The position numbers and the translations under genes were made by a program. From assembly GCF_027158005.1 (NCBI RefSeq), contig NZ_JAPVLQ010000001.1, positions 434,001 through 498,000 on the forward strand: a stretch of DNA of 64,000 nucleotides, read 5' to 3'. Shown here piece after piece: positions 1 through 64,000 of this stretch; positions within the stretch are counted from its first letter, which is position 1, and each line of letters starts with the position of its first letter. Source of the stretch: Rhodococcus sp. H36-A4 (GTDB lineage: Bacteria; Actinomycetota; Actinomycetes; Mycobacteriales; Mycobacteriaceae). The notes beneath the pieces were generated by a model. The model was not told where the DNA came from, made no database searches, and saw only the letters and a list, made by a program, of their open reading frames with translations.

Positions 1-358
1 CGTAGAGCCAGCCGACCGATCCCGGGTTGTTCGCGCCGGCCTGGCCGACAGGAAGCGTCACGTTGCCCACCCAGTTGGCCATCGGCGAACGGGGTTCTTC
101 GTTCAGCGGATCGCGATCGGCGTCCGAGTCGGTGGCGCCGGACACGGCGAGCATCAGAATGTCCGGGCATTCCTGGGCAAAGTTGTTCGGGTCGATATTC
201 GGGCGGTCTTCTTCGGGCGAGGGCATGCCTGCAGACCCCGTCGTGGACGAACCCGATTCCGGGGATGCGGCCGCGGCCGCGGGAACTGCAAGGAGCAACG
301 CCACCCCCAGCGTCGCGGACTTCGTCAATATCGAGCCCGCACGTGTTCGGCGACGCAT
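1..358 (-). CDS. Secreted PE-PPE/cutinase-like serine esterase, N-terminal part (cut by window edge)
   Basis: The reading frame is open from an ATG at 358 to the left edge, about 119 codons, and the C-terminal part lies outside. The start has a good ribosome site (GGAGAGGA) 6 to 13 bases upstream. The protein opens with a basic stretch (MRRRTRAG), a hydrophobic core (VALLLAVPAAAAA) and an Ala-rich cleavage region, so it is probably exported. Mature sequence contains CPDILMLAVSGATDS and then NWVGNVTLPVGQA, which resembles the start of the PE-PPE/cutinase-like alpha/beta hydrolases of Rhodococcus and mycobacteria. The catalytic triad is not in view, so enzyme activity is inferred from family only. 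It diverges from the small membrane ORF at 592. Confidence 0.7.
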   Translation of the reverse strand, partial: MRRRTRAGSILTKSATLGVALLLAVPAAAAASPESGSSTTGSAGMPSPEEDRPNIDPNNFAQECPDILMLAVSGATDSDADRDPLNEEPRSPMANWVGNVTLPVGQAGANNPGSVGWLY

Positions 359-408
359 TCGAGATCCTCTCCAGCACACTTCGAGACAGCTTTCGACCAG
401 ACAAAAGG

Positions 409-433
409 GTGTCGGGCGTACAACGCCCGACAC
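409..433. repeat. Perfect 10-bp inverted repeat in the leader of the truncated esterase
   Basis: GTGTCGGGCG and CGCCCGACAC are separated by five bases (TACAA). Read on the minus strand the hairpin is followed by CCCTTTTG and lies about 50 bases before the esterase start. It could be an operator or a terminator-like attenuator; no regulator is known to me for it. Confidence 0.5.
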
Positions 434-578
434 ACACACTGGAGAAGGTACCGTGCAGAGCCCCCATCGTTTGCTACAGAGTGTGAATCCCCGATGTCAG
501 GGGCCCGATACTGGGAGATTGCACTATCGACTTCGGCGTTGTCGCGACCGCGATTCTGCAGAGTCGATAGCGTGGGTC

Positions 579-584
579 TAAACT
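579..584 (+). promoter_or_regulatory. -10 element (TAAACT) for a leaderless transcript
   Basis: TAAACT fits the actinobacterial TANNNT -10 pattern and ends seven bases before the GTG at 592, so the transcript would begin on the start codon. No ribosome site precedes that GTG, which agrees. Confidence 0.45.
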
Positions 585-591
585 CGGCGTC

Positions 592-690
592 GTGGTCATC
601 TTCTTCGAGCTTCTGCTGGCACTGGCTGCAGTAGCCATCATCGCGTTCTCGCTCTACGTCGTCTACCGCTTGGTTACCGAAGAATCGTGA
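592..690 (+). CDS. Very small single-pass membrane protein (32 aa)
   Basis: A GTG-started frame encodes 32 residues. The body is almost wholly hydrophobic (about residues 3-26: [20 protein letters not shown]), followed by a short polar tail (RLVTEES). Its stop overlaps the next gene as GTGA (687-690), so translation is probably coupled to the nitrobindin-like gene. The -10 element placed for a leaderless start is independent support. I do not recognise a family. It could be a small membrane partner of the downstream protein, or only a coupling leader; neither can be decided from sequence. Confidence 0.5.
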
Positions 691-1361
691 CCGAGCGCGC
701 AGCCGACGGGTCGGGCGAGACCACACGGTCCGCTAATGATGCGATCGCCGAAGCTGCCGAGAAGTTCGAGGCAGCGTCGGCACGCAACATTCCGACGTTG
801 CCGGATCTTCCGCACCCCGAGGACACCGCCAACCTTCGCCTCGGACCCGAACTGAATCCAGCGATGCTTGCGCTGCTTCCGCTGGTCGGCGTCTGGCGCG
901 GCGAAGGTGAGGGACGCGATCCCGAGTCGGGAGAGGAGTACCCGTTCGGGCAGCAAATCGTGGTCTCACACGATGGAGGTGCCTACCTCAGCTGGGAATC
1001 TCGCTCGTGGCGTCTCGACTCCGACGGAAACTACGCGCACCCCGACCTTCGCGAAACCGGCTTCTGGCGGATCACCGGCGATGACGTCAAGGGCAGCGAA
1101 ACACCGGAGGTCATCGAGTTTCTGCTGACGCACAGCACCGGCGTCGTCGAACTCTATTACGGGCACGCGCTGAATCAGACTTCGTGGGAACTGGCGACCG
1201 ATGTCGTCATCCGGTCCACTTCGGGTGCTCTCGTCGGTGGCGCCAAGCGGCTCTACGGCATCGTCGATGGCGCCGACCTCGCGTACGTCGAGGAACGCAT
1301 CGACGCCGACGGAGAGCTAGCACCACGGCTGTCTGCTCGCCTCGTCCGCTATATCGGCTGA
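687..1361 (+). CDS. Ferric nitrobindin-like protein (heme/fatty-acid-binding-like beta barrel)
   Basis: This 224-residue protein carries the nitrobindin signature GVWRGEGEG at about residues 68-76 and the later barrel strands (GKRLYGIV-like, VEERIDADG). Nitrobindins are small beta barrels that bind heme and handle NO or peroxynitrite. At the C-terminal motif, where heme-binding members have H-L-S-A, this protein has R214 followed by LSARL. The axial His therefore appears to be missing. To my knowledge the M. tuberculosis homologue Rv0813c is also described as lacking it, so ligand and function are uncertain. The first 60 residues are a polar extension. It overlaps the small membrane ORF by four bases and converges on cydC. 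Confidence 0.8.
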
Positions 1362-1404
1362 GATCTTCTTCGGTCTCGACAATCTGGTCCCCACGCACGC
1401 GAAC

Positions 1405-1464
1405 GGCCCCCGAGCCATACCTGCTTTCAGGTCTCGGCCGGATAAGGCCGAGGGCTCGGGGGCC
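1405..1464. terminator. Perfect three-way-junction structure between convergent genes
   Basis: A 12-bp outer stem (1405-1416 with 1453-1464) encloses two further perfect hairpins: a 5-bp stem with a CTTT loop (1419-1432) and a 7-bp stem CTCGGCC/GGCCGAG (1433-1452). It lies between the nitrobindin-like gene (ends 1361) and cydC (ends 1558), so a bidirectional terminator is the simplest reading. No U-tract follows. A weaker GTCAGC/GCTGAC hairpin lies near 1518-1541. Confidence 0.55.
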
Positions 1465-1557
1465 GGGCAGCTGCCTTGGATTCGCTTGCCGCTCGCGCGG
1501 TCTTCGAAAAGTGAATCCGTCAGCGGTTGCGGCTAGCTGACAGCCACCTCACGTGTC

Positions 1558-3273
1558 CTAGAGTTCTTCAACGTCAGACCACCTCCTCTCCCGTGTACTC
1601 AACAAAGTACGCCGTGATTCCGAAGTCGGCAAAGGAATATTTCCGTCGGCAACGCCGAAGTCCAAGACCAGGTCAGCGTGGTTGTCCGCCGGAAGCTGAT
1701 GCGTCACCACCACGACCGCACGATTCCCGTCGACGATACTGTCGGAGCGGTCGAGGAGCCGTCGCAGGAGCTGCGCTCCCCCGTCGTCGTCGAGGTGTTC
1801 GGTCGGTTCGTCCAGCAGCAGGACCGGCGCATCGGACAACAGCGCCCGAGCCAGCAGAATGCGTCGACGCTGTCCTCCGGACACGGCCTGCGCACCGCTG
1901 ACAAGGGGCGTGTCGATGCCGTCCGGGAGCGAGGAGATCCAGGCGCCGAGGCCGACTCGGTCGAGCGTCTCGACCGCCTCGTCCGACTGCACGTCGCCGC
2001 GTGCCACCCTCAGGTTTTCGAGAATCGACGTGTCGAACAGGTGCGCATCTTCGGCGAAGAAACGGGCGCCGGAGCCCTCGACGGTGCCGCTGATCGGTGG
2101 CAGCAGTCCCGCGAGCGTCATCAGGAGAGTGCTCTTACCGATACCGCTGGGACCGACGATCGCTACCCTCGCTCCGGGACCTACATCGAGATCGACCCGC
2201 ACCGTAGTCGAGGAAGACCCCGGCCAGCCGCACCGCAAGTTTCTCGCAGTAACACGGTCGGTGAGCGAGTCCAGATCATTCACTGTCTGCGGAGCGGCCT
2301 CATCCGCAGCGTCCAGCAGCTCCACGATGCGTGACGCCGAAATGCGAGCCCTGGTGAGTGCGATGGCGGCACCAGGCAGGGCAGAGGTCGCCTCGAAGGC
2401 GGAAAGCGGCACGAGCACGATGATCGCCAACGCCATCGGCGTCATGCCACCTGCTGTTCCGCCCGTGCTGCCGTACAGCGAGATACCGACGAGCAGGGAG
2501 CCCAGCACCGCCGCACCGATGGAAAGAGGTAAAGCCGCGTCAGCAAAGGCTGCAGGTAGAGCCGCCCGGTCGCGGGCTTCGACCGATGCTCGGTTGGCTT
2601 CGGCAGCCTCCCCCAGGGTCTCGTCCAATCGTCCCGCAACCCGCAACTCCCCGGCGTGGTCGAGGGCGCGGACGGCGGTTTCGCTGAACTCCGCCCGGGC
2701 CGAAATGCCCTCGGACTCGGCGATGACGGCAGATCTCGCCGCCCAGTAGGGCGCGAGTACCCCGGCGACCACGAGAGCCAGCAGCAGAATCAGTGCTGCA
2801 GCCGGCGAGACGAACGCCAACACGACGACAGCTGCAATCGCCAGAACTATCGATACGCAGATCGGCACGATCGCACGCACGACGACGTCACCGAGCACGT
2901 CGACGTCGTTGCCGGTGCGCGACATCAGATCGCCGCGACGCAATCCCGCAGCTGCGGCCGGATTGCCAGCGGCGAGCCGTTCGTAGAGACGAGTTCTCGC
3001 CGACGTCGTTCCGCGCAGGGCGGTGTCGTGAGTAGCCAGGCGTTCCAGGTACCGAAATACGCCGCGCGAAATGCCCAGTGCCCGAACAGCGACGACAGCG
3101 ACCGTCAGATCCAACACCGGTGGCATCTGCCAGGCGCGGGTGATGAGCCAAGCGGATACCGCCGCAAGAGTCAGTGCGCTACCCAAGGTTGCGACCCCTG
3201 CCGCCACGGACATGGCCACTCGGGACGGACGAAGTTCGAGAAGTTCGAGGGCGCGCCGAAGGTCAACGAGCAT
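1558..3273 (-). CDS. cydC: Cytochrome bd biogenesis ABC exporter subunit CydC
   Basis: CydDC exports reduced thiols (cysteine, glutathione in E. coli) across the membrane and is needed to assemble cytochrome bd. This subunit has an N-terminal membrane domain of about 320 residues and a C-terminal ATPase with Walker A GPSGIGKST, signature VSGGQRRR, Walker B LLLDEPTEHLD and switch His in VVVTHQ, so both catalytic elements look intact. I prefer the ATG at 3273 (MLVDLRRALELL), which overlaps the end of cydD by 11 bases; a GTG at 3306 in the same frame would add 11 residues not typical of the family. It is the last gene of cydABDC. Confidence 0.9.
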   Translation of the reverse strand: MLVDLRRALELLELRPSRVAMSVAAGVATLGSALTLAAVSAWLITRAWQMPPVLDLTVAVVAVRALGISRGVFRYLERLATHDTALRGTTSARTRLYERLAAGNPAAAAGLRRGDLMSRTGNDVDVLGDVVVRAIVPICVSIVLAIAAVVVLAFVSPAAALILLLALVVAGVLAPYWAARSAVIAESEGISARAEFSETAVRALDHAGELRVAGRLDETLGEAAEANRASVEARDRAALPAAFADAALPLSIGAAVLGSLLVGISLYGSTGGTAGGMTPMALAIIVLVPLSAFEATSALPGAAIALTRARISASRIVELLDAADEAAPQTVNDLDSLTDRVTARNLRCGWPGSSSTTVRVDLDVGPGARVAIVGPSGIGKSTLLMTLAGLLPPISGTVEGSGARFFAEDAHLFDTSILENLRVARGDVQSDEAVETLDRVGLGAWISSLPDGIDTPLVSGAQAVSGGQRRRILLARALLSDAPVLLLDEPTEHLDDDGGAQLLRRLLDRSDSIVDGNRAVVVVTHQLPADNHADLVLDFGVADGNIPLPTSESRRTLLSTRERRWSDVEEL

Positions 3274-4936
3274 GGCGGGCCTGCACTTCGATGATCGAAT
3301 CGGCACTGATGAGAACCGAACGACGGTGACCGACCACTACGACGGTTCTGCCCTCGTCGGCGAGACGACGAATGGTTTTCAGTACTGTCGCTTCGTGAGT
3401 CGCGTCGAGGTGAGCCGTGGGTTCGTCCAGCAGAAGCACCGGGGCCGAGGAGGTCAGGACTCGTGTCAGCGCGAGGCGTTGGCGCTGTCCGAGGGAGAGC
3501 CCGACACCTCCGGCACCGACGACGGTCTGCCATCCGAGCGGTAGCTCTGCCAGAACCTGATCGAAACCTGTTGCTGCGCAAATACTGTCGAGTTCATGGG
3601 GATCGGGCCGTGTCCCGGTGAGCAGGAGGTTGCTCTCCAGGGTGCCGGGAAGAAGGACGGGTCGCTGTGGGAGCCATGCGATCTGACGCCACCAGGAATG
3701 CACATCGACGTCGGCCAAGTCTGTTCCGCCAACGGTGACCGCGCCTTCGTCGGGCGCAGTCAGCGCTAGAATCACGCTCAGCGCCGTCGACTTTCCTGCG
3801 CCGTTCGCACCGGCCAGCACTGTCACGGTGCCGGGTTCGAATACGGCGTCGAGTCGGTGCGGGGCGCTGCCGCCACGCGCATCGACAGAAATCGAAGCCA
3901 GCTCCAGCCGTGCGCCACGGGCTTGAATCGATCGCACCCCCGTTCTCTCCGCCGGGCGATCGTCCAGCACGCCGAACGCCTTCTCCGACGCGGCGACGCC
4001 GTCCTCGGCGGCGTGGAATTGGGCCCCTACCCGGCGTAGCGGAACGTACACCTCGGGTGCGAGTACCAGCGCGATGATGCCGGCCTCGAGAGCCATGTCC
4101 CCGAAGACCAGTCTGAGTCCGATGCTGACGGCGACGAGAGCTACACACAGAGTGGCAAGCAGTTCGAGAACCATCGAGGACAGAAACGCGATCTTCAGTG
4201 CACGCATGGTCGCGCGGCGATGTGCTTCGCCGAGTGCCCGGACCCGCGCTGCAGGCCCGTGTTCACGGCCAAGTGCACGGAGCGTGGGAAGTCCGGCAAG
4301 GAGGTCTAGTAGTTGGGCAGACAATCGTGTCATCGATTCGAGCGTCGCCTCTGCCTTCCCCTTGGTCAGCAGGCCGATCAGGATCATGAAGATCGGAATC
4401 AGCGGAAGCGTGACAAAGATGATCGCTGCCGATGTCAGATCCTCGGTCAGGATGACCATGAGCGTCAGGGGCGTCAGCGTTCCCGCCAGGATCAGCGCGG
4501 GCACGTAGCCGGTGAGATAGGGCGCGAGACCACCCAAAGCCCTGGTCACGACCGTCGCGACGCCTTCGCGCTCGGAATCGAGTCGACGTGGATCACCGTT
4601 CGACGCGGCGGCGAGGACGTCGTTCTCGAGTTCTTCGACCACGCGCGAGGCCGCACGATGCGCATAGCGCGATTGCAGCCAGGTCGAGGTAGTTCTGACC
4701 ACGATGGCTCCGGCGAGAACTGCCAACTGCCCGGACCAGTGCGAGATCGATCGTGCTGCGGGATCGGTGATGACGCCCGCGAGCACTGTGCCTGTCATGA
4801 CCGCGGAGACGATGATCGCCGCGGTATCGACGAGCGAAAGAAGCACTGTCGACAGCAGATACCGCCGCGCCGATCGCGAGTACCGCCACAACCGGGGGTC
4901 GATCGGTCCCCGGCGCGGCGCGGCGGTGACTGTCAT
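3263..4936 (-). CDS. cydD: Cytochrome bd biogenesis ABC exporter subunit CydD
   Basis: Partner of CydC in the thiol exporter required for cytochrome bd assembly. The 557-residue protein has six predicted membrane segments and then an ATPase with Walker A GANGAGKST, signature LSLGQRQR, Walker B LLLDEPTAHLD and switch His in VVGHRRS. The open frame reaches much further upstream, but that extension lies antisense-free inside cydB. The ATG at 4936 overlaps the cydB stop as ATGA and begins the expected N-terminus (MTVTAAPRRGPIDPRLW). Gene order A-B-D-C is the usual one in actinobacteria. Confidence 0.92.
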   Translation of the reverse strand: MTVTAAPRRGPIDPRLWRYSRSARRYLLSTVLLSLVDTAAIIVSAVMTGTVLAGVITDPAARSISHWSGQLAVLAGAIVVRTTSTWLQSRYAHRAASRVVEELENDVLAAASNGDPRRLDSEREGVATVVTRALGGLAPYLTGYVPALILAGTLTPLTLMVILTEDLTSAAIIFVTLPLIPIFMILIGLLTKGKAEATLESMTRLSAQLLDLLAGLPTLRALGREHGPAARVRALGEAHRRATMRALKIAFLSSMVLELLATLCVALVAVSIGLRLVFGDMALEAGIIALVLAPEVYVPLRRVGAQFHAAEDGVAASEKAFGVLDDRPAERTGVRSIQARGARLELASISVDARGGSAPHRLDAVFEPGTVTVLAGANGAGKSTALSVILALTAPDEGAVTVGGTDLADVDVHSWWRQIAWLPQRPVLLPGTLESNLLLTGTRPDPHELDSICAATGFDQVLAELPLGWQTVVGAGGVGLSLGQRQRLALTRVLTSSAPVLLLDEPTAHLDATHEATVLKTIRRLADEGRTVVVVGHRRSVLISADSIIEVQARHAR

Positions 4937-5976
4937 GACTTGCGACCGAGCGGCAATCCGATCGAGTCGGGGATGTGCGCGGTGGAGATGCGCTGGCGGA
5001 ACACCCAGTACGTCCACGCCTGATATCCGATGACGACCGGTGCGGTGAAGGCCGCTGCCCAGGTCATCACCTTGAGCGTGTACGGACTCGACGACGCGTT
5101 CTCGATGGTCAAGCTGAACGCGGGATCCGTCGTGGACGGCATCACGTCGGGGAACAGTGATCCGAACAGCAGTACGACGACGGCGATGACGGCGATCGTG
5201 GTGAACACGAATGCCCAGCCCTCGCGCACCTTGGCGGTGAGAGCGACAACGGCGATCAGCGCGATAGCGGCGGTCCCGACCATGATCCACGTCCACCCCG
5301 TCCCGTAGGCGAGTTGGGTCCACAGGGCGAAGGCTCCGCCGACCACGACAGCTGGGACAGATAGCCGTACCGCCATTTTGACCGCGTCCTCGTGTACGTC
5401 GCCTGCAGTCTTGAGCGCAATGAACACGGCACCGTGCAGCGCGAACACCAGCGCCATCGTGGCGCCGCCGAGCAGGGCATACGGGGAGAGCAGGTCGAAG
5501 AACCCTGCGGTCACCTTCTTGTTCTCGTCGATCGCCACTCCGCGCACGATGTTGGCGAACGCGACGCCCCACAGCACGGCCGGAATCCACGAACCGATTC
5601 CGATGCCGAGATCACAGCGTCGACGCCACACCGGGTCGTCGATTTTGCCGCGGTACTCGATGGCGCAGATACGCAGGATGAGCGCGACGAGGATCAGCAG
5701 TAAGGGTATGTAGAACCCTGAGAACAGGGTTGCGTACCACTCCGGGAATGCCGCGAACAGTGCACCTCCGGCGGTGATGAGCCACACCTCGTTTCCGTCC
5801 CACACCGGGCCGATGGTGTTGAGAACTGCTCGACGCCTGCGTTCTCCGACTTTCGGATCCGATGCCCGTCCGAAGACCGGGATCAGCATGCCGACGCCGA
5901 AGTCGAAACCTTCGAGGACGAAGTAGCCGGTGAACAACACTGCGATCGCTACGAACCAGAATTCTTGAAGTCCCAT
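4933..5976 (-). CDS. cydB: Cytochrome bd quinol oxidase subunit II
   Basis: CydB is the structural partner of CydA in the high-affinity terminal oxidase that reduces oxygen to water using quinol. The 347-residue length fits the family, as do the N-terminal motif FVLEGFDFGVGML and the sequence RRAVLNTIGPVWDGNEVWLI, which are strongly conserved in CydB. About eight or nine hydrophobic segments are visible. It follows cydA by 11 bases and its stop overlaps the start of cydD as ATGA, so the four genes form one operon. Confidence 0.95.
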   Translation of the reverse strand: MGLQEFWFVAIAVLFTGYFVLEGFDFGVGMLIPVFGRASDPKVGERRRRAVLNTIGPVWDGNEVWLITAGGALFAAFPEWYATLFSGFYIPLLLILVALILRICAIEYRGKIDDPVWRRRCDLGIGIGSWIPAVLWGVAFANIVRGVAIDENKKVTAGFFDLLSPYALLGGATMALVFALHGAVFIALKTAGDVHEDAVKMAVRLSVPAVVVGGAFALWTQLAYGTGWTWIMVGTAAIALIAVVALTAKVREGWAFVFTTIAVIAVVVLLFGSLFPDVMPSTTDPAFSLTIENASSSPYTLKVMTWAAAFTAPVVIGYQAWTYWVFRQRISTAHIPDSIGLPLGRKS

Positions 5977-5987
5977 GATCGTTCCCC

Positions 5988-7454
5988 TCAGTACGCGAAC
6001 GAGAGTTGTTGCGGAGCATCGTCATCCGTCGGATCGTCCTGATCGCTACCCGGCGGGTGCTGATCGTGTTCGAGCGGGCCTTCTACGACATATTTGCGGA
6101 GGAGGTAGAACCACACGACGCCAAGAGCTGCGTAGACCACCGTGAACGTCACCAGCGAGGCAACGACGAGGGAGGCCGGATGATCGGACACTCCCTGATC
6201 GACAGTGAGTCTTATTCGATCGACGCCGGTCGGGTTGGGAGCGACAACCCACGGCTGACGTCCCATCTCGGTGAAGATCCAACCGGCACTGTTGGCCAGG
6301 AACGGCGTCGGGATCGCGGCGAGGCTCAGCCAGGAGAACCAGCGCTGGTTCGGGACGCGTCCACCGCGGGTAACCCAGAGTCCGGCGATCGCGAGCAGTG
6401 CCGAGCCTGCGGCCAGGCCGATCATCGCGCGGAAAGCCCAGTAGGTGACGAACAGGTTGGGTCGGTAGTTGCCCGGCCCGAACTGCTGTTCGTACTGAAG
6501 TTGTAGATCTTCGACGCCCTGCAGCGTGACGCCGGAGAACTGCCCCTCGGCAAGGTAGGGCAGCACGAACGGCACTTCGAGAACGTGGGTGACGCCATCG
6601 CAGTTGTTGTGGGTACCGACAGTCAGGATCGAGAAGTCCGGATCGGTTTCGGTGTGACAGAGCGATTCCGCCGAGGCCATCTTCATGGGTTGCTGCTCGA
6701 ACATGAGCTTGCCCTGAACGTCGCCGGTGTAGATCAGCGCGATGCCGGACAGGATCATGACCACGAAGGACATTCGAGCGGCCGGTCGGAACATGCTCCG
6801 CGAGTTGGTGTCGCGGCCCTTGCGAGCCTCTCGCACCATCCACCAGCCCGAGATCCCTGCGACGAACGTTGCAGCCGTCAGGAATGCGCCGGCGACGGCG
6901 TGCGGAAATGCGGCGAGTGCGGTGTTGTTGGTGAGTAGTTCCCAAATGCTCGTCAGTTCCGCGCGACCGGTCTCTTCGTTGTAGATCGCACCGACTGGGT
7001 GCTGCATGAACGAGTTGGCGGCGATGATGAAGAATGCGGAGGCGTTGACACCGATCGCGACGAGCCAGATCGTGGCCAGGTGAACAAGTTTGGGCAGCCG
7101 GCCCCATCCGAAGATCCACAGTCCGAGGAAGGTCGACTCGAGGAAGAACGCGACGAGCCCTTCCAGCGCGAGCGGTGCACCGAAGACGTCACCGACGAAG
7201 CGGGAGTACTCGCTCCAGTTCATGCCGAACTGGAACTCCTGGACGATGCCGGTTGCGACACCGAGCGCGAAGTTGATGAGGAAGAGTTTTCCGAAGAATT
7301 TGGTCAGTCGATACCAGGAGTCCTTCTTGGTGATCACCCACATCGTCTGCATCGCGGCGATGATCGGGGCAAGACCGATCGTCAGCGGAACGAGAATGAA
7401 GTGGTAAACGGTGGTGATACCGAATTGCCACCTCGAAATGTCCAAGGTATCCAT
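5988..7454 (-). CDS. cydA: Cytochrome bd quinol oxidase subunit I
   Basis: CydA carries hemes b558, b595 and d and the quinol site. The 488-residue protein begins MDTLDISRWQF and keeps His18 (TVYHFILVPLTIGL) and the two glutamates at 98 and 106 in LEGLVAFFLESTFLGLW. These correspond to the heme ligand His19 and to Glu99/Glu107 of the E. coli enzyme. A GGAG site lies before the ATG. It is the first gene of cydABDC. Two inverted repeats upstream (7484-7499 and 7535-7553) are candidate control sites. Confidence 0.95.
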   Translation of the reverse strand: MDTLDISRWQFGITTVYHFILVPLTIGLAPIIAAMQTMWVITKKDSWYRLTKFFGKLFLINFALGVATGIVQEFQFGMNWSEYSRFVGDVFGAPLALEGLVAFFLESTFLGLWIFGWGRLPKLVHLATIWLVAIGVNASAFFIIAANSFMQHPVGAIYNEETGRAELTSIWELLTNNTALAAFPHAVAGAFLTAATFVAGISGWWMVREARKGRDTNSRSMFRPAARMSFVVMILSGIALIYTGDVQGKLMFEQQPMKMASAESLCHTETDPDFSILTVGTHNNCDGVTHVLEVPFVLPYLAEGQFSGVTLQGVEDLQLQYEQQFGPGNYRPNLFVTYWAFRAMIGLAAGSALLAIAGLWVTRGGRVPNQRWFSWLSLAAIPTPFLANSAGWIFTEMGRQPWVVAPNPTGVDRIRLTVDQGVSDHPASLVVASLVTFTVVYAALGVVWFYLLRKYVVEGPLEHDQHPPGSDQDDPTDDDAPQQLSFAY

Positions 7455-7483
7455 GACGACTCCGACTCTCCCGCCCCCGGGCA

Positions 7484-7499
7484 GGTAACTGAAGTTACC
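7484..7499. repeat. Inverted repeat GGTAAC-TGAA-GTTACC in the cydA leader
   Basis: Perfect 6-bp arms with a four-base spacer, 30 bases upstream of the cydA ATG. It may be an operator or a small hairpin in the 5' leader. I do not recognise the binding protein. Confidence 0.45.
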
Positions 7500-7534
7500 G
7501 CTGACGCGGGCTTGTTGCAGCGAATCCTAGATTA

Positions 7535-7553
7535 CTACTACGCGGAGTAGTAG
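7535..7553. promoter_or_regulatory. Candidate operator CTACTAC-N5-GTAGTAG upstream of cydA
   Basis: Perfect 7-bp arms (spacer GCGGA) lie directly behind the pabC stop and about 80 bases upstream of cydA. A possible cydA -10 (TAGGAT, 7529-7524 on the minus strand) would put this repeat over the -35 region. The TACTAC/GTAGTA half-sites recall BlaI/MecI-family operators of mycobacteria, from memory only. Confidence 0.4.
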
Positions 7554-7554
7554 C

Positions 7555-8433
7555 TCAAGCGTCGACAGTGTCGCCCTCCCCACGTTCGATCGCGAAATCG
7601 ACCATCGATCGGATGTCGTCGGCGTTCCCAGGGGTGCCCAGCGTGACCCCGTTCAGGGTGACGACACGCGCCGCGAGCGTGATACTCGAGATCAACCAAA
7701 CACCCTCTGCAGCAATCAGATCCGCGGGAAAAATGTTCGACTTCTCGCAGGTGTATCCCTTTGCGGTCGCGACGTCGAACAGAGCGTCGACAGTGGTTCC
7801 TGCCAAGATCCCGTGTTCGACCGGCGGTGTGATCAGTGTCTTACCGCGGGAGATGACCACTGTGGACCGCGGACCCTCGAGGACCTGCCCCTCATTGCTG
7901 GTGTAAATCACCTCGTCGGCGCCCTGCTGGGCGGCATATCGCAACGCAGCCATGTTGGTCGCATACGACAGCGTCTTGGCACCCATCAACTGCCACGGCG
8001 CCGCCGCGGCGAAATCCACCGAATACCCGCGACCGAGGGTGATAGCCGACACCCCTTCTGTGCGGGCCTTGGCGACCCGTTCGTGCAGTGGACCTACCGT
8101 CGCGTAACCCGTCGGGCCACCGCCACTCTCCCGGCCACGGCTCAACACCACCCTCAGTGCACCCTCGTTCCGCGTCTTGCGCTCCCACTCGTCCACCGCA
8201 AGGCCGATAACCAGCCTCCAGTCGTCCAGGTCGGGCTCAGGCAGATCGAGTGCCCTCGCCGAGGCAGCCAGACGCGTGAGGTGCCTCTCCACCCCACACG
8301 CCGCTCCATCCCGAATCAGAAGCGTCTCGAAAATTCCGTCACCCCGAACTGCGGCAAGGTCGTCGGCACACAGAAGCGGTTGATCTGCGTCGTGAACTTG
8401 CCCATCGAGGGTCACTACTACACGGTCTGACAT
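7555..8433 (-). CDS. pabC: Aminodeoxychorismate lyase / class IV aminotransferase
   Basis: Fold-type IV PLP enzyme of 292 residues, the likely 4-amino-4-deoxychorismate lyase that releases p-aminobenzoate for folate synthesis. It has the FETLLIRDG start of the family, the Schiff-base lysine in GAKTLSYATN, and the TSNEGQVLEGPRSTVV and GILAGTT cofactor motifs. The open frame extends to 8604 through the repeat array, giving a spurious repeated peptide. I chose the ATG at 8433 because a TAGGGT -10 ends seven bases before it, as expected for a leaderless transcript. M. tuberculosis Rv0812 is, from memory, the syntenic homologue. A D-amino-acid or branched-chain aminotransferase role is less likely. 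Confidence 0.85.
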   Translation of the reverse strand: MSDRVVVTLDGQVHDADQPLLCADDLAAVRGDGIFETLLIRDGAACGVERHLTRLAASARALDLPEPDLDDWRLVIGLAVDEWERKTRNEGALRVVLSRGRESGGGPTGYATVGPLHERVAKARTEGVSAITLGRGYSVDFAAAAPWQLMGAKTLSYATNMAALRYAAQQGADEVIYTSNEGQVLEGPRSTVVISRGKTLITPPVEHGILAGTTVDALFDVATAKGYTCEKSNIFPADLIAAEGVWLISSITLAARVVTLNGVTLGTPGNADDIRSMVDFAIERGEGDTVDA

Positions 8434-8440
8434 GGCGTCT

Positions 8441-8446
8441 ACCCTA
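8441..8446 (-). promoter_or_regulatory. pabC: -10 element (TAGGGT) of leaderless pabC
   Basis: On the minus strand TAGGGT is followed by seven bases and the pabC ATG. The -35 position falls inside the first copy of the 32-bp repeat. Confidence 0.45.
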
Positions 8447-8451
8447 GTGGG

Positions 8452-8546
8452 GTCGCTCCGCAGGCTGCGCTCCTGCCAGATGAGTCGCTCCGCAGGCTGC
8501 GCTCCTGCCAGATGAGTCGCTCCGCAGGCTGCGCTCCTGCCAGATG
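8452..8546. repeat. Three tandem 32-bp repeats between divergent pabC and ygfZ promoters
   Basis: Copies at 8452-8483, 8484-8515 and 8516-8546 are identical over 31 bases; the third lacks the last base. The unit begins GTCGCTCCGCAGGCTGCG and includes the palindrome CGCAG-G-CTGCG. The array fills almost all the space between the two -10 elements. Three copies without spacers do not make a CRISPR array. Confidence 0.95.
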
Positions 8547-8550
8547 CTCC

Positions 8551-8556
8551 TACTAT
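8551..8556 (+). promoter_or_regulatory. -10 element (TACTAT) of leaderless ygfZ-like gene
   Basis: TACTAT ends seven bases before the GTG at 8564. This favours that GTG over the ATG at 8555, which would lie inside the promoter. Confidence 0.45.
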
Positions 8557-8563
8557 GGGAGAC

Positions 8564-9685
8564 GTGCCCGATACCGCCCCGATCGACCCGAGCCCACTTC
8601 TCACTCTCCCCGGCGCTGTGCCTTCGCCCGAAGACTCTGCAGACCGCGCCGTGGCCTGGCACTACGGCAATCCCTTCGGTGAGCAACGAGACGCGACATC
8701 TGCTGCGGCAGTCATCGACCGCTCCAACCGCTTCGTCATAGCGATCAGCGGGGAAGAGCGCCTGACCTGGCTCGATACGATCTCCAGTCAACAGGTGCTG
8801 GGCCTGCCCGACGGCACGTCGGCAGAGAACCTGAGTCTGGACATCAACGGACGCGTCGAACATCACTTCGTACAGACCGATCTCGACGGCATCACGTGGA
8901 TCGACACCGAGGCCGCGAACGGGCCCGATCTCCTCGCGTTCCTGAAGAAGATGGTGTTTTGGTCCAAGGCCGGGCCTCGGGAAGGAGACGAGCTCGTAGT
9001 CTCGAGCGTGCTGGGCTCGGACGCGCATCGAGTCCTCGATGCTGCCGGCTTGCCGACCCCCGAGGACGTCTATGCCGCACTCCCCCTCGAAGGTGGCGGG
9101 TTCATCCGACGGATGCCGTGGCCCGGCCAGAACGCGTACGACCTACTCGTCCCACGTGCGTCGCTGACCGAGTGGTTCAAGAAGCTGCGCGAGCAGGGCG
9201 CGACCCCCGCCGGTACGTGGGCATACGAGGCGCTACGGGTGGAGTCGATTCGCCCGCGGGTCGGTATCGACACCGACGAGAAGACGATCCCCCACGAGGT
9301 CCGTTGGATCGGCGGAGTGGCCGAACTCGGCGCCGTGCATCTGAGCAAGGGTTGCTACCGCGGGCAGGAGACCGTCGCTCGCGTGCACAACCTGGGTCGG
9401 CCACCACGCCATCTGGTTCTTCTTCATCTCGACGGTTCTGCCGACGGCAGGCCCGAAACCGGGGATCCGGTGACGGCCGGAGGGCGTACCGTCGGCCGGC
9501 TCGGCACCGTCGTCGATCACTTCGAACTCGGCCCCATCGCGTTGGCTCTGATCAAGCGAACCATTCCAGCCGGCACCGAGTTGGTCGTCGGTCCGTGTGC
9601 GGCGTCGATCGACCCGGATTCGATTCCGAACTACGACGACGTTCAGGCGGGCCGCGCAGCAATCGATCGGCTCCGCGGGAGATAA
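8564..9685 (+). CDS. ygfZ: YgfZ/GcvT-like folate-binding protein (Fe-S cluster maturation)
   Basis: YgfZ (IBA57) proteins are GcvT-fold, tetrahydrofolate-using proteins that help build or repair particular Fe-S enzymes. The 373-residue protein keeps the hallmark K-G-C-Y-x-G-Q-E motif (LSKGCYRGQETVAR) near residue 265 and the early RFVIAISGEERLTWLDTISSQ block. The frame also allows an ATG at 8555. I use GTG 8564, seven bases after a TACTAT -10 element and therefore probably leaderless. It diverges from pabC across the 32-bp repeats. Rv0811c is, from memory, the mycobacterial counterpart. Confidence 0.88.
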   Translation: MPDTAPIDPSPLLTLPGAVPSPEDSADRAVAWHYGNPFGEQRDATSAAAVIDRSNRFVIAISGEERLTWLDTISSQQVLGLPDGTSAENLSLDINGRVEHHFVQTDLDGITWIDTEAANGPDLLAFLKKMVFWSKAGPREGDELVVSSVLGSDAHRVLDAAGLPTPEDVYAALPLEGGGFIRRMPWPGQNAYDLLVPRASLTEWFKKLREQGATPAGTWAYEALRVESIRPRVGIDTDEKTIPHEVRWIGGVAELGAVHLSKGCYRGQETVARVHNLGRPPRHLVLLHLDGSADGRPETGDPVTAGGRTVGRLGTVVDHFELGPIALALIKRTIPAGTELVVGPCAASIDPDSIPNYDDVQAGRAAIDRLRGR

Positions 9686-9852
9686 CCGGAAGACAGGTCA
9701 CTTTTGCGTCGCGATGCGTCTTCGTGATCCTTACCGACGCTACGGGCATTGCCGCAGGCCAGCGGCCCTGACCGGCACTTCTGGACACGTGATACATATA
9801 AGAAGGAATAATGCCACCCAGAGGCGTATGAGCATCTGAGCCGTTCTCGCGC

Positions 9853-9858
9853 TAGAGT
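9853..9858 (+). promoter_or_regulatory. -10 element (TAGAGT) upstream of DUF3073 gene
   Basis: TAGAGT would start transcription near 9866 and give a leader of about 75 bases. The leader has GGGGCG (9890-9895) and CGCCCC (9912-9917) able to pair, then a GAGGGGG ribosome site. Between the ygfZ end (9685) and here I see no other gene. Confidence 0.35.
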
Positions 9859-9940
9859 GTGGTCCAGGAAGAAATACCAAAACCAACGGGGCGCCCAAAT
9901 TTCCCCAGGCCGCCCCGCAAGTCCGCGAGGGGGCAACGCC

Positions 9941-10159
9941 ATGGGCCGAGGCAGGGCTAAGGCAAAGCAGACAAAGGTCGCTCGTGAGCTCAAGTACAGC
10001 TCTCCAACAACGGACTTGGAGAGTTTACAAAGAGAACTCTCCGGCGGTTCGTCCAAATCCCACCGTGGCGGCATTACCTCGGGCGGCATATCCTCCTCGT
10101 CGGACGCGGAAAGCTATACCCGCGTCGAAGAGGATGAATACGAGGATTGGCGACGCTGA
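9941..10159 (+). CDS. DUF3073 small conserved actinobacterial protein
   Basis: A 72-residue protein with a very basic N-terminus (MGRGRAKAKQTKVARELKY), a Ser/Gly-rich middle and an acidic tail (EEDEYEDWRR), typical of DUF3073. Function is unknown. The frame runs back to 9857, but the ATG at 9941 has the ribosome site GAGGGGG and matches the conserved family start. Its place between ygfZ and purM matches what I recall for mycobacterial Rv0810c. A strong hairpin ends the unit. Confidence 0.85.
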   Translation: MGRGRAKAKQTKVARELKYSSPTTDLESLQRELSGGSSKSHRGGITSGGISSSSDAESYTRVEEDEYEDWRR

Positions 10160-10165
10160 TCTGCG

Positions 10166-10218
10166 ATCTATACAACTGAGGGGGAGCCGCACTGCGGCTC
10201 CCCCTCAGTTGTATAGAT
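10166..10218. terminator. Bidirectional terminator, 25-bp perfect stem
   Basis: Arms 10166-10190 and 10194-10218 pair without mismatch around the loop ACT. The stem has a GGGGGAGCCGC core next to the loop and AT-rich outer ends (ATCTATACAACT). It sits between the convergent DUF3073 gene and purM and can serve both. Confidence 0.85.
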
Positions 10219-10262
10219 TCCCGATAGTTGTCATGGAGTAGTTGTCATGGAACGCTGTGCGC

Positions 10263-11363
10263 TCAGAAGCGCGGGTGATTGCCCAGCAGTACGGCGCGCT
10301 CGGTTGCAAGCGTCTTGTCCGTCGACTTCTTGACCGTTCCCAGAGTCCAGCAGTCGATGTGCCGTGCAGTCAGGACAGCGAGTGCGCGGTCCACATCCTC
10401 GGGCGCGACGATGGCAACCATGCCGACACCCATATTGAACGTCTGCTCCATCTCACTGCGTTCGACGCGTCCACGCTGAGCGATCAGTGAGAACACGGGT
10501 GCCGGACTCCATGTTCCACGGTCCAGTTCCGCGACGAGCCCTGCGGGCATGACGCGTCCCAGATTGTTCGCCAATCCGCCTCCGGTGACGTGACAGAACG
10601 TCCGCACCTCGGTCTCGGCAGCCAACGCCAGGCAATCCTTTGCATAGATCTTGGTGGGCTCGAGCAGCTCCTCACCGAGAGTACGGCCGAACTCTTCGAC
10701 GTGGCCGCCGAGATCCATGTGGTTGATCTCGAGCAGAACCTTGCGCGCAAGGGAGTAGCCGTTGGAGTGCAGGCCCGAGGATCCCATGCCGATGACGACG
10801 TCGCCGGGGCGCACTCGATCGGGACCGAGAACCGAATCGGCTTCGACCACGCCTACCCCGGTTGCCGACAGGTCGTAGTCTCCGTCTGCCATCAGACCTG
10901 GATGCTCGGCAGTCTCGCCTCCCAGAAGCGCACAGCCTGCAATGACACAGCCGTCTGCAATGCCCTTGACGAGCTCGGCGACCATCTCCGGTACGACGCG
11001 GCCTACGGCGATGTAATCCTGCAGGAAAAGCGGCTCAGCGCCGCAGACGACCAAGTCGTCGACGACCATGGCCACGAGGTCCAATCCGAGGGTGTCGTGC
11101 TTGCCCATCGCCTGTGCGACGGCGACCTTGGTGCCTACCCCGTCTGTCGAGGCCGCGAGAATCGGCTCCCGGTAGTCGGTCTTGAGCGCGAACAGTCCGG
11201 CGAATCCGCCCAGACCGCCCATGACCTCGGGTCGAGACGCCTTCTTGGCGAGGGGGGCGAACAGTTCGACCGCTCGGTCCCCTGCGGCGATGTCGACGCC
11301 TGCCGAGGCGTAGGAAGCACCACCAGAGGAGGTTGCGCTCGGTGGTCGGGTTTCCTCGGTCAT
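10263..11363 (-). CDS. purM: Phosphoribosylformylglycinamidine cyclo-ligase (AIR synthetase)
   Basis: PurM closes FGAM to 5-aminoimidazole ribotide with ATP, step five of purine synthesis. The protein (366 aa from ATG 11363) shows the GVDIAAGDRAVELF start, ASTDGVGTKVAVA, CGAEPLFLQDYIA and the glycine-rich GMGSSGLHSNGYSLAR motif. The ATG at 11363 has GGAG upstream; the longer frame to 11414 adds a poorly conserved leader. It follows purF on the same strand after about 180 bases in which I see no gene. Confidence 0.95.
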   Translation of the reverse strand: MTEETRPPSATSSGGASYASAGVDIAAGDRAVELFAPLAKKASRPEVMGGLGGFAGLFALKTDYREPILAASTDGVGTKVAVAQAMGKHDTLGLDLVAMVVDDLVVCGAEPLFLQDYIAVGRVVPEMVAELVKGIADGCVIAGCALLGGETAEHPGLMADGDYDLSATGVGVVEADSVLGPDRVRPGDVVIGMGSSGLHSNGYSLARKVLLEINHMDLGGHVEEFGRTLGEELLEPTKIYAKDCLALAAETEVRTFCHVTGGGLANNLGRVMPAGLVAELDRGTWSPAPVFSLIAQRGRVERSEMEQTFNMGVGMVAIVAPEDVDRALAVLTARHIDCWTLGTVKKSTDKTLATERAVLLGNHPRF

Positions 11364-11542
11364 GCGGCTCCAGCCTGTGTGCTCGTACTGTTTGTATTCG
11401 CGCATCGTGCGCATAGTGCGCTCTCACGGTACCGGAGCGGACAATCGTCCGGGAACACGACAGACCTAGTCCGAAGCTTGTGACATCGACAACGCTGAAT
11501 GGGACGTAACGACGATCACACGAGGCCGACCATCACACGAAG

Positions 11543-13108
11543 CTAGGGCCTGCTCAACGCGCTCGCGTTGGCGTTGTCGGTCTCGGTCTGTTGGCCGGCG
11601 GCCGATGCAAGCATGCCTTCGAGCACATGCTTGCCAAGAGCGTTGTCCGGTGGGAGGGCGATCGGGTACTGGCCCGTGAAACATGCAGTACAGAGCCTGG
11701 ATTCAGGCTGCTCGGACGCCGCGACCATTCCCTCGATCGAGATGTATCCAAGGGAGTCGGCACCGATGGCCTGACGCACCCCTTCGAGGATTCCGTCCCC
11801 GGAATCGACACCATTGGCGATCAGCTCTGCTGGTGAGGCGAAGTCGATGCCGTAGAAGCATGGCCAGCGAACGGGCGGCGACGCGATCCGCACGTGGATC
11901 TCGAGTGCACCGGCCTCGCGCAACATTCGAATGAGGGCGCGTTGCGTGTTGCCTCGCACGATCGAGTCGTCGACGACGATCAGACGCTTACCGCGAATGA
12001 CTTCCTTGAGCGGATTGAGCTTGAGACGAATACCGAGCTGACGGATTGTCTGTGACGGCTGGATGAACGTTCGCCCGACGTAGGCGTTCTTCATCAGTCC
12101 TTGGCCGTACGGAATGCCGGAACCTTGTGCGAATCCGACCGCGGCCGGAGTGCCACTCTCGGGAACTGGAATGACCAGATCACCTTCGGCAGGGTGTTCC
12201 TTCGCGAGCCGTCGACCGATCTCGACCCGAGTGGAGTGCACGGAGCGGCCGCCGATGACGCTGTCGGGACGGGCCAGGTACACGTATTCGAACACGCAGC
12301 CCTTGGGCTCTGGGGAGGCGAAACGAGAGGATCGAACGCCGTCGGCGTCGATTGCGAGCAGTTCACCGGGCTCGATGTCGCGAACGAAGGCAGCACCGAC
12401 GATATCGAGTGCAGCCGTTTCGCTGGCTACGACCCAACCACGATCGAGCCGCCCCAACGACAGCGGTCGCACGCCGTGCGGATCACGCGCTGCATACAGC
12501 GTGTGCTCGTCCATGAAGGTGAGGCAAAATGCGCCCTCGAGCGTCGGCAACAGCTCCATCGCGGCCTGCTCGATGGTGCGATCTGCGGCCTTGTGGGCCA
12601 GCAAGGCTGTCACGACGTCGGAGTCCGACGTCCCGTTGCCCTGAAGTCGGTCGCTGATGAGACCTGCGTCGCGTGCTCGGGTGGCAAGTTCGGCGAAGTT
12701 GACCAGGTTTCCGTTATGGCCGAGCGCGATGCCCGTCCCGGCAGTGGTCGTGCGGAAAATGGGCTGTGCATTCTCCCAGATGACCGAGCCACTCGTGGAG
12801 TAGCGGCAGTGTCCGATGGCGACATGCCCCGGCATAGCGCCGAGGGTCTGCTCGTCGAACACCTGACTGACGAGTCCGAGGTCTTTGAAGACCAGCACCT
12901 GTGCGCCGTCGGAGACGGCGATTCCCGCGGCCTCCTGGCCTCTGTGTTGCAACGCATACAGCCCGTAGTAAGTAAGCTTTGCCACATCCTCGCCTGGAGC
13001 CCATACACCGAAGACTCCGCATTCTTCTCGCGGCTCACTTTCGGGTACGTCCAGTGGTTTGCCTACCAAAAGATTCGGACTGTCGACCGACAACTCGGCG
13101 TTGGTCAC
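11543..13108 (-). CDS. purF: Amidophosphoribosyltransferase
   Basis: PurF makes phosphoribosylamine from PRPP and glutamine, the first committed step of purine synthesis. It belongs to the Fe-S, propeptide-bearing type. The nucleophile Cys30 follows a 29-residue propeptide (REECGVFG), and the PRPP loop reads RLIVVDDSIVRGNT. Cysteines in CVFEYVYLARPDS, PCFYGID and CTACFTGQYP are suited to the [4Fe-4S] cluster. I chose the GTG at 13108, eight bases after AGGGAG; the GTG at 13114 is only two bases from it. A TAGACT -10 lies at 13158-13153. Confidence 0.95.
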   Translation of the reverse strand: MTNAELSVDSPNLLVGKPLDVPESEPREECGVFGVWAPGEDVAKLTYYGLYALQHRGQEAAGIAVSDGAQVLVFKDLGLVSQVFDEQTLGAMPGHVAIGHCRYSTSGSVIWENAQPIFRTTTAGTGIALGHNGNLVNFAELATRARDAGLISDRLQGNGTSDSDVVTALLAHKAADRTIEQAAMELLPTLEGAFCLTFMDEHTLYAARDPHGVRPLSLGRLDRGWVVASETAALDIVGAAFVRDIEPGELLAIDADGVRSSRFASPEPKGCVFEYVYLARPDSVIGGRSVHSTRVEIGRRLAKEHPAEGDLVIPVPESGTPAAVGFAQGSGIPYGQGLMKNAYVGRTFIQPSQTIRQLGIRLKLNPLKEVIRGKRLIVVDDSIVRGNTQRALIRMLREAGALEIHVRIASPPVRWPCFYGIDFASPAELIANGVDSGDGILEGVRQAIGADSLGYISIEGMVAASEQPESRLCTACFTGQYPIALPPDNALGKHVLEGMLASAAGQQTETDNANASALSRP

Positions 13109-13152
13109 TGGCACTGCTCCCTAAGGGGGACGAGGGCGGGGGGGCTGGGACC

Positions 13153-13158
13153 AGTCTA
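13153..13158 (-). promoter_or_regulatory. purF: -10 element (TAGACT) of purF
   Basis: TAGACT on the minus strand, 45 bases before the chosen purF start. The same hexamer precedes purL and purSQ at similar distance. Confidence 0.4.
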
Positions 13159-13211
13159 CGGGCCCACGGCAAGAGAAAACGCATCGTGTGTGCACGGCAT
13201 TCCCTCGGGGC

Positions 13212-13613
13212 TCATTCCCGCAGGATCGGCAGCCCCATGATCGGCAACCAGTGTGCGACGTCACCGGCGCGACTCCCCGAGGCTGTGATGGACCCATCTT
13301 TCAACGCATCGTCGAAGGTGCGAACCCCTGTCGCTATCTGTAACCAGGTGTGCGGATCCGTCTCGACGACGTTCGGCGGCGTGCCGCGGGTGTGTCGCGG
13401 GCCGGTGATGCACTGCACTGCCACGAAGGGCGGAACCCGCACCTCCACGCTCGAACCCGGTGCGACCTGCGCGAGCGTGCGTACGGTGGTCCGAACTGCA
13501 TCGGCGAGCGCAGAGCGCGAGGGCTTCTCGACGTCCTGGCCTCTGGTCCAATCGGCGACGGCCAGCACCGCTTCGCGTACCTGTGCGGGGGTTACGAGTT
13601 TGCTCGGCGCCAT
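13212..13613 (-). CDS. SCP2/sterol-carrier-like conserved protein
   Basis: A 133-residue protein with the core SVEVRVPPFVAVQCITG followed by HTRGTPPNVVETDPHTWLQIATG. This pattern belongs to the small sterol-carrier-like family found beside purF in mycobacteria (Rv0807, from memory). SCP2-type folds bind lipids, but the ligand here is unknown. It reads on the minus strand toward purF and may share transcripts with the upstream protease gene, whose stop lies nine bases away. Confidence 0.65.
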   Translation of the reverse strand: MAPSKLVTPAQVREAVLAVADWTRGQDVEKPSRSALADAVRTTVRTLAQVAPGSSVEVRVPPFVAVQCITGPRHTRGTPPNVVETDPHTWLQIATGVRTFDDALKDGSITASGSRAGDVAHWLPIMGLPILRE

Positions 13614-13622
13614 CGCCCTAAC

Positions 13623-14213
13623 CTAGTTCCGCAGCCTAGTTCCAGCCAGAACCGCCCCACTCACGTTGACCGACAGATGCATCAGCGCAGGGGCGAGGAC
13701 GCTTCCACTGCATCTGCGTAACCACGAGAACATGACCCCCGCGGCCGCGGTCCCGATCACGGTGCCGACCACCGAATCGCCTGCTGTCCGTGCAGGGTGA
13801 ATGTGCCACAGTCCGAAGAATATTGGCGACAGTGCGGGTGATGCTGCGTCGAACACGCTTCGGAAGACGAGTTCCTCGCACGCCACGGTTCCGAACGGAA
13901 TGCGAAACAGGATCCATTCGGCAAGGTCGTCGTCGGATGGACGCACGCGCTCCAGCCACGACGGTCGCGCCGCGATGACGACTGCGCTTACCACCGGAAC
14001 AGCGCCTGCCGCGGCTCCCCAAGCGAGCCCCGAACGCCAGGACGAACGCCGCAGGCCTGCGGGGCGGATGCCGAGCGTGCGGGCGAGAACGGCCGTGCCG
14101 ATTCCGAACGAGAGATTCGCGACGGCATTGTGCCGGTCGGACAACGCCAACCGCGGCAACACCCAAGTACTCCAGCCCGTGGTCACCGCGCCGAGCGCAA
14201 TCCCGCGGATCAC
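13623..14213 (-). CDS. CPBP-family intramembrane metalloprotease (CAAX protease-like)
   Basis: A 196-residue membrane protein with the three CPBP motifs in order: E-E-x-x-F-R in ACEELVFRS, F-x-x-x-H in FFGLWHI and H-x-x-x-N in LMHLSVN. These supply the catalytic glutamates and metal-binding histidines. Bacterial members act in bacteriocin immunity or membrane-protein processing; the substrate here is unknown. The GTG at 14213 overlaps the stop of the upstream hydrolase as GTGA. The frame's longer form to 14699 only reads antisense to codons of the hydrolase and is rejected. Confidence 0.8.
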   Translation of the reverse strand: MIRGIALGAVTTGWSTWVLPRLALSDRHNAVANLSFGIGTAVLARTLGIRPAGLRRSSWRSGLAWGAAAGAVPVVSAVVIAARPSWLERVRPSDDDLAEWILFRIPFGTVACEELVFRSVFDAASPALSPIFFGLWHIHPARTAGDSVVGTVIGTAAAGVMFSWLRRCSGSVLAPALMHLSVNVSGAVLAGTRLRN

Positions 14214-16012
14214 TTTTCCGGGCCGTCCTTGCCCTTGTAGGCGTCCATGACGGCGCGCACACGTTCGGTGTCGGCAGCGGTCCACCCATCGGGGGCGGCG
14301 ATCGAGACCCACCCGTCGAGGACCAGCGTTCCGTAATTGTGTCCGTGCCCGTCCGGGACGCCCGCGGCGTTGGTCAGATCCGCAGCTACCTGCCAGAACG
14401 TGACGATCGGGAACCAGCGCATATCGGGCAGTCGGTCGGGCCCGGGCGCCTCGGACAGCCAGTCCGGCCGCTCGAACAGCAGGTCCGGCGACCACCAGAC
14501 GACGGGATCCGACGCGTGCTGGACGTAGAGCACCCGCGGGCCGTACCAGGGTTGATCGGCCGGCGGGATCGCCCCCGAGTTGTCCGCGAAGCGCAGCACG
14601 AGACCGTCCGAGTAGACCGGGAGTACTTCCGGACTGCCGGGGTCGCGTCGATCCACGAATTGGCTCCAGAGGCGATTGGCGTTCGGCGGTCCCACCCACA
14701 GCACACCGTCGGTCGTGTCACGGATGTCGGCCACACCGTCGAACGCGCCCTCGCCGGCATTGGTGCCGAGGCTTTCGCCGTAGACGTAGAACTTGGGGCG
14801 GGTCGCCTCCGGCTCTTGCAGCCAGCGATCGTGAACCTTGTCGATGAGTGCCTTGCCTGCCTCCGATGCGATCTCTCGTTCGGCGAGAAAGGAAATCCAA
14901 CTCGGCAGATACGAGTACTGCGCGGCCACCGTGGCCACGTTGCCGTCGAACATCAACTCGGCGGCTTCGATGGCGGTCGGATTGACCCAGCCCGTCCCCG
15001 TCGTAGGTACGACGACCAGGGCGCTACGTTGGAAGGCACCGGTTCTTTCGAGTTCGTCGACGACGAGGTCGAGCCGCTCGTCCTGGTTGTCAGCGGATTC
15101 CAGTCCCGCGTATGCACGGATCGGCTCCATGGCCTCCCGTCCGAGCGCCCGCGTCATCTCGTCGGCGTTCATGCCGCTGGAGACAAAGTTTCGGCCTTCG
15201 AATCCGAGTGATTCCCACGACGCGGCGGACTGTGGACTTCCAGATCGTTCCGGCTCGGTGGGCTGGATTGCGCCGTCACGAGTTTCGTCGTTCTGGAGGC
15301 TGAAGATCGAGTTCGTCACGTCCGACACCGCACGAAGCAACACGCCTTGAACGAGCGCGACCACGAGAACGACCACCAAGACCACACCAATGACGTTGGC
15401 GACCTCACGCGGCATCTTGATCACTTTGTTGATCTGCCGGACCACGAGGCGTACGAAGTCTCGGAGCACCCGAATGGCCGAGATCAACAATGCGGCCGTG
15501 GCGATACTCAGAGCACCGGTCCGTAAGTACCCGGTCGTGGTGGTTCCTTCGGCGTCCATCAGCGCAGCCAGTTCGCGTTGCCAGCCTGCGGAGTAGGCGA
15601 GCATCACAAGCGACGCGAGGACTGCCACGATCGGGACGAAGATCTTCAGGCCCAGCTCGGCTCGTGGTGGCAGCGGCCACCACGAACGTGGCCGCAGAAA
15701 CACTCGGAGTACCAGCCATCCGACGGCGACACCGAACCCGTAACCGATCGCGGAATTGATTCCACCGATGAGGCCCTGGAACAACCAATCTCGGGGCAGG
15801 AGCGACGGCGTCAGCGACCAGCAGAAGAACAGCGCACTGAAGGCAAGGCCGGTGAAGTCGAGCTTCGGCAGACCCCACAGCCACATGAGCAAGGGGTGCG
15901 CGAGCGGGGAAGGCATCGAGAACTCGACGGGAATGCGGAGGTAATGAGCATGTTCGCGCTCGACTGTGCTCACGACCTCCGCCGCGTCCTCCGATACCTC
16001 GCCCCGCGACAC
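14210..16012 (-). CDS. Membrane-anchored alpha/beta-hydrolase family protein
   Basis: A 600-residue protein with four or five hydrophobic segments in the first 230 residues and a C-terminal alpha/beta-hydrolase domain. The likely nucleophile is the Ser in YGESLGTNAGEG. The layout matches the two-part abhydrolase_9 family of actinobacteria. A substrate is not known; a cell-envelope lipid or ester is only a guess. The GTG start at 16012 lies four bases after the purL stop, so it is co-transcribed with purL, and its own stop overlaps the CPBP protease start. Confidence 0.75.
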   Translation of the reverse strand: MSRGEVSEDAAEVVSTVEREHAHYLRIPVEFSMPSPLAHPLLMWLWGLPKLDFTGLAFSALFFCWSLTPSLLPRDWLFQGLIGGINSAIGYGFGVAVGWLVLRVFLRPRSWWPLPPRAELGLKIFVPIVAVLASLVMLAYSAGWQRELAALMDAEGTTTTGYLRTGALSIATAALLISAIRVLRDFVRLVVRQINKVIKMPREVANVIGVVLVVVLVVALVQGVLLRAVSDVTNSIFSLQNDETRDGAIQPTEPERSGSPQSAASWESLGFEGRNFVSSGMNADEMTRALGREAMEPIRAYAGLESADNQDERLDLVVDELERTGAFQRSALVVVPTTGTGWVNPTAIEAAELMFDGNVATVAAQYSYLPSWISFLAEREIASEAGKALIDKVHDRWLQEPEATRPKFYVYGESLGTNAGEGAFDGVADIRDTTDGVLWVGPPNANRLWSQFVDRRDPGSPEVLPVYSDGLVLRFADNSGAIPPADQPWYGPRVLYVQHASDPVVWWSPDLLFERPDWLSEAPGPDRLPDMRWFPIVTFWQVAADLTNAAGVPDGHGHNYGTLVLDGWVSIAAPDGWTAADTERVRAVMDAYKGKDGPEK

Positions 16013-16016
16013 GTCC

Positions 16017-18293
<2,277 letters not shown>

Positions 18294-18332
18294 GAGGAGT
18301 GGGGTCCCTTCTTGGAGCGAAATGCCAGCTGA

Positions 18333-18338
18333 AGTCTA
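18333..18338 (-). promoter_or_regulatory. purL: -10 element (TAGACT) of purL
   Basis: TAGACT on the minus strand, 40 bases before the purL GTG. The rest of the 18294-18650 gap contains a possible 42-codon plus-strand ORF and a long inverted repeat, listed separately. Confidence 0.4.
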
Positions 18339-18463
18339 TCGGGCGCGGCCGACATGCCCGAATCCTCGTCCCTCACCCGGTAGCGAGCCAGGCCGAAATC
18401 AGCGTCCGAACATGACCCGGAGGACATACCGCTCACCGAGAACTATCCGAATAATCGGGCGTC

Positions 18464-18592
18464 ATGACGCCCCAGATGGTGGTCAGGGGTGTGGATATCC
18501 CCCGCAAGGCCGTCATGTGGTTCTTCGCGGAAGTGATCGAATCCATAGCCGGTCAGGGCCGGGCGCCTGTAAGCGCGCACCCTTTTTCCTGA
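18464..18592 (+). CDS. Possible small protein (42 aa), unknown function
   Basis: An ATG-started frame whose first 35 codons end mostly in G or C, as in real genes here. It reads MTPQMVVRGVDIPRKAVMWF and then an amphipathic FAEVIESIAG segment. The last eight codons and the stop lie in the left arm of an inverted repeat, as would suit a short gene converging on the M18 peptidase. No clear ribosome site is visible. I do not recognise a family; it may be chance. Confidence 0.35.
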   Translation: MTPQMVVRGVDIPRKAVMWFFAEVIESIAGQGRAPVSAHPFS

Positions 18593-18654
18593 GCGCACCC
18601 CCGCGCTAGCCGAACAAGTCAGGGGTCTACCTGGGAATAAGGGTGCGCGCTTAC
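18569..18654. repeat. 21-bp inverted repeat (20/21) with 44-base loop, 3' of the M18 peptidase
   Basis: Arms 18569-18589 and 18634-18654 both carry GTAAGCGCGCACCCTT in opposite orientation, with one mismatch. A further AGCGC/GCGCT hairpin lies in the loop (18592-18607). The right arm contains the peptidase TAA. It is probably a bidirectional terminator. A small inverted-repeat element cannot be excluded, though no target duplication is visible. Confidence 0.6.
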
Positions 18655-20003
18655 CGAGCCGGGGCGAGAAACGCAGCGAGCGCGGCGGCGTAGGCAGCAA
18701 CGTCGGACGCGCCCATCAACTCGCGCGCCGAGTGCATCGCCAACTGCGGCGCCCCGACGTCGACGGTGGACACGCCTGTGCGCGAGGCGGTGATCGGCCC
18801 GATCGTGGACCCGCACGGCAGGTCGGCGCGATGGACGTAGCGCTGTAGCGGCACCCCAGCCTGATCGCAGGCCAACGCGAAGGCCCCGGCGCCCACGGAA
18901 TCGGTTGCGTACCGAAGGTTCTGGTTGACCTTCAACACCGGTCCGCCGCCGAGTTCGATGCGGTGCGCGGGCTCGTGTCGATCCGGGTAGTTTGGGTGCG
19001 TAGCGTGCGCCATATCGCCTGAGGCACAGATGGAAGCGGCCATCGTTCGCAGGAACTCCTCGCGTCCCCCGCCGCGCCCGAGCACGATTCGCTCCAACAC
19101 TGTGTTGAGCAGATCGGAGAAGGCGCCGCGATCGGACATGCTGCCGACCTCCTCGTGATCGAAGAGGGCCAGCACCGGAGTCGCGGTGGTCGGGTTCTCC
19201 ACTGCCGCAATCAAAGCCTGCGTTCCGGCGTAGCACGTCGCCTGGTTGTCCAGACGCGGAGCGCTGACCAACTCGTTCTCGACACCGACGACTGCGCTCG
19301 GCGCCAGGTCGTGCGTCATGAGTTCCCAGCCGAGCACCGCAGACGGATCCACTCCTTCGCGCTCGGCGACGTATCCCAGGAACGATCGGGGTGAATTGCC
19401 CAGTCCCCAAACAGCGTTGACGTGACGCTGCGGATCGAGGGTGACGCCCTTGCGATCCTCGGACAGGTGGATCGCCAACTGCGGTACGCGGAGGATGGGT
19501 TCGTCGATCTTGACGAGCACTTCCCTCAGTCCGTTGCCGTCTCGAACACTCAGCCGTCCGGAGATTCCTAGGTCGCGGTCGAGCCACGAGTTGAGCCAGG
19601 CACCGCCGTACGGCTCGAGACCGACAATTTGCCACCCCGCCGACTCGAGGTCGGGGTTTTGCTTGACGCGCAGGTTCGGGCTGTCGGTGTGTCCGCCGAC
19701 GATACGGAATCCGCCGGGAGTGGAGCCTGCGGAATGACCCGAATCGCCGGGAGTGGAGCCGGAGAGACCGGGCTCATGAGAGTCGCTCTCAGTGGACCAT
19801 GCCACCAGCGAGCCGCCACGAATCAGGTAGTACCGCCCTACCTCCGTCGGCCAGGCTGCGGTCTCCTCGACGCGGACGAACCCGACTTCTTCGAGTTGCA
19901 CCGACACCGTGCGGCACACGTGGAAGGGCGACGGCGAGACGTCGACGAAGTTGCACAGACCGGCGGCAGTCGCATTGGAATCACTGAACGGCATGGGGAC
20001 CAT
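18651..20003 (-). CDS. apeB: M18 family aminopeptidase
   Basis: A cytosolic zinc aminopeptidase of the M18 (aspartyl aminopeptidase-like) family, 450 residues. Metal-binding motifs are [30 protein letters not shown] and [13 protein letters not shown]. It probably removes N-terminal residues in peptide turnover; M. tuberculosis PepC (Rv0800) is the counterpart I recall. About residues 77-97 form a Gly/Ser/Pro insertion built from an 11-codon duplication (STPG repeated). The second ATG at 19994 is an equally good start. It lies between VOC/purQS upstream and purL downstream on the same strand. Confidence 0.88.
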
Positions 20004-20158
20004 TGTGTCAGCTGCGGCGTCGAACAGATCAAGTCACATACGACCGGATCGCGTGGCGGCCCCAACCTGGCTTCACCATTCCCAACACCCACGGAATGGC
20101 TTCTGCACCGTCGAAAATGCCGCGCACTCGGCGCGCGCCGGCTCCCGGACCGTGACGG

Positions 20159-20509
20159 CTAGTGCGCTCCTGAAATGCAGAAAACGTTGCCGTCGGGATC
20201 GGCGAAGGTCACCCACGTGAAGTCGCCCATCGTGTGCTCGGCCACCTCGGATGCACCCGAAGCCACGAGCCGAGACCGCTCAGCCGCGAGGTCGGACGTC
20301 GTCAGATCCAGGTGGATCCGATTTTTGCCGGGCGTCGGCTCATCGACCTTCTGGAATGCGAGGCGGTACGGCACCGACGGCAGAACGACGGTGTAGAACC
20401 AGCCGTCGTTCTCCTCGTCGATGCGGCCGTCGGTCTGCTCGGCCCACCACCGCGCGAGCGGGCCGGGGTTCGAAGAATCGAACGTGATCATCGCCGGAGT
20501 CAGAGTCAT
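20159..20509 (-). CDS. VOC (glyoxalase/bleomycin-resistance fold) protein
   Basis: A 116-residue single-domain protein with the paired beta-alpha-beta-beta-beta layout of the vicinal-oxygen-chelate fold, including ITFDSSNPGPLARWWAE, KNRIHLDL and FTWVTFADPDGNVFCI. Such proteins are metalloenzymes or binding proteins. The substrate cannot be told from sequence. It lies on the minus strand 29 bases after purQ. The 155-base gap between it and the peptidase holds nothing I can identify. Confidence 0.75.
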   Translation of the reverse strand: MTLTPAMITFDSSNPGPLARWWAEQTDGRIDEENDGWFYTVVLPSVPYRLAFQKVDEPTPGKNRIHLDLTTSDLAAERSRLVASGASEVAEHTMGDFTWVTFADPDGNVFCISGAH

Positions 20510-20538
20510 GCCCGGAGATTAACCGAGGCCACCGACAA

Positions 20539-21216
20539 CTACGCGGAGACGATCGCGTCGAGCGCCGAGTAGAAGATGCCGAGACCGTCGTCGCTCGGGC
20601 CGGTGAGGGGCTCGGTCGCGTGCTCGGGATGCGGCATGAGTCCGACGATCCGACCGTTGGCCGAGGAGATACCGGCGATTGCGCGTTGCGAACCGTTAGG
20701 GTTGGAACCGCTGTAGCGGAACACGACTCGGCCTTCGCCCTCCAGCTCGTCGAGAACCTCTTCGGAGGCCTGGAATCGACCTTCGGCGTTCTTGACGGGG
20801 ATGAGTATCTCGGCGCCGCTCTCGTAGCGCGAGGACCACGCGGTGTTGCTGTTCTCCACCTTCAGCCACTGGTCGCGGCACACGAAGTGCAGATCCTCGT
20901 TACGCGTCAGAGCACCTGGCAGCAGACCTGCTTCGCAGAGAATCTGAAAGCCGTTGCAGATACCGAGGACGGGCATGCCGCCTTCTGCTGCCTTGACGAC
21001 GGATTCCATGACGGGTGCGAACCGGGCGATGGCGCCGGCGCGCAGATAGTCACCGTAGGAGAAGCCGCCCGGAACGACTACCGCGTCGACGTTCTTCAGG
21101 TCGGCGTCCGCGTGCCACAAGCTGACGGCCTCGCCGCCTGCCAACGTGACCGCACGGGAGGCGTCGACGTCGTCGAGAGTTCCGGGAAAGGTGATGACAC
21201 CGATACGAGTGCTCAT
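20539..21216 (-). CDS. purQ: Phosphoribosylformylglycinamidine synthase I (glutaminase subunit)
   Basis: PurQ releases ammonia from glutamine for PurL. The 225-residue class I amidotransferase has the [17 protein letters not shown] start region, the nucleophile Cys in VLGICNGFQ and the His/Glu pair in GLMPHPEHA. Its ATG overlaps the purS stop as ATGA, so the two are translated together and probably made in equal amounts. Confidence 0.95.
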
Positions 21217-21449
21217 GCGAGACGGGTCACTTTCCAGTCCTCGATGACCGTGTTCGCGAGCAGCGATTCAGCAATTTTTTCCAGCTCGGCGTCGTCGACA
21301 CTGTCATCGACCTCGAGCTCGAAACGCTTGCCCTGACGCACATCGGACACACCTGCGATCCCGAGACGCCCCAGCGCGCCTGTGATGGCCTGACCCTGGG
21401 GGTCGAGAATTTCGGTCTTGGGCATGACGTCGACAACAACACGGGCCAC
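21213..21449 (-). CDS. purS: Phosphoribosylformylglycinamidine synthase subunit PurS
   Basis: The small (78 aa) bridging subunit of the PurLQS complex. The sequence [20 protein letters not shown] and then [15 protein letters not shown] is characteristic. The open frame extends to 21683, but GTG 21449 has AGGAG eight bases upstream and gives the family start. A TAGACT -10 (21492-21487) lies upstream. It overlaps purQ by four bases. Confidence 0.93.
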
Positions 21450-21486
21450 GTGAGAGCTCCTCGAGATATAGGTACCGGCAGGTGAG

Positions 21487-21492
21487 AGTCTA
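21487..21492 (-). promoter_or_regulatory. -10 element (TAGACT) of purSQ
   Basis: TAGACT on the minus strand, 38 bases before the purS GTG; third occurrence of this hexamer in front of a purine gene in the window. Confidence 0.4.
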
Positions 21493-21524
21493 CGCAGGCA
21501 CTGCCGTGCGGATGACACTGCGTT

Positions 21525-21530
21525 TACTGT
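21525..21530 (+). promoter_or_regulatory. -10 element (TACTGT) for leaderless MBL-fold gene
   Basis: TACTGT ends six bases before the ATG at 21537, supporting that start rather than the GTG at 21534. Confidence 0.35.
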
Positions 21531-21536
21531 GGGGTG

Positions 21537-22181
21537 ATGCGGCTGACTCACTTCGGACATTCCTGCCTCCTCGTCGAACTCAACGGGACGACCGTCCTCT
21601 TCGATCCCGGCAACTTCTCCCACGGATTCGACGGCATCACCGATCTCGACGCCATCCTGATCACTCACCAGCACCCCGATCACGTGGATCTCGAGCGCCT
21701 GCCGTCATTGGTGCAAGGCAATCCGAGGGCGGCGCTCTACGCCGACCCGATGACGGCGTCGCAGCTCGGCGAACGCTGGACGGCGACGCACCCGGGGGAT
21801 GTGTTCGGGGTCGGCGGCATCCAGGTGACCGGAGTCGGCGGCACTCATGCGGTGATTCACCCGGACCTACCGGTGATCGACAACACCGGTTATCTCCTCG
21901 GAACTCCCGAGAATCCGTCCCAGTTGTTGCATCCTGGCGATTCACTGTTCGTCCCCGAGCAGAAGGTGGACATTCTCGCGCTCCCCGCCGCGGCGCCGTG
22001 GATGAAGCTCTCCGAAACCGTCGACTTCCTACGCGCAGTCGCGCCCCGCACGGCCTTCCCGATCCACCAGGCCATCATTGCCGAGCAGGCCCGCGGGATC
22101 TACTACGGGCGCTACAAGGAGTTGGCCGACGAGAACACCGAATTCCGGACCTTCCCGGAAGAAGGTTCGATCGAGCTCTAG
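21537..22181 (+). CDS. MBL-fold metallo-hydrolase (UlaG-like)
   Basis: A 214-residue metallo-beta-lactamase fold protein. The metal site reads THQHPDHVD, with later histidines in GGTHAVIH, the HPGDSLF Asp and PIHQAI. The short form without extra domains resembles UlaG-type or Rv0786c-like hydrolases; the substrate is unknown. It diverges from purSQ. Its stop codon overlaps the stop of the facing lipoprotein gene, the two sharing CTAG at 22178-22181. Confidence 0.8.
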   Translation: MRLTHFGHSCLLVELNGTTVLFDPGNFSHGFDGITDLDAILITHQHPDHVDLERLPSLVQGNPRAALYADPMTASQLGERWTATHPGDVFGVGGIQVTGVGGTHAVIHPDLPVIDNTGYLLGTPENPSQLLHPGDSLFVPEQKVDILALPAAAPWMKLSETVDFLRAVAPRTAFPIHQAIIAEQARGIYYGRYKELADENTEFRTFPEEGSIEL

Positions 22182-22825
22182 GACCCCGTCACCTCGACGG
22201 GAAGCGCGTCCAGCATCGTCACCGACGACCCATCCCATTGGTAGCGGATCAATGCGGGACCGCCGCTCGGGTTGGCGTTGGCATCGTCACCGACGAGCCA
22301 GCGGTACCCGACGGTGATGGTGTCGACGGACTGCGAGTCGACGAACGTGAATGCGTACGGCTCGGACGTTCCGGTGCCGAGGTAGTCGCCGTCGGCGAAG
22401 AACAACACCTGCACCGGCGAGCTGGCGGTACCGCCTGACGTATCGGCGCGAACCCAGGTGAACGACCCACACGGGTCACCGATCTCCGTTGCCACCCACG
22501 GAACGCCGTCGAAGTACTGCAGCAGTGAGGCGAGAGCATCGGTCACTGTCGTCGAGGCAAGATCCAAGCAGACGGGATATTGCGAACCGGGCGTACGCGT
22601 GGCAGGCGCAGCCTCGACGCTCGGCGCCCCTTCCGTTCTCTCGCCGGGCGGGCGATCCTCGATGATCGGCGGGAGTGCCCCAGGCGAGGGCACGACGGTC
22701 TGCGGCACATTCTGTTGTCCAGGCGCCGCCGAGGATTCCGGGGCTGGAGTCGCCTTCCCGTCCTCGGAATTCCCGCACGCCACCAAGGCCATGACGCTGA
22801 TCGCTACGAGAAGAAGTCGTTTCAT
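22178..22825 (-). CDS. LppP/LprE-type lipoprotein
   Basis: A 215-residue exported lipoprotein. The signal peptide MKRLLLVAISVMALVAC ends in the lipobox LVAC, with lipidation expected on Cys17. A Pro/Ser/Ala-rich linker to about residue 80 is followed by a folded domain with PVCLDLASTTVTDALASLL and GDPCGSFTWVRA. Two cysteines in this domain could form a disulfide. The domain resembles the mycobacterial LppP/LprE family, whose function is not established. It ends tail-to-tail with the MBL gene. Confidence 0.78.
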   Translation of the reverse strand: MKRLLLVAISVMALVACGNSEDGKATPAPESSAAPGQQNVPQTVVPSPGALPPIIEDRPPGERTEGAPSVEAAPATRTPGSQYPVCLDLASTTVTDALASLLQYFDGVPWVATEIGDPCGSFTWVRADTSGGTASSPVQVLFFADGDYLGTGTSEPYAFTFVDSQSVDTITVGYRWLVGDDANANPSGGPALIRYQWDGSSVTMLDALPVEVTGS

Positions 22826-22913
22826 GTCGCCACCTGCGATATCGGTTGCTCAGTCGAGGATTACATCCCGCGAACCGAATGGTCCGTTACAGCAAGGGAT
22901 ACACCGCTGACGG

Positions 22914-23612
22914 CTATGCGGCTCGGCGAACCGTCCGCACGTGCTCGTAGACGCCAGGCACCGCCCCGCTGTAGAGCGCGAGGTCGATCGCGTCGAGCAT
23001 CGCCCGGCGCGGCCCGCTACACCCGAGTTGCTGTGCGCTGACGGCCAATCGCACCAGGCCGTCACGTCGAGCTGCGCGGCCCGCACCGATCACGAGCGCC
23101 CTGCACCACCACGGTTCGGCCTTCATGCCCTCCCCGATACCGAGAACTCGTCCCCGCTCGGCGGTACCCGTTTCCAGGTCTCGAATTGCATTGATACCGG
23201 CGATCATTCGAAACCCGGCACCCGGCAATGCCGACACTGAGCCAGGCGAAGCAAGCCACCGGGGCGGCGCGAAAACCCTTGTCCGCAAGCCGGTCTCCTC
23301 CATGACACGATCAGCAGCCATGAGCCGCAGCCGGGCCTCGTGGCGCGGCAGGGCAGCGAACTCGGCGCGGCGACGCTTGGTTGCCGCCTGATCGTAACCG
23401 TGCAGGACGATGGCGTCCCCACCGTCGCGACGGCCCCGAAGCCATTGCTGGGTAGCGGAATCCTTCACGAGCCGGTATTTGTCCTTCAGCCGGGGCGCGA
23501 CGAGCAACGAGAGTGGCACCGATCGCGAGTCGAGTTCATGGGCGAATTCCGCAGCGTAGTCGCGGGTGTCGTCTCTGATTCCACTTACCGAAACGATCAG
23601 TGCTCCAGACAT
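22914..23612 (-). CDS. DUF2334 (polysaccharide-deacetylase-like) protein
   Basis: A 232-residue protein with SVSGIRDDTRDYAAEF at the start, IVLHGYDQ in the middle and VFAPPRWLAS later. These are the spaced Asp/His/Pro motifs of DUF2334, a branch of the NodB/carbohydrate-esterase fold. The start ATG 23612 gives MSGALIVSVSG, the expected first strand; six codons upstream are optional. Deacetylation of a cell-surface sugar is the family-based guess; the substrate is unknown. Confidence 0.7.
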   Translation of the reverse strand: MSGALIVSVSGIRDDTRDYAAEFAHELDSRSVPLSLLVAPRLKDKYRLVKDSATQQWLRGRRDGGDAIVLHGYDQAATKRRRAEFAALPRHEARLRLMAADRVMEETGLRTRVFAPPRWLASPGSVSALPGAGFRMIAGINAIRDLETGTAERGRVLGIGEGMKAEPWWCRALVIGAGRAARRDGLVRLAVSAQQLGCSGPRRAMLDAIDLALYSGAVPGVYEHVRTVRRAA

Positions 23613-23667
23613 GACTCGAGCCTCGCGCACCAGGGTGAACGAGGCTCGACATCAGCATTGACCGTGT

Positions 23668-24174
23668 CTAAACGGCGATGGTCTCTTTCGGCAGGATCTT
23701 GTCGATCGCTGCGAGAACTTCGGGTGCATCGGGTTCGGTGCGGGGACGGAACCGGTTGGTGACAACGCCGTCGGGCGAGATCAGGAACTTCTCGAAGTTC
23801 CACTGGATGTCGCCTGCCGTGCCGTCCGCGTCTTCGACTTTGGTGAGCTCGGCGTAGAGCGGGTGCCGGTTCTCGCCGTTGACATCGACCTTCTCGAACA
23901 TCGGGAAGGTGACGCCATAGGTGGTGGAGCAGAACGATTCGATCTCTTCGGCTGTGCCGGGTTCCTGTCCACCGAACTGGTTGCAGGGGATGCCGATTAC
24001 CGACAAGCCCTGTGCCGCGTATTCGGTGGCCATCTTTTCGAGGGTGGAGTATTGAGGGGTCAGGCCGCACTTGGATGCGACGTTCACCACCAACACTGCT
24101 CGGCCTGCGTACTCATCGAGCGTGGTGGGCGCTCCGCCCAGCGTGTTGATGCCGATGTTCTGAACTTCAGTCAT
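23668..24174 (-). CDS. gpx: Glutathione peroxidase family protein (thiol peroxidase, Cys type)
   Basis: A 168-residue non-selenium GPx. The peroxidatic Cys36 is in NVASKCGLTPQYS, the Gln in CNQFGGQEPG and the Trp/Asn pair in IQWNFEKF, which together give the catalytic tetrad. Bacterial Cys-type GPx usually draw electrons from thioredoxin; actinobacteria lack glutathione, so that is likely here. The ATG at 24174 gives the normal N-terminus MTEVQNIGIN; the frame to 24261 runs into the terminator hairpin and is not used. Confidence 0.92.
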   Translation of the reverse strand: MTEVQNIGINTLGGAPTTLDEYAGRAVLVVNVASKCGLTPQYSTLEKMATEYAAQGLSVIGIPCNQFGGQEPGTAEEIESFCSTTYGVTFPMFEKVDVNGENRHPLYAELTKVEDADGTAGDIQWNFEKFLISPDGVVTNRFRPRTEPDAPEVLAAIDKILPKETIAV

Positions 24175-24225
24175 GCCGACGAACTTACCTGTGGTTATCG
24201 CGGGAAGGGGAACCGACCATATGAA

Positions 24226-24258
24226 AAGAGAACGACCCTCGGTGAGGGTCGTTCTCTT
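24226..24258 (-). terminator. Rho-independent terminator downstream of dctA
   Basis: A perfect 15-bp stem (24226-24240 with 24244-24258, loop GGT) with a GACCCTC core. Read on the minus strand it ends in TTTTC, so it probably stops dctA transcripts before gpx. Confidence 0.8.
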
Positions 24259-24260
24259 CA

Positions 24261-24298
24261 TTTCCGAACCGGGCGACTTCGTTTCCGAACCGGGCGAC
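24261..24298. repeat. 17-bp direct repeat, period 21
   Basis: TTTCCGAACCGGGCGAC occurs at 24261-24277 and again at 24282-24298, between the terminator and the dctA stop. Function unknown. Confidence 0.8.
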
Positions 24299-24324
24299 GT
24301 GGGGTGCGCGGCGCCCGGCAGGTA

Positions 24325-25731
24325 TCAGACCCTGGCCGCCTCCTTCTCGAGTCCGACGCGCTCGACCTGCTCGAGCTGCTTGTCGTCCTCCGGGAGGTGA
24401 TCGTCGACCATGGTGGTCTCGTCGAACGGCAAGTTGCCGTCGAGAACTGTTTTGACGCGGGATGCGTCGATCGTCTTGGTCCACGTGCCCACCAGCAGGG
24501 TGGCGACGGCGTTGCCGGAGAAGTTGGTCACTGCACGAGCTTCGGACATGAAGCGGTCGATTCCGACGATGAGGCCGATGCCGTCGAGCAACTCGGGGCG
24601 GTGACTCTGCAAGCCGCCGGCGAGCGTGGCGAGACCGGCACCGGAGACGCCTGCGGCACCCTTGCTGGCGATGATCATGAAGAGCAGCAACGAGAACTGC
24701 TCCGGGATCGACAGCGGCAGGTTCATGGCGTCGGCGATGAAGATCGATGCCATCGTCAGGTAGATGGCGGTTCCGTCCAGGTTGAACGAGTATCCGGTCG
24801 GAACAACGATTCCGACGGTGGTGCGCTCGACACCGACATGCTCCATCTTGGCGATCAGCCGCGGCAGCGCCGACTCAGAGGAGCTGGTGGCGACGATGAG
24901 CAGGTATTCACGGGCCAGGTATTTGACCAGCTTGAAGATCGAGAAGCCTGCGACGAAGCGGAGAATCAGGCCGAGGAAGCCGAAGACGAAGATGGCGCAG
25001 GTGATGTAGAACGCCAACATCAGGGTGCCGAGTTGGATGACGGCGTCGAATCCGGTCGCGCCGACGACGCCTGCGATGGCACCGAAGGCGCCGATCGGGG
25101 CGAGCCAGAGGATCATCGTCAAAATACGGAAGACGAGTTTCTGCACTGCGCCGATGCCCTTGAGGATGCCTTCGCCCTGCTTGCCCATCGCTTGGAGGGC
25201 GAAGCCGACGAGGATTGCTACGAACAGGGTCTGCAGCACCGAGCCTTCGGTCAGCGAGGACAGGAGCGTCTCCGGAATGATGCCGGCGATGAAGTCCATC
25301 GTGCCGCCCGCGCCCTCCGCGGTGGCCGCGTACTTGTCACCTGCGCCACTGGCTGGGATGTTGAGCCCGCTGCCTGGCTGGATGAGGTTGCCGACGACCA
25401 TGCCGATCCCGAGGGCGATGGTCGACATAGTGAGGAAGTAGGCGAGAGCCAGTCCGCCGACCTTGCCGACACTGGCCGCGGCTCGCACCGATCCGATGCC
25501 GAGGACGATGGTGCAGAAGATTACCGGACTGATCATCATCTTGATCAAGCTGACGAACAATGTGCCGAGCACCGCCAGGTCGACGCCGACTTCCTTCCAC
25601 AGCAGACCTACGATGACGCCGGCGACCACCGCGATGATCACGGCGATGTACAGCCAATGCGTTTTGTCCCGCTTCGTCTTGGGCTTGGGTGGCGGGGTCT
25701 GGCTTGTGTCAGCGTCGATGCTGGTAGTCAT
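24325..25731 (-). CDS. dctA: C4-dicarboxylate:cation symporter DctA
   Basis: A member of the dicarboxylate/amino acid:cation symporter family, expected to import succinate, fumarate and malate with protons or sodium. The 468-residue protein starts with a polar Pro/Lys-rich tail, then the first membrane helix (HWLYIAVIIAVVAGVIVG). It shows the conserved SSESALPRL serine hairpin, PTGYSFNLDGTAIYLTMA and ASKGAAGVSGAG motifs. ATG 25731 is preferred to the open frame's 25770. The gene faces a CitA/DcuS-like two-component system, its likely activator. Confidence 0.93.
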   Translation of the reverse strand: MTTSIDADTSQTPPPKPKTKRDKTHWLYIAVIIAVVAGVIVGLLWKEVGVDLAVLGTLFVSLIKMMISPVIFCTIVLGIGSVRAAASVGKVGGLALAYFLTMSTIALGIGMVVGNLIQPGSGLNIPASGAGDKYAATAEGAGGTMDFIAGIIPETLLSSLTEGSVLQTLFVAILVGFALQAMGKQGEGILKGIGAVQKLVFRILTMILWLAPIGAFGAIAGVVGATGFDAVIQLGTLMLAFYITCAIFVFGFLGLILRFVAGFSIFKLVKYLAREYLLIVATSSSESALPRLIAKMEHVGVERTTVGIVVPTGYSFNLDGTAIYLTMASIFIADAMNLPLSIPEQFSLLLFMIIASKGAAGVSGAGLATLAGGLQSHRPELLDGIGLIVGIDRFMSEARAVTNFSGNAVATLLVGTWTKTIDASRVKTVLDGNLPFDETTMVDDHLPEDDKQLEQVERVGLEKEAARV

Positions 25732-25755
25732 TGATACATCCTCTGTGACAGATGA

Positions 25756-25771
25756 AGTGAGTTGAATCACG
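25756..25771. promoter_or_regulatory. CRP/GlxR-like site in front of dctA
   Basis: GTGA-GTTGAA-TCAC is the central part of the TGTGA-N6-TCACA consensus, with both outermost bases different. It ends 25 bases before the dctA ATG, where it could repress. Carbon-source control of dctA by a cAMP regulator is plausible but unproven. Confidence 0.3.
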
Positions 25772-25866
25772 CCGTGCTAGGGATCGATGCTGGTGTAGAT
25801 CCAGGCCACAGTCACGAATACGTTCATTCTGTTCACGGTTCTACTATTCATTCGAGGTGACCTGAC

Positions 25867-27420
25867 ATGACCAAGCGTTCGACGAGCGTCGCAGGGCAGG
25901 TGTTGCTCTTGCAGCTGGCGGTCATTGCGGTCGTCGTTTTCGCCGGCGGCGTACTCACCGTTCTGAACGAACGCTCCAACAGTGACGAGGCGACTTCCCG
26001 AGAAGTCGTCGCGGTGGCTGTCAGCATTGCCAACGAACCGTCGACGCCGATGGCAATCGCATCGGATGACCCGACGGCAATTTTGCAGCCCGAGACGGAA
26101 CGTATCCGGAAGATCACCGGAGTCGACTTCATCGTTGTCATGGCACCGGACCGCACCAGATTCACGCACACGACCGTCGACCTGATCGGTAAACCGTTCA
26201 GCGGCAACATCGATGACGCGCTGCGCGGTGAGACCATCACCGAGACGTACGTCGGGTCGCTCGGTCCGTCGATCCGTTCGGTCACCCCGGTCACCGATAC
26301 CTCGGGAAATATCGTCGGCCTCGTCTCGGCGGGCGTCACCCGCGCGAAGATCAGCGAACAGTTCGTTCGCGGTCTACCCATGATTTTCGCCGTCGTACTT
26401 TCGGGATTCGCTGTCGCAGCAGTTGGATCGATACTCCTGAGTCGCCGTCTGCGGCGTCAGACGCTGGGGATGGCGCCGGCCGAGTTGCGCACTATGTACG
26501 GCCATCACGACGCCGTTCTCCATTCGATCGGCGAAGGTCTCGTCGTCTTCGGCGACGGTGAGAGCGCCGAACTCGTCAACGACGAAGCGCGTCGACTTCT
26601 CGACCTCGAGGACGGGCCGGTGACGCGGGCCTCGCTGCCGGAGTCGATGCAGTCGATGGACACCGGAATCGTCCGCGGCGAACTTCATCTCACCGATTCC
26701 AGGGTCCTGTTCGTCAACCAGGATCCGGTGATGTGGGAGGGCACTCGGCTGGGCCAGGTACTCAGCATCCGTGACCGCACCGAACTGCAGAACATCATGG
26801 GCGAACTCGACTCGGTCCGCAGCTTCGCCGAATCGCTCCGCTCACAGGCCCATGAATCGGCGAACCGTCTGCACACGGTCATCACCATGGTCGAGCTCGG
26901 CCGCTCCGAAGAAGCTGTCGAGTTCGCAACCGCCGACCTGGAGTTGTCTCAGCATCTGATCGACCGATTGATGGCATCCGTGCAGGAACCTGCACTGGCA
27001 GCACTGCTGCTCGGCAAGATGAGTCAGGCCGCCGAACAGGGCGTGGAGCTGACCGTCACCGAGGACACTGCGCTCGGACCCGTGGGCGTGCTGACGCCGC
27101 GTGAATTGGTGACCGTGGTGGGAAATCTGATAGACAATGCGATCGATGCCTCGAAAGAATCCGAACAACCGTGGGTCGAAGTGACGGTCCGTGACTCCGA
27201 TGAAGTCCTCATCGTTCGTGTGGCCGACAGCGGCCCCGGAATGTCACCGGAAAAATTGCGTGCCGCAATGACCCGCGGCTATTCGACGAAGGCCGATTCG
27301 CGTGGACTCGGACTCGCGTTGGTCACCCAGATCGTCAATCGCCACCGCGGAGAGATGACGTCCGAGGTCACCTACGGTTCGGTGCTTCTCGCCCGCATCC
27401 CGGCCGGGGACCGCTCGTGA
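25867..27420 (+). CDS. CitA/DcuS-type sensor histidine kinase
   Basis: A 517-residue membrane kinase. A first membrane helix (about 11-33), an extracytoplasmic PDC/Cache sensor (to about 170, with the family GKPFSGNIDDALRG and SVTPVTDTSGNIVGLVSAG motifs) and a second helix (about 173-195) are followed by a PAS domain, an H-box of the DcuS type (AHESANRLHT) and an HATPase with NLIDNAIDAS and GLGLALVTQI. Such kinases sense C4-dicarboxylates or citrate. It diverges from dctA and overlaps its response regulator as GTGA, so control of dctA is the natural role. Confidence 0.9.
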   Translation: MTKRSTSVAGQVLLLQLAVIAVVVFAGGVLTVLNERSNSDEATSREVVAVAVSIANEPSTPMAIASDDPTAILQPETERIRKITGVDFIVVMAPDRTRFTHTTVDLIGKPFSGNIDDALRGETITETYVGSLGPSIRSVTPVTDTSGNIVGLVSAGVTRAKISEQFVRGLPMIFAVVLSGFAVAAVGSILLSRRLRRQTLGMAPAELRTMYGHHDAVLHSIGEGLVVFGDGESAELVNDEARRLLDLEDGPVTRASLPESMQSMDTGIVRGELHLTDSRVLFVNQDPVMWEGTRLGQVLSIRDRTELQNIMGELDSVRSFAESLRSQAHESANRLHTVITMVELGRSEEAVEFATADLELSQHLIDRLMASVQEPALAALLLGKMSQAAEQGVELTVTEDTALGPVGVLTPRELVTVVGNLIDNAIDASKESEQPWVEVTVRDSDEVLIVRVADSGPGMSPEKLRAAMTRGYSTKADSRGLGLALVTQIVNRHRGEMTSEVTYGSVLLARIPAGDRS

Positions 27421-28118
27421 TCAGGGTGTTGCCCCGCACTATCAGGGTGTTGATCGTCGACGACGAACCACTGATCGCCGAAGCCCATCGAAGCTACGTC
27501 GACCGGGTACCCGGCTTCACTGTCGCCGCCGTCGCACACAGTGGCCACGGGGCGATGCGCGCGGCCAGCGAAGCCGAGGAACCTATCGACCTCGTTCTTC
27601 TCGACATCGGCCTACCCGACGCCAACGGAATCGACGTCGCAGCTGCCCTGGGTGGTCTTCGTCCCAGCCCGGACGTCATCGCCATCACGTCCGAACGTGA
27701 TCTCTCGGTCGTGCGGTCCGCGGTCGCCCACGGTGTGGTGCTGTACTTGTTGAAACCGTTCACCTTCGCGGCTTTCAGAGACAAGCTCGAGCGCTACCGC
27801 GAGTTCCACGACGCGTTGGCTGCCGGGGAGAATGCAGCCAGCCAACGCGACATCGACCGTGCAATGTCCCATCTGCGGATCGCCGACGATCGCGCCTCCA
27901 CACCCAAAGGCATTGCGCCGCAGACGATGGACGGCATCACCGCTATCGTCCGTCAGTCGTCTGCCGGTCTCAACGCCTCCGAGGTCGCCAAGGCGGTCGG
28001 GGTGTCGCGAGTGACGGCCTGGCGGTACCTCGAACGCCTCGCCGACGACGGCCTGGTCACCCGCATCACCGAATACGGCAAGGCGGGGCGACCGCAGGTC
28101 CGTTACCTCTGGCGGTAG
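27417..28118 (+). CDS. CitB/DcuR-type response regulator
   Basis: A 233-residue regulator with a receiver domain (VLIVDDEPLIAEAHR, phosphoacceptor Asp in VLLDIGLPD, Lys in YLLKPF) and a C-terminal winged-helix/HTH (SEVAKAVGVSRVTAWRYLERL). It is translationally coupled to the kinase by GTGA. The first seven codons are an echo of the next stretch: ATCAGGGTGTTG occurs at 27420-27431 and 27441-27452, so a start at GTG 27447 is also possible. Its 3' end overlaps the 3' end of ptrB by 16 bases. Confidence 0.9.
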   Translation: MIRVLPRTIRVLIVDDEPLIAEAHRSYVDRVPGFTVAAVAHSGHGAMRAASEAEEPIDLVLLDIGLPDANGIDVAAALGGLRPSPDVIAITSERDLSVVRSAVAHGVVLYLLKPFTFAAFRDKLERYREFHDALAAGENAASQRDIDRAMSHLRIADDRASTPKGIAPQTMDGITAIVRQSSAGLNASEVAKAVGVSRVTAWRYLERLADDGLVTRITEYGKAGRPQVRYLWR

Positions 28119-30250
28119 TCGAGTGAACCGCCCGTCTTGTCCACGATCCAGGCGTACTCGAAAGCCGCTTCCTTCCACTTCTCGTATCGCCCGCTGACGC
28201 CACCGTGACCCGCACTCATCTCCGTCTTGAGCAGCAGGTCGGAGTCACCGGTCTTCGTAGCGCGCAGCGCAGCAACCCATTTCGCCGGCTCGACGTACAA
28301 CACGCGGGTGTCGTTGATCGAGGTGATCGCCAGGATGCTCGGGTAGTTCTTTGCCTCGACGTTCTCGTAGGGACTGTACGACTTCATGTACTCGTACACC
28401 TCCATGTCTGCCAACGGATTACCCCATTCATCCCATTCGATGACGGTCAGCGGCAGCGATGGGTCGAGGATCGAGGTCAATGGATCGACGAACGGCACAT
28501 TGGCAAGAATCCCGTTGAACAGTTCGGGTGCGAGGTTCGCGACCGCGCCCATCAGCAGCCCACCGGCACTTCCGCCGTCGGCGACGAGATGCTGCGGCGA
28601 GGTGCGGCCACTGTCGATCAGATACTGTGCGGCAGCGACGAAGTCGGTGAACGTGTTCTTCTTGGTCAGGGTCTTGCCGTTGTCGTACCACGATCTGCCC
28701 ATTTCGCCGCCGCCGCGAACGTGCGCGACGACGAACACGATGCCCCGATCCAGCAGCGACAGCCGTGCGACCGAGAAGGACGGGTCCATGCTCGCCTCGT
28801 ACGAACCGTAGCCGTACAGCAGTGTCGGAGCCGGCCCATCCGGCACATCCTTGCGCAGGACGACCGACAACGGAATTCGAGTACCGTCCGCGGCGGTGGC
28901 CCACTCACGATGCTGGACATAGTCGTTCGCGTCGAAGTCGCCCAATACCGGTTGCGACCTACGCAGCATCATCTCACCCGTTGCGAGGTCGTAGTCGTAG
29001 ACCTTGGCGGGGGTGATGAACGAGGTGTACACCAGACGCAGCAGAGGCTGACTCCACTCCGGGTTGGAACCCGCTCCGACGGAGTAGAGCTCCTCGTCGA
29101 ACGTCATCTCCGCGTACTCGCCGTAACCGTTCTCGTCGAGTGGCCAGATCGCCAGCCGCGTCAGAGCCTCGCGTCGATAGTTCAGTACGAGGTGGTCGGC
29201 AAACGCTTCGACGTCCTCGAGTCGAACGTCGGTGCGATGTGGAACGAGGATCCGCTGGTCCTCGGGGTTGTCGACGGGGGCCTCGGCGAGCAGGAAGTTC
29301 TCGGCTTTCTCCCCTTCGGTGCCCCAGCCGTTCACCGATCCGTTGTGCTGGATGAGGAACCGGTCCTCGCCCTTCACGACGGCGTGTTCGACGCTGTATT
29401 CCACACCGTCGACGCGCGGGAGAACGACGCGGAATTCGCCTTCGGGATCGGCGGATTCGAGGACGAGGCATTCGGTGGTGATCTTCGACCCCACCCAGAT
29501 CATCAGGTATTTTTCGCTGCGAGTGGATCCGAAGCCGACCCAGTAGCTTTCGTCGGGCTCGTGGAAGACCTTCTGGTCCTGCTCGGTAGGGGTGCCGAGG
29601 GTGTGACGCCACACGGTGTCCGGCCGCCAGGATTCATCGACGGTCTGATAGAAGACGTGGCGGTGATCGATAGCCCACGTTGCACCCGTGGAGACGTTCT
29701 CGATCGTGTCGGCGAGCAGTTCACCGGTCGAGAGGTCCTTGAAGCGCAGCGTGTATCGCTCGTCGCCCTCGGTGTCGGTCGAGTAGGCCAGGAGGTTCCC
29801 GTCCTGGCTGATCGAGAAGGCGCCGAGCGAGAAGAAGTCGTGTCCTTCTGCTTCGAGATTGGAGTCGAGGAGTATCTGCTCGCCGGCGATCTCGGTATCC
29901 GCCGACAGTGTCGGCGGAGTCCAATTATCGAGTGAGTCTACCGGGCAACGGCATTGGAGCCCGTACGACTTCCCTTCGAGGGTGCGCGAGTAGTACCACC
30001 AGTTGCCCATCCGCGTCGGGACGGACAGATCGGTTTCCTGGGTCCGCGATTTGATCTCGTCGAATATCTGCCCCCGCAGTTCGGCCAGCCCGGCGGTCTC
30101 CTGCTCGGTGTACGCGTTCTCGGCTTCGAGGTAGGCGATGACCTCGGCGTCGTCCTTCTCTCGCAACCACTCGTAATTGTCGACGAAGGTATCGCCATGA
30201 TGGGTTCGCTTCAGCGGAACCTTTTTGGCGATCGGTGGTGTGAGTGTCAT
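28103..30250 (-). CDS. ptrB: Oligopeptidase B (S9A serine peptidase)
   Basis: A cytosolic prolyl-oligopeptidase-fold enzyme cutting short peptides after Arg/Lys. The 715-residue protein has an N-terminal beta-propeller and a C-terminal hydrolase. The Ser nucleophile lies in [12 protein letters not shown], with [10 protein letters not shown]-like Asp and [11 protein letters not shown] His motifs completing the triad (here TSINDTRV). ATG 30250 overlaps the purC stop as ATGA, so it is translated with purC; the frame to 30262 is only four codons longer. Confidence 0.92.
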
Positions 30251-31131
30251 GGCTTGACCCAATCTTCGAAGTTCAGACCCGAAATACGTTCGTAGGCCTC
30301 GATGTAACGTGCGCGTGTCGCTGCGACGACTTCCTCGGGAAGCGGTGGCGGCGCGCTCTGACCATGGCGGTCCCAGCCGGATTCACCGGTGAGCCAGTCG
30401 CGGACGTACTGCTTGTCGAAACTCGGCTGCACCCGGCCTTCGACGTATCCGTCGGCGGGCCAGTAGCGCGAGGAGTCGGGGGTGAGAACCTCGTCTGCGA
30501 GAACGAGATTGCCATCACGGTCGAGACCGAACTCGAACTTGGTGTCGGCCAATATGATTCCACGATCGAGCGCGAAATTCGCGGCACTGATGTAGATCTC
30601 GAGGGTTTCCGAGCGAAGCTTGAAGGCAAGCGCCTCACCGACCTGATCGACGACGGTCTGGAAGTCCACGTTTTCGTCGTGCTCCCCCATCGCTGCCTTG
30701 GCGGCCGGAGTGAAAATGGGCTCGTCCAGCTTGGAGGATTCGACGAGGCCCTGTGGCAGTTCGACTCCGCATACCGCGCCAGTGCTGCGGTAGTCCGACA
30801 ATCCGGAACCCGTCAGATAGCCACGGACGACGCACTCGATCGGGACCATCTGCAGCTTCTTCACCACCAGAGCCCGTCCGAGGAGTTCCTGCGGGATCCT
30901 CTCGTCGAGCGGGTCACCGGCGAGGTGATTCACTCCGCCGAGCTGGTCGAAGAAGAAGACGCTCATCGCCGTCAGGACCCTGCCCTTGTCTGGGATCGGG
31001 GTATCGAGGACGTGGTCGTAGGCGGAGATGCGGTCGCTCGCGACAAGAAGCAGGTGATCTTCGTCGACGATATAGAGATCGCGAACCTTGCCGCCGGCCA
31101 GATGCTGATAGCTATGAAGAGTTGGGCGCAC
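30247..31131 (-). CDS. purC: SAICAR synthetase
   Basis: PurC joins aspartate to CAIR with ATP. The 294-residue protein shows [21 protein letters not shown] at the start, then [15 protein letters not shown] and [22 protein letters not shown], diagnostic for the family. The start is GTG 31131, six bases after TAGGGT and without a ribosome site, hence probably leaderless. It shares a transcript with ptrB and diverges from the MFS gene. Confidence 0.95.
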
Positions 31132-31137
31132 GTAATC

Positions 31138-31143
31138 ACCCTA
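31138..31143 (-). promoter_or_regulatory. purC: -10 element (TAGGGT) of leaderless purC
   Basis: TAGGGT on the minus strand followed by six bases (GATTAC) and the purC GTG. Confidence 0.45.
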
Positions 31144-31193
31144 TCTGGGCCTGATGGCGCGCTCTCCCGGCGACGGGAGAACAATGAACCGCA

Positions 31194-32603
31194 ATGGCAA
31201 CGAACAACGAAGTCGCCGACGTCGGCTTCCGGTCCGAACGCGGGCCCGTACTCATCGCGTTGATGCTCAGCACCTCGCTGGTTGCGTTGGACTCCACGAT
31301 CATCGCCACCGCAGTCCTGACCATCGTCGGCGACCTCTGCGGCTTCGGTCAGTTCCCGTGGTTGTTCTCGATCTACCTGCTCGCCCAGGCCGTCTCGGTG
31401 CCGCTGTACGGCAAGTTGTCCGACCTTTTCGGACGCAAGAAGATCATGCTGTTCGGAATCGGTGTCTTCCTGCTCGGTTCGATTCTGTGCGGACTGGCGT
31501 GGAGCATGCCGGCATTGATCGCTTTTCGAGCGGTCCAGGGTCTGGGCGCGGGAGCCGTGCAGCCGATGTCGATCACCATCGCCGGTGACATCTACACGTT
31601 GGCCGAACGCGCGAAAGCACAGGGATATCTCGCGAGCGTGTGGGCCATGTCGGCGGTGCTGGGTCCGGCGCTCGGCGGAATCTTTTCCGAATACCTGTCG
31701 TGGCGCTGGATCTTCTTCGTCAACATCCCGTTGTGTCTGCTCGCGGCGTGGATGCTGATCACCAAGTTCCACGAGGGTGCCGTGGAACGGAAGAGGCCGA
31801 AGATCGACTACCTCGGAGCAGGCTTGCTCACCACGGGCGCAGCACTGATGCTGTTGGGTCTGCTCGAAGGCGGGCAGTCGTGGTCATGGGCGTCGCCGAT
31901 CAGTATCTCGATCTTTTCCGCAGGCGTCCTCTCACTCACGCTGTTCGCGTGGGTGCAGACGCGAGTGCCCGAGCCGATTCTGCCGCTATGGGTCTTCACC
32001 CGGCGAGTCCTCGTCGTCAGTAGCGTCATCTCGTTGCTCGTCGGAGCGCTGGTTCTGGGCCTGACGTCGTATGTACCGACCTTCGTCCAAGGGGTGCTCG
32101 GGACCGGCGCGATCGTGGCGGGGTTCGCACTCGCGACGCTCACCCTTGGATGGCCGATCGCTGCCTCGCAATCGGGCAGGCTCTATCTCCGGTTCGGCTT
32201 TCGCACCACCGCGTTGACCGGAGCGTCCATCGCCCTCGTCGGTGCAGTGGCGTCGACGTTCATCGGTTCCGGTAGCGCCATCTGGCAGATAGCCGCCGTG
32301 TGTTTCGTCATCGGTCTCGGCATGGGGCTGATCGCCAGTCCCACCCTCATCGCCGCGCAATCGAGCGTCGAGTGGTCCGAACGTGGCGTCGTCACCTCCA
32401 CCAACATGTTTGCTCGATCGATCGGAAGTGCCGTCGGCGTTGCCATCTTCGGAGCCATCGTCAACTCCCGGATCTCCGGCCCGGGCGAACCCGATCCGCA
32501 ACAGCTGTCCGACGCCATCCACGTGGTCTTTCTCGGGGTGGCGGTGGCGGCGATGCTGATGGCTGTCGCCGCATTGTTCATGCCGAAGAACTCGGCGCGA
32601 TGA
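31194..32603 (+). CDS. EmrB/QacA-type MFS multidrug exporter
   Basis: A 469-residue, roughly 14-helix drug:proton antiporter. The helix-1 motif is LVALDSTIIATAVLTIVGDL, motif A is GKLSDLFGRKK, and motif C lies in the GP/GG-rich AMSAVLGPALGGIFSEY of helix 5. Substrate is unknown. The position beside purC/ptrB matches the mycobacterial emrB place from memory. Its nearness to the siderophore cluster also makes a siderophore-export role possible, but it has no iron box. Confidence 0.85.
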   Translation: MATNNEVADVGFRSERGPVLIALMLSTSLVALDSTIIATAVLTIVGDLCGFGQFPWLFSIYLLAQAVSVPLYGKLSDLFGRKKIMLFGIGVFLLGSILCGLAWSMPALIAFRAVQGLGAGAVQPMSITIAGDIYTLAERAKAQGYLASVWAMSAVLGPALGGIFSEYLSWRWIFFVNIPLCLLAAWMLITKFHEGAVERKRPKIDYLGAGLLTTGAALMLLGLLEGGQSWSWASPISISIFSAGVLSLTLFAWVQTRVPEPILPLWVFTRRVLVVSSVISLLVGALVLGLTSYVPTFVQGVLGTGAIVAGFALATLTLGWPIAASQSGRLYLRFGFRTTALTGASIALVGAVASTFIGSGSAIWQIAAVCFVIGLGMGLIASPTLIAAQSSVEWSERGVVTSTNMFARSIGSAVGVAIFGAIVNSRISGPGEPDPQQLSDAIHVVFLGVAVAAMLMAVAALFMPKNSAR

Positions 32604-32610
32604 CGCCCCG

Positions 32611-33504
32611 CTACAGCCCCACGCGCTCGAGCATGGCGTCGAATTCCTCGCTCGCCTCTTGTTCGGTGCGCCCGGCCTCGATGACGCTGTTGTAGAGCGC
32701 CAGTGCCTCGCCCTGGTATTTCTTGTATTTCTCGAGCCACTGCTCGGACCGCGCGCGCCAGTATCCGATGATGTGGAAATGTGCGATGTCGAAACCTCGC
32801 TCCTTGCGGAAGTACTTGCGTACCACGCGCGAAGATGCGGCCTCACCGGCGAACCACACGTATCCGACGCCTTCGGGTAATTCGTAGTTGCGTACAGCGT
32901 CGTCGAGAACGCTTGCGCAGTCACCGTTTCCGGAACCGATGCGCCAGTCGTAAGTGACGGATGCTGCCGTGTCGAAACTTTGGATGTCGCCCCGCTCGAG
33001 CACCTCCACGACGGCATGAGCTCTCATGCCGGCCGGTAGTTCCTCGATGATGCGTCCGAGCGCTGGGAGTCCGGTCATGTCGGCAACGAGGAGTTGCCAC
33101 TGAACGTCGGCCGGGACGCGGTACCAGGACCGCGGCCGCGCCAGCAGCACCCGTTGGCCGACGGTTGCCTGCCGCGCCCAGGTGGCTGCCACTCCCCCGT
33201 CGTGTGCGACGAAGTCGATGACCAGCTCGCCTGCGGCGCTGTTCAACCGCCGGACCGTGTAGTTACGACCTTCGGGGACGTCTTCGATTCCGTGATACCA
33301 CCAGACTCCGTCGACCTCGGTCATCGGCGGTGGGGAAGTTTCTCCGTTGCGCGGGAAGTAGACGGCGACGCATTCGTCCGGGGCACCGATGCCCTCGTAC
33401 CGGGCCAGGTGTTCTCCGCCGAACGTCACCCTCACCATGTGCGTGGTGAGTTGTTCCACGCCCATTACGTCGGCGTAGTAGAAGCCGAGCTCGCCTTCGC
33501 TCAT
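32611..33504 (-). CDS. Siderophore-interacting protein (FAD/NADPH ferric-siderophore reductase)
   Basis: A ViuB/SIP-family flavoprotein of 297 residues that reduces ferric siderophore in the cytosol to free the iron. The FAD motif RNYTVRRLNS, the DFVAHDGGVAATWA block and the NAD(P)-side LLVADMTGLPALGRII motif are present; the family usually has D-E-T-A-L-P. I chose ATG 33504 (MSEGELGFYY), with GAGGGCGAAG upstream; the frame to 33693 is not family-like. An iron box at 33535-33548 lies just upstream, so this gene can be induced independently of the long operon. Confidence 0.88.
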   Translation of the reverse strand: MSEGELGFYYADVMGVEQLTTHMVRVTFGGEHLARYEGIGAPDECVAVYFPRNGETSPPPMTEVDGVWWYHGIEDVPEGRNYTVRRLNSAAGELVIDFVAHDGGVAATWARQATVGQRVLLARPRSWYRVPADVQWQLLVADMTGLPALGRIIEELPAGMRAHAVVEVLERGDIQSFDTAASVTYDWRIGSGNGDCASVLDDAVRNYELPEGVGYVWFAGEAASSRVVRKYFRKERGFDIAHFHIIGYWRARSEQWLEKYKKYQGEALALYNSVIEAGRTEQEASEEFDAMLERVGL

Positions 33505-33534
33505 TTCTTCGCCCTCGCTACGATGACCATTTGC

Positions 33535-33548
33535 GTAGGCTAGCCTAC
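33535..33548. promoter_or_regulatory. IdeR/DtxR iron box before the siderophore-interacting protein gene
   Basis: GTAGGCTAGCCTAC is a perfect 14-bp palindrome matching the core of the TTAGGTTAGGCTAACCTAA consensus. It lies 30 bases upstream of the 32611-33504 gene and covers the stop codon of the preceding gene. Confidence 0.7.
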
Positions 33549-35390
33549 CCTGTGGCTTTCGTACAAGGGTGCCGCGAACTCCAACACCGTCGACCCCCAT
33601 CCCAATGACCCCACCCGTGCGGCTCCACCGCCGGATTCGGCTACCAACGCGCACACCTCCGCTTCGGTACGACGCCCGGCGCCGTAGAGACACAGCCGCA
33701 GCAGATCCTCCTCGGTGTCGTGATCGTCGGTCGTCGACGGATCGAGTAGGTCGGTGATCAGCACGACTCGCCTGGCGGATGCCCCGAGGGTGCGCAACAG
33801 CAGCAGAGCGTCGGAGTCCGGATGTGTGTCGAGCACGTCGACAGCGATCACCACGTCGACGGGCGCTGCCAAAGCCGCGAATTCGCTGGCGTCGACGCGG
33901 GTGATCGCGTCCCGACGCGTCTCCGCGACGTCACCGAGGTTCCTGGCATTCAAGGCCGGAAGCCCGACGAGAGTGATCGACAGTTCTGGACATACGCGTG
34001 CCAGCGTATCGGCGTATACCCCGGCGCCTTCACCGTAGATCGCGACGGACGTCACGTCTCGAAGGTCCACCGCAACCGGTAAGGCCGGGGCCCGGTACAC
34101 CGCTCCGAACGCGGACTCTTCGTGGAAGTCTTCGATGAAACTCGGATCGGTTTTCTTGTCGAGGAAGCTGTGCGCGGCGGCGGGCAACCCCGTCCGAACC
34201 GATTCGAGCAATCCGAGGAACGCCAGATCCAGACGAGTGTGGATCTTGTCGAAGTGCAATGCCTGGCTGACAAAGGTGTCCTGATCGGCAAGAAGCGATC
34301 CCATCTCGGTCAGGGTGAAGCGGCCGTCGTCATGGCTCAGGAGATCCATCAGCACGAGGTGTCGCAGCAGCTTCGCCGTCGCACCCGGATGCGTCGCGCA
34401 TTCCGCTGCAATGGCATCCGCGGTATCCACACCGCCGTCGACCGCGGCAAAGATTCCCACGGTCACCGCGGTACGAATGGCGAAAGGTGGCAGTAGTTCC
34501 GACATTTCGTGTAGTCGTTCGTCGGGGCTGGGCTCACCTGCGGGATCGAGAACCGGTTGGCCCGCAGCCAACGCGGCCGTCTCACGAAAACGCCAGTATC
34601 CGGCGATCTCGACGAACTGCTTCGGGATCTGCTTGTCCTGCTTGGCCCATCGGCGCAACGGCTTGATGGTCGACGCCTCACCTGCGACCCAGAGATAGGG
34701 CTGGCCCGGACGCCACTGCGCGGCCTGCACCGCGTCGACCATCCGAGACTGGCCGCCGTTCTCCGACCGGTACAGCCAGGTGATGTCCACCGAAGCCGCG
34801 GAGAAGAGTTCCTGGCGGTGCGAAGGCTCGGCCACCTCGATCACCACGGTGGCCGGAAGATCTGCCGGCAGCTTTTCGAGGCAATGTGCGATGGCGGGCA
34901 GCGCGGTCTCGTCGCCGGCGATCATCATCCAATCCACGCCACGCGGCAGCGACGAAGAATGTTTGGGCCCGGCAACGAGGATCTTCTCTCCCGCCTGCAC
35001 TCCGTGTGCCCAGCCTGCTGCCAGCCCACCTTCGTGCATCGCGAAGTCCAGTGCCATCTCGCGGGTGTCCTCGTCGAAGCGGCGCACGGTGTACGTCCGG
35101 CTGTACTGGAACGAGCCCGCCGGCCAATCGACCGTCCCGTTGTCGGAGTTGACCGGAACGGTGAACGGCAGGGCGCCGGTCGCTGGATCGACGGGCAGAA
35201 TCTTGACGTCGTCGTCGAATCCTCGGGTACGTACCGGCGGAAGCTCGACGCCGTCGCGAACGTGGCGATCCATCGAGGGACCCCCGACGATCACTCGACG
35301 CATTCCCGGGGTGATGTCCTCTACCCGCAGAACGTCCAGTTCTCGTATGCAAATCGGAAAAACCTCGACCTCGCGGACAGTCGCCACCAT
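33540..35390 (-). CDS. Siderophore-interacting reductase fused to a methyltransferase-like domain
   Basis: A 616-residue two-part protein. Residues about 10-290 form a SIP-type FAD/NADPH domain with SRTYTVRRFDE, ALDFAMHEGGLAAGWA, GDETALPAIAHCL and IAGYWRFRE. Residues about 300-616 resemble O-methyltransferases: a winged-helix dimerisation part (HPGATAKLLRHLVLMDLL) and a Rossmann domain with GEGAG at 453-457. The acidic residue expected after motif I is Gly (LVGLPA), and the catalytic LHDW motif reads LDTH, so methylation may be lost. ATG 35390 has GAGAGG upstream. It follows the carrier protein gene by 26 bases in the siderophore operon. The reductase role is well supported; that of the second domain is not. 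Confidence 0.82.
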   Translation of the reverse strand: MVATVREVEVFPICIRELDVLRVEDITPGMRRVIVGGPSMDRHVRDGVELPPVRTRGFDDDVKILPVDPATGALPFTVPVNSDNGTVDWPAGSFQYSRTYTVRRFDEDTREMALDFAMHEGGLAAGWAHGVQAGEKILVAGPKHSSSLPRGVDWMMIAGDETALPAIAHCLEKLPADLPATVVIEVAEPSHRQELFSAASVDITWLYRSENGGQSRMVDAVQAAQWRPGQPYLWVAGEASTIKPLRRWAKQDKQIPKQFVEIAGYWRFRETAALAAGQPVLDPAGEPSPDERLHEMSELLPPFAIRTAVTVGIFAAVDGGVDTADAIAAECATHPGATAKLLRHLVLMDLLSHDDGRFTLTEMGSLLADQDTFVSQALHFDKIHTRLDLAFLGLLESVRTGLPAAAHSFLDKKTDPSFIEDFHEESAFGAVYRAPALPVAVDLRDVTSVAIYGEGAGVYADTLARVCPELSITLVGLPALNARNLGDVAETRRDAITRVDASEFAALAAPVDVVIAVDVLDTHPDSDALLLLRTLGASARRVVLITDLLDPSTTDDHDTEEDLLRLCLYGAGRRTEAEVCALVAESGGGAARVGSLGWGSTVLEFAAPLYESHRVG

Positions 35391-35416
35391 CGAAAATACC
35401 TCTCTGTCGAATGTTT

Positions 35417-35644
35417 TCAGTACTCGCCGAGCGCGACGGCGATCCAATGCGCGACGGTCGGGTCGGCGGCAAGCGTCGGAAAGTCGATATCGGGCGCACC
35501 CGCGGACCGCCATCGTTCCACAAGCCCCATGATGCGGATCGAGTCCAACCCTTCGTCGAGCAGGTTGGTGTCCTCGCTGATCGAGCCGAGCGGCCGATCC
35601 AGGGCGGTGGCGATATCACCGATGACGGTCTCGCGGGTGAGCAC
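35417..35644 (-). CDS. Free-standing aryl carrier protein for 2,3-dihydroxybenzoate
   Basis: A 75-residue carrier domain. The phosphopantetheine Ser lies in LLDEGLDSIRIMGLVERW, with the D-S-I-R form typical of aryl carrier domains such as that of EntB, rather than the G-G-D-S of peptidyl carriers. It would hold activated DHB and pass it to the first condensation domain of the NRPS. In many clusters this domain is fused to isochorismatase; here the isochorismatase (50965-51639) lacks it. GTG start at 35644 with AGGAAG upstream. Confidence 0.88.
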   Translation of the reverse strand: MLTRETVIGDIATALDRPLGSISEDTNLLDEGLDSIRIMGLVERWRSAGAPDIDFPTLAADPTVAHWIAVALGEY

Positions 35645-35691
35645 AGTGTTCTTCCTTCGTTGTCGGTGAACAGGTTTCGGACCGAATCGTC

Positions 35692-36693
35692 CTACTTGGT
35701 GAACATCTCCTGGACCTGGTCCAGAGTTGCCATCACGCCGTCGTAGTCCGGACGGTAGCTGGTGGCAGGCAGTTCGTAGACCTTGTTGCCGGCGAATGCA
35801 GGCAGGCCGACGTACAGCGGATCCTGTTGGAGCTCTGCGAGAGTGCGCCCGGCGACCGGGACGACGAACATGGCCGGGGCACTGCCTACCGGCGCCAACA
35901 GCTCGTTGCTGATGATGAACGAGTCACCCGAACCGTACAGTTCGGGGTTGTTCGCCTTGGTGATCACGTCGTCCGGCTCGAAACCGACGGCCGAGAGCAG
36001 TGTGGGCAAGGTGGCGCTCTGTGGGATGAACGCGGGCTCGTTGGTGCTCAGCGACAGGAAGTACGACACGGGCGTCGCCGGAATGGTGATCGAGTCCTTC
36101 ACCTCGGCGACCTTGTCTTCGTAGGCCTGCAGCAGACCGTCGACCTTCTCGCTCTCACCGGCGGCCTCGGCGACCGCGGTCAGCTGCTCCTGCCACGTTG
36201 CGAGCGAAGACGAAATCAATACCGTCGGTGCGATATTGCTGAGCTGATCGTAGGATTCGTTCGCCTGGACGGCGGAGATTCCCTGGCCGCCACCGATGAT
36301 GAGGTCCGGTTCGGCCGCCGCGAGCGCCTCGATGTTCAACGTTTCACCCGCAGGCAGTTCTTGCGTGCCCTGCTTGTCTGCCTTCTCCGCCCACTGCGGT
36401 GGGAAGCCACCGTCGAGATTGGTCACCCCGAGCAGCCTGGTGTCGGTGATCGCGATGGGGGCGTCGAGGGTGAACAGGTAGCCCGCGAGGCCTGCCGACA
36501 GCACGGCGATCTTCTGTGGCTCGGCGGGCACCGTGATATCGCCCTTGTCGGTGGAAACGACGCGCGTCTCGGTACCCGAGGTGTCCTCGCTCGAACTGTC
36601 GGAGCTACACGCAGCCAACCCGAGCGCAACGAAGGCCACCGATGCGGTGGCAACTATGCGAAGACCACGTCGTCGAAACTGTGAATCAGACAC
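35692..36693 (-). CDS. Ferric-siderophore-binding lipoprotein (ABC substrate-binding, FepB/FhuD type)
   Basis: The membrane-anchored receptor for FecCD-type uptake. The protein (333 aa) opens with RRRGLRIVATASVAFVALGLAAC, whose lipobox LAAC predicts lipidation. The clamshell receptor has ITVPAEPQKIAVLSAGL at the start and EPDLIIGGGQGISA. GTG 36693 lies nine bases after AAAGGA and gives a compact signal peptide; the longer frame is not used. It sits 68 bases after the NRPS gene. The permeases and ATPase it would serve are at 58451-61370. Confidence 0.9.
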   Translation of the reverse strand: MSDSQFRRRGLRIVATASVAFVALGLAACSSDSSSEDTSGTETRVVSTDKGDITVPAEPQKIAVLSAGLAGYLFTLDAPIAITDTRLLGVTNLDGGFPPQWAEKADKQGTQELPAGETLNIEALAAAEPDLIIGGGQGISAVQANESYDQLSNIAPTVLISSSLATWQEQLTAVAEAAGESEKVDGLLQAYEDKVAEVKDSITIPATPVSYFLSLSTNEPAFIPQSATLPTLLSAVGFEPDDVITKANNPELYGSGDSFIISNELLAPVGSAPAMFVVPVAGRTLAELQQDPLYVGLPAFAGNKVYELPATSYRPDYDGVMATLDQVQEMFTK

Positions 36694-36761
36694 TGAGATG
36701 GATCCTTTCGAGATCATCGATCGAAACCGGCACGCGGTGTTCGCGGCCGGGCCGGACATTT

Positions 36762-39700
36762 TCATTCGCCTCGCCCTATGTCTACGAGTTGCGCCAGCGC
36801 GGCAACCGATTGACGGGTGAGAAGTTCGTTGACATCCACTGCGATGCCGGTTCTTCGGGTGAGCATCGACACCAGAGCCATGGCGGCCAAGGAGTCGCCG
36901 CCACTGTCGGCGAAGCCGTCATCCGCACCGATCTCCTCCAGCCCGAGCACTGCGCAGAATACCTCGGCCACCGTGCGCTGGCTGTCGGTATGCAAGCTCT
37001 CGCCGGCATGTCGAGCTGGAGGATCCGGGAGCGCGCCGCGATCGAGCTTTCCGTTGACGGTCAGCGGTATCGACTCGATGTTCACGATCTGCGCGGGTAC
37101 CAGATGTGCGGGAACCCGGTCCCGAAGCATCTCCCGCAGATCCCGCTCCGACGGTGCGCCGTCGGTCACCACGTATCCGATCAACCGGCCGCTCGAACCG
37201 TGCTGCCGCACGGTCGCAGCGGCTCTCGCCACGCCGGGTAGGGCTTCGAGGGCAGACTCGACCTCTCCCAGTTCGATTCGGATTCCGCGGATTTTGACCT
37301 GCCGGTCGGCACGTCCGAGATACTCCAGCCTGCCGCCTTCGCTGTAGCGGACCAAATCTCCGGTGCGATACATCCGCTCACCCGACCCGTCCGGATCGGC
37401 CACGAACACCGCACTGCTCTGCCCTGCTCGGCCTCGGTATCCGCGCGCGATACCGTCCCCCGACATGTAGAGCTCCCCGACGGCACCCGGTGCAACTGGA
37501 CGAAGACCCGAATCCAACACCCGCGCAACCGCATTGCGTACCGGGGTTCCGAGGCACGGCGTCTCGCTGTCGGCGACCGCCGAACCCATGGCGTTGATCG
37601 TGAACTCCGTCGGGCCGTACAGGTCGTAACCGTCGACATCACGCTGATCGCGCAGGCGCGTCCACAATTCCTGCGGGACTGCTTCGCCGCCGAGCATGAC
37701 CAGCGTCGGTGCCCGCTCGCCGTCGAGCAGACCGGCGGCGATCAATTCCCTTGCATAGGAAGGTGTCACGTTCACCACGTCGATTCCCACGCTGCGGTAG
37801 TGCTCGACCAACGTGACGGGGTTGGCTCGCGCATCCTCGTCGATGACGTGGACATGGTGACCGGCGAGCATCCAGAACAGTTCTTCCCACGACATGTCGA
37901 AGGAAAACGACACCGTGTGTGCAATGCGTAGCTGCCTGCCCCCCACGATGTGTTCGGTGCGCGCGAAGATCTCGTCGCGATGATTGTGATACATCGAGGT
38001 CAGCCCGCGGTGACCGATCTCGACGCCCTTGGGTTTACCCGTCGAACCCGAGGTGTAGATGATGTAGGCGGACTGATCTCGATGACGTGGTCCATCGACC
38101 TGATCCGGTGACACCGGTTGCGCCGGAACATGTCCGGACAGGATGTCGCTCACTGCTGGATCGGCCAGATCCACGACCGCGATGTCCAGCCCCGCTACGA
38201 CGACGGCGGCCGCAGTTGCGGACGAGGTGACGATGGTCGTGGCCCCGCTGTCGGAGAGGATCTCCCGCGACCGCGAAGCCGGATTCTGGCAATCGAGTGG
38301 GAGGTACGCTGCGCCCGCGCGCATCACGGCGAAGATTGCCACCACATGTTCGGTGGTACGTGGGAGCAACAAGGCGACCACGTCACCGACGCCGACACCC
38401 GTCGCGACGAGGTATCGCGCCATCGCGGTCACAGCGTCGTCGAACTCGCGGGCGCTCAGTGTCACGTTTCCGCACGTCAATGCGGGTGCATCGGGTGTCG
38501 CCGCAGCCCGCTCGGACAGCAACGCATCGATGCTGCCCTCGCGCTCCCCCGGACCTGGAACCGCAACGCGATCGGCGATCAACGGCGTCCGCTCCAGTTC
38601 ATCGAACCGTCGGCCGGTGTCGGCGACGGTCCGCGAACCGATCAGCGCCGCCAGCATCTCGGTCATGATTTCCAGCAACGATTCGGCAGTGCGATCGTCG
38701 ATGAGATCCGGGCGGCTTTCCATCGTCACCTCCATCGCGCCACTGCGACTTCGCGGATCGACGTCGACCGTCATCGCGTAGTGCGTGGCATCGTCGGCCT
38801 CGGCAGCAGTGATACCCGCACGTTCGAACACCTCGACGCGGGCAGCGTCGCCGCCGATGTTACGAAACACGAGCAGCGTGTCGAACAAGGTGGCGAACCC
38901 TGCCGCACGGCTGATCTCGCCCAACCCGAGATGCTGATGTTCGATCAGCCCGCCCTGCTCTGCGAGCATCTCCTTCAACAGTTCCGGCAGCAGCGCCGCA
39001 GGGCGCATTCGCACCCGGACGGGGACGGTGTTGAGCGTCGGACCCACCATGCGATCGATCGACGGCACTACCGGGTCCCGCCCGGACACGGTGGAGCCGA
39101 AGACCACATCGTCGCGTCCGGTGAAGCGTCGCAACGTGAGAGCCCACGCCAATGTCACCACGGTCGAGACGGTGACTCCGTGTGTTGCGGCAGCGGAGAC
39201 GATTCCGGCACTCACGTCGGCATCGATCGCACGCGTGCGTCGATGCGGAAGCGCCATGCTCGCGCGATCTGGCGCTGGTGCCACCGACGTCGGCTCGGCG
39301 AGGTCGCCCAGGTATCGAGCCCACGCGTCGGTAGCACCGACGACGTCCCGCTCAGCCAGTCGCCGGAGGTGATCGGTGAAGTCCGCCGGCGGATCGAGCA
39401 CCCGCGCCAACGCCGACACCATGTCCGACTCCTCCGAGTAAAGGCCGGCCGTCATGCGCGCCACCCCGTACAGCACGAACAGCTCGGTGAACATCACACC
39501 CTGCGACCACGCATCGGTCAACAGATGGTGCTGAGTGACGATGAGTTCCTCGGAACCGCTCGGCGTCACGGCAATCAGCATCCGGATCAACGGCGCACGA
39601 TCGAGGTCGAAGGCTCGCCCGAATTCAGCCGCGGCGATTGTGTCGAGTGTGGTGTTGCCACTCTGCATGTCCGTGATCGATATCGTGCTGGGGCCGACGA

Positions 39701-42700
39701 TCGCAACGGGCTCGGCAAAAGCGGTGTGTGTGAAGGCGCCGCCGAGGTTCGGATACCGGCGAAGCACTGCATTCGCTGCTGCACCGAGCGCACGTCGATC
39801 GATCGACGCAGCGAAGGTGAACCGGTGCTGCACATGATAATTGTCGGTCGAGGTTTTGCCGCCGGTCACCGACTGGAAGTACATGCCTCGCTGCAGCGGC
39901 GTCAGCGGGAGAACCTGCTGCCACCCGGGATACGACGCATTCAGCATTTCCCTGGCCTGCTCGTCCACCTCTACGAGCTCACCCGGGAACCCTTCTGCCT
40001 CGGGGACTGCCCCTGATTCCGTGCGGGACGCCCCGGCCGCAAGTTCGGTGAGACTGCTCGCGTCGAAGACGTCGGCGACGGCGATGTCGACCCCTCGCTT
40101 GGCAGCGGCTGCAACGAACCGCACGGCGGCGATGCTGTCACCGCCGAGTTCGAAGAAGCTCGATGCCGGATCGACCTCGATACCCAGAATCTCCCCGGCC
40201 GTTGCGAGCAGGTCGGCCGATACGGTGTTCTCCGACACTGCCTTTCCGGACACTGCCTTTCCGGACACTGTCTTTCCCGATACTGACGGGGGAGCTGCGA
40301 TCTCGGGTTCGGGAAGCGCGGATCGGTCGAGCTTTCCGTTCAACGTTCGGGGAAGGCGGTCGATCACCGTGATCGTCTGCGGCACGAACTGATCGGGCAG
40401 CATGTCCGCGAGTTCCCCGCGCATCCGAGAGATGTCGCCGGCTGTGTCTTCGGGTGTCGTCCCCAACACGACATAACCGAAGAGGCGGGCAGTGCCGTCG
40501 GCGATCTCGACGACCTTGGCTGCCGCGTCATGAACGCCGGGCAGTGTCCGCAGCGCCGTCTCGACCTCACCGAGCTCGACTCGGAATCCGCGTACCTTGA
40601 CCTGGTCATCGGTTCTTCGCAGGTACTCGGTGCGTCCTCCTCTGCGACGCACGAGATCGCCTGTCCGGTAGAGACGTTCGGTGGCTCGCTCCGGATCGGC
40701 GACGAATCGAGTTGCCGTGTGACCGGGCCGTCCGAGGTATCCCCTGGCCACCTGGGCTCCCCCCAGATACAACTCGCCGCTTGCGCCCTCGGGAACCGGC
40801 CGCAACATGTCGTCGAGAATGTGCGCTCGCACCCCGTCCCACGGGGACCCGATGCTGACGGGATTGCCACGTGTCATCTTGTCCGCAGTGGCCCATACGG
40901 TGACTTCGGTGGGCCCGTACACGTTCCACACCTCGGCGCAGGCGCCCGTCAGCGCATCGGCCAGCGCGGCCGGAACGGCCTCACCACCGATGAGTGCACG
41001 CAACCGAGCAAGACGTGCACCGGAATCGAGAAGCAACCGCCACAGCGACGGTGTCGCCTGCACCACGGTCACGCCGTAGTCCTCGATGATCGTCTCGAGC
41101 TTCGCCGGATCCACCACCGACGCCCGTGGAACGAGAACCACGGCCGCGCCGACCGTCAACGGACACAGCAATTCCAGCACTGCGATATCGAACGAGACAG
41201 TGGTCACGGCCGCGAGTCGGTCGGTGGGACGTACCCATCCCATGTCGGTCACCGCGTCGGCGAACACCGCCATGTTGGCGGTGGTGACCATGACGCCCTT
41301 GGGCTTTCCCGTCGTTCCCGAGGTGTGGATGATGTAGGCCAACTGATCGCTTGCCCCCGGGGGCGTAGGCAGTACGACATCTGCTGATGTATCAACCTTG
41401 CCCGCGTCGACCTGCGGTAGCGCCATCCACCGGATCGAGTCGGCCACGGCGGCAGTGGTGATGACACAGACCGGAGCTGCATCATCGATCATGTACTGCA
41501 ACCGCTCCCGCGGATAGTCGATGTCCAGCGGGAGGTATGCCGCACCGCATCGCAGCACTGCGAGCAGTGCGATGGGCAGATTCCAGTCTCGTTCGACGGC
41601 GACACCGACGACGCAACCAGGACCCACCCCAGTCGCGATCAATTCTCGCGCAAGCGAATCGACCTGTGCGCCCACGTGGCGGTAATCGAACACACGCCCG
41701 CCTGCCATGATCGCCACGTCTTCGGGTCTCGTGTGAACTTGCTCCACGAACCGCTGAATGACCGAACGGGGAGCAGCACTCCGGCTCGGCTCGTCCGCAG
41801 GTGGAAGGTCTGTACCGATCTGGATGATCGACGTATCCGGGCGATGCACCACGACGTCGAGTACAGCGAAAATCTCGTCGAGTAGATACGCCGCGGTGGC
41901 CGCATCGAACAGATCGGCGTCGGCACCGAGTCGGATGTCGGTGTACGGTCCGCGTTCGCGCAACCACACCACGACGTCCATCCGGGCGGGTGGATCGATC
42001 GGGTCGACCGGTCTCGCTTCGACCTCGCCCAACCGAACCGGTTCGCCACCGATCTCGTGTCCGACGAAGGTCTGGAACAGCGGATGGCGTCCGTTCGCTC
42101 GTGCGGGCGCTACCGCATCGACTACGCGATCGAACGGAACCTGCTGGTAGGAAAGCGCATTCACCCCTACTGTGCGCACTCGGTCGAGGACCTGCGCGAG
42201 CGTGGGGTTGCCCGCCAGATCGATCCGATGAACGACGGTGTTGACCAGGTACCCGACCGTGTCCCGATACCTGCCGTCGTCGAACAGTTCTCGCTCCGAC
42301 ACCGTCGTGCCGAGCGCGATGTCCTCTCCTGCGCCGAACCGCTGCCACGCCAACGCCACTGCAGTTTCCATCAGCATCAGTGGACTGACTCCATAGCGGA
42401 CGGCGGCAGCGCGGACGGCGGTAGCCATGGCGTCGGTCAGTTCTCGTGTCGAAAACACCGAGGTGTGTGTGGGATGTCGTGGGCGAGGCCGGTCCATCGG
42501 CAGTTCCAACTCGACCGGCAGCGAGGCGAGGTGCGATCTCCAGTACTGCAACGCCTCCTGCGCTTCGCTCGAATTGATCCGGGCGCGATCGGCTGTTGCG
42601 AACTCCGCAAACTCGAGAGCCTGCTCGGTCGGCGGCACAGCCGTGCCGTCCAGGTGACCGCGATAGGCCGTGGCCAGGGCGCCCAGTATCAGCGACACCG

Positions 42701-45700
42701 ACGCGCCGTCGACGGCGATGTGGTGAATCACGATCACCAGTGCTGCCCAGTCCGGCCCGGTGAGATGAACCGTTCGTACCGGTGCGGCGTTCTCGATATC
42801 GAATGCTGCTGTGGTACTCGATAGTTCACCTCGGACGGCATCAGTGAGCGAGAGCGCACTCTCACGAGTCAGCACTGCGGGTATCGCGTCCTCGGCAAGG
42901 ACCACTACCGAGGGCTCGCCGTTCTCGGCAGCTGGATAGCAGGTCCGCAGTATCGGGTAACGGATGATCACCTCGCGCCACGCGGCACCGAGGGCGTCGA
43001 GATCCACCGGACCCGACAGTTCCAGCACCACCGGCACATCGTGCGTGTGCGAGGAGGGCTCGAGGTGCTGCAGAATCCACAGTCGCTCCTGAGCGGACGA
43101 GAGCACCGGCACGCTGCTCGCTATCTCGTCGTTGCGTTGCCCAGCAGTCGGAACGAGGTCGACGGAGACCGTGCGCGAGAGCGACGCCAGCGCGCGCGGG
43201 GTGCGCGCACCGAAGATGTCGGCGACGGTCACCACGATTCCGCGCTTACGCAGGCCACTGACTGCACGCATCGCAGCCAGCGAATGGCCGCCGTGCTCGA
43301 AGAAGTCGTCCTCGGGCTGCAACGGGGCATCGAGTACCTCGGCCAACACCTCGGTGACGGTCCCCACCGCTGGCACGCTGAAGGCTGGAACACCGATAGC
43401 CGGAACACGCACGGTTGCAGGGGTATCGGCAGGCAAGGAGGTCAGCCTGTTCACGGACGAGGGCACGAGATCGGCGGCGGGAGAATCGAGACCGACCAGC
43501 ATGGCCTCGATGACGTTCGGTAGCGCCGCCGCGACGGCCGAAGCAGTAGCCGAGTCGACGGCGGTCGGATCGTGATCGACCACGAGCCGGAAGCTCTCGC
43601 CCGGAGGTGCGAGCAGCGACAACGGGAATTGGGTCAGACTCAGATTGCCCACTGCGGTGATCCGCGTGGCGTCGGGATCGGTGTCGACCGTCTCGCCCCC
43701 GAAGAGCGCAGGGTAGTTCTCGAACACTACAAGTGTGTCGAAAAGAGCAGTGCCACTATGGACGTCACTGCAGGCGGCGATGTCCGGCGATGGCAAGTGC
43801 TCGGCATCACCGAGGTCGTATTGCTCGCTCTGACTTTCCCGGAGCACCTGCGCAAGCGGGCGATCGTCCAGACGCATACGGACCGGAACCGTCGTACTGA
43901 ACAGTCCGACCATCTCTTCCACCCGCGCCAGGTCGGCGGGCCGTCCGGACACCGTGGTGCCGAAAACGACGTCCGCGCGGCCGACGAGCGAGCACAGCAC
44001 TGCGCTCCAGGCACCCTGAACGAACGTGTTGACCGTCAACCCGTTCTCGCGGGCCGCGACTGCAAGGCGGTCCCCCAGCGATCGAGACAGTGTCACTTCG
44101 GTGGTTACGGCGTGTTCGCCGGTGCTCTCTCCTCTCGCCACCAACGTCGGTTCCGACAGCCCGGACAGTCTGAGCTCCCAAGCGGCACGCATTGCACTGC
44201 GGTCGCGCCGAGAGAGCCACCTGATGAACTCGGCGTAATCCGCAGCCGGAGGAAGCGACCGATTTCCATGGTTGTAGTGATGCACCAACTCGCGCAGGAC
44301 GATCGGAGTAGACCACCCATCCGTGACCAGGTGGTGTGCATTGAGGATCAGTTGTGTCCGCTCCCCCGGCAATGCCAGTACGTGCGCAGCCAGTAGCGGT
44401 CCGGTGCGCACGTCGAAGACGCGACCGGCAGCCTGTTGCTGTGCCGACGATGCGGCCGCCGCCGCGGTCTCCGACGGCAGCAACCGCAGATCGCTACTTC
44501 GCCAGGCGATGTCGATCGTGCGCGGCACGGCCTGCACCGGAGTGTCCAGGGTGTCGAAATGGAAGCCCGCTGCAAGATTCGAGTGACGGGCCACGACGCT
44601 CGCGAACGCCCTGCGCAGTCTCTCGACGTCGAGGTCGCCTGCGAGATCGACCACCGCAGTGAGTGTGTAGACGTCGTGATCGGCATAGCGTGCGGAATGA
44701 GCGAGCAACCCCTCTTGCAACGGGGAGAGCGCCATCACCCGCTCCAGCGGACCGGTCAGCAGTTCGAGCTGTCGAATCTGTCCCTGGGTGATCACGACGT
44801 CGGGGCAGTCGACTGCGCTGAGTCCGCCCGGCGACAATGCTGCATGCGCGGCAAGAGCGGCGAGTGCACCGTCGAAGCATTCTTGTAGCGAGGTCACACT
44901 TGCGGTGTCGAGCACTTCGCTCGCAGCGGTCCACTCGAACTCGAGAAGCATCCCCGCTGGGCTTTCGCAAAGGAAAGCGTTGAGCGCCAATGCCTCCGAG
45001 AGCACCCGGAGCGGTGGTTCGACGACCCCGAATGAATCCGAGGACACGCTCCGCCACCCCTGGCCCACCATCGACGTCGACTTGCCGAGGTAATTCAGCA
45101 CGATCTGCGGCGACGGTAGGGCCGAGAGCGCCTTACCCGCGTCGTCGAGGAATCGTAAGACCCCGTAACCGAGGCCGTTGTCCCGGCCGACCTGTCGTCG
45201 CGCTTTGATCTCGTGGAGGAGGTCGGCCACGACGCCGCTTCCTGCCAGCGCCCCGCGCAGCATCTTCTCGTCCGCGAGGAGCGATACCGGCACCGATACC
45301 GGGTATTCGGTGGTGAACCATCCCACGGTCGAACCCGGGCCGACCGAGGTGCGTTCGTCCGCATCGCGGCCGTGGCCCTCCATCATGACGGGGAAGTCCA
45401 TCAGTGCGCGGCCGCAGTGGGCGCGCACCGCGATCGTCAATGCAACGAGCAGCATCTCGTCGGGGCGCATCCGGTACTTGCTGCACAGGTCGTCGAGGAC
45501 GGCGCCGGTGATGGCCGAAGTTGCCGAAGTCCGCGTGATCGACGCACTCGCGTGAGTGTCGATGCCGCCGCGAAGCGCCCCACCGGCAAACGGCTCGTTG
45601 CCGCTACCCAGCACGGTGTGCCAATGATCGAGCTCGTCGAGGTACCGGTGCACGGTGCCGCGAGCGGCCAGATCCAGTGCGCGGTGCCGCCACGAAGTGC

Positions 45701-48700
45701 CAGTGCGGGGAGCCAGGCCATGTCCGCGGCACGCCGAGACGAAGTCGGTCAGTAGGACAGGCCACGAGACCGCGTCCACGGCGAAGTGGTGCACGACGGT
45801 CAGTACCACATCCGGTCCATCGGAGACTCGAATCACGGCCGACTGCATCAGGTTTCCACGATCGAGCGATAGCGAATCCGCCGCGATACGGGCGTAGTTC
45901 GCGAGTGCGCCCTCGACCTCGCGAACAGTGAGGGGACCGTACTCGGCCACCTCGACCTCTGCGCCCGATACGGTCTCGACAATTTCCACGCCCGCCGGAT
46001 CCCGAACGATCATTCTCAGGGCAGGATGGTGATCGAGCACAGCCAGCACTGCCTCGCGCAGGGTAGCGAGATCGAGAGCGTCGTCCACCTCGACGGCGGT
46101 CCATTGGGCGTACGCCGCAACTGTGTCGATCGGGTTGTGGTCGAGAACGTTGCGCATGATCGGCGACGTCGGGGCCGGTCCGAACTCGATGTCGTCGACC
46201 GAGGCTTCGATATCGGTGGCCAGGGTCCTGCTCGTCTCGGCGAGAGTCACCAGATCACGGCCGGACAGCATCTCCTTGGGCGTGAGCAGCACTCCGTGAC
46301 TACGCAGGCGAGAGCTGATGCTGATCGCAGCGATGCTGTCGCCCCCGAGTGTGAACAGGTCGGCATCGAGAGCGACCTCGTCCAGATCGAGGACCTCGGC
46401 GATCACCGAGCACAACGCATACTCGGCGGCGGTGCTCGGAGTTCGCGAGGTCGGTGTACCGATCCGCTGTGGATCGGGAAGCTTCGCCCGATCGACCTTG
46501 CCGTTGACCGTCACCGGCAGTCGGTCGAGGATTGTCACCACCGACGGCACCATGTGTTCCGGAATTCGGGTGAGTAGATCGCGTCGAACCTGGTCGCCGC
46601 CCAAATCGGTAGCTTCGCTGTCGGCAACGACGTAGCCGAGCAATTTTGCTGCCGAACCGGTTCCGGTGACGACGGCGACCGCGGAGCCGACGCCCACGGT
46701 GTGTGCCAATGCCGCTTCGACCTCACCGAGTTCGACGCGATGTCCACGAATCTTGACCTGATCGTCGGCTCTACCGAAGTATTCGTATCCGCTCTCGGCG
46801 TGCCATCGAGCGAGGTCACCGGTGCGGTACATGCGGTCACCGGTGCTACCGAACGGGTTTGCCACGAAGCGGTCCGCGGTGGCCTCGGGTTGATCGAGAT
46901 ACCCGCGCGCGAGTTGTGGTCCTGCGAGATAGAGCTCACCCGTCTCACCCTCCAGAACGGGCCGGAGCGCAGTGTCCAGCAGGTATGCCGCGGTCCCTTC
47001 CAGAGGCCGACCGATACGCACTGTCGGCCCGTCGACCTGGGCACCGATCGCATCGACGGTGGCTTCTGTCGGTCCGTACATGTTGTAGACCCGCGCCGCG
47101 CTCGTCACGAGCCGCCCGGCAAGACTCGACGGCAGGGCCTCACCGCCGACAACTATCGTGCCGAGGGGTGCGAGTCCTGCGTCGACGAGGAACGCTGCCA
47201 TCGACGGCGTCGTGTCGATCACATCGATACGGTCTGCCGAGAACCGTTCGACCTGTTGCTCCGCATCGCGCTGTACGTCACTGTCGTACAAGTGGATTCG
47301 GTGCCCGTCCAGAATCCACAGCAGCGGATCCAACGAGGCATCGAAGGCGAACGAGGTGGTGTGCGCGACGCGAAGGCGTCGACCTCCGGCGCGAAGAGTC
47401 GCATCGGCGTACAGCGTGTAACGGTGGCGCTGCACCAGGTTTCTCAGTCCGCCCGTGCGGACCATGACGCCCTTCGGCGTTCCGGTCGAACCCGAGGTGA
47501 ACAACACGTAGGCCAAGTCTTCGGGGTGTCGTGCACTCGCGAGCTCGTGCGACGCCAAGCGGTCACCACGCAGGGACGCCAGCTCACGCTCTGTTCGATC
47601 GAGGCCCAAGTACACTGTTTCGCAATCGATCTCGAATATCGGTGCGTCCACTTCGCAGATCGACAGGGACGGCTTCGAGCGCGCGGCGAGGTCGTTCAAT
47701 CGCTCGGCGGGATATGCGGGGTCGAGAACGACGTATCCCGCGCCCGCCTCCCAGACGGCGAACATCGCCGCCACCAGATCCGAGGATCGAGCAAGCGCGA
47801 GCGCGACAACGTCGCCGGTGCCTACGCCGCGGTCCCGGATCAGACGCGCGATCCGGTAGACGCGATCCGCGAGTTCGGCGGCGGTGGTGACTTTATCGGA
47901 TTCCGCCAGCACCACGGTGTCCGGCCGGGTGGCAACCATTGCCGCGAACATATCGGGTATGAACCCCTGATCGGACTGTGTGGACACCGAGCCGGACTGT
48001 GTGGCTAGCGGGGCAGAGGTCCATGCCGGATCGACTCCCCCGCAGCGTAAGTCCACCTGGCCGAGCTGGGGGCTCGCGGGCGAGCACAGCGCCGACAGCA
48101 GGGCGGACAACCCGTCGACTCGAGCTCGCACGCACGCCTCGGGGACCTCACCGGCGTCAACTTCGAATCCCAGCAACATTCGCCCACCCTCGATCGGGGT
48201 AGCGGTGAGACCGAACTCCTCGGGCGGCCCACCCGCGACATTGCGCAGGGTCCCGACGGCACCGCCGAAGTTCAGCTCGAAGTCGAAAGCCTTGAGATTG
48301 ATTCCGACGCCGTGCAGAATCGCGCCCGCGTCGGGAGCGGCGAGGTCTCGAACGAGATCCTCCCCGCGGTATCGCTGGTGCTCGCGTAGTTCCCGTAGGG
48401 CGGTCGCCACCGACGTCGCCAACGCGGAGATGTCGCTGACGAGATCGACCGACACCCGCAGTGGAAGAACGTTTACGGCCATCGAGGGCGTGGTCAGCGA
48501 GGCCCGAGTGGTACGCACCATCATCGGAAATGCGACCACGACATCCGACGTGCCGAGCAGACGGGCCACGAAACCGGTGTAGGCGCCGATCAGCACGTCC
48601 GCCCACGTGCAGCCACAGTCGTCGGCGATCGCCTTGATTCGGTCCATAGCGTCGCTGCCGACGATGGTCGTGGCCGAATGGGTCCGCCCGCTCGGGCCGT

Positions 48701-49376
48701 CATCGGAGCCGGTGCGTCGGAGATCTTCTGGAAGTGGCTCGAGTCGGCGTGACCAGTACAGCCGATCGGTCTCGAAATCCGAGGATCGACGATAGCGCCC
48801 GTCCTCGTCCACCACTTCACCGAAAGATCCGAACGCATTGGGGCGCAATGCCGTACCCGCAACCGAAGCGGTGTAACGCGCAGCCAATCGACGCGAAATC
48901 ATGGCCGCTGAGTAGCCGTCGACGATCAGGTGGTGGTAGAGCTGAACACACCACACCTCGGTAACCGACAGGCGCAGCAGGGTGTAGGCGAAGAGTCCAC
49001 GATCGACCATGCTGCGACACTCCGCGGCTGCTTGCGCCCTGCATTGCAGGACGCGCTCTGCGGCACTCGCTCGCGGGTCCGCTTCCTCGGTCAGGTCGAT
49101 GATCGGCACCGACACCGCACCTGCATCGACAATCCACTGCCGAGGTCCGTCCTCGGTCTCGACGAAACGTAGTCGCATCGTTTCCGCGTCGTGGACTGTC
49201 GCCTCGATGGCCTCGACGAGAGCGACAACATCGATCGCAATCTCGTTCGCTGTTCCGTCTATCTCGAGGACCTCACCGACGAGGTAGTACGGCGACTCCG
49301 GTTCGAGGCGTTGGGCATTCCAGATTCCCACTTGAGCGCCGGTCAACGGTAGCAACGTAGCTGCGGTCATCTTCAC
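36762..49376 (-). CDS. htbG: Four-carrier NRPS for a heterobactin-type siderophore (C-A-T-E-C-T-C-A-T-C-A-T)
   Basis: A 4204-residue synthetase. In order: C1 (to 440, HHLIVDG at 148), A1 (475-970), T1 (Ser1014), E (1070-1520, HHFAVD at 1196), C2 (1540-1975, HHLVTDG), T2 (Ser2032, no A domain), C3 (2088-2525, HHIAVDG), A2 (2535-3025), T3 (Ser3081), C4 (3150-3600, HHLLTDA), A3 (3615-4118), T4 (Ser4162). There is no thioesterase. By alignment to the GrsA pocket I read A1 as DADDVGMVDK (basic side chain, likely Arg, then epimerised), A2 as DILQLGVVWK (Gly) and A3 as DMENMGLINK (N5-hydroxy-Orn). C1 would accept DHB. The Arg/Gly/hOrn set matches heterobactin as I recall it. GTG 49376 overlaps dhbE as GTGA; ATG 49370 is an alternative. 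Confidence 0.9.
40217..40291. repeat. 15-bp minisatellite-like repeat in the NRPS A2-T3 linker
   Basis: About five imperfect 15-base units (core GGACACTGCCTTTCC) encode the linker pentapeptide S-G-K-A-V at residues 3031-3053. The number of units may vary between strains. Confidence 0.8.
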
Positions 49377-50968
49377 TGTCTTTTCTTGTCGATTTTGCCG
49401 ACAGAGGTCTTCGGAAGTTCGGTCACGAACTCGAAGCGATCCGGCACGGTGTACGCCGCCACCTTGCGCTCGGTGCGGAGAAACTTCCGGAGGAGACTTG
49501 CGGTCGGCGAGTCCGATTCGGGATTCCGGCGGATGACGTAGGCACAGATCTTCTCTCCCAGAACATCATCGGGGAACCCCATCACCGAGACGTCGTGAAT
49601 TTCTTCATGGGCCAGCAGGTGGTTCTCCACCATCGCCGGAGCGACTTTCTCGCCGCCACGGTTGATCTGATCCTTGGTTCGCCCGACCACTCGCAGGTAT
49701 CCCCGACTGTCACGGGTCACGATGTCGCCGGTGCGGTAGAAGCCGTCAGCGGTGAACGAGGTGCTGTTGTGTTCGGGCGCCCTGTAGTAGCCCCGAATCG
49801 TGTAGGGCCCACGCGTGTACAGGTTGCCCGGTTCACCGTCGCTTACAGCGCGACCCTCGTCGTCGACGACGAGAACTTCGTCATCGGGCGAAATAGGTCG
49901 ACCGACCGTGGTGCACACTGTCTCCTCGTCGTCGCCCGGTCGGGTGTAGTTGACCAGTCCTTCGGCCATACCGAAAACCTGCGTCAACGCGCAGCCGAGT
50001 TCGGGGGTGACTCTGCGTGCGACCTCGGCCGACAGTGTGGCGCCGCCGACCCAGAGGCCGATCAAGGATGAAATATCGCTACCACCGAGCAAAGACGAGT
50101 TCAGCCAGGCGACGAGCAGCGGTGGCACGAGGGCCACGTGTGTCACCGAATGACGTTCTACGAGAGCGAAGCAGGTGTCCGGGCTGGGGTCGGGTGCCAT
50201 GACCACACATCCGCCGACCGCCAGGACTCCCAGAAGACCGGGCGAGCTCATCGTGAAATTGTGTGAGATAGGCAGCGCCGCCAGCATCACCGAGGATTGC
50301 CCGAGATGACAGATTCGGGCACTCTCGCGAACGGAGTACAGGTAGTCCTCGTGTGTGCGGGAAATGAGTTTGGGGGTTCCGGTCGTACCACCGGACAGCT
50401 GGAGAAACGCGACATCGGAGGCGAGGGAACGATTCTGCCGTGGAAGCGGTGTGCCGCCTGCCCACTCGGCGTCACCGTGGGAAACCACCACGGTGATCAG
50501 ATCGGGGAAGGCCGCACCGATCTCCGCCGCGATGGCACCGAAGTCGGTCATGCCGAAACGATCGACGCAGACGTACCCTGCCGCGGTCGTCGCAGCACAG
50601 AACTGAGCGATGTCACCAGCACGGTGGGCGGCCAGCGCGAACACCGGTAGCGCGCCGAGTTCGAAGAGCGCGAAGACCACCTCGACGTACTCCGTCGTAT
50701 TCGGCATGTGCACGATCACCCGGTCGCCGCGACGGATCCCACGTGCATCGAATTCGGCCGCGACCACGGCCACGCGGTTCGCTAATTCCGTGTAGGTCAG
50801 GCTGCGCGAATCGTCGACCACCGCAACGCGAGTGGGATGAGCGGCGGCACTGAGCGCCAACAGATCCGAGTGAGTCCGATCGATCCAGTAACCCTTGCTG
50901 CGGTACTCGGCAGCGAGATCGTCCGGATAGCCGACGACGCCGTCGAGCAGCAGCGGCTCGACGGTCAA
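49373..50968 (-). CDS. dhbE: 2,3-Dihydroxybenzoate-AMP ligase
   Basis: A stand-alone adenylation enzyme that activates 2,3-DHB and loads it onto the aryl carrier protein. The 531-residue protein has GYWIDRTH near the start, core motif [31 protein letters not shown] (aryl-acid pocket with Asn), [12 protein letters not shown] and the C-terminal [16 protein letters not shown] and [10 protein letters not shown]. The frame runs up to 51175, but the TTG at 50968 overlaps the isochorismatase stop as TTGA and gives the family N-terminus. It overlaps the NRPS start by four bases. A salicylate-AMP ligase is the alternative, but dhbA, dhbB and dhbC make DHB far likelier. Confidence 0.92.
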
Positions 50969-51639
50969 CTTCTCGCCCCAGCCCCGGCCGCCGACGCAGC
51001 GGGCGCGCGGCGTAGTGATTCGGTGACCGTGTCGGTGGTGACGACCACGCCGCATCGTTTGGCCGCGTAGGTCGCTGCCATGAGGTGCTCGTCGCGGGAG
51101 AAGTCCGCGGTCGCGTCGAGGACAAGGAACGGGCACACATCGGACATGAAGGCCTCGGCCGCGCTGAGCATGCACCCCATGTGTGCATAGACGCCGGTGA
51201 TGATGAGTTGATCTCGCCCATGATGACCGAGCAGTTCACGCAGATCGGTTCGCTGAAACGCCGAGTACCGCCACTTGGTGACCTCGATGTCACCGCGCTG
51301 GGGTCGCAGTGCCTCGATGACCTCGGTGTCGCGACCCGACCCGAGACCCGGGCCCCAGAAGTCCGCCAGAATTCCCCGACGAGAGGGGTGTTGGTCACCT
51401 GGTTGCATGGTGAACACCACGGGGATATCGAGCTCCGTGGCCAGCGTCCGGATCGCGGCGATGTTCTCGGTCACCGAGGTGATCAATTCGGGGGCGTCGC
51501 GGTACGCATCGATGAAGTAGTTCTGCATGTCGTGGACGAGGAGTGCTGCCCTGCTCGGGTCGAGTTCCCAGTCGACCGCGTTTGCTGGGATCTCCTCGCG
51601 GGTGGGCATCGTGTAGCTCGCAATTCGCGGTATCGCCAT
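50965..51639 (-). CDS. dhbB: Isochorismatase (single domain)
   Basis: It splits isochorismate to 2,3-dihydro-2,3-DHB and pyruvate. The 224-residue protein keeps the catalytic Asp in [10 protein letters not shown], the Lys in [10 protein letters not shown] and the Cys-region loop [14 protein letters not shown] of this hydrolase family. The carrier domain found in EntB/DhbB is absent; a separate gene supplies it 15 kb downstream. The C-terminus ends in a low-complexity Ala tail. ATG 51639 has AGAGGAACG upstream. Confidence 0.92.
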
Positions 51640-51676
51640 ATTTTCGTTCCTCTCGCTTGGTGTGGTTTCTCGGCGG

Positions 51677-53425
51677 TCAGCGGTGACGGCTCCAGGCCGC
51701 CCACAGCTCCGCATACCGGCCCGCCCGTTGGAGCAGATAGTCGTGCGAACCCGTCTCGATGATCTGTCCCTTGTCCATCAACATGATTCGGTCTGCGCGA
51801 CGGGCCTGGCTCAATCGATGCGCAACGATCAGCGCACTGCGGCCCTCGATCGCTGCCTCCGCGGATCGCTCCAACAGCGACGCGCCGGCACTACCTGCAT
51901 CCGCGGTCGCCTCGTCGAGAATGACCACCGGCGGATCGAGAAGCACCACTCGTGCGAGGGCTAGCTGTTGAGCCTGCATCGGTGTCAACCGATGCCCGCC
52001 ATCGCCTACGCGGGTATCGAGGCCATCGGGCAGCAGGTCGAACCAGTCACCTGCGAGAACCTTCCCGAGCGCCGACTCCATCGCCGCGTCGTCCGCGTCC
52101 GGGTCCGCCAGCGCCAGATCCTCGCGCAGCGTCCCGGTGAAGACGTGTACCTCTTGCGAGACGAGCACGATCCGTTGCGCTCGTTGCACTTCGGGTGCAT
52201 CGAGCAAGGAAACCGAACCGAAGTTCACCCGCCCGCGATCGGGTGAGAACACCCCGGCGAGCAAAGCCGCAAGAGTGCTCTTACCTGCTCCGGAGGAACC
52301 CACGAGCGCGACGGTCTCACCGATCGCGATGCTGATGTCGACTTCGTCCAACACCGGAGACGACGCCGAGTATCCGAAACTCACTTGCCTCGCCTCGAGC
52401 ACCCCGGCGGCCGGCAACGCGATCGACTCCTCTCGCGTCGAGAGCACTCCATCACCGATCTCGATGACCCCGACGATGCGAGCCAGCGATGCAAGTGCCG
52501 ATTGCAACTCGTCGATCACGAGCAGGAGAGCATCGATCGGATCGAACAACCGAAGGAAGAACAGCATTGCCGTCGTCGTCGCGCCGACCGTCAACGCATC
52601 GGCGCCGACGAGAAAGTAACCGATGACCAGCAGGGCTGCCATCGCGACGAACTGAGCCGTGTTGAGCCGACCGTAGAACCGGTTCTGGACGATCCGCGCT
52701 CGCATCGTCCAGCGGACGACCTCCCACGAGTGAAACCCGATGCGGCTCGACAATTTCGGTGCCAGATCGAATTCGTGCACCGTCCTGAGGCCGCGGATGG
52801 ACCCGAGTACCTGTTGTGCGCGCAAGCCCATCGCTGCCCGCTCGGCGGCGTAGATACCCGGCGCATGTCGCAGATACCACCGCACTGCCAGCACGTAGAT
52901 CGGAACCACCAGCACCAGCGCACCGAGGAACCGCCAATCCAACGCCGTCAAGCCGACCGCGGTCAGGATCACTGTGAACAGCGAAGTCGACAGGGCGGGC
53001 ACGACGTTCTCGATTGCCGAAGAAACCTCGTCGACGTCGTCGGTAGCGCGGGAGAGAAGATCTCCGCTTCCAGCTCGTTCGACCCGTTCGAGCGGTAGCG
53101 ACAGACTGGTGGCGAACATCCGCTCACGCAGTCGAGCGAGTGCCGTTTCGAACAACCGCGAAGACAGCACGACCCCGAGGGCGGTGAATCCGGCAAATCC
53201 CAGTGCTGCACACACCATCACGATGCCGAGCACCCAGATTCGATCGGAGGCGCCCTCCTCGATGACGACGTCGACCATTCGCCCGAGAGCCCACGGCGCA
53301 ACGAGACCCAGAGCGGCACCGATGACCATGGTCGTCACGACGGCGGCCAGAGGTCCACCCTGACCGGCCAGCGAACGCCGCACCTCGGCTCGGACGGCGC
53401 GCGCGTCCGCTATCGGTAGCTTCAC
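51677..53425 (-). CDS. ABC half-transporter, catalytic-site subunit (siderophore cluster)
   Basis: A 582-residue type IV ABC half-transporter: six membrane helices and an ATPase with intact Walker A (GSSGAGKST, about 376), Walker B Glu (VVILDEATAD, about 505) and switch His (VAHRLSQ, about 536). Its signature is degenerate, LTPMQ instead of LSGGQ. It pairs with the next gene, whose defects are the mirror image. Relatives act in siderophore export or, like YbtPQ and IrtAB, import. It overlaps its partner as ATGA. Confidence 0.88.
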   Translation of the reverse strand: MKLPIADARAVRAEVRRSLAGQGGPLAAVVTTMVIGAALGLVAPWALGRMVDVVIEEGASDRIWVLGIVMVCAALGFAGFTALGVVLSSRLFETALARLRERMFATSLSLPLERVERAGSGDLLSRATDDVDEVSSAIENVVPALSTSLFTVILTAVGLTALDWRFLGALVLVVPIYVLAVRWYLRHAPGIYAAERAAMGLRAQQVLGSIRGLRTVHEFDLAPKLSSRIGFHSWEVVRWTMRARIVQNRFYGRLNTAQFVAMAALLVIGYFLVGADALTVGATTTAMLFFLRLFDPIDALLLVIDELQSALASLARIVGVIEIGDGVLSTREESIALPAAGVLEARQVSFGYSASSPVLDEVDISIAIGETVALVGSSGAGKSTLAALLAGVFSPDRGRVNFGSVSLLDAPEVQRAQRIVLVSQEVHVFTGTLREDLALADPDADDAAMESALGKVLAGDWFDLLPDGLDTRVGDGGHRLTPMQAQQLALARVVLLDPPVVILDEATADAGSAGASLLERSAEAAIEGRSALIVAHRLSQARRADRIMLMDKGQIIETGSHDYLLQRAGRYAELWAAWSRHR

Positions 53426-55134
53426 TTGTACTCCAACACTTTCGAGTGGCCCGCGGACACGGTCTCGACCGTCAACACCCGCGAGGCCGCAGCCAACAGA
53501 GCAGGCGCCGAGGTGAACACGATGGTCGTGCGACCGCTTCGCTCCCGAACGATGCGCTCTGCCACCACCGCTTCGGTGACCGAATCGACCGCGGTCGTCG
53601 GATCGAGAAGAACCAGCACTGCCGGATCGGCAGCCAACGCCCTCGCAAGGCAGACTCGTTGACGCTGTCCACCCGACAACAGCCGACCTGCCTCACCGAC
53701 GTCGGTGTCGAGCCCGTCAGGTAGAGCCAGGGCGACGTCGTCGCAGGCGGCAGCGAACACTGCCCGTGTCACTGCATCGTCGGTGACGGGGCCTGCAGCC
53801 TCGATGTTGTCGAGAACCGTCCCCTCGAACAAGTCACTGTGGTGTGGAGCAACCAGCAGGGTCTTCCTGCGGTCGGATCGCTGCAGTGCGTCGATGTCGA
53901 TGCCGCCGACGGTGACGGAACCTGCTTCGGGTCGGGCGAGTCCGCCGAGTACCGCGGCAAGCGCGGCCGTGACCACCGGGTCCGCCTGCACGGCAACGAA
54001 CTCGCCCTCCGGCACTTGCCAATTCACTGCGCTGACGCCGCCGCATTCGGTACCGACGAAGTTCATCTCGAAACCGGTGGCAACTCCGAGATTGGCGGGC
54101 CGCTCGCTCGCGTACTCGGCATCGAGAACGCTCGCTACTCGTTCCGCCGAGGCCAGAGCCCCAGCCCAGATGGTGCCGAAATTGGATGCGAATGCCTGGA
54201 GCGGGCCCAGGACGAACTGTGTCACCGCAACCACGGTGATCAGCTGACCAACGGTCATCGCACCACCGACCGCCATCAGACCTGCCGCGACCGCAACGCC
54301 TGCGATGAACAACCCGGACACTGTCTCCATCGAACCGAGGTAACCGGCCCGAGCCACATTCGCCTTCAACGTTCCCTGCAGGGCGCGCTCGCTGGCAGCC
54401 TGGTAACGCCGACCTGCCGCGTGCTCTGCACCGATCCCCTTCACTATCCGGAACCCTCCGACCAGGTCGGAGGCGGTACCGGCAGCCTCCCCGGCGACCT
54501 GCTGCTGCTGAACACTTCTGCGGCGCAGTGGAGACCCGGCCCGGTCCATCAGCCACAGCATCAGCGGCGTCGCAACGAGGATGGCCAGCCCGAGCGGCCA
54601 GGAAATGGTCAGCAGGATCACTGCTGCGAAGATCACTGCGGCGAACTCACCGAGGGGGTAGATGACGATTGCGACCGAAGTCGCCAGGGCACGCGCGTCG
54701 GAAGTGGCAATACTCAACAACATTCCGGGTTGACGAGCAGGTCCGGCCATGCCGCGTGCATCGAGGATGCGATCGGTGATCTTCGTACGCACCTGATGCG
54801 CGATGGAATTCATGCCGAGGAATCCGATGCGCCCACCGAAGCGAAAGGTGAACGACACGAAGGCGTAGTCGAGCGCCAGTACCGCGATCCACAGGACCAT
54901 CTGCCGAGGGTCACGTGCGCTGATCGCTCGGTCGATCGCCAGGCCCATGATAACGGGAACCAGTGCAGCGCAGAGCTGATGGACGATCATCAGCACCCCC
55001 GCCGGGATCGTGTACTTCTTCGCCGCGAACATGGTTCGTAACGTCAGCTGACGTGGCGTCGTCGACGACGTGATCGAAATATCGGTGGTCGGGAGTGGAG
55101 TCACAGGCGCGTCGAAGAAAATCGGCAGTTTCAT
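53422..55134 (-). CDS. ABC half-transporter with degenerate ATP site (siderophore cluster)
   Basis: A 570-residue partner of the previous subunit. The membrane domain is normal, but the nucleotide-binding domain lacks the Walker A Gly/Lys (QADPVVTAA where GxxGxGKST is expected, about residue 383), has LLLDPTTAVD with Pro instead of the catalytic Glu (about 512), and Ser instead of the switch His (VFTSAP). Its signature LSGGQRQR is perfect. It therefore cannot build a site of its own but completes the partner's. ATG 55134 shares a base with the upstream stop (TGATG); GTG 55137 is also possible. Confidence 0.88.
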   Translation of the reverse strand: MKLPIFFDAPVTPLPTTDISITSSTTPRQLTLRTMFAAKKYTIPAGVLMIVHQLCAALVPVIMGLAIDRAISARDPRQMVLWIAVLALDYAFVSFTFRFGGRIGFLGMNSIAHQVRTKITDRILDARGMAGPARQPGMLLSIATSDARALATSVAIVIYPLGEFAAVIFAAVILLTISWPLGLAILVATPLMLWLMDRAGSPLRRRSVQQQQVAGEAAGTASDLVGGFRIVKGIGAEHAAGRRYQAASERALQGTLKANVARAGYLGSMETVSGLFIAGVAVAAGLMAVGGAMTVGQLITVVAVTQFVLGPLQAFASNFGTIWAGALASAERVASVLDAEYASERPANLGVATGFEMNFVGTECGGVSAVNWQVPEGEFVAVQADPVVTAALAAVLGGLARPEAGSVTVGGIDIDALQRSDRRKTLLVAPHHSDLFEGTVLDNIEAAGPVTDDAVTRAVFAAACDDVALALPDGLDTDVGEAGRLLSGGQRQRVCLARALAADPAVLVLLDPTTAVDSVTEAVVAERIVRERSGRTTIVFTSAPALLAAASRVLTVETVSAGHSKVLEYK

Positions 55135-56426
55135 CACGTCAGCACGGCGTCGAGCATCGCCCTGGAAGCGAGTGAGTCCACGAGTTCTCCGGATCGCACC
55201 GCGATGTTCGACAGCAACGAGGAGGTCAGTCCGTGCGAGTGCTCTGTTCCGCCCTGGAGGTAGATCCCACCGGTGACGTTCTCTGCGGTGCGCAGTCGGT
55301 AGTCGCGTTGGACCTCAGGAGTTCCGTCCGCAGCGAAATTGCAATCATCGGCAAGTGGACCCAGGATGGCACGCAGATCCAGCGGTTGGAAACCGGTCGC
55401 GAAAATCACTGCGTCACAGAGCAATCTGTCCTCGCGGCCCGTCGGTCGATGATGCACCGATACCTCTACCCCTGCCCCGGTCACGCGCGGCGTCGACACT
55501 TCGGACGCACCGTGGACGAACAGCCTGCGGTCGCCGGACACTCGTTCCCCGTACTCACGCTCGTAGAGTTCCTCGATCAACGGCAAATCGACGGCGGAGT
55601 AATTGGTGCTGCGGTGGTAGGCAATCAATTGTTCGCGAAGCTGCGGGGACGAAGTATAGAAGTCGTCGACGGCTTCCGGATCGAAAACTCGGTTGGCGTA
55701 GGGACTGTCGTCGGCAGGGCTGTACCCGTACTTGCCGAACACGGCGTGCACCTCCGCGCCGGGGTACCGATCGTGGAGGTGGGCGAGCACTTCGGCGGCG
55801 CTCTGGCCTGCACCGACCACGACGAATCGCTGATGGCGTATCTCCGGCAATCCCTCGAGATGATCGAGTACCCGGTGATTGTGGAAAACGCGCTCCCCCG
55901 TTACGACGCCCGCGGGGAGTTTCGGGGTGAGCCCGCCTGCAAGCACGACCTCGCGCGAGCGCAGAGTGCGACCCTCCCCATCCGATGTCTCGACGGTGAC
56001 CTCGAAATGCTCACCCGTCCACGCAACTCCGGTGGCCGACGAGCCGTAGAGCACGTCGGCGGCTACTTTGTCCGCCGCCCAGGTCAGGTAGTCGTGGAAC
56101 TCCAGTCGGGAGGGAAAGAACGTCTGCAGGTTGATGAAGTGCGTCAAACGACCACGCTGCGAGAGGTATTCGAGAAACGTGTACTCACTGCCGGTGTTGC
56201 GCTGCGTCGCCAGATCCTTGAGAAACGAAATCTGCATGGTCGCGCCGGGCAGCAGCATGCCGGGATGCCAGGTGAAGCCGGGTTGTCTCTCCACGAACAT
56301 CGAGGTGAGGCGGTCACCTGCGGGCACCTGCGCGTTACGTTCCTCCAGCGCTATCGCAAGTCCCAGGTTGGACGGTCCATAGCCGACTCCGAGGATGTCT
56401 ACTACGTCGGGAAGGGTGTTCGCCAT
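55134..56426 (-). CDS. L-ornithine N5-monooxygenase
   Basis: A flavin- and NADPH-dependent hydroxylase of the SidA/PvdA family that makes N5-hydroxyornithine, the hydroxamate unit selected by A3 of the NRPS. The 430-residue protein has the FAD motif GVGYGPSNLGLA, substrate region MQISFLKDLATQRN, NADPH motif VVGAGQSAAEVL and the C-terminal ATGFQP. ATG 56426 is used; the first 110 residues of the open frame (to 56756) lie beyond the iron boxes and are not real. It heads the long siderophore operon. Confidence 0.93.
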   Translation of the reverse strand: MANTLPDVVDILGVGYGPSNLGLAIALEERNAQVPAGDRLTSMFVERQPGFTWHPGMLLPGATMQISFLKDLATQRNTGSEYTFLEYLSQRGRLTHFINLQTFFPSRLEFHDYLTWAADKVAADVLYGSSATGVAWTGEHFEVTVETSDGEGRTLRSREVVLAGGLTPKLPAGVVTGERVFHNHRVLDHLEGLPEIRHQRFVVVGAGQSAAEVLAHLHDRYPGAEVHAVFGKYGYSPADDSPYANRVFDPEAVDDFYTSSPQLREQLIAYHRSTNYSAVDLPLIEELYEREYGERVSGDRRLFVHGASEVSTPRVTGAGVEVSVHHRPTGREDRLLCDAVIFATGFQPLDLRAILGPLADDCNFAADGTPEVQRDYRLRTAENVTGGIYLQGGTEHSHGLTSSLLSNIAVRSGELVDSLASRAMLDAVLT

Positions 56427-56457
56427 GTGGTTCCAGTCATCCTTTGTCGGGTCGGAG

Positions 56458-56476
56458 TGAACGTAGCCTAACCTAT
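56458..56476. promoter_or_regulatory. IdeR iron box 1, facing the monooxygenase operon
   Basis: The 19-mer has TAGCCTAACCTA, a near-perfect right half of the iron-box consensus; the left half is weak. It overlaps a possible minus-strand -10 (TAGGTT or TAGGCT), so iron-loaded repressor would block the promoter. Confidence 0.7.
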
Positions 56477-56486
56477 TGTCGCCACA

Positions 56487-56505
56487 TGAGCTTAGGCTAC
56501 GCATA
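56487..56505. promoter_or_regulatory. IdeR iron box 2, facing dhbCA
   Basis: A core TTAGGCTA centred near 56496 agrees with the iron-box consensus. It lies about 50 bases upstream of dhbC, so the two boxes give each direction its own site. Confidence 0.6.
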
Positions 56506-56557
56506 CCCGACCGTCCGCGAGTCGACGGATCCAAGCGAGAAGAAAAGAGGTACGCGA

Positions 56558-57679
56558 ATGGGCTCTCACACTGCCGTCCACACCACCACCGGACGGTTCG
56601 TTCTCTCACGCCCCCACGGCTCGGTATCAGCGCAGGGACTGCGCGCCCAGTACGACAGCGTTGCCGCGGCCGAAGCTGCGCTGCGCTCGGGAGAAGTCCC
56701 CGCGATCGTCGGCGCCCTCCCCTTCTCCACTCAGGCACACTGCGCACTGTCCGCACCGGAAGTGTTCACCGTGACGCAACAGGCATGGAGTCCGAAGTCC
56801 GAATGCCCCTCTCTACCAACGTTCGTCCTCGCCGACCCACTCGATGACGGCGAACACACCGACCGAGTCCGCACTGCACTCGACGTACTCCGCGAGCCCT
56901 CGACGCCCCTGCAGAAGGTGGTCCTGGCACGCACGCTGACCCTGATCGCAGACGGCACGGTCGACCCGACCGCCGTTCTAGCGGCCCTGATAGCAGGAAC
57001 ACCCGAACGCAACGGTTATTGCGTCGACCTGAGCGCCGCAGGCGGCCCCTACATAGGCAGAACCCTCGTCGGATCGAGCCCGGAGGTACTTGTTCGCCGG
57101 CGTGGAACGGTGGTCACATGTCACCCACTGGCCGGATCTGCCCCTCGCCACCCCGACGCGGCGCGCGATCGGCAGAACGGACGCAGTCTGACCGAGTCGG
57201 ACAAGGACCGACGCGAACACGCCTTCGTCGTCGATGCAATCCGGGACTCGCTCGCCCCGTTCTGCAGCGAGCTGGACATACCGCCGGAGCCGACCCTGGC
57301 TCACACTCCGCAACTCTGGCACCTGGGCACTCCGATACGCGGCGAACTACGTGATCCATCCACTACTGCACTCGATCTCGCACGCGCACTACATCCCACA
57401 CCCGCTGTGTGTGGGACACCCACCGACCTCGCGTACCGCACGATCGAGGAACTCGAGGGTGAGCGTGGCTTCTACGCAGGCGCCGTCGGATGGTGCACCG
57501 CAGACGGGGACGGCGAATGGATGGTGGCCATCCGTTGCGCGGAGATCAGCAGCGACCGAAAGCGCATGACTGCCTACGCAGGCGGGGGAATCGTCGCCGA
57601 ATCGGACCCGGACACCGAATTACGAGAGACGGTAACCAAGTTCGGCACTCTCCTCGGCGCCCTCGGGGTGGCATTGTGA
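56558..57679 (+). CDS. dhbC: Isochorismate synthase
   Basis: It converts chorismate to isochorismate, the first step to DHB. The 373-residue chorismate-utilising enzyme has LQKVVLARTLTL, FVGSSPEVLV-like GSSPEVLVRRRG, HPLAGSAPRH and the C-terminal TPAVCGTP and GFYAGAVGW motifs with the active-site glutamates. ATG 56558 follows AAAAGAGG; the frame from 56444 would include the iron box. It is coupled to dhbA by GTGA. MenF/EntC-type menaquinone use is unlikely given the neighbours. Confidence 0.92.
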   Translation: MGSHTAVHTTTGRFVLSRPHGSVSAQGLRAQYDSVAAAEAALRSGEVPAIVGALPFSTQAHCALSAPEVFTVTQQAWSPKSECPSLPTFVLADPLDDGEHTDRVRTALDVLREPSTPLQKVVLARTLTLIADGTVDPTAVLAALIAGTPERNGYCVDLSAAGGPYIGRTLVGSSPEVLVRRRGTVVTCHPLAGSAPRHPDAARDRQNGRSLTESDKDRREHAFVVDAIRDSLAPFCSELDIPPEPTLAHTPQLWHLGTPIRGELRDPSTTALDLARALHPTPAVCGTPTDLAYRTIEELEGERGFYAGAVGWCTADGDGEWMVAIRCAEISSDRKRMTAYAGGGIVAESDPDTELRETVTKFGTLLGALGVAL

Positions 57680-58440
57680 CGCTCGCAGTCGTGGTCGGAG
57701 CGGGTAACGGAATCGGACGCGCTGTCGCCATATCGCTCGCTCGAGCAGGCCACGACCTCTCACTGCTCGATATCGACGCAGCCGGTATGACGCATACGGC
57801 GTCGCAGATCACCGGCGTGGCCACCGCTCACGTAGTAGACGTGCGCGATGCCGACGCCGTCCTCGCCGCGGTCACTGCGATCGAGGAGTCCGCCGGGCCG
57901 ATCACCTCACTCGCCCATGTCGCAGGCATTCTCGACACCGGATCCATCCTGGACTCCCACGTCGAAGACTGGCGAGCCATGTTCGAGGTCAACGTGTTCG
58001 GGCTGCTCAACGTCGTCCGAGCCGTCGGTCGATCGATGCGTGAGCGACGGGCCGGGTCCATCGTTGTAGTCGGATCCAATGCTGCGGGTGTACCGCGCAT
58101 GTCGATGGGCGCCTACGGATCCTCGAAAGCTGCATCCACCATGCTGACCCGGGTACTCGGCTTGGAATTGGCACCGTACGGAGTTCGCGCGAACATCGTC
58201 GCTCCGGGGTCGACCGACACCGACATGCAACGCTCGATGTGGGCGGACCCGAAAGACATGTCCTACGCACGGCCGGTCATCGACGGCGATCTCGCGACCT
58301 TCAAGAATGGAATCCCTTTGGGCCGCATAGCTTCTCCTGAGGACATCGCCGATGCTGTCGAGTTTCTACTGTCGGATCGAGCCCGTCACATCACCATGCA
58401 GTCGCTCTACGTCGACGGCGGCGCCACGCTGCGAGCATGA
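57676..58440 (+). CDS. dhbA: 2,3-Dihydro-2,3-dihydroxybenzoate dehydrogenase
   Basis: A short-chain dehydrogenase (254 aa) that completes 2,3-DHB. The NAD site is GAGNGIGRAVA, the catalytic residues are Ser in VVGSNAAG and Tyr/Lys in YGSSKAA, and the sequence ends LYVDGGATLRA. The GTG at 57676 overlaps the dhbC stop. With dhbB, dhbC and dhbE, the pathway from chorismate to activated DHB is complete in the cluster. Ten bases separate it from the convergent uptake ATPase gene. Confidence 0.92.
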   Translation: MTLAVVVGAGNGIGRAVAISLARAGHDLSLLDIDAAGMTHTASQITGVATAHVVDVRDADAVLAAVTAIEESAGPITSLAHVAGILDTGSILDSHVEDWRAMFEVNVFGLLNVVRAVGRSMRERRAGSIVVVGSNAAGVPRMSMGAYGSSKAASTMLTRVLGLELAPYGVRANIVAPGSTDTDMQRSMWADPKDMSYARPVIDGDLATFKNGIPLGRIASPEDIADAVEFLLSDRARHITMQSLYVDGGATLRA

Positions 58441-58450
58441 CCGGCATCCA

Positions 58451-59254
58451 TCACGAGGGTCGTGGGCGTGCGAGCGGAATGACCAACGGCGTGAGCGACT
58501 CCGGGTCCTCGATGATGCGACACGGCAATCCGAATACCGCCTCCACCAGTTCCGCGGTGATGACCTCCGCAGGATTACCGCGAGTGACCACCGCGCCGTC
58601 CTTCATCGCGATGATGTGATCGGCATAGCGACACGCGTGATTGAGATCGTGCAGCACAGCGACCATCGTGGTGCCCTGATCTCGATTGAGTTGCGCGCAC
58701 AGATCGAGAAGGTCGATCTGGTGCGCGATGTCGAGGAACGTCGTCGGTTCGTCGAGCAACATCAACGGGGTTTGCTGGGCGAGAACCATTGCCACCCACA
58801 CTCGCTGACGCTGCCCTCCGGACAACTCGTCGACCAACCGTCCGGAGAGGTCGCTCACGCCGGTCGCGTTCATCGCGAACACGACAGCAGCCTCGTCGTC
58901 CCGCGACCATTGCCTTATCAGCTTCTGATGCGGATAACGGCCGCGTGCAACGAGATCCGCCACCGAAATACCGTCCGGCGCGATAGACGTCTGCGGCAGC
59001 AGCCCGAGGCGTCGGGCAACTTCCTTGGCCGGATAAGTCGAGATTGCCTTGCCGTCCAGAAGTACCGTCCCTACCGTCGGTTTCAACAACCGCGACAGTG
59101 CTCGCAGTAACGTCGATTTGCCGCTCGCGTTGGGACCGACGATGACGGTGAACTGACCGTCTGGAATCTCGACGGTCAGCCCCTCACTGACGATTCGCTT
59201 GTCGTATCCGATCGTGACGTCGTCCGCATGTAAGCGCGGCTTCTTTCCAGTCAC
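58451..59254 (-). CDS. Ferric-siderophore ABC transporter ATPase (FepC type)
   Basis: A 267-residue ATPase for the FecCD permeases. Walker A is GPNASGKSTLL, signature LSGGQRQRVW, Walker B LLLDEPTTFLD and the switch His is in VLHDLNHA. The D-I-A-H-Q-I-D-L-L sequence after Walker B is typical of iron-siderophore ATPases. It is the last gene of the uptake operon, overlapping the permease as ATGA. Confidence 0.92.
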   Translation of the reverse strand: MTGKKPRLHADDVTIGYDKRIVSEGLTVEIPDGQFTVIVGPNASGKSTLLRALSRLLKPTVGTVLLDGKAISTYPAKEVARRLGLLPQTSIAPDGISVADLVARGRYPHQKLIRQWSRDDEAAVVFAMNATGVSDLSGRLVDELSGGQRQRVWVAMVLAQQTPLMLLDEPTTFLDIAHQIDLLDLCAQLNRDQGTTMVAVLHDLNHACRYADHIIAMKDGAVVTRGNPAEVITAELVEAVFGLPCRIIEDPESLTPLVIPLARPRPS

Positions 59255-60312
59255 TGTTTTCTACCTTCCCGAGCCAACAACCACACGAAATATGCCCCAC
59301 CGATGGACACCGTCACGACACCGACCGGCAACTGCGTCGGCGCGAATATGCGCTGCGCGGCATAGTCACTGACGAGCAGTAGCAGTGCACCCATCACCGC
59401 CGAGGGAATCAGCGCGACACCCGCAGTCTTGGTCAAGCGTCGAACCAGCTGCGGCGCAGCGAGCGAGATGAACGAGATCGGACCGGCCACTGCCGTGACG
59501 AGCGCGGTCAGCGCCACGCCGAGAACGATCAGTATCAGCCGCGTCGGCTCCGCCCGGATACCGAGCGCTTTTGCTGCGTCGTCGCCCATCTCGAGCATCC
59601 GTAGGCGCCCCGCGAAGATGGCCAGCAGCGGCGTGAGAACGACCAACACGATCACCACCGGACGTACCTGCCCCCAGCTGAGACCGTTGAGAGTCCCCGC
59701 GCCCCACACCGCTGCGGCCAGGGCATCCGAGAGGTCGGCTTTGACGATCAACCAGGTGTTGACCGACGCCAGGATCGCGCTGATCGCAATACCGACGATG
59801 ATCAGCCGAAAACCTTGTACACCACGTTTGAAAGCGAGGACGTACACCACTGCAGCAGTAGAGATCCCACCGACGAAGGCGCCCACGCCGGTGGGATAGT
59901 AGCCACCTCCCAGCGCGAGGATGACGATCAGCGCACCGGTGTACGAGCCGGTGTCGAAGCCGATAATGTCAGGGCTTCCCAACGGATTCCGCGTCAGCGA
60001 TTGGAAGATCGCACCCGACACACCCAGAGCACCACCGAGAAGCAAAGCCAGGGCTACCCTCGGGAATCGCCACTCCATGACGATCAGTTCGGTGAACCTT
60101 CCGGCATCGGAAAACACCGCGGCCAGTACTTCGCCCGGCGCGATGTAGTAGTCACCGGTGCCGAGCGCTAGGACAGCGACGGCGAGCGATACGAGCGCCA
60201 GAAGGCAGCAGACCACCACGGTGCGGATGTCTACCCGCCCGCTGAGCTTGTCACCGGCAAGGCGAATGATGCGAACTCTGCGACCGAAATCGACCTCGGT
60301 CTCGGTCGTCAC
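59251..60312 (-). CDS. Ferric-siderophore permease FecCD family, subunit 2 (FepG-like)
   Basis: A 353-residue, roughly ten-helix permease. FecCD motifs are RFPRVALALLLGGALGVSGAIFQSLTRNPLGSPDIIGF and, near the C-terminus, GPISFISLAAPQLVRRL, the region that contacts the ATPase. The GTG at 60312 overlaps the stop of the first permease; the longer frame to 60771 is antisense-like noise. It works with the lipoprotein at 35692-36693 by inference. Confidence 0.92.
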   Translation of the reverse strand: MTTETEVDFGRRVRIIRLAGDKLSGRVDIRTVVVCCLLALVSLAVAVLALGTGDYYIAPGEVLAAVFSDAGRFTELIVMEWRFPRVALALLLGGALGVSGAIFQSLTRNPLGSPDIIGFDTGSYTGALIVILALGGGYYPTGVGAFVGGISTAAVVYVLAFKRGVQGFRLIIVGIAISAILASVNTWLIVKADLSDALAAAVWGAGTLNGLSWGQVRPVVIVLVVLTPLLAIFAGRLRMLEMGDDAAKALGIRAEPTRLILIVLGVALTALVTAVAGPISFISLAAPQLVRRLTKTAGVALIPSAVMGALLLLVSDYAAQRIFAPTQLPVGVVTVSIGGAYFVWLLAREGRKQ

Positions 60313-61370
60313 AGCCCACTGACTTTCTTGCGGCGCACGAGAAAGATGAGCACTGGCGCTCCGACGAACGCGGTGACGATCCCGACCTGCAGTTCGCCAG
60401 GCCTGATGACCAGTCGCCCGACGATGTCGGAGAGCAGCAGCAGGCACGGCGCCGCCACCACGGTGTACAGGAGGATCCATCGCTGATCTGGTCCGACGAA
60501 CCACCGCACCATGTGCGGAATCATCAAGCCGACGAAGCCGATCGGACCTGCGGCCGCCGTCGCAGCACCGGCAAGAAGAGTGACTGCAATGACGCCGATC
60601 ACCCGGGTGCTGTTCACCTTCGCACCCAGCGACCGAGCGAGATCGTCTCCGAGCGCAAGTGCATTGAGGGGTCGCGCGATGACGAGTGCGAGCACCGAAC
60701 CGACGATGACGAACGGCGAGATCGCCAATGAAATGTCCAGTCCTCGACCAGCCAAAGAACCAGCACCCCACAATCGCATCTTGTCGAACGCATCGGGATC
60801 GAGCAGCAGCATGCCGGAAGTGATGCCCCCGAGCACCGCGGACAGCGCAATTCCGGACAGCGTGAGCCTGATCGGAGTCGCACCGGCTCGTGACATGGAT
60901 CCGAGTGCATACACCGCCACCGTCGCGAGGATGGCGCCGAGGAACGCGAACCAGATATAGGACCAGATCCCGGTGAATCCCAGCATGCCGACAGCGAGTG
61001 CGACGAAGAAGGCCGCACCGGCGTTGACTCCGAGGATGCCCGGGTCCGCCAACGGGTTACGCGTCATAGCCTGAATAAGCGCGCCGCTGACACCGAGAGC
61101 GACACCTACGATCAACCCCAGCACCGTCCGCGGTACACGGATCTCGCGGATGATGACGTGGTTGCTCGACTCGTCGAAGTGCAGCAGCGCATTCCAGACC
61201 TCACTCGGCGGAATGTACTTGGTGCCGACCGCGACACTGAACAGGCAGATCGCGGCCAGAACGCCGAGCAGAACGAGAAGGCCGAGAGCGCGGCGCGAGT
61301 TCGTCTCGGCGAGCCCACCGGACTGTTCGAGCCTGTCGGCCTCATCGGTCTTCTTCGTTGCCACAGGCAT
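60309..61370 (-). CDS. Ferric-siderophore permease FecCD family, subunit 1 (FepD-like)
   Basis: A 353-residue permease partner with VPRTVLGLIVGVALGVSGALIQAMTRNPLADPGILG and GPIGFVGLMIPHMVRWFVG. ATG 61370 gives a polar N-terminal tail before the first helix; the open frame to 61538 overlaps the HIT gene and is rejected. The gene begins only seven bases after the HIT stop, and no iron box is visible near it. Transcription from the HIT promoter or from an unseen promoter inside the HIT gene is possible. Confidence 0.92.
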   Translation of the reverse strand: MPVATKKTDEADRLEQSGGLAETNSRRALGLLVLLGVLAAICLFSVAVGTKYIPPSEVWNALLHFDESSNHVIIREIRVPRTVLGLIVGVALGVSGALIQAMTRNPLADPGILGVNAGAAFFVALAVGMLGFTGIWSYIWFAFLGAILATVAVYALGSMSRAGATPIRLTLSGIALSAVLGGITSGMLLLDPDAFDKMRLWGAGSLAGRGLDISLAISPFVIVGSVLALVIARPLNALALGDDLARSLGAKVNSTRVIGVIAVTLLAGAATAAAGPIGFVGLMIPHMVRWFVGPDQRWILLYTVVAAPCLLLLSDIVGRLVIRPGELQVGIVTAFVGAPVLIFLVRRKKVSGL

Positions 61371-61377
61371 GGATCGA

Positions 61378-61797
61378 TTACCCCAAAGCGTCCGCGATAT
61401 GTGCAGCCTGGGTGTCGAGCTCGGCGCGTTCGGGGGAAGTCGGTCGGGCACGAAGACCGAATCCGTCACCCGAGGTACGCGGAATGACATGAAGATGGAC
61501 ATGGAAGATTTCCTGGCCTGCGATTTCGCCGTCCGCAAGAAACAGATTCACCCCCGCGCATCGGGGGTCGCTCGCCCGCAGCGCGGCCGCGATCTTCTGC
61601 CCGACGACGAACAGATGACCGCCGGTGTCCGGCTCCAACTCCGCCAACGAGCGAGCCTGCTTCTTCGGGACCACCAGAACGTGCCCACGCGTGACCGGCC
61701 GGATGTCCATGAACGCGATGACCACGTCGTCCTCGTAGACGCGAGACGATTCCGCGTTCCCTGCAATGATTTCGGCAAAGATCGTATAGGGGTTCAC
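61378..61797 (-). CDS. HIT-family nucleotide-binding protein
   Basis: A 139-residue histidine-triad protein with the motif HVHLHVIPR and the upstream GHVLVVPKKQARSL block. HIT proteins hydrolyse nucleoside phosphoramidates or dinucleoside polyphosphates; the M. tuberculosis counterpart I recall is Rv0759c. The GTG at 61797 is eight bases after TAGACT (61811-61806), so it is probably leaderless. Confidence 0.9.
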   Translation of the reverse strand: MNPYTIFAEIIAGNAESSRVYEDDVVIAFMDIRPVTRGHVLVVPKKQARSLAELEPDTGGHLFVVGQKIAAALRASDPRCAGVNLFLADGEIAGQEIFHVHLHVIPRTSGDGFGLRARPTSPERAELDTQAAHIADALG

Positions 61798-61805
61798 AAA
61801 GAGAC

Positions 61806-61811
61806 AGTCTA
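61806..61811 (-). promoter_or_regulatory. -10 element (TAGACT) of leaderless HIT gene
   Basis: TAGACT on the minus strand followed by eight bases and the GTG start; possibly also drives the iron-uptake genes downstream. Confidence 0.4.
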
Positions 61812-61837
61812 GAACTGCACCGAAACGGTGCTGCGAT

Positions 61838-61843
61838 TAAAGT
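61838..61843 (+). promoter_or_regulatory. -10 element (TAAAGT) of leaderless HAD gene
   Basis: TAAAGT is followed by six bases and the ATG at 61850; no ribosome site is present. Confidence 0.45.
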
Positions 61844-61849
61844 CTGACC

Positions 61850-62653
61850 ATGAGTATCTTGGGCGGCGTTCTGTTCGACATCGACGGGGTGCTCGTCACG
61901 TCGTGGAAGCCTCTCCCGGGTGCCCGCGAGACTCTCGACTATCTCGACCGCAAGGACATCGCCCGCGCGTTCCTGACGAACACCACCTCGAAAACTCGTA
62001 CACAGATCGCGGAGTCGTTGACAGGAGTCGGTCTTCCGGTCCTTGCCGACGACATCGTCACGGCCGCGAGCCTCACCGCAGACCACCTGCGCGAAACCTA
62101 CCCGGGCGCTTCCGTCGTACTCGTCAACAACGGCGACATCGCTGGCGACATGCCGGGAATCGAGTTCGTGGACGAGTCGTCCACGCACGATCCCGACGTC
62201 GTCGTCGTCGGCGGGGCAGGTCCCGAGTTCACCCACGAGCGCCTGAGCCGAGTCTACGACTGGCTGTGCCGCGGCATCCCCGTCGTCGCAATGCATCGAA
62301 GTCTCATGTGGACCAGCGGATCCGGACTCCGCATCGACACCGGAATGTATCTCGTCGGCATGGAGAAGGCATCCGGACACACTGCGCAAGCCATCGGAAA
62401 GCCTGCGCCACTTGGCTTTCAGACCGCCGCCGAAAGAATGGGCGCCGACCCGGTCGACGTCGTCATGGTCGGTGACGACATCGACAACGACGTACTCGCA
62501 GCCCAGGTCGTCGGCATGACCGGTGTCCTGGTTCGCACCGGAAAGTTCCGCCAGGACGCCCTCGACCGCCGAGCCAAGAACGAATTCGGTCTGCAGCCGA
62601 ATCACGTCATCGGTTCGGTGGCCGATCTGCCGGAGCTACTAGAGAATCGGTGA
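61850..62653 (+). CDS. HAD superfamily (subclass IIA) phosphatase
   Basis: A 267-residue HAD hydrolase. Motif I is LFDIDGVLVT (nucleophile first Asp), motif II Thr in FLTNTTSKT, motif III Lys in AIGKPAPLGF and motif IV in MVGDDIDND. The C2-type cap and overall length resemble NagD/LHPP phosphatases; the substrate is unknown. Its 3' end overlaps the 3' end of purB by 15 bases. Confidence 0.88.
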   Translation: MSILGGVLFDIDGVLVTSWKPLPGARETLDYLDRKDIARAFLTNTTSKTRTQIAESLTGVGLPVLADDIVTAASLTADHLRETYPGASVVLVNNGDIAGDMPGIEFVDESSTHDPDVVVVGGAGPEFTHERLSRVYDWLCRGIPVVAMHRSLMWTSGSGLRIDTGMYLVGMEKASGHTAQAIGKPAPLGFQTAAERMGADPVDVVMVGDDIDNDVLAAQVVGMTGVLVRTGKFRQDALDRRAKNEFGLQPNHVIGSVADLPELLENR

Positions 62654-64000
62654 CGGAGAGTACTTCGCAGCTTCTGGGAACTGCGCGATCAGCGTCTCGA
62701 CGTCGGAGACGACGGCCGCGACCTGCGATTCCGACGAGCCGATGAACGCCGACTTGTCGGCAAGAGCGGCATCGAGACCTGCGCGATCGAGCGGGATGCG
62801 GTCATCGGCGGCGAGGCGATCCAGCAAATCCGGATCCTGCCCCTGCTCCCGCATCGCGAGTGCGACAGCGACAGCGTGTTCCTTGATGGCCTCATGTGCC
62901 GTTTCACGACCGACCCCGGCGCGAACGGAAGCCATGAGCACCTTCGTCGTCGCGAGGAACGGCAGGTAGCGCGTGAGTTCCTTGGCGATGACGGCCGGGT
63001 ACGCACCGAACTCGTCGAGCACCGTCAGGAAAGTCTCGATCATGCCGTCGATTGCGAAGAACGCATCCGGTAGCGCGACGCGGCGGACGACCGAGCAGAA
63101 GACGTCGCCCTCGTTCCACTGCGCGCCTGCCAGTTCGGCCGCCATCGATCCGTAACCGCGCAACACCACCTGCAGACCGTTGACGCGCTCACACGAACGC
63201 GTGTTCATCTTGTGTGGCATCGCCGAAGAGCCGACCTGACCGGGCTGGAAGCCCTCGGTCACCAGCTCGTGGCCTGCCATCAACCGAACCGTATGAGCGA
63301 ACGAGGAAGGTGCGGCCCCGATCTGAACGAGGGCGGATACGACGTCGTGGTCGAGCGAGCGAGGGTAGACCTGACCGACGCTGGTGAGCACGTGCCGGAA
63401 CCCGAGGTGGTCGGCGACGATGCGCTCCAGAGCGGTCAACTTCGAGGCGTCTCCCCCGAACAGGTCGAGCATGTCCTGCGAGGTACCCATCGGGCCCTTG
63501 ATACCGCGAAGGGGGTAACGCGCGATCAGCTCCTGCATCCGAGCGAGGCCGATCAACAGCTCGTCCGCCGCCGATGCAAAGCGCTTGCCGAGGGTCGTTG
63601 CCTGCGCGGCGACATTGTGACTGCGCCCTGCCATCACGAGGGAGGAGTATTCCGCGGCGCGTTCGGCGAGCCGCGCAGCAACGGCCACACCGTGACTGTG
63701 GACGTGTTCCATCGAGCGAAGAATCTGCAGCTGCTCGACGTTCTCGGTCAGGTCACGAGAAGTCAAACCCTTGTGGATGTGCTCGTGGCCCGCGAGTGCG
63801 TTGAACTCCTCGATACGGGCCTTGACGTCGTGGCGGGTGACACGCTCACGCGCAGCGATCGATGCGAGGTCGACGGTGCCGATCACGTTCTCGTAGTCGT
63901 TGATCGCGGCAGTGGGCACATCGACACCGAGGGTGGCCTGCGCTTTGAGAACGGCCAGCCACAGCTGGCGTTCGAGGACGATCTTGTGCTCCGGAGACCA
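62639..64000 (-). CDS. purB: Adenylosuccinate lyase, N-terminus cut by window edge
   Basis: PurB cleaves SAICAR and adenylosuccinate, releasing fumarate. The frame is open from the right edge, which starts at WSPEHKIVLERQLWLAVLKA, to a TAG at 62639, 453 residues. The catalytic His lies in TSRDLTENVEQ/AGRSHNVAAQ blocks and the flexible loop is the signature GSSAMPHKMNTRSCERV. Perhaps 20 N-terminal residues are missing. Together with purC, purF, purL, purM, purQ and purS it supplies part of the IMP pathway in this region. Confidence 0.95.
   Translation of the reverse strand, partial: WSPEHKIVLERQLWLAVLKAQATLGVDVPTAAINDYENVIGTVDLASIAARERVTRHDVKARIEEFNALAGHEHIHKGLTSRDLTENVEQLQILRSMEHVHSHGVAVAARLAERAAEYSSLVMAGRSHNVAAQATTLGKRFASAADELLIGLARMQELIARYPLRGIKGPMGTSQDMLDLFGGDASKLTALERIVADHLGFRHVLTSVGQVYPRSLDHDVVSALVQIGAAPSSFAHTVRLMAGHELVTEGFQPGQVGSSAMPHKMNTRSCERVNGLQVVLRGYGSMAAELAGAQWNEGDVFCSVVRRVALPDAFFAIDGMIETFLTVLDEFGAYPAVIAKELTRYLPFLATTKVLMASVRAGVGRETAHEAIKEHAVAVALAMREQGQDPDLLDRLAADDRIPLDRAGLDAALADKSAFIGSSESQVAAVVSDVETLIAQFPEAAKYSPSPIL

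Follow-up and report, generated by a model that had tools for sequence, protein, structure and literature searches.

The nonribosomal peptide synthetase (NRPS) encoded in the window, that is, in the whole analyzed stretch of 64,000 nucleotides (64 kb) of Rhodococcus sp. H36-A4, contains a condensation domain and a carrier domain, C2 and T2, without an adenylation domain of their own. We propose that this pair is probably a working glycine-adding half-module which borrows the adenylation domain A2, that the product contains two glycines, and that the synthetases of the HtbG type represent a shortened form of the same assembly line.

The NRPS gene (36762..49376, minus strand, as are all features given below) encodes a protein of 4204 amino acids with the order C1-A1-T1-E-C2-T2-C3-A2-T3-C4-A3-T4, as annotated by Pfam and by profiles and motifs. 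Five condensation-type, three AMP-binding and four PP-binding stretches are recognized by Pfam. C1, predicted to attach 2,3-dihydroxybenzoate (DHB), lies at 48081..49355, A1 with T1 at 46254..47969, and the epimerization domain E, annotated by Pfam and profiles, at 44937..46178. C2 (residues 1543-1960; 43497..44750), which starts with SPLQEGL and carries HHLVTDG, is followed by a linker (43395..43496) and by T2 (residues 1995-2058; 43203..43394) with the motif GGHSL. C3 (residues 2088-2510; 41847..43115), with SSAQERL and HHIAVDG, was placed by annotation and by a structure-profile match. The chain is completed by A2 (residues 2541-3020; 40317..41756), T3 (40047..40235; GGDSI), C4 (38637..39929) and A3 with T4 (36801..38546). 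The original prediction had C2 joined by a short linker to T2, with its Ser2032, and C3 following at once; the annotation bears this out with a linker of 34 residues and with T2 ending at residue 2058. No thioesterase was found by Pfam in the window NRPS after T4 (36762-36801, minus strand), and the chain may be released by cyclization of the hydroxyornithine (hOrn). Several relatives (P0003, P0004, P0005, P0007 and P0010) carry a PF00975 domain, unlike the window NRPS.

The 34 residues between C2 and T2 compare with about 480-505 residues for the A domains of the same protein. In a six-frame search of the whole genome for AMP-binding domains, the window yielded A1, A2, A3 and the DHB-AMP ligase and nothing else, so that no cryptic A domain was found between C2 and T2, where Pfam shows none either. 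The cryptic domain, a check suggested at the outset, was rejected on this ground, and the claim that T2 has no A domain in cis stands. As in the A-less modules of the CmnI and HMWP2 type, C and T are both present and A is missing. The fold of C2, which had also been named for checking, appears sound: the motif HHLVTDGWS is retained, a C-domain fold is predicted with a mean pLDDT of 70.5 and a pTM of 0.64 from a 12-row alignment, and the best Foldseek matches of the model are C domains or C-containing NRPS chains. All 33 full-length proteins compared, the window's included, retain intact C2 and T2 motifs, and the dN/dS between the window and its close relative L061 is 0.09 for C2, 0.20 for T2, 0.22 for C3 and 0.16 for T3. 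Some NRPSs are able to pass over modules that lack an A domain, and the chain might likewise go from T1 directly to T3, with C2-T2 skipped or vestigial. The intact motifs and the low dN/dS argue against this, as does the fact that the pair lost in 13 of the 33 proteins is C3-T3 and not C2-T2, and we regard it as quite improbable.

A protein search with residues 1480-2180 as the query gave 1302 matches, from which the best 120 were taken. The exact domain order of the window occurs in 14 of the 121 annotated proteins (these 120 and the window's own), and the C-T-C-A-T order was also found in Nocardia vulneris, Pseudonocardia acaciae, P. halophobica, Kocuria varians and Rothia halotolerans. Since the identical order recurs in these proteins and in other genera, the A-less C2-T2 pair is evidently neither a product of chance nor an assembly slip. 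The label "orphan" that the pair had received is misleading because C2-T2 is conserved across genera. Within the genus, a match of 59% or more over nearly all of C2-T2 is present in 8 of 37 genomes, among them that of the window. Within the family, matches at an E value of 1e-85 occur in 42 of 401 genomes, and in 24 of these they span both C2 and T2. The samples of the order (8 of 397 genomes) and of the class (3 of 394) contained no relatives beyond those of the genus and family, and a further protein search returned long unrelated NRPSs only. At L077 (genome G199) the same synthetase is encoded by two overlapping ORFs, split between C3 and A2. C-T-C without A is also present in 28 other annotated proteins of different order, many of them from Streptomyces, so that C-T units without an A domain are in themselves no rarity. 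P0053, P0064 and similar proteins, many again from Streptomyces, form a separate set with A-less C-T units at the chain ends. A literature search, to which most subscription journals were inaccessible, found no description of the C-T-C-A-T form.

The NRPS gene is surrounded by genes for a DHB-AMP ligase, named DhbE-like by eye (49373..51175, with the true start probably inside the ORF), an isochorismatase (50965..51714) and a lysine/ornithine N-monooxygenase, the predicted supplier of hydroxyornithine (55134..56756). Two ABC half-transporters, FecCD permeases, an ABC ATPase, a periplasmic binding protein and two siderophore-interacting proteins are also encoded, together with a free-standing aryl carrier protein, LLDEGLDSIRIM, at about 35417..35644, whose start codon was chosen by eye from the sequence. 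Judging by this gene content, the cluster looks like one of the mixed catechol-hydroxamate siderophore type. No fused carrier domain was found in the isochorismatase (50965-51714); the usual isochorismatase-fused aryl carrier is absent and the carrier is the separate small gene at 35417-35644. One of the siderophore-interacting proteins, of the FAD-reductase kind, is fused to an O-methyltransferase-like domain (33540-35513, minus strand), and the second lies at 32611-33693 (minus strand). The single MbtH gene found in a search for such genes is located outside the window.

Among the roles that the original prediction offered for T2, loading by A2 is best supported, whereas carriage of a second DHB and acylation of the Arg guanidine are disfavored. 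In the latter case T2 would be loaded by DhbE, and C2 or C3 would acylate the guanidine. A DhbE-like gene is indeed present in the cluster, and heterobactin A bears DHB on its guanidine. Against this role stand the cluster's own free-standing aryl carrier, for which T2 as DHB carrier was rejected, and the position of T2 between a D-donor and an L/Gly-donor condensation domain. Furthermore, the GGHSL motif of T2 is of the peptidyl-carrier type, and a DHB-loaded T2 would offer C2 no amine to extend. We consider the role very improbable.

The adenylation codes were read from an alignment anchored on the core motifs. They are DADDVGMVD for A1, DILQLGVVW for A2 and DMENMGLIN for A3, which we take, from code tables and the work on heterobactin, to specify Arg, Gly and hydroxyornithine. 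The Rhodococcus qingshengii-type protein L085 has DADDVGLVD, DILQLGVVW and DMENMGLIN; the A1 code of the window differs from the HtbG-type DADDVGLVD by one position. All three codes are of the same kind in the C-T-C-A-T and the HtbG-type proteins, and A2 reads DILQLGVVW in both. The series (Arg), Gly, hOrn of a heterobactin synthetase is thus found in the window, under the substrate names assumed here, and so is the C-A-T-E start followed by C-T without A.

The types of the condensation domains are informative about the residue on T2. According to PMC8097023, 73% of the L-donor C domains have Arg as the gate residue and 80% of the D-donor ones have Gly. In the window and its relatives, all 21 proteins compared show Gly at this position in C2 and Arg in C3; in this 21-protein comparison the motif pattern failed on some C1, C4, T3 and T4 rows, and the state of T3 is taken from the comparison of 33 proteins. 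The best solved match of the C2-T2 profile by sequence is PvdL, and PvdL E2-C3 chains, in which a C domain follows an E domain, are within the first five Foldseek matches of C2. C2 is accordingly assigned to the D-donor type and C3 to the L/Gly-donor type, as their sequences indicate. The closest solved structure to T2-C3 of the window is PCP2-C3 of the fuscachelin synthetase of Thermobifida fusca (E about 1.5e-76), whose gate residue R2577 aligns with the Arg of SSAQERL. The first Gly module of fuscachelin is said to have its own A domain, which also seems to follow from the residue numbering, whereas its counterpart in the window has none. The gate Arg and the likeness to fuscachelin PCP2-C3 imply that T2 should carry an L or an achiral residue, and Gly fits. 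According to PMC8097023, the PCP2-C3-PCP3 construct of fuscachelin was assayed with a DHB-D-Arg-Gly donor and a Gly acceptor, the very step predicted for the window, and the HHxxxDE variant of the C-domain motif favors Gly acceptors. The window has HHIAVDG; DE, the form present in fuscachelin PCP2-C3, is found in 5 of the 21 relatives, while C3 of the window's own clade has DG and not the Gly-favoring DE.

We propose the following route. A2, located downstream of T2, would load Gly onto T2 as well as onto the T3 of its own module. DHB-D-Arg on T1 would be condensed by C2 with the Gly on T2, and the resulting DHB-D-Arg-Gly by C3 with the Gly on T3. C4 would then add hydroxyornithine to give DHB-D-Arg-Gly-Gly-hOrn, one Gly more than heterobactin. 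The second condensation is expected to take place in the window because the C3 and T3 motifs are kept and both domains look constrained by their dN/dS.

The main rival to loading by A2 is that T2 is never aminoacylated: C2 would pass DHB-D-Arg onto T2, and C3 would join it to Gly on T3, giving a product with one Gly, as in heterobactin. This reading is viable because of the small gate residue of C2, present in 21 of 21 proteins; PMC8097023 shows that a gate Arg keeps the unloaded carrier arm out and suggests that a small gate residue may permit such a pass-through. C3 speaks against it, being of the L/Gly-donor type with the gate Arg throughout and having a closest solved relative that takes a Gly-ended and not a D-Arg-ended donor. 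A second objection comes from the HtbG-type proteins, in which T2 seems obliged to carry Gly.

The HtbG-type class, with the order C-A-T-E-C-T, a shortened piece, A2 and C4, comprises twelve proteins in the comparison of 33; a separate survey of loci gave nine full-length members and one cut by a contig end. Of the twelve proteins, four are from Rhodococcus, six from Nocardia and one from Pseudonocardia, and the remaining one is P0121. A2 and C4 are separated by 28-57 residues in all twelve, compared with 113-129 residues in three intact forms, which shows that T3 is absent. In the four Rhodococcus proteins, P0121 and Pseudonocardia RS010, what separates T2 from A2 is a C-terminal half of C3 that lacks HHxxxD. 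In the six Nocardia proteins the intervening piece measures 82-112 residues and contains at most short traces of C3. As A2 is followed by C4 after so short a spacing, the chain has no carrier for Gly other than T2. With three residues to be borne by T1, T2 and T4, Gly is expected on T2, where A2 would load it from downstream. This loading is itself deduced from the domain content, and it would not prove that A2 acts in the same way where T3 is present. In about 51 kb around one HtbG-type gene (G261), a single other carrier-like match was found, weak and beside a DhbE-like gene; it is probably the aryl carrier. The HtbG-type synthetases would be the proposed line minus T3 and the function of C3, with A2 serving T2 only and one Gly left in the product.

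The second module of HtbG itself, from the Rhodococcus erythropolis group, was reportedly described by Bosello in 2013 as C-PCP-A. The identity of the HtbG type rests on this published module and on L085:8996-12745, which matches R. qingshengii IEGM 1359 at 99% over C2-A2; L085 adjoins P0125 in the tree, and the protein cluster of P0125 has 422 members. The order of the HtbG-type proteins fits the C-PCP-A arrangement. The window does not have it, since T2 and A2 are separated by an intact C3 and a T3 is present after A2. The two forms share the C-A-T-E-C-T start, the kinds of A code and the A-less C2-T2, but T3 and the catalytic half of C3 are missing from the HtbG type and intact in the window. 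The tie to HtbG drawn in the original prediction therefore holds in this form: the HtbG-type proteins look like the same line with C3 eroded and T3 gone.

C3 and T3 change together. The HHxxxD of C3 and the GGDS of T3 are both intact in 20 of 33 proteins, both absent or changed in 13, and never altered singly. The 33 are the P-numbered proteins and the window (21 + 12); the L-numbered loci, partly from the same genomes, agree and were not added. Outside the two classes are L077 with its two ORFs, L072 at a contig end, L092, L094 and three Corynebacterium loci. In Nocardia tenerifensis (P0145, which stands for a cluster of six sequences) C3 and T3 are both physically present, but the second His of the C3 motif and the T3 serine are replaced, and the motifs of C2, T2 and A2 are kept. 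In Pseudonocardia RS010, compared with its near relative P. halophobica, C3 has lost its N-terminal half and T3 the larger part of its length, including GGDSI. On a tree of 26 rows from which C3 and T3 were excluded, the C3/T3 state needs three changes, and three are forced by the starred branches. A tree with a single clade is rejected (p-AU 3.9e-5); these results hold for 26 hand-picked rows and quick trees; N. tenerifensis was scored as a loss, and the group was defined once the first tree had been inspected. C3-T3 thus appear to have been lost at least three separate times while C2-T2 were kept. The number of changes alone gives no direction; the half-domains and dead motifs point to loss rather than gain. 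Such repeated loss could mean that C3-T3 make no contribution to the product, and a T2 that only receives DHB-D-Arg would explain losses without a change of product. Taking the evidence on both sides together, we hold a never-aminoacylated T2 to be unlikely.

T2 might also be loaded in trans by a separate enzyme encoded elsewhere, which would place another residue between D-Arg and Gly. All three Corynebacterium loci (L109, L114 and L144) encode a synthetase with C-A-T, an E-sized stretch and then C-T-TE, and a stand-alone NRPS-type A gene just upstream of it. The E-sized stretch is matched as an E domain by similarity in L144 only and is unmatched in L109 and L114. The stand-alone A codes, DVGSIGLMD and DVASLGLMD, are not Gly-like, so that T2 in Corynebacterium would carry another residue. 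These loci are possibly true cases of trans-loading of an orphan C-T pair. At L109 and L114, an AMP-binding gene, DhbE-like by eye, lies just downstream. L092 and L094 are full four-module relatives; their module 2, the counterpart of the A-less one, has an A domain with the code DVAEYGTVD, which also favors a separate residue. Both adjoin two Nocardia two-module proteins in the N-terminal tree, and their extra A domain is nearest, though far (distance about 1.4), to the second A domain of those proteins. Module 2 of L092 and L094 may be a swap with such a Nocardia-type synthetase; the four-module form is not claimed as the ancestor because the tree position and the similarity of the extra A domain fit a swap equally well. 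For the window, loading in trans is opposed by the AMP-binding genes, which in the 64 kb are limited to DhbE and the NRPS A domains, with many more elsewhere in the genome, and by A2, which best explains the residue at the same place in the HtbG type. It is an improbable alternative to loading by A2.

The heterobactin product is DHB-D-Arg-Gly-hOrn. Arg as the substrate of A1 and the revised structure of heterobactin A are assumed here. With one DHB and a cyclized end, the computed [M+H]+ masses are 537.242 for the two-Gly product and 480.220 for DHB-Arg-Gly-hOrn; with two DHB they are 673.258 for two glycines and 616.236 for one. Heterobactin is printed with one Gly in PMC10972888, where a second NRPS, htbH, is also named; the latter counts against our proposal. 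Masses of 438.197 for heterobactin B and 694.212 for heterobactin S2 are given in PMC7824959. The former equals the value computed for DHB, Orn, Gly and cyclized hOrn (438.198; one Gly) and fits Orn, not Arg, while the latter fits none of six computed formulas.

Modules without an A domain that are loaded by other A domains are known. In HMWP2 of yersiniabactin (PMC9547227), several carriers depend on a single A domain, and one of these carriers belongs to an A-less Cy-PCP unit on that same polypeptide. There, however, the clients come after their A domain in the chain, and the units are heterocyclization domains. In the A-less module CmnI of capreomycin, the carrier is loaded by the A domain of another module (PMC12400406). 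CmnI is, however, a separate protein and receives L-Dap from the A domain of module 1, whereas the proposed loader and client in the window are on one chain with A downstream of T.

We give about even odds to a broader view, in which the C-PCP-A module of HtbG has arisen by erosion from a widespread Gly-Gly assembly line, with a single A domain supplying the carriers before and after it, and in which this line was shortened repeatedly by the joint loss of C3 and T3, with one glycine less in the siderophore each time. This would offer an origin for a published oddity, the HtbG C-PCP-A module that has been called "unprecedented". If true, a half-module with a borrowed loader keeps working in actinobacteria after each loss of C3 and T3, and within each of two near-identical natural pairs, Pseudonocardia halophobica with RS010 and Nocardia iowensis with N. 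tenerifensis, the products would differ by one Gly, or 57.02 Da. Comparison of such pairs would separate the sharing of an A domain from pass-through onto an unloaded carrier within one system. A testable rule would follow, namely that an A domain may serve carriers on both sides of it in one chain and that the line can go on operating after a module has been deleted. Each of the parallel losses would then be a natural experiment in the shortening of an NRPS and would predict a mass shift of one Gly.
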